From the NCBI GenBank assembly GCA_021014945.1, contig MU266740.1, positions 1 to 17,739 of the forward strand: DNA of 17,739 bases, read 5' to 3'. Shown piece after piece: positions 1-17,739 of this stretch; within the stretch, counting starts at the first letter, position 1, and each line of letters opens with the position of its first letter. The position numbers were made by a program, and so were the translations under genes. The notes under the pieces were generated by a model. The model saw nothing but the letters and a program-made list of their open reading frames with translations. It was not told where the DNA came from and ran no database searches. This DNA is from Leucogyrophana mollusca. Lineage: Eukaryota > Basidiomycota > Agaricomycetes > Boletales.

Positions 1-222
1 ACTCCGGCTCACATACGCAATGACTTTCAATGGATGTCAAGGCCTACACTCGATAAGACGGTACTGGATTTGCGTTGCGAAGTTTTCGCACATGGATGGT
101 TGTACACTGCCCTTTCACGCATCAGAGCCCGAGATGATTCACGCGTTCTCTTTGACAAAGACAAAGACCTCGGGGACTCGACCGCTGCCAACGTTGTATT
201 CAAAGAATTTCTTTTGAAGTAG
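1..222 (+). pseudogene. C-terminal end of a Helitron/PIF1-type helicase (partial, enters from the left edge)
   Basis: The frame is open from base 1 to the TAG at 220-222. It reads a helicase C-terminal signature: LDKTVLDLR, then FAHGWLYTALSRIRARDDSRVLF, a match to the HGQLYTALSR box that ends PIF1-like helicases and the helicase part of Helitron Rep/Hel proteins (here Gln is replaced by Trp), followed by NVVFKEFLL, like the usual TxNVVYKEVL end. About 73 residues are visible; a full Helitron protein is over 1,000, so the rest lies outside. Helicases of this family unwind DNA during rolling-circle transposition. I cannot see whether the upstream part is intact, and a host PIF1 paralogue is the alternative. 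The family call is from memory of motifs. Confidence 0.72.
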
Positions 223-277
223 ACTGTGATACTATCCTATCTAAGCGTCAAGTTGATACCACGTCTCCACGGGCGGC

Positions 278-289
278 GCAGCGCGCTGC
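278..289. repeat. 12-bp perfect GC palindrome after the helicase ORF
   Basis: GCAGCGCGCTGC is its own reverse complement and lies 56 bp after the helicase stop. Helitrons end in a short GC hairpin followed about 10 bp later by CTRR; here the following bases are tgggaCTTGT, which does not fit CTRR exactly. The Helitron 3' end is therefore only a possibility. Confidence 0.25.
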
Positions 290-647
290 TGGGACTTGTA
301 AGAGTATATGGACAGGAGTGGGTAGCATCCTCCAGACTTCGAATAACAAAGCCCATGGCTACTCCAAGAGCGGAGGACCTTGAGGCGCTCATGGAGGATT
401 AGGTTATTAGCACCAGATCCACAAAGATATCACCTGAGACTGTATACCTGTAGCTAGTCCATACCACGTAGCTCATCGATAGGCTGCACGCAGCTGCATT
501 TCCGTAGTCAATTCTACAGTGTGTTCGTCGATAAGCTGCGTTGCCTATAACACCATCCCATGCTGCGATTGCAAACAGTCGAAGGGAACTCTGTAATGAC
601 TGTTTCATTGATGTCGGGACTATCATATGCAACCTACGAAGACTCAG

Positions 648-2191
648 CTAATGTTCACCCCCTTTCTGAATAGCATCCCGTGCAGTTGGAGGCAACAGCA
701 CACCAACCTTTCCTGTCCCAGTTCCGACCACTCCCATGCTACCCTCTAACGCCTTCGAATACATTGCAGAAGCACGATCCCGCTGAGTAACCACCTTCGT
801 TATGTCAGTGATGCTGCTTGTTGCTGCCTCTTGAAGCGCTGTAAGCCGCTGAGAAGCGTTTGAAAGAGCTGAGTGCGCTGTCTTCAGCTTCTTGTTCTGG
901 GTGGAAATCTTCGAGTCTTGTGCGACAAGCGTGCGATGGCGATCGGCGACTAATCAAGTTGAGGTATCAAGGCCTCAATAATGTACTGCGCACTAACCTT
1001 TCCGCTTGAGGTTACGCAAAGCCCTGTCTGATGGATGAGTCTCTTCGTAGGTCTATAATTCAACAGTGGGAGGAATCTCCATCCAAGATGGGGAACCTCA
1101 CACACCCGCAAACTTTTCAGTTTAAGACTATCGAAATACTGACCTTTTTTGATACCGCCTAGAAGCGTGCATGATATGCCCTCGCGGTTGACATCAGCAT
1201 GCAAACCCTCAATGATGTTGCTATTAGCGTCCCCAATCTGCCAGACAACTCTTGGCATAAAACTCCTCGACCAACACATTCCCTCGAACGCAAACTTCGG
1301 CCGAATTTTATCTTGAACCCACTGGCAAAGAGGTTAGAACGGTACGAGATCACAAGCCCAAATTCAAGTTTACCTCTCCCAGCTTTGCCACCTTCTATTT
1401 CTATTTCGCAAACAGTCCTGTCCCAGTCCTGATGCCGCATACAAACAAGGCTCTGCATCTTCTTCTTCACAGAGTCCGGAACACAGGTCGCTTTGATGTT
1501 CCAGTACACATGCACGCTGCACAAACGGAAGATGCGGTGCAGGTGGTCATACTCATTCAAGGAGGACAAGTGTCGATGAGGTTCGTGCAAATCATACTTG
1601 TCGAGGCCTTGTGCAAGGCGTTTCAGATGTAGCCCTAGACCTGTACATGAATAATATCAATCATTCACATCTGTCCTGACGCCTTTGACTAGGACTTTAC
1701 CTTTTGCCTGACCGTCCGGTGACTCTGCATGCAGATGGCGCCACTGAAGCGTCTTGGATGTGTCGTCGTACACTATTTGCTGAATCTTTTCAAAAATTAG
1801 GCTGTGTGCAACCGCTGTTTGTCGATTAAGATAGGTTCGGCTGTAAACAATGCCTTGGTGATTGCAATAAGTCAAGTTGAGACAAAAGAAAGCGAGGAAT
1901 GCACTCAACTTGTCCCGGAAGCACGATCCAGTCCACCAAGCTCAAATTCGTAGAATCCGACAATTCGCTTGAAACCAATATCGCTCTGGATATACTGAGC
2001 TTGAAGTAGACAGTGGCTCTGCTGCTTGGTCATACATACTATCATTCGCAAAGGTCCAGATTCCCATTCTCACTGGAGTATATTCCCATTAACCATCCAT
2101 GGCGAAAACGAGACATGGCCGAGGATGGCTTTTGGACCACTGGAGCACGTCGTAGAAAGGCAGCATTCGAGTATTCGAGAACTGCCTCCAC
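648..2191 (-). pseudogene. Conserved agaricomycete multi-exon gene of unknown function, probably frame-damaged
   Basis: Reading right to left, coding pieces are joined by short introns. They are about 2191-2042 (HGWLMGIYSSENGNLDLCE), then exons from about 2000 to 1910 (SDIGFKRIVGFYEFELGGLD), 1853-1701 (RTYLNRQTAVAH...QWRHLHAE), 1640-1374 (GLGLHLKRLAQ, then SVKKKMQSLVC), 1321-1106 (GDANSNIIEGLHADVNREG), 1052-998 and 949-648. Introns 1854-1909, 1641-1700, 1053-1105 and 950-997 keep phase. The last exon is Lys/Ala/Ser-rich and probably coiled coil, ending in a TAG at 650-648. Two joins fail. The intron at 1322-1373 leaves the frame one base out, and the 5' piece meets a TGA at 2044-2042. I remember this motif order from many uncharacterised agaricomycete proteins but know no function. 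It may be a decayed copy or may use splice sites I misplaced. Confidence 0.6.
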
Positions 2192-2249
2192 AATACTGCT
2201 CGCTTAAAAAGCACCTGTTCAATTGAAGCCCTTGAACTTGGAGCGGGTG

Positions 2250-2661
2250 AAAGATAGACCTAAGGGACGTACTTTTGTATCATCGGCAGAGACGTTTCGG
2301 GCGACTTCAATAGTGATGGCACGACCACCCACTTTCCTTGCCAGATGTCCCCGAAATGACCGCCCGCGACTTGACCTTCAAATAGCACGCCTTTGATATC
2401 GAGGCATTGCGGATGAACCTCGTGGATTTGAGACAAATCAATAGCGGCCATTATAATCGTCGAACGGATGGCCCCAAGATCGGGGAGATCAAGAACCTGA
2501 GGAGAAGGAACATCAGGGCTTGCGAACGCAGATGCCGACATGGGGGCTGTAACGCCTGGAGGGGATCGATCACAGCTTGAGCTTTCCGTTTTCGTTGGTT
2601 CAAAAATAGTTGCCGCTGCGGTGGGTCGTTGAGAACAACCAGAATCCGAGCCGCGATGCAT
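2250..2661 (-). pseudogene. Protein kinase N-lobe fragment, degraded
   Basis: The minus frame gives a Ser/Pro-rich leader, then CLDIKGV and VAGGHFGDIWQGK. The latter is a kinase glycine-rich loop of the kind in agaricomycete AGGFGDVWKG kinases. After this the frame breaks. The continuing kinase text (VGGRAITIEVARNVSADDTK) is in the next frame, consistent with a one-base insertion near 2330. In that frame the beta-3 lysine position (VAVKV in the family) is Glu, with its codon at 2308-2306. Reading stops at a possible splice donor (AAA|GTACGT) near 2270, and no C-lobe (HRD, DFG) follows. The fragment could not be an active kinase as it stands. Confidence 0.6.
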
Positions 2662-2997
2662 AGTCTGTCGAGTTTCGTTAGCTTCTCGAGGCGAAGCACG
2701 GCGCTGTGATCACAGGAATGCCTCTATTCTGCCCCCAATGCTGATCCCCACGATTTTCGATCCAAGCTTGCCTTTTTGCACCGATTGAAAGAGCCCCAGG
2801 TCGTGTCATTGATCGAGTGATACTGCACGAACTGGGAGACCTCGTTGACACTCAACCACTTGGAAAACTTTCCTTTGAAAGACTCGAGCGCTCTGAAAGG
2901 CGCGATGATTTAGGAGTTACCGAAATCGTAATAGCGCACCTAGGACCGTCAGTGCATGGTTTCAGATGTGCCGGGGTATACAAGAAGCACTAGAAAA
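2662..2997. other. No supported gene
   Basis: I see no family-like frame, tandem repeat or RNA gene here. It may hold the decayed 5' part of the kinase fragment to its left, because the short minus frame at 2451-2699 has coding-like composition (LTKLDRLCIAARILVVLND) but no recognisable domain. Confidence 0.4.
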
Positions 2998-3327
2998 CTA
3001 TTCATCAATTGTCGACTGACTGGAGAAATACATCAGAAGGCTGGCGGGACGCAATAAAGAGTCGAATCCTGCGTATTCGTCTTCCGAAAGCTGCGAAAAG
3101 TGTGCCGCCGCCGTACGGATCCCGCGGGCATTTGCACGAAGCCAGTCAGAGGGTGCATCAATCAAGGTAATTGAGGTTTCGGGAACCCCCAGGGCATTAC
3201 CAAAGCGTGAAATCATGATATCTGTCCATCGCAAAGATGAACGAGAACCAATGTTCCCCGGTGCATCCGCCGTCCTTGCATCAATTGGGGCGCCCTCTTC
3301 AAAGGTGCTCGGGGGCCGTCCAGACAT
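2998..3327 (-). CDS. Hypothetical protein fragment (109 codons)
   Basis: This is an ATG-to-stop minus frame. The second half looks coding, with alternating hydrophobic and charged residues (SRFGNALGVPETSITLIDAP, then WLRANARGIRTAAAHFSQL). I recognise no family. There is no signal peptide or clear membrane segment. Neighbouring frames on both strands are comparably long, so this could be chance or part of a larger spliced or broken gene. Confidence 0.28.
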   Translation of the reverse strand: MSGRPPSTFEEGAPIDARTADAPGNIGSRSSLRWTDIMISRFGNALGVPETSITLIDAPSDWLRANARGIRTAAAHFSQLSEDEYAGFDSLLRPASLLMYFSSQSTIDE

Positions 3328-3913
3328 CCGTTGGTGGCATGCACGATATTGTCAGTCAAGTATAGAACGGCGTGTATCATCGATGAGCCTCGCTTTGTCA
3401 GATTCCTATAAGACCGTTGTACGCAGTGTATTCCACTAAACGAGTGTAGCTGCAGCAACAAAGCCCTAAGGTGGCTTTTGGCGACACGTTTGTATCGATG
3501 GGTCGGAATAACGTGCCTTCGAAGTCTAGTTCGGATCATTGAAGGCCTCACGTGTCACCAATGGGATAAATTGCTACAGTGAAGGGTGTTACGCTGTAAA
3601 TTTTATGAACCTGGCGTCCACCCCCATTTGCGCAGCTTCCTTCACTCCTGCACGAGAGGCCAGGTCCAAATAGGCGTTCAGCGAGGAGGGGGGTACGGAA
3701 AGGGAGCTGTCTGTTTCGCGGAAGGGGCACGGGGTTCAAGCGCAAAATGGCAGGATATTCGGGTCGAGAGTATGCGCATTTTGGGGAGCTGAGGGTAAAG
3801 AGCGAGGGCAGGAAAGTTGTAAGGAGCGGGGACGTACACATACAGCTATTGAACGGTCGTTCTTGGGGTAAGATTGGACGTGGTGTGCGTCGAGGGAAGG
3901 GATAATGGAGCTG
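3328..3913. other. No supported gene
   Basis: Overlapping short frames exist on both strands (for example 3548-3841 minus, Ser/Pro-rich) but none has family-like text or convincing splice sites. No RNA gene or repeat was seen. Confidence 0.4.
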
Positions 3914-4693
3914 TTACGAATGCGTCAAAACAGCGAGCAGAATATATCGAAATGCTAAAGCGTACAGCAGATTCACCGCCAGGCGGATCCCTATGCACGG
4001 TTTGCATCTGAACTGACGACCAGTGACGCGGTTTTTATCGGAGTGAGCTGCGGGAGTGCCGTCGGGAGGGAGAACGTCCCAAGAGAACGTTGATTTCGCG
4101 TCGTCGCTGAGAAAGATTGCGCGTCCGAGTCTATCGGAACGCCAGCCCAGAATCGGAGTAAGGAACTCGCAGGGCGAGCTAGAACTTAGCTGGTACCTAG
4201 TGATACGCAGTCCGGCCTCCTTCCCTATCCCAAGATGCTCCCAAAAGGCCCACGTCACCTCCAGTCGAACCCCCGCGACTTTCCTCCCCTCGCGTCGCAG
4301 CTGTATCGCGAGGTCGACGTACTCTTTCGTGTCTGCATCGCTCCATGCGGCGGTCGATGCTGATGGTAAGCGAAGTGCTGGGGAACTTCTTGATTTCAGC
4401 GAGGGATAGGTGTGCCGGTACATTGCGATGCGCGCCGCGGGGTGGAGTGCAGCTCGAGGGATACGCATTGTGGGTGGGAGTCTGGAGGATGAGAAGAGAG
4501 AATGACCTCGAGGACGACACGGGTGGCGATCGCAAGTGCGTCTCGTCAAGGCGTAGATGGCGGGGAAGAGCAGAACGAATTCGCTAGCGTTGTTCGGAAC
4601 GACACCGGACTTGACACGAGAGAGTAAGACGAGGATGTCGTGGTGGCTGAGGCGTTTCGGTGTTAGGCTGTGAGTTGACGAAGTGATGATCAA
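3914..4693 (-). CDS. Hypothetical protein, 259 codons, possibly spliced
   Basis: This is the longest minus frame in the left half. Stretches look coding: LSHHDILVLLSRVKSGVVPN near the N-terminus, a central WSDADTKEYVDLAIQLRREG followed by GVRLEVTWAFWEHLGIGKEAG, and a hydrophobic C-terminal end (LAVNLLYALAFRYILLAVL) that could be a membrane segment. The part between about residues 52 and 110 is Arg/Ser/Pro-rich and may be intronic, since another minus frame (4197-4535) overlaps it. I know no family with this layout, and ATG choice and exon limits are open. Confidence 0.33.
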   Translation of the reverse strand: MIITSSTHSLTPKRLSHHDILVLLSRVKSGVVPNNASEFVLLFPAIYALTRRTCDRHPCRPRGHSLFSSSRLPPTMRIPRAALHPAARIAMYRHTYPSLKSRSSPALRLPSASTAAWSDADTKEYVDLAIQLRREGRKVAGVRLEVTWAFWEHLGIGKEAGLRITRYQLSSSSPCEFLTPILGWRSDRLGRAIFLSDDAKSTFSWDVLPPDGTPAAHSDKNRVTGRQFRCKPCIGIRLAVNLLYALAFRYILLAVLTHS

Positions 4694-5211
4694 TATATGG
4701 CAAGCGACGCACCAGTGAAGACCTCATTCACCCCGTCCGCGGAGCAAGGAGGCGACCACACCGGGGCCAGTAATTCTGGAGAACGTCAGCCGCCGGTGAA
4801 AAGCTCTTTAGTGGAGGGATGGCGTACCAGGCTGTAGTTGCACCTTGCCAAGAGAGCAGATGATCTCTGGGTGTGCCGGGCCAGTGGATCTTGGGCGAGG
4901 TTTTGCTCAGTGGAAAGATGAGTCCACCAGCAAAGCACGACAGATAGTGACGGCGAGGTGGTGATCGGCGTGGCAGGTAACGTATCAGCGAATCTCGTTC
5001 ATCTCGTACAGCAGAGCAGTGGAGACGACCTCACCGAGTGCAGGTGGTTAGCTGCGTCAGTGCAGGATGCGATCAAGTATCATCTCGAACAAAGAACAGC
5101 TGAGTAATTGTTCCAAAGTTCACACGCCATGTGACCAAATTCTCGTTTTTCGACCACAACCAACGCTCAAGCGCTCAAGCCCATCGATCCTCGACAAACG
5201 GCAAAGCAGCA
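4694..5211. other. No supported gene; possible upstream region of flanking divergent genes
   Basis: No convincing frame is seen. If the minus frame to the left and the plus frame to the right are real, this would be their shared 5' region. I see no clear TATA box or repeat. Confidence 0.3.
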
Positions 5212-5658
5212 ATGGATTTCCTTGTCGTAAGTGGCGGTTAAGTCGTCCAAAGTCTTCCAAGCTCCAGTCTGCGATTCTGCCCTCCGGACGAGGCTATAAT
5301 GATCGGCTCTGTCCGACACAAAGGTCTGTCACAGTCAAGAACCCTACTCCTAGATTGACTATCACCGTGCATCAAGGGCCCGGAGAGTTGTACCGCCAAC
5401 CAGCGCCAGCCTTGCACCCGCGGTCAAGCTGACATCCCGTGTTGGACCTCAGAAAGACTTCCAAATCGGTGTGTATCTTCATTTCGCCACCATGTACTTC
5501 TCTAACGACCTATTTCCTTCGTGATAGGGAACTCAGATGGGCGTCATCTCGCACCACACATGCATAATGCATTGCAGCAAGCAGCCGAAGTGCTCAAGCC
5601 TCGCAACCAACCACTTCCCTTTAAGCCTACTCTTCGTCCCACCGCCATACACCTCTAG
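5212..5658 (+). CDS. Small hypothetical three-exon gene model
   Basis: ATG at 5212 in a good context is followed after five codons by a strong donor (GTC|GTAAGT at 5227). A second exon can start at 5354 after CTCCTAG and runs in phase (IDYHRASRARR...VGPQKDFQI) to 5468. The next intron, 5469-5527 (59 bp), is convincing: GTGTGT donor, CTAAC branch sequence, GATAG acceptor. The last exon (GNSDGRHLAPHMHNALQQAAEVLKP...) ends at TAG 5656-5658. The product is about 86 residues, basic, with no recognised domain. The first intron is the weak part; the second is well supported by its branch site and phase. Confidence 0.38.
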
Positions 5659-5769
5659 CCGATTTCCTTCGTGGGGGCGACATGGAATCCACTGAAGGAA
5701 AGACAGAATTCTCGCTCACAGGTACGCAGAGATCGAGTTTCTTCGCCCGAAACTTACTCAGCCATTGTA

Positions 5770-6475
5770 GCTGTCGGAATCACTCTCCATCTGATGGCCA
5801 CCCGACGAGCTTCCACGTTGTCAGGCAGCCCAGCGCTTAGCCTCGCTAATTTTGCGGCGAAGGTTTGCAGCCATTTGCATATATGTACAGTAGATGTGGC
5901 GGGCCACTGTAGATTCCGATTCAACGGAGAGTTACCATAGAGAGCAGCTGGAGCTGGCAATCGATCATTGTTATGTCTCGTTCAAGTTGCGTCAAGCGGG
6001 GTACTCCGACCACTCCGCATCGCTGGTCTGGCTTGCTGGTACTCATTCCACTCGATTCAACACGTTTTGCGACAGAGCCGACCTAGGTGAAGCTATTAAG
6101 CTGAATCGTGAAGACCTTGAACTTCTTTTGTGCCCACAAGGGCATCCCGATCACTCTGCGTCACTGAACAACCCCGCTGTCGCGCTCTCCACCCGATCAA
6201 AGTAGTCCGGCGGCAGCGCCGACCTGGACGAAGCCATGGAGCTGAATCACGCAGCCCTCACGTTTCGTCCACCGGAGTACACCATCACTCCATGTCCCTG
6301 AACAATCTCACTTTCACCCTTTTCACCCGGCCCAAGCAGTTTGGCGACAGAGCCGTCTTGGGCGAAGCCATTGAACTCCTTCGTGCAGCCCTGGCGTTGC
6401 GTCCGCAAGGGCACCCCAATAACCCTGCATCCCTGAACAACCCCACCCTCGCACTGTGCTACAGCATTGCCTGCC
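5770..6475 (+). pseudogene. Tetratricopeptide-repeat protein pseudogene
   Basis: The text is typical of agaricomycete TPR arrays (often linked to CHAT domains), with units of about 42 residues: RADLGEAIKLNREDLEL, GHPDHSASLNN, ADLDEAMELNHAAL, VLGEAIELLRAALALRPQGHP, NPASLNNPTLAL. The frame starting at 5894 ends at TAG 6203-6205, exactly where the repeat normally has Gln (RFEQ/RSKQ followed by GG), so a CAG-to-TAG change is likely. A second lesion near 6270 shifts the frame between LTFRPPEY and HHSMSLNNL. The first part (5770-5890) is only weakly TPR-like. TPRs are helical protein-binding scaffolds. With a stop and a frameshift, this copy cannot make a full array. Confidence 0.75.
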
Positions 6476-6646
6476 CACAACGCCAGGGGCGGCAGGCGAG
6501 GCTGAGCGTACGACTACGGCCAGGGCTGAAGAAGCGAATGTCGAGGGAAGCTTGGGGGATCCAACGGTGCGTCTGCTTGGTGCATTTGTTGCTATGGATC
6601 GTACTGATGCACGACGTAGGAACCTGTTTGACACCGAGAAAAGCCC

Positions 6647-6905
6647 CAGGAGGCGATCAACGGGGCGATATACTCTGTTCGTGACAGGAGTATCTCCGAG
6701 ACGTACGACAATCTCTTCCTCTTCTGTACGAAACTGACATCTCACTAGGGGTCTGGATCAACGGTCTGAAAGACAGCGACATCATCCCCGCCGAGCGGCG
6801 CACCGACTTCCTTCAGTGGGTCTTCTGGAACATCCACGAAATTATCGGTGAACACGCGCCTGCGGGATGCGCCCAACAAGCGACAGAAGTCATGTTGTCA
6901 GTGTA
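6647..6905 (+). pseudogene. RhoGEF (DH domain) fragment, frameshifted
   Basis: Three pieces in changing frames spell the start of a fungal DH domain. They are QEAINGAIYSVR (from 6647), then QEYLRDVRQSLPLLYETD, then IIPAERRTDFLQWVFWNIHEII, then, one frame over from 6848, VNTRLRDAPNKRQKS. This order (QEAI...EYLRDV...IIPxERRxDFLxxVFWN...VNTRLRDALxKRQK) is that of Rom/Tus-type RhoGEFs, which load GTP on Rho GTPases. The frame must change near 6692 and again at 6847, each explained by loss of one or two bases. Only about 85 of roughly 200 DH residues are present and no PH or CNH domain follows. It lies directly after the TPR pseudogene; nothing shows that they were ever one gene. Confidence 0.7.
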
Positions 6906-8468
6906 GAGGTGCGTGAGGCAGTCGTAAGATTATTGGGTTCGTGTGTATGGCCCCCGCAGACTACGGAGAGGCTGCCAAATCGCGAAAACTCGAGTCGACC
7001 GGCCATCTAACGAAGTCGACCAATCATCTAGCTCGGTATCCCTTGTTGCTACCAAGCGCGCTTAATGAACTGGGCGGCGCTCAGGGTGATAGTGCATTTC
7101 GTTGGTTTATCTTTCCGATCGTGCGCCACCCACGGTGAGGTAGAAGAACAAACACAAGCGGTACACGGTCTATCGACGTGTAGGTGATTGTCCTGCTTTA
7201 TCACGGCCCCCTACTTACCGCCTGGGATCTAGCCAATACATCTCGGGCTCCTCTTGATCTCTGTCCCGGATGGCAATACCCGCTCTGAGTGACCTTTGGG
7301 TGGCCGGCAAACCAAGACGCTGACGAACAAAAGCTCCTTCAACAAAATATCACCAAGCAGGATGCGCCGTGGGAGAAGGGTTTGATCTTCGAGATGGTCA
7401 CATCTTGATATCTCGCAAGCCACTCTTTCCAACTCCACCCTTCCGTAATCCTTGTGAAAGAGGCTCTCGACGTCCTCACTTTGCGACTGTGTGAGGGATC
7501 TACCCGCATGTCTGGGGACTATGTGTTCGCAGCTGGAATCGCGCGAGGAGGGCGGAATCAACTGCGTGACATCCAGGAATGCAATGAAACAAAGTCTGGC
7601 TTCTTGTTCCTCCATCCCGACGGTTTTGTGGCGCTTGGAAAGCCGATGGGGTGTATAAGGTTCACCGCCCGCCGAGCGAACCCTGTCGGGCTGTACATGC
7701 GCAGGGCGAGAGAACCTCCTTCGCCAAGGCCGCCGCTAATCAGACGTCCACACCATTCTCTTGCGGAAGGCTCGGGCAAGTTTGCGCAGGCGCATGCAGT
7801 TAAGAGTCTCAACCGTGCGAGGTCACCGACGAGCGCACATCGAGTCTTGTCTTCGTTGATGAAGTGATTTCGCGTCCTATATCGGTATCAAGCGGTGAGT
7901 ACTTTGCCACATGGGTCACCGTCATGCTCATCCCTACTTTGGTGCAAGCCGGTCTCTTTCTCGACCGTGCACTCCACGTGTATCGAGGTCCCGCCTCTGG
8001 ACGTCAAAATTTGGGAGACCTTCAACAGTGGCAGGTTCGGCACCGACTCAATGCCGCCTCCAGATTCTCCACGTTACCCCTCCTGCCCCTACCCCCTAAT
8101 CAGTGACTGGGCCGGGGGTGCATGGTTCGCACCACGCGCTAAGGCGGTGTTATTAGTGCTACTTGGCACTAAAACTGAAACTGCGGAATTCTTATCACCG
8201 CAGTTACAGCAATGAACTGGCAAGTGAAGACCCAACGACCAAGTCACACGGACTCAAGGTATCCCACTCAATGTGTAGTGACGGGCTCCTGACACTGGTG
8301 CCAACAAGCTTGCGCAGCGCAATTTTGCATAGTGCGCAGGCATCAAGATCGATACTTAAGCTCAATACTTAAGGTCGAGAAGAGGCACGAACGTGAGATC
8401 GCGAGAACTCGTTGGCAGAAGATATCGCAGCTAAACCCAGGTGCCTTTTAGTGATAGTTCACTTATCG
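6906..8468. other. No confidently supported gene
   Basis: Several frames of 80-137 codons overlap on both strands. The minus frame 7229-7615 has the most coding-like text (SQSEDVESLFHKDYGRVELERVACEISRCDHLED) and the plus frame 7454-7867 is the longest. They overlap antiparallel, so at most one is real. No domain, splice chain, RNA gene or repeat was recognised. Confidence 0.35.
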
Positions 8469-9130
8469 CTAACTCCTTCCGTTCTTTTCCCTCATAGCCT
8501 CGGCATTAGCGCTCAATAACCAACAGCTCCGGCGCCTGGGTGGCCATCGGCATCGCCCAAAATGACGCCTTCCCCCGCACCGCCAAGCCAGTTCTGGCGG
8601 ATCAGTGGGGCTGCGCCGCCTCTCGCCAGTACAGCGGCAGCATTCCCCCCTGCAACCAACGCAGGACTTCATCACGTGCTGCCTCCTCGGCCCACCACCT
8701 CCCCATCTTGCTGACAGAGTACCCCCTCCCGCCCCACATAGCATCGTGTCTTCTCTCACCGGCGCAGTGCCTCCCCCATTTTCGCCACGATGGCGCATCC
8801 TCCCGCCTCCCCGCAAACCATGCCATATTCCGCAGGGGAAATACCTAGGGCGCACGCCCGCGGAGGTGTTAGCTGCGATTAGCGTTGAGGACCACGGGAA
8901 TACGTCGACGGTGAGGGACACGGAGCACATCACCGGGCACGGCACAGCCAGCCAGCTGCGTTACTCGCCATGAAGGGGGTATCTAGTTCCAGCCCCCGGG
9001 TGTCCTGCGCTTCGCTTCTCAGTCCCATCCCCAGACTGCTCGACTCGTTTTGCCTCCTGGGCACCCCGTTCGCACACCACCTCCTGCCACCTTCTCCCAA
9101 TCTGCGGATCTCATGCAAGCTGTGCGCTTT
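8469..9130. other. Pro/Ser/Ala-rich, GC-rich degraded sequence
   Basis: Plus-strand frames here are rich in Pro, Ser and Ala (TPSPAPPSQFW; MAHPPASPQTMPYSAGEIPR at about 8789) but broken by stops and frame changes. Such text occurs in disordered leader regions of retroelement polyproteins, but I cannot identify the source. The minus strand frames mirror the GC bias. Confidence 0.25.
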
Positions 9131-9707
9131 CGAGCCGAGATGTACTAATAATGGTCGTTAATAATGGTTGCTATCGGGGGCACCGGGGTGGCTTATTGGG
9201 GAGGATAAAGTGCATTACACTCGACATTGGCGCCAGATCGTTCGTGGCACCGGCAGGCAGCAATAGTGAGCTGCACATCGGCTGAATTGTTCATATTCTC
9301 ACTCAAGTGATTCGGTTGCGGTCGTGCTCCTCGACCCGCGCGTTGCACACTTACTAGGTCACAACTGCCAGGGATACCTGGCTTAGTAGGTTTGTGTTTA
9401 AGTACACCTTGAATGTGCCGCCGACCGCGCTGATGTACGAAACCCCACTTCAAGCCAGCGTTTCTTTTCCGTTTCAAAGGGGGCGCCTCAGCCGCCCAGT
9501 TCGCTCTGCAGCCTTTGGCCAGTAATCAGGGCATGGCGTAGTTCGTTCCAGCAGCCGATGCTTGATGCGCGCATGCGTTGCGTATAACGAATAAGTCGAC
9601 TTTCGATTCTCCTTGGCCCGGAAAAGGTCTTTGCGGATTTCAAGTAGTATGCACGAGTGATTGATTCCGCAAGGTTGATACTGCCAGGGCCGTGATACCA
9701 CGAGGCT
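9131..9707. other. No supported gene
   Basis: Short minus frames (9193-9477; 9488-9727) show no family-like text. A small tandem copy of TAATAATGGT occurs around 9146-9169. Nothing else was noted. Confidence 0.35.
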
Positions 9708-10671
9708 CTACCGTGAGCGAACGCCATGCCGGTGCTTGCTTGGAGTGATGAGTGCGGCGCTAGATTCTGGGCTTCGATCGTTGAAGCAACGAGTCAGAGG
9801 GGTAGTGGAGTTATCGCTTCTTGGTCGTGCGTCGTTGCCCGAGGCCCCCGCCGCCATGCCCTCCACTGCCTCCTCGACATCACATTCAACCGTGAGGCGC
9901 CGACGAAAGTGCCCTCGCACAAACTCCACCTCCCAGCGCCTCGGGTCCTGCACGCAGCTTTGGGTCAGCCTCAGCCTGGCGTCACACCATATGCACGACC
10001 CACTTTCCCCCCTTGCAGTGGCGACCACAGTGCTGGCGAATATGGCGAGCATACTCGGCGGTGGCGGTGTCAGCTCGACGATCTCGAGTGTCCTCGGCAC
10101 CGATTCCGTGCTGGCGTGCAGCAGGGGCTGCAGGAGAACATCGACCTCTGGACCGTTGAGCATGGTCGAGCCCAAGGGAAAAATTGGACTCTGCAGCCCT
10201 CCATGCCTCAACAGCGTTCCAAATAACCTGCACCCGCGGGTGGAACCCATGCGGATTGATACCCGCACCAGCACTCGTACCCGCTGCTGCAGGTACGGGT
10301 TCTGGCGGGTTCGGGTACGTATTGGCCCTGGGATACCCGTGGGTTCACCCGTGCCTTTCCCCGAGACGGAGTTGAGATCCTCATCGCAGCTTGACGAACG
10401 GCATTCGCGCCCGCGCTCGGGTGATTCGTATTCGTCAGCTGGTGGGGATGGTTCATTGGCTGGGGATGACGCTGGTGAACATTCGGGATCGGACGAACCA
10501 TCTCTTATTGCCTACCTCAACCTTGGTGGCGACAGCAACCACAAAAATTCATACTCGATGTACAGGATCTGGCTTGCGCATCTGAGCGAGTGGTTGGGGT
10601 GGAAAGTCGAGTGTGAGACGCCAAGGATTCCGAGTACGAAGAATTGGGCTTTGCTTGGTACGTCCACGTGA
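9708..10671. other. Overlapping antiparallel open frames, coding strand undecided
   Basis: A 311-codon plus frame (9736-10671) and a 188-codon minus frame (9708-10274) overlap over about 540 bp. GC-rich sequence keeps both strands open. The minus text (DPRRWEVEFVRGHFRRRLTV, CDVEEAVEGMAAG) looks slightly more protein-like over the shared part; the plus text looks better only at 10390-10600 (Ser/Gly/Asp-rich, then IWLAHLSEWLGWKVE). No domain is recognised, and either may be chance. Confidence 0.22.
10216..10345. repeat. Degenerate GGGTAC/CCCGTACCCG simple-sequence tract
   Basis: Blocks such as ACCCGCGGGT, TACCCGCTGC, GGTACGGGTTC, GCGGGTTCGGGTACG and TACCCGTGGGTT alternate between the two strands' versions of one CCCGTA/TACGGG motif over about 130 bp. 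I take it as a decayed simple-repeat or transposon tail; no unit length is exact. Confidence 0.35.
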
Positions 10672-11214
10672 GTGGTGTATCGATATATGAACCGGTCTCC
10701 GTGAGCAGGCGTGCTTTGCTGGCTGCCACGTCGCGGTGCGTTGTCCTTGCTGCTCGTGGTGCTGGCGGCCCGTCTTCTCGCATCGTATCATGTCCCAGAT
10801 CCCGCTCTGCCTTCGCTCCTCTCCTTGTTCTATTTCGCGTCACTAGAGTCCTCACGGCTTTGCATGATCCTGTGATCCTGAATCCGCTCCCGCCCACCCA
10901 GACCGTTTGAGTGTGAGACTCAGCCGTCTCGTTCTTCTCCACTCCCCGCGTCCGAGCCTCAACCCCTTCCGCTTCACCGCCCTTCACGATGCCTCTCTCC
11001 TTCCCGGGCATGCCAGCGGGAAAATATGCCCCGCCAGGCCGCTCCAACGACCTCGTATGGTGCGCACCACTGGTGCTTGGACTGATGGACCAGCCATCAC
11101 CCATGCCACGCCGCGAACTCTCCAAACGACTGAGACTGCGCATAGGCATTTCATGGCCCCTGCCGCTCGTAAACTGGGGCAAAAACACGCTGTTCAATCC
11201 TATTTTGACCTCGG

Positions 11215-12093
11215 CGAAGGAGTGGGGCCTTTTTGTTCAGGCGGGTGACGTCGAACTCACCCTTCACCTAGATGCCAAGGAGAGAGTGACACATTTCGGA
11301 GACAACGGGCGCGCCACCAGCGTGCTCTGCGCAACTAGCCCCCAGCTAGAGAACCAACATCCTGGGAAGGTCTTGTTTGCGAAGGTCTTCTGGCATGAGG
11401 ATTCACGCACCAGCAAACCGGCCATCCTGAAGCAAGTAGACCAGCTCACCAAAGGGAATTCGAAGGTCGAGGGTCACATTCCTGAGCTCCTCCTCCGGCG
11501 CAAGTTTCGGAAACTCCACCGCAGAGCTCCGCGAGGCGCTGGGTATGCTGGCGCCAGGAAGGGAAGTTGCTCACTTGTGCATCCTCGTTTTCCCGAAGCC
11601 ACCACCTATCACCGAGCTATCTGGCGACGAGTTTTTCTCCGCGTGGCGGGATGGTGTCCTTTGCAAGTGCAAGTAACCTGTGATTACGTTGTTACCTGGC
11701 ACCACCCGCAGGCCATCGCGAGCTTTGGAAAGGAGGCATTTGCCGCCGGGACATCAGTGCCAACAACCTGATGCTACTATAGGGACGAATCGGGCTAAGT
11801 GGTGAGCGTTCTGAATGGCTTCGGCCTTGCCGCATTGGTGGGAAACGAAGGTTTCAGTGATGGAAACCAGCGTGCGGGCGCGTTCGTTCATGGCTCGAGA
11901 GCTGCTCCCCCTGGAAGGTCTCAATGGGCAAATCTTGCACATTTATCGGCGCGAAGCGGAATCATTTGTCTGGGTCCTGGCGTGGGTGTGCCTCCGCTTC
12001 CGAGAAGGTCAAGAGACGGATGGCCGAAAGCCGATGAGGAACAATGCCACATGGCAACATGAAATTCCATTGGTGAAGCTTAGGCTAGCTTAG
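11215..12093 (+). pseudogene. FunK1-type fungal protein kinase pseudogene
   Basis: Pieces in successive frames follow the order of agaricomycete FunK1 kinases. They are GRATSVLCATSP (glycine-rich part), VLFAKVFW (beta-3 lysine strand), VEGHIPELL, then one frame over ELREALGML and PPPITELSGDEFFSAWRD (11508-11670), then HRELWKGGICRRDISANNLM (11714-11773; catalytic loop). After these come YYRDESG, then VLNGFGLAAL (metal-binding loop) and RSFMARELL...LNGQILHIYRREAESFVWVLAWV (11880-12000). The family usually has HRDxSxxNLM and LNDFDLA; here the His is Arg and the metal-binding Asp is Gly. Frame changes occur near 11505, between 11672 and 11714 (possibly intron), near 11774 (one extra base) and near 11795-11880, with in-frame stops. 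The start is unclear; an open frame reaches back to 10989. It is not a functional kinase. Confidence 0.8.
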
Positions 12094-12480
12094 GCGCGAG
12101 AAGGCCAGCCAAGTGTGCGTAGGCCTCCAAAGCGCGCATAACTACGAACCACGACTAACCTTGATCCGCGCATTTGCATACATCCATATTTCGACGAGAT
12201 CCCTCTCCCATGGAATGATACCTTGTTGAAATTGAAGGGCGCTGGGGGTGTCGCACTTTACCTGTGTTTCCTCCCCTGGAATGTCCAATTAGCACTTTTC
12301 GGGATAGATTGGCCCGCCAACTTTGGTTATCGGCTCATGTCGCGAGCGCATGCCCGTGTTGTCTACCAAAGCAGTGTTCTTGCCCTGAAGGGGTTGGCTG
12401 CACACCAATGGACCATTGACTGAAGGTCGAAACAGGCACTTCCAGATCCCTACGTCACGCTTCCCCCGTCAAAGCTCGGA
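12094..12480. other. No supported gene; region after the FunK1 pseudogene
   Basis: A 66-codon plus frame (12223-12423) has no recognised similarity. Remnants of the kinase C-terminal tail may be included, but I cannot show it. Confidence 0.3.
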
Positions 12481-12483
12481 CAA

Positions 12484-12594
12484 CTTAAAAGGGTCAAACC
12501 TCGCGGTTTGTTTTTCATCCCCCTCCTCCCATACGCGTCCTTCATAAACTATAACAACCGACTAGCTGTGATATACGCATGTCTGCTTGACACA
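12484..12594 (+). promoter_or_regulatory. Likely promoter/5' region of the small intact gene
   Basis: CTTAAAAG at 12484-12491 is an A/T core element about 105 bp before the ATG. It is followed by a perfect 6-bp stem palindrome CAAACC-TCGC-GGTTTG (12495-12510), then a CT-rich stretch (CATCCCCCTCCTCCCAT), a common feature just before fungal transcription starts, and CACAATG at the start codon. The assignment rests on layout only. Confidence 0.4.
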
Positions 12595-12993
12595 ATGCCG
12601 CCCTTCTACGAAATCGCCATTGCCCGTTTTGAACAACCGTCCCCGAGTTCTGGGTGGGCCTTTATAGTCATATTTACACCTTTGTCAGGCCATTCGATCT
12701 TGTATCGGATTAGCGGCTTACCGGGAGACTACAGTCTCGAGGCACCACAATCAGTGACCCTCAGAGAGGGGGAGAACGGGTACTGGGGCAAGGTCTCAGT
12801 TGGTCGGGTAGACCAAGAGCGCCTGCACCATTTCAGCGCCACGCTTGCGAACATTCCCATCGTTCGGGGTGACGGTTCATGGAGTTGTCAAAATTGGGTC
12901 ATGGCTGGGATTGCCGCACTGCGAGCAGATGACCATTACATCTTCGACAACGCCACTCAGTCGTGGATTGGCGAGTCACTAGCACAGCCCTGA
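12595..12993 (+). CDS. Small conserved agaricomycete protein of unknown function, intact single exon
   Basis: The open frame extends upstream to 12508, but I choose the ATG at 12595 (CACAATGCCG): it has better context, and MPPFYEIAIARF is how I remember this family starting. The product is 132 residues. Conserved-looking points are GWAFIVIFTP near the N-terminus, SILYRISG, VGRV, then PIVRGDGSWSCQNWVMAGIAAL with a single Cys in a W-x-C-Q-N-W-V box, and a short helical end (SWIGESLAQP). The WxCQNWV box recalls a Cys active site, yet no partner His/Asp can be assigned with confidence. There is no signal peptide or membrane segment. The frame is unbroken while its neighbours are wrecked, so the gene is probably live. 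Function is unknown; the family link is from memory. Confidence 0.68.
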   Translation: MPPFYEIAIARFEQPSPSSGWAFIVIFTPLSGHSILYRISGLPGDYSLEAPQSVTLREGENGYWGKVSVGRVDQERLHHFSATLANIPIVRGDGSWSCQNWVMAGIAALRADDHYIFDNATQSWIGESLAQP

Positions 12994-14036
12994 GTGGGAG
13001 GTGATGGAAGATCGGGGTCAGCGGAGGTGCGTCGCGGATTCGGTTGTGGGGGGTCGGTTGGCAATACATACTGACCTGTCAGCTTCTAGAGTTTGCAGCG
13101 GCATGGAGGTCAATGCCAGTTGAACACTTTTGGAACTACATTTGAGATTTACACCTGTGCAATAAGACACATTCATCCCGACCCGTAGAGCTTAGCATGT
13201 AGATAGACCGAGCAGAAGTGTGAAATGGGAAGTTGAACAATAGATCTTGAATTCAGCATCATGGCATGCAGACAGCGGTACCTCCATGGATAGGAGAGAG
13301 GTCAAGAGAAACTGATAAGTAGTGGCTGTCGAACATAGGCGTCTGGCAGGAGGGGGGCGTGGGCATTCGGCGGGAGAAGGCAGTCATCCGACATCCAAAT
13401 TACTAGGTTAGGTGGTTGGGGGGCAAGGACGGGGACCGGGATATTACAGTGCGTTTCCGAACGTTGTAGCGATCCGGACTTTTTTCAGCCTATTGTCAAA
13501 ACCCATTAACTCCGAGTCATTCCGACGCTCAGGAGTCATGGTCCGACCAACTCCGGAGTTAGGAGTTGCGCTCCTACTCCGGACCGTCCGGAGTAAGTGT
13601 ACCATTGTGCGGAGCACTATTGTCGCTTTCCTCCATTTTCCTTAGATTTGTCACCTATTTTTTTTTTTTGACTCCGAGCAAATTTCAGCCACCACATCAC
13701 TGCGGCATGATCCTGCCAGCGCTGGATTGCGTACCTAGTGGCTCGGAATCTCTCGGCACCACTAACCTCAGTTCGATGTCTGATGGATTGCCAAAAATGG
13801 AGGCACTACAACGTTCGGAAATGCACTGTCACCTGAGACACGGCGGAATCTGCACGAGGAACAGATGCGGGAAAGACCGGAGAAAATTTTGTCATTCTGT
13901 GACCTTGTCTGGGCAACGAACAGAGACAATTAATGATATTCAATCTGGGCATGGGTCTGCCACGAGAAGAGACCTGAGATTCAGAGGAGAGATCTAAGCC
14001 TTACACAGGCAATGAATCTGAGTGCATGAGTCTATA
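12994..14036. other. Intergenic stretch between the intact gene and the LTR element
   Basis: It contains the 3' side of the small gene, the CTCCGGAG hairpins listed separately, and a run of T at about 13659-13669. The plus frames at 13412-13645 and 13566-13997 show no family-like text and I do not call them genes. Confidence 0.4.
13553..13594. repeat. Paired CTCCGGAG hairpins
   Basis: CCGGAGTTAGGAG (13553-13565), loop TTGCG, CTCCTACTCCGG (13571-13582) forms a stem with one bulge. Overlapping it, ACTCCGGAC-C-GTCCGGAGT (13576-13594) is a perfect 9-bp inverted repeat with a one-base centre. Related CTCCGAGT and AGGAGTC pieces lie nearby from 13509 on. The two stems are mutually exclusive. I suspect a decayed short dispersed repeat. 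Confidence 0.55.
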
Positions 14037-14210
14037 TGTAACGTTTTCGTTATACTGATCACTCGAGCCACTAACACGACCACTTGGTAGTATTGATGGT
14101 ATGTGAGTGAGTAAGTACAAAGATACTGTAAATAAGGTTTTTGTAACTATTTATAGTAGATAGGAATGAGCATATGAGCTGTCACCCTAAAAGGGTAACA
14201 GCCCCTTACA
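14037..14210 (-). repeat. 3' LTR (174 bp)
   Basis: On the minus strand it begins TGTAAGGGGCTG and ends AACGTTACA, giving the terminal TG...CA and 5-bp inverted ends TGTAA/TTACA usual for LTRs. It contains a TATA box about 55 bp in and a small ACCCT/AGGGT stem near its start. It abuts a purine-rich tract on the internal side, the expected place for plus-strand DNA priming. The left border is inferred from the TGTAA motif, since only one LTR is in view. Confidence 0.68.
14148..14155 (-). promoter_or_regulatory. LTR TATA box
   Basis: The minus strand reads CTATAAATAG, a canonical TATA element inside the LTR. In a full-length element the equivalent copy in the 5' LTR would drive the element's RNA, with a start expected about 25-35 bp further left. 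Confidence 0.55.
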
Positions 14211-14221
14211 CTCCCCCCACT
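14211..14221 (-). other. Polypurine tract next to the 3' LTR
   Basis: The minus strand reads AGTGGGGGGAG immediately before the LTR's TGTAAG. This is the position and composition of the RNase H-resistant primer for second-strand synthesis in LTR retroelements. Confidence 0.65.
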
Positions 14222-14505
14222 AGAGTCCCTTGGGACTCTGATAATTTTAGCGGCGCGCGTCGAGACGCGCGGGTGGTGGTACAGTAATGTACTAAGCAGA
14301 AGTAGTACAGAGGGCAAGTACCGCGGAGGTACTTGCATATTTTAAGTAAGGGAAAATGAAAGAGATGAGGAAAAGGAAAAGGAAAATGAAACAGACGCTA
14401 CCCTAGGGTAGCCTGAGTGATGGAACGCTCACGAGGGCGGGGCCTCGTTAGCGGGGATGTTGGGATGACCGGTTGGGTCATCAGGGACATGGGCGGCGTC
14501 AACAC
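14222..14505 (-). other. Non-coding 3' region of the LTR element
   Basis: It lies between the ORF2 stop and the purine tract and holds no long frame on the element's strand. It includes strong hairpins (listed separately) and, at 14348-14394, a run almost purely of purines on the plus strand (AAAAGGAAAAGGAAAATGAAA), hence pyrimidines in the element's sense RNA. Confidence 0.5.
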
Positions 14506-14985
14506 TCATGTTGACGGGTACATCTCCCTCTCCGTAGTCGAGAGAGACCGCCCCATCTCGTGGTCCACATCTACCAACGGATTGGTGGCGGCGAACCCTC
14601 CGGCGACAAATCCAGATGTCGCACTGGCCGTGACTAAATTGTGCACGGTGGGGGGATCAGCCAGCAGGCTCATCTGCTCGTCGTCTAGCGACGAGAATAA
14701 CCTCGAGGCGGGAGCAGCGTCGGGGGGCTCGGTCCCCTGCTCGCGCGCGATTGCCTCGAGCTCGGCACGTCCCTCGAGAGAGAGGGTGGTACTCGTGTCC
14801 GGGGACGCCGCGATCACCAGGCGTTCGCTGAGGGCGGCGCATTCGTCGTCCGTCAGGAACCCATGACAGGTGTCCAGACAGCACGACAACCAGTGTCGCC
14901 CGTAGGGTTGAATGTCGTCAACCTGATGGAGTGTTACCCCGCACTGCGCTAAGTGCCGGGCAATGTCGTCCTCTGTCAGGTTGTC
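14222..14985. repeat. Tiled short inverted repeats, left block of the LTR element interior
   Basis: Near-consecutive hairpins occur (arm1/arm2). They include 14222-14229/14232-14239 (8 bp), 14254-14261/14264-14271 (8), 14314-14322/14328-14336 (9) and 14397-14412 (16-bp perfect palindrome). Next are 14431-14436/14443-14448 (6), 14464-14470/14476-14482 (7), 14497-14503/14510-14516 (7) and 14603-14608/14617-14622 (6). Then follow 14677-14683/14689-14695 (7), 14712-14717/14737-14742 (6), 14884-14888/14894-14898 (5), 14906-14910/14919-14923 (5) and 14941-14945/14952-14956 (5). They span the non-coding 3' region and the ORF2 3' part alike. Confidence 0.85.
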
Positions 14986-14988
14986 GAC
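14986..14988. repeat. Left 3-bp target-site repeat (GAC) of the fold-back element
   Basis: GAC directly precedes ATCAGGAAA. On the minus strand it is the GTC codon of ORF2, in frame with its partner at 15842-15844. Confidence 0.5.
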
Positions 14989-15166
14989 ATCAGGAAAGTT
15001 ACAATGGCTTATTTGCCTTTTGCAACTTTTTGTACTTTTCGAAATGTTGAAAGCAAGATCAGAGCAATTGTGATTATTCCGGTGGTTCAGAAGTGCTGGA
15101 AACTCAATCAGAGGCCTCAGGACAAGCCAGAAACCAGAAACCGAACCAAACAATTGCACCGAAAAT

Positions 15167-15255
15167 AAAAAGGCAATAGCAGGATTTGAACCAGCGGCCA
15201 CATGATAATTATCGGACAACAACAGCAGCAATGCTTACCACTACACCAAGGCAGC
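15167..15255 (-). ncRNA. tRNA-like Pol III unit in left arm of the fold-back element
   Basis: On the minus strand there is an A box TGGTGTAGTGG (15248-15238), a B box GGTTCAAATCC (15192-15182) and a TTTTT terminator (15171-15167) right after the tRNA-like end. A D-stem (GTGT with GCAT) and a T-stem with one mismatch can form. The 5' and 3' acceptor strands do not pair and the anticodon arm is not normal, so this is a tRNA-derived promoter unit, not a working tRNA. Transcription would run leftwards, out of the element and along the sense direction of the host element. Confidence 0.6.
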
Positions 15256-15303
15256 TTGTGAAAGGTAAGATAATAAGGTAAATATATCTAGCCTTTGGCC
15301 AAC

Positions 15304-15330
15304 AGACTTCAATAAAATTTTGTCAAGTCT
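15304..15330. repeat. Left copy of the perfect 27-bp inverted core
   Basis: It begins AGACTTCAATAAAATTTT and is the exact reverse complement of 15492-15518. It lies on the 5' side of the left tRNA-like unit, so it may be a shared upstream element, or simply the best conserved part of the arm. Confidence 0.75.
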
Positions 15331-15491
15331 TTGCTTGCCTACTGATATCTTTATCACAATAAACTCTTAATTCTTCTGCTATAGTAGACTATGCTTCCAT
15401 CACACTAAAGTTCTATACTAGCTGCAAATCATCAGTAGCACAGTAGGATCTATTTTGTATAGGGCTTGTAGCCAGAGTAGGTGACAAGCAC

Positions 15492-15518
15492 AGACTTGAC
15501 AAAATTTTATTGAAGTCT
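15492..15518. repeat. Right copy of the perfect 27-bp inverted core
   Basis: It begins AGACTTGACAAAATTTTA and pairs exactly with 15304-15330. It is followed by GGTAGATATATTT, matched in the left arm by an inverted AGATATATTT copy. Confidence 0.75.
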
Positions 15519-15559
15519 TTGAGAGGTAGATATATTTGCTTTATTATCATACATGCTAT

Positions 15560-15653
15560 AAGCCCACTTGGTGTAGTGGTAAACATCGGTGTTGTTGTTG
15601 TTGTTTGGCAAATATTGTGTGGCTGCTGGTTCGATTCCGGCTGTTGCATTTTT
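15560..15653 (+). ncRNA. tRNA-like Pol III unit in right arm of the fold-back element
   Basis: A box TGGTGTAGTGG (15569-15579), B box GGTTCGATTCC (15628-15638), terminator TTTTT (15649-15653). The D-stem (GTGT with ACAT) and T-stem (GCTGG with CCGGC, one wobble) can form. The acceptor ends do not pair. A GTT microsatellite (about 15590-15607) fills the anticodon region. It is the inverted, diverged copy of the left unit; transcription would run rightwards, antisense to ORF2. Confidence 0.62.
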
Positions 15654-15841
15654 ATTTTCAGTGCAATTGACTTCGGTTTCGGGCTCATCCTGAGCTCTCT
15701 GATTACACTTATTTTCAGAGATCCATTCTCGGGTCAGCAGGGACCTTATGGTGGCCAGAGCATCTCTGACTTCTGATTTCCCTCATTCCAGAGAAAAAAG
15801 GGCAAAATCAGAGAAAAAAGCCATTTGAACATTTCCTGATG

Positions 15842-15844
15842 GAC
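15842..15844. repeat. Right 3-bp target-site repeat (GAC) of the fold-back element
   Basis: GAC directly follows TTTCCTGATG. A 3-bp repeat alone is weak, but both copies occupy the same codon position of ORF2, which strengthens it. Confidence 0.5.
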
Positions 15845-16006
15845 GTGTCCTTCGAACCGCACAGGTTCGAATGTCGGGGCAATGGGCCATGCGAACATGG
15901 CCAGGTATTCTCGGTACAACCCCGGTACCGGGGCCAACAGGCAGAGGCGGTACTTAAATATAGTACGCCTGCGCTCGTTGGACCCCTTCTCGAAGCTGGG
16001 GTTGAG

Positions 16007-16040
16007 GCGCGACGTGAGGATGTGACCCCTCATGTCGCGC
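16007..16040. repeat. 13-bp hairpin within ORF2
   Basis: GCGCGACGTGAGG pairs with CCTCATGTCGCGC across an 8-base loop, with one G-T pair where a CpG in a perfect arm would have become TpG. Confidence 0.85.
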
Positions 16041-16324
16041 AGACTAACGGTTCCACCCTCGAGTGGAACGCCGTGGAATTCTTTCGAGTAGAATTCGATC
16101 CAGTCCTTCCACTCCTGCGGAGTGGAAGTGAGCCTGGGTTGAGGCAACGCACCCTCTTTTTTCACCGGCTTAGGGTGAATGCCTCGGGCAGGCACATTGG
16201 AACGAGCGTCGGCACCCGAGGGTGCCGCAGGAGGGTGGTCTTCCCTCCACTTGGCGAACCAAGTGGGAGTCCTCCACTCCTCCAAGACCACGGCTTGAAT
16301 CCAAGTCCTCGGGGAGGCCTGTTG

Positions 16325-16378
16325 CGCGTGCGCGACATAGCGTTTGATCTTATAGATCGTTTCTATGTCGCGCATGCG
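16325..16378. repeat. Longest hairpin of the tiled set (16-bp stem)
   Basis: CGCGTGCGCGACATAG (16325-16340) pairs with CTATGTCGCGCATGCG (16363-16378) with one G-T pair. The 22-base loop contains a smaller GATC-TTATA-GATC stem. It lies within ORF2 coding sequence. Confidence 0.85.
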
Positions 16379-16456
16379 TGGATTGTGCGCACGTGCGAAG
16401 TAACTGCGCCATTCCGCGTAGTTGTTGAACAGCGGAATGGCGTCTTGACGGGCGCC

Positions 16457-16534
16457 GTCAAGGGAAGGTGGGCCTGTTGGCCATGGTGGTCTCCGCACGC
16501 AGCCTAGCTGCGCCGGAGAAGCGGTATTCCATAC
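16457..16534 (-). other. ORF1/ORF2 junction: candidate +1 frameshift site or 61-bp intron
   Basis: ORF1 ends TTC-CCT-TGA-C. Slipping +1 from CCT to CTT at the stop enters ORF2 (CTT-GAC), the logic used by stop-dependent +1 frameshifts. The stop lies inside a perfect 8-bp stem (16444-16451 with 16455-16462), and an 11-bp stem follows (16407-16442). Alternatively, an intron from 16534 (GTATGG) to 16474 (CAACAG) joins codon 401 of ORF1 to ORF2 in phase. Only RNA or protein data can decide. Confidence 0.45.
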
Positions 16535-17735
16535 CGCCAACCAGGACCACTAAGGTCCCGTCCTTTTCTCCCTCGAAGCGGAAGAGCAGGTTCCCCCGCT
16601 CCCCTTCCAGCCACCCTGGGGGTTGCTCGCCACGTCCATAGAACGTGGAGTCGTCGGGGAGGACCTCGGGGGCGTCCTCATGTACTTCCGCGGCTTGGGG
16701 GGCAGTCTCGACCGCCTTGCCCTTGTCTCTCCTTGCCACGGTCTTGCGTGGCGGGTTGGGAACGGAGCTGCTCGCCCCGTTGTCTTCGTAGACCGCTTGG
16801 GTCTGCTCATCTCGCGATACTCGTATCGCGCGTCTCATATCGCACTCCTCCTCGGAGTTGGATTCGTCAGTGACGTATCCGAAGAGGTTGGGGTTGACCT
16901 CCTGGTTCAACCGTTTGCGGGCCCGCTTGGACAACTTCTCTGGTGGGGACGAGTCCCTCCAGATGTCCTTCCCTTTCCCCTTCTCGGGGATCGGGGCTGC
17001 AGGTCCCTTCCCCTTTTCAGAGGTCGGGACCGCAGCGGGCTTGCTCGCGATATTGGGCAACGAAGATGTTGCCGGGGTTTTAGTTGACAACGCGAGCGTT
17101 GTCGTTGGCTTTGCGTGCGATGCTAGCGTCGCAAGGCCCGCTGAGGGCAGTTCGAATGTCTTACCCTTGTTGAGCAAGGGTGGTTTGGACGTCGGGGGAA
17201 CAAAGCTCGAAGCTTTGCCCCTCGTTGTCGGTTTCGAGGAGCCGCCGCTCCCCCGCCCCCCTTGAGCAACCGGCGGGATGCTCACGGAAGCCAGTTGCGC
17301 CTGCGCAACGGCCAGCTCTTCCTTGAGAGTTGCGATTTCAGAGTCCTGATCTCGCAACTCGTGCAGATATTCGTCACGAGTGACGATCACCTCCTCCATA
17401 GTGCGACGAAAACCTCGCACGTCGTCCTCCAAGAGGGCGACATCGCATCCGGGCAGCATGCCACGATTTGCGCGATCAGTGTAGAAGCTGTCGCGCGCCT
17501 CGATGGCGGCCGCAAAGCTGCCCGACGTACTGTCCACCTCACTGAGGTGCTCGATGTACGCGGAGCAGTGGGGGCAGCCGGTAGCATGAGCTACCGTCTG
17601 CAAGAAGGGTTTGAATACCCACCTGTGGGGTGGGCGTTTTGATGAGCGACCATCGTCGTCGCTTGGACGCCGCGACCTCTTCGACGTTGCCGTCGTCGAG
17701 GGCGCGGAGGGCGGTTCGGTGGACTCATGGTCCAT
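16458..17735 (-). CDS. Gag-like ORF1 of the LTR element (425 codons)
   Basis: It starts at an ATG in strong context (GCCCATGG) four bases from the right edge. Residues 1-40 are disordered and basic, with clusters SKRSRRP and SSKRPPHR that could be nuclear signals. ATGCPHCSAY (about 51-60) has a CxxC that may bind metal with another Cys. Residues about 98-150 are an Arg/Glu/Leu coiled coil (LLEDDVRGFRRTMEEV... to LKEELAVAQAQL). Then comes a long Ser/Pro/Thr/Lys-rich part with repeated EKGKG, a basic KLSKRARKRL segment near 280, and a folded-looking end (LLFRFEGEKDGTLVVLVGG). No retroviral-type CCHC knuckle is seen. The TGA stop (16460-16458) overlaps ORF2 in the next frame. Role inferred: RNA-packaging shell protein. 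Family remembered as agaricomycete hypothetical proteins. Confidence 0.65.
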   Translation of the reverse strand: MDHESTEPPSAPSTTATSKRSRRPSDDDGRSSKRPPHRWVFKPFLQTVAHATGCPHCSAYIEHLSEVDSTSGSFAAAIEARDSFYTDRANRGMLPGCDVALLEDDVRGFRRTMEEVIVTRDEYLHELRDQDSEIATLKEELAVAQAQLASVSIPPVAQGGRGSGGSSKPTTRGKASSFVPPTSKPPLLNKGKTFELPSAGLATLASHAKPTTTLALSTKTPATSSLPNIASKPAAVPTSEKGKGPAAPIPEKGKGKDIWRDSSPPEKLSKRARKRLNQEVNPNLFGYVTDESNSEEECDMRRAIRVSRDEQTQAVYEDNGASSSVPNPPRKTVARRDKGKAVETAPQAAEVHEDAPEVLPDDSTFYGRGEQPPGWLEGERGNLLFRFEGEKDGTLVVLVGGMEYRFSGAARLRAETTMANRPTFP

Positions 17736-17739
17736 GGGC

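What the first reader, a model, noticed from the sequence alone, without database searches (positions are those of the whole stretch)
14222..17734. An LTR element whose interior is tiled end to end with short perfect inverted repeats
Almost every 25-50 bp of the element interior holds a separate hairpin. In the right 1.9 kb alone I count 22 with arms of 7 bp or more, several of 10-16 bp. My rough estimate for random DNA of this GC (pairing chance about 0.26 per base pair, loops up to about 16) is two to three such arms; 11-16-bp arms should be absent. The pattern crosses both reading frames and the non-coding 3' region, so protein sequence alone does not explain it. Possible roles are compact folding or packaging of genomic RNA, protection from silencing, or recognition sites for the Gag-like protein. 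It could also be a by-product of reverse-transcriptase strand switching that turns near-palindromes into perfect ones. I know of no described retroelement with this layout.
Basis: seen in the sequence. Interest (0 to 1): 0.92.

Follow-up and report, generated by a model that had tools for sequence, protein, structure and literature searches.

The report
Retrotransposon lineage packed with small hairpins
A family of virus-like jumping genes in a wood-decay mushroom carries dozens of small, evolutionarily maintained hairpins along all of the sequence that could be seen, even inside its enzyme genes, more densely than the three RNA phages examined as a yardstick, which suggests that its RNA genome is kept tightly folded.

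Summary
The hairpin excess is real. In 14222-17739 there are 24 perfect inverted repeats (arm >=7, loop 3-16) against 2.8 in shuffles; window 1-13500 has 4. Corrections: the right 1.9 kb holds 16, not 22; the longest perfect arm is 11; 14989-15841 is an insertion without excess. The window (Leucogyrophana mollusca) holds only the 3' end of a Ty3/gypsy element on the minus strand: LTR 14037-14210 and an extra ORF 3' of integrase, not a Gag. Other copies show tiling through protease, RT, RNase H, integrase and non-coding parts. It survives codon-preserving shuffles (RT-RNase H 16 against 1.1, 0 of 200). Pairing is maintained: all 16 double changes at the window's hairpins stay paired; covariation exceeds 500 of 500 shuffles; stems diverge less and loops more than the rest. 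All 13 RT fragments of one group show the excess; 10 of 10 other gypsy fragments have at most one arm >=7. Density is about 2-5 times that of MS2, Qbeta and PP7. Best reading: selection for a genomic RNA folded into local hairpins; RNA level and benefit are inferred.

The parts
14037..14210 (-). 3' LTR, 174 bp, TGTAA...TTACA; LTR-size matches (165-177 bp) at six other places
14211..14221 (-). polypurine tract next to the LTR (pyrimidines on +), which makes the minus strand sense
   Evidence: by eye
14222..14988 (.). tiled stretch, 3' non-coding and end of the 3' ORF region (7 arms >=7 against 0.58 in shuffles, counted on 14222-14990)
14989..15841 (.). foldback insertion, not part of the tiling, absent from the other copies aligned
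15842..17739 (.). tiled stretch (16 arms >=7 against 1.49 in shuffles)
16458..17735 (-). extra ORF (425 aa) lying 3' of integrase in the element; in L022 a related ORF has 505 aa
15746..16540 (-). second minus-strand ORF (264 aa), reaching into the insertion; annotated together with the first as a 705-aa protein (P0121)
14222..14239 (.). hairpin arm 7 loop 4; perfect in 10 of 11 loci
14254..14271 (.). hairpin arm 7 loop 4; perfect in 3 of 11 loci
14288..14309 (.). hairpin arm 7 loop 8; perfect in 7 of 11 loci
14314..14336 (.). hairpin arm 9 loop 5; perfect in 10 of 11 loci
14464..14482 (.). hairpin arm 7 loop 5; perfect in 8 of 9 loci; one pair differs on both sides and stays paired in L023, L024, L030
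14497..14516 (.). hairpin arm 8 loop 4; perfect in 3 of 9 loci
14677..14695 (.). hairpin arm 7 loop 5; perfect in 2 of 7 loci
15851..15871 (.). hairpin arm 8 loop 5; perfect in 3 of 5 loci
15885..15902 (.). hairpin arm 7 loop 4; perfect in 6 of 6 loci
16050..16069 (.). hairpin arm 7 loop 6; perfect in 2 of 4 loci
16076..16096 (.). hairpin arm 7 loop 7; perfect in 2 of 4 loci
16106..16128 (.). hairpin arm 10 loop 3; perfect in 4 of 4 loci
16210..16227 (.). hairpin arm 7 loop 4; perfect in 2 of 4 loci
16247..16266 (.). hairpin arm 8 loop 4; perfect in 2 of 4 loci
16407..16442 (.). hairpin arm 11 loop 14; perfect in 2 of 4 loci
16444..16462 (.). hairpin arm 8 loop 3; perfect in 2 of 4 loci
16521..16537 (.). 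hairpin arm 7 loop 3; perfect in 1 of 4 loci
16813..16830 (.). hairpin arm 7 loop 4; perfect in 2 of 5 loci; one pair differs on both sides and stays paired in L023
17086..17103 (.). hairpin arm 7 loop 4; perfect in 0 of 5 loci
17163..17181 (.). hairpin arm 7 loop 5; perfect in 4 of 5 loci
17201..17217 (.). hairpin arm 7 loop 3; perfect in 2 of 5 loci
17327..17360 (.). hairpin arm 9 loop 16; perfect in 2 of 5 loci
17579..17596 (.). hairpin arm 7 loop 4; perfect in 3 of 4 loci; arm 12 if one mismatch is allowed (17574-17601)

Best explanation
The window holds the 3' end of a Ty3/gypsy LTR retrotransposon (sense = minus strand) of a lineage that has evolved a genomic RNA folded, wherever it could be seen, into short local hairpins (arms 6-11 bp, loops mostly 3-7 nt). 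Selection acts on the pairing rather than on the letters of the stems, in coding and non-coding parts alike. Shown: the excess, its independence of protein and codon use, covariation, slow stems and fast loops, and restriction to one group of RTs in this genome. Inferred: that the selected molecule is the sense genomic RNA rather than DNA, and that the benefit is physical (compaction for packaging in virus-like particles and protection from nucleases, antisense or small-RNA attack), as proposed for RNA viruses with genome-wide structure (recalled).
For: Codon-preserving shuffles: RT-RNase H 16 against 1.12 (sd 0.97), L066 integrase ORF 20 against 1.52, both 0 of 200. Mean folding z of 150-nt sense windows -3.9, -3.4 and -3.6 in L022, L066 and the window, 0.4 in host DNA. 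Pairs changed on both sides: 20 paired against 3 not in close loci, 16 against 0 at the window's hairpins; RT alignment of 12 rows: covariation score 0.106 against 0.081 shuffled (0 of 500) and 0.028-0.046 slid. Divergence stem 0.072, other 0.115, loop 0.143; third codon positions stem 0.126 against 0.178 (p 0.0015) in L022 and 0.084 against 0.173 (0 of 2000 permutations) in L066. 90 of 96 hairpins have loops of 7 nt or fewer although 16 was allowed; closing C-G 52, G-C 20 (window and L022 partly homologous). RNA phages MS2, Qbeta and PP7 give the same kind of signal, weaker.
Against: No RNA was probed. No clear strand bias of non-Watson-Crick pairs: single changes in stems give G-U on the sense strand 69 times and on the other strand 70 times; states shared by two or more loci 28 to 30; conserved one-off stems 10 G-U to 6 A-C, window and L022 overlapping. 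MS2 (6:5), Qbeta (7:5) and PP7 (0:3) show no G-U bias either, so this test does not decide. The fold advantage of the sense strand is small (z difference -0.55 +-0.21 in L022, -0.07 +-0.23 in L066). In the window's own ORF stems are not slower (third positions 0.197 against 0.209, first positions 0.133 against 0.102; 26-30 stem sites). In distant subfamilies 36 of 113 and 21 of 60 hairpins are lost at the homologous place. The number of further pair types does not exceed shuffles (304 of 500). Hairpins used for divergence were chosen in a relative of the loci compared, so some ascertainment bias remains.
Confidence: 0.66

Rival explanations
1. Mutational by-product: the reverse transcriptase of this group switches strands within a template and keeps turning near-palindromes into perfect ones; no benefit of the hairpins is needed.
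For: Stems are overwhelmingly Watson-Crick with no clear G-U preference; small loops suit snap-back; the trait follows one RT group.
Against: Unbiased correction should keep arms complementary without slowing their divergence (own reasoning), yet in L022 and L066 stems are slower, also at third codon positions, and loops are faster. Arms are hardly longer in non-coding than in coding sequence (mean 7.1 against 7.0, from the counts). Ten other gypsy RT fragments of the same genome show at most one arm >=7. RNA phages, which use an RNA replicase (general knowledge), show the same kind of signal.
Confidence: 0.18
2. DNA-level function: hairpins or cruciforms in the single-stranded cDNA or in the integrated DNA are what is selected, for example to affect chromatin, integration or recombination.
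For: Strand symmetry of non-Watson-Crick pairs; both strands fold almost equally well.
Against: Small sense advantage in L022; the 174-bp LTR itself carries little of it (one 11-bp arm with one mismatch at 14178-14202 and one at 14124-14158); RNA genomes give similarly symmetric results.
Confidence: 0.1
3. Palindromic binding sites for a dimeric protein (Gag, integrase or a host factor).
For: Regular arm size.
Against: Stem letters differ from hairpin to hairpin and change freely as long as pairing is kept; no shared motif is apparent in the listed stems (by eye).
Confidence: 0.03
4. Chance, base composition, protein sequence or codon use.
For: None found.
Against: Dinucleotide and codon-preserving shuffles; other gypsy RT fragments of the same genome lack it.
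Confidence: 0.01

Closest known systems
Genome-wide hairpin structure of RNA phages of Fiersviridae (MS2, Qbeta, PP7)
   Same: Short-loop perfect hairpins in excess of shuffles through a coding genome, strongly negative folding z (-2.8 to -3.2), no G-U bias among one-off stems
   Different: RNA-only replication; 2.0-3.1 perfect arms >=7 per kb against 6.4-9.7 in this lineage; here written in a DNA-integrated retroelement
Genome-scale ordered RNA structure of RNA viruses (concept recalled; papers seen only as listings)
   Same: Folding energy below shuffles over whole genomes
   Different: Here visible as discrete perfect hairpins, in an LTR retrotransposon lineage
Ty1, Ty3 and HIV-1 genomic RNA (PMC11381356: abstract, passages, section 29)
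   Same: Retroelement RNAs with structured regions; Ty1 and Ty3 accumulate high-probability pairs in the RT domain in vivo
   Different: That paper calls them mosaics, A-rich, with stable structured regions up to 30% of Ty1 and Ty3; here hairpins occur throughout the parts seen
Quasipalindrome template-switch mutation (PMC7202029, listing and start of abstract only)
   Same: Turns imperfect inverted repeats into perfect ones
   Different: Described there for E. coli replication; does not predict slow stems and fast loops

Membership tests
Ty3/gypsy LTR retrotransposon | domain order PR-RT-RNaseH-IN | tested here: met
   L022, minus strand: RVP_2, RVT_1, RT_RNaseH, Integrase_H2C2 and rve in that order
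Ty3/gypsy LTR retrotransposon | LTR with TG...CA ends and a polypurine tract | tested here: met
   14037-14210 and 14211-14221 (tract by eye)
Ty3/gypsy LTR retrotransposon | 5' LTR and primer-binding site | tested here: inconclusive
   copies were followed upstream of Gag in L065, L066 and L069, but no LTR match was found there; primer-binding site not tested
Ty3/gypsy LTR retrotransposon | Gag with CCHC knuckle upstream of PR | tested here: inconclusive
   CCHC-like motif by eye in L065, L066 and L069 ORFs; no Pfam Gag match in the three pieces tested
Chromovirus branch | chromodomain after integrase | tested here: inconclusive
   Pfam gives SH3_Tf2-1 above cut-off but no chromodomain match up to E 0.1
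Genome-scale ordered RNA structure | folding energy and hairpins beyond dinucleotide and codon-preserving shuffles over coding and non-coding parts | tested here: met
Genome-scale ordered RNA structure | pairing conserved with covariation | tested here: met
   weaker in distant subfamilies
Genome-scale ordered RNA structure | structure present in the RNA itself | not testable with these tools
   needs chemical probing
LARD/TRIM non-autonomous element | no coding capacity for pol (definition recalled) | tested here: not met
   pol domains in L022 and pol ORFs in L066

The most novel reading that the evidence does not exclude
An LTR retrotransposon lineage has converged on the hairpin-packed genome design of single-stranded RNA phages, laying a second, pairing-level code over all its genes, because its packaged RNA must be compact and must escape small-RNA or antisense silencing in the fungal host.
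Probability: 0.35. Interest if true: 0.87.

Novelty: new variant of a known kind. Interest (0 to 1): 0.76.

Why it matters
Genome-wide RNA structure is discussed mainly for RNA viruses, where its purpose is debated (recalled). A DNA-integrated element leaves many copies as a record, with a clean contrast inside one genome (one RT group with the trait, other gypsy lineages without), so the origin, upkeep and benefit of such structure become testable. It is also a coding sequence that carries a dense second layer of information across its enzyme genes.

Tried and rejected
Chance and codon effects: rejected. G-U against A-C strand test: symmetric, and found uninformative once RNA phages gave the same. 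Periodic spacing: not seen (CV 0.73). Clearly longer arms in non-coding sequence: not seen. Relatives in IMG/VR: no match to the patterns used. Rfam at gathering score on the window: no match. ARAGORN: no tRNA. Pfam on the 3' ORFs: nothing above cut-off. Papers: searches (0 papers; 5; 20 of 21 listed; 15 of 40; 0; 12 of 169) looked for such an element or its mechanism; some searches looked for the host and yardsticks. No title or abstract start listed describes an LTR element tiled with hairpins; this is a claim about these searches and listings only.

Results that weaken single tests: the protease ORF of L022 is not significant at arm >=7 (1 against 0.28; 44 of 200 shuffles reach it); at arm >=8 window ORF3 (44 of 200), L022 ORF3 (75 of 200) and the protease piece (14 of 200) are not significant. 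L067 is weak at arm >=7 (3 against 0.3). L083, outside the group, has 5 arms >=6 against 0.9. In the first subfamily check L067 double changes were 3 paired and 3 not. Only copies in this one genome were available as DNA.
Full report
WHAT IS THERE. The window is a whole contig (C414) of a 32.3-Mb, 545-contig genome. Names attached to relatives of the window's ORF give the host as Leucogyrophana mollusca; the top hit lies on a 17739-base contig. At its right end the contig breaks inside a repeated element. The left border is an LTR at 14037-14210 (TGTAA...TTACA, 174 bp) followed by a polypurine tract on the minus strand; LTR-size matches of 165-177 bp occur at six other places. The minus strand is therefore sense and the window holds the 3' end. 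Locus L022 (C378) runs on through an SH3_Tf2-1 domain, integrase, RNase H, RT and protease, and L065, L066 and L069 continue upstream into ORFs with a CCHC-like motif (by eye; no Pfam Gag match). The two ORFs of the finding are thus not Gag but an extra ORF region 3' of integrase. Of 7 relatives of the 425-aa ORF found (only the 7999 candidates sharing most words were scored), 6 are named L. mollusca and 1 is unnamed. No copy with both LTRs was seen; the 5' end was not reached.

THE OBSERVATION. With non-overlapping perfect inverted repeats of arm >=7 and loop 3-16, 14222-17739 has 24 (shuffles 2.80, sd 1.65, max 8 of 100), and window 1-13500 has 4 (11.2 in 20 shuffles). The pieces 14222-14990 (7 against 0.58) and 15842-17739 (16 against 1.49) carry it; 14990-15841 does not (1 against 0.88). 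Copies that span that place align up to 14987-14988 and again from 15842-15845, so that stretch is an insertion; it is an imperfect foldback. The finding's 22 in the right 1.9 kb and its perfect arms up to 16 bp are too high; the longest perfect arm is 11 bp.

EXTENT. In L022 the excess runs through all of the element present, 62 hairpins of arm >=7 in 6.1 kb, and it goes on in L065, L066 and L069. Codon-preserving shuffles (200 each, 10 ORF pieces) give at arm >=7: RT-RNase H of L022 16 against 1.12; L022 integrase 11 against 1.44; L066 integrase 20 against 1.52; L066 RT 12 against 1.12; L066 Gag end plus protease 8 against 1.08; L022 ORF3 10 against 1.73; window ORF3 7 against 1.52; L022 SH3 piece 7 against 0.65; window 15840-16540 10 against 1.31; none of these 9 was reached by a shuffle. 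The tenth, the 125-codon protease piece of L022, is not significant (1 against 0.28; 44 of 200). Folding of 150-nt windows gives mean sense z of -3.93 (40 windows, L022), -3.41 (37, L066) and -3.56 (17, window), antisense -3.69, -3.17 and -3.46; 30 host windows give 0.43 and -0.04.

MAINTENANCE. With L022 as reference and 11 other loci (some are pieces of one contig), pairs changed on both sides are Watson-Crick 20 times and mismatched 3 times; single changes leave 139 wobble-type and 17 other mismatches. At the window's 23 hairpins outside the insertion, 141 hairpin-by-locus comparisons give 82 perfect, 32 with one pair off and 27 with more; all 16 double changes stay paired; these are cells, not independent events. 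With 8 loci of subfamilies, hairpins taken from either side, double changes are 59 paired, 2 G-U type and 29 not, and of the hairpins 71 of 173 are kept, 28 partial, 57 lost and 17 gapped. An alignment of 12 rows over a 0.95-kb RT piece with 11 helices of L022 gives 81.9% paired cells (79.5% shuffled; 32-43% when partners are slid), 23 cells changed on both sides (10.5 shuffled, 0 of 500; 3-7 slid) and covariation score 0.106 (0.081 shuffled, 0 of 500; 0.028-0.046 slid); pairs with a double change 11 against 7.4 (22 of 500); further pair types are not above shuffles (304 of 500). Comparing loci A and B at hairpins chosen in a third locus C, mean divergence is 0.072 in stems, 0.115 elsewhere and 0.143 in loops; stems are lower in 163 of 172 triples, which are not independent. 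By codon position, L022 and L066 stems are slower at all three positions (permutation p 0.0000-0.023); the window's ORF shows no difference on 26-30 stem sites per position.

WHO HAS IT. Over the DNA that matches the RT protein, 13 of 13 fragments of one group (58-100% identity of the best piece) have more arms >=6 and >=7 than shuffles, while 10 of 10 fragments of other gypsy lineages (30-41%) have at most one arm >=7; one of these, L083, has 5 arms >=6 against 0.9. In the tree of 22 of the 23 rows the ten outsiders are separated with support 1.00. Longer stretches agree: L071 21 against 1.6, L074 17 against 2.1, L072 9 against 0.9, L075 6 against 0.6 and L076 5 against 0.7; L073 2 against 1.9, L077 2 against 1.3 and L078 (host or other repeat) 0 against 0.9. 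L067 is weaker (3 against 0.3).

YARDSTICK. Perfect arms >=7 with loop 3-8 per kb: L022 9.7, L066 8.6, window 7.4, L071 6.4; MS2 2.0, Qbeta 3.1, PP7 2.5; three other gypsy families 0-0.33; host 0.07; shuffles of these sequences 0.13-0.37. Mean sense folding z is -3.3 to -3.9 in the lineage, -2.8 to -3.2 in the phages, -0.8 to 0.2 in the other gypsy families. Among stems with one non-Watson-Crick pair, G-U to A-C is 15:8 in L022, 6:10 in L066, 1:3 in the window part, 3:7 in L071, 6:5 in MS2, 7:5 in Qbeta and 0:3 in PP7, so this ratio cannot tell RNA from DNA here.

HOW IT MOST LIKELY WORKS. Shown: a lineage-wide, codon-independent excess of short hairpins whose pairing is maintained while stem letters change. 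Inferred from general knowledge of packaged RNA genomes: the sense genomic RNA folds locally into small stable hairpins that compact it for particles and shield it from nucleases or antisense and small RNAs; arms of 6-11 bp are probably too short to serve as Dicer substrates. Short loops (90 of 96 with 7 nt or fewer) and the C-G over G-C closing preference (52 to 20, in which window and L022 are partly homologous) suit selection for hairpin stability. Strand switching by RT could supply raw material, but as the only cause it does not explain slow stems and fast loops.

NOVELTY. The paper searches named in Tried and rejected listed no title or abstract start describing such an element. The Ty3 SHAPE paper (PMC11381356: abstract, passages, section 29) describes retroelement RNAs as mosaics, with stable structured regions up to 30% of Ty1 and Ty3. 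A Boletales transposon paper (PMC5689174: passages) names L. mollusca KUC20120723A-06 among its genomes; it holds no mention of hairpins or secondary structure. An LTR retrotransposon with genome-wide structure can be put together from known ideas; the density and the layout of discrete hairpins are new as far as these searches go.

Noticed in passing
14989-15841: Foldback insertion in the element: terminal inverted repeats CATCAGGAAA/TTTCCTGATG, possible 3-bp target duplication GAC (by eye), and inner arms 15151-15230 / 15590-15669 (80% complementary) that carry tRNA-like A- and B-box sequences in opposite directions (boxes by eye). ARAGORN and Rfam find no tRNA.
   Followed up: partly
1-13500: Host DNA has fewer perfect hairpins than its own shuffles: 4 arms >=7 against 11.2.
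   Followed up: no
13494-13623: A different repeat, 90% identical to a stretch of C170 (L025 3263-3392), with ACTCCGGA-type inverted repeats of its own (by eye).
   Followed up: no
16458-17735 and L022:1499-3016: Extra ORF 3' of integrase with no Pfam domain above cut-off, annotated as part of a 705-aa protein (P0121); 6 of its 7 found relatives are named L. mollusca.
   Followed up: partly
14178-14202: 11-bp hairpin with one G-U (sense) inside the 3' LTR; the G-U pair is kept in 5 of 5 covering loci at the homologous place L022 1253-1277.
   Followed up: no
12508-12993: 161-aa ORF with below-cut-off matches to DUF6540 and DUF6914.
   Followed up: no
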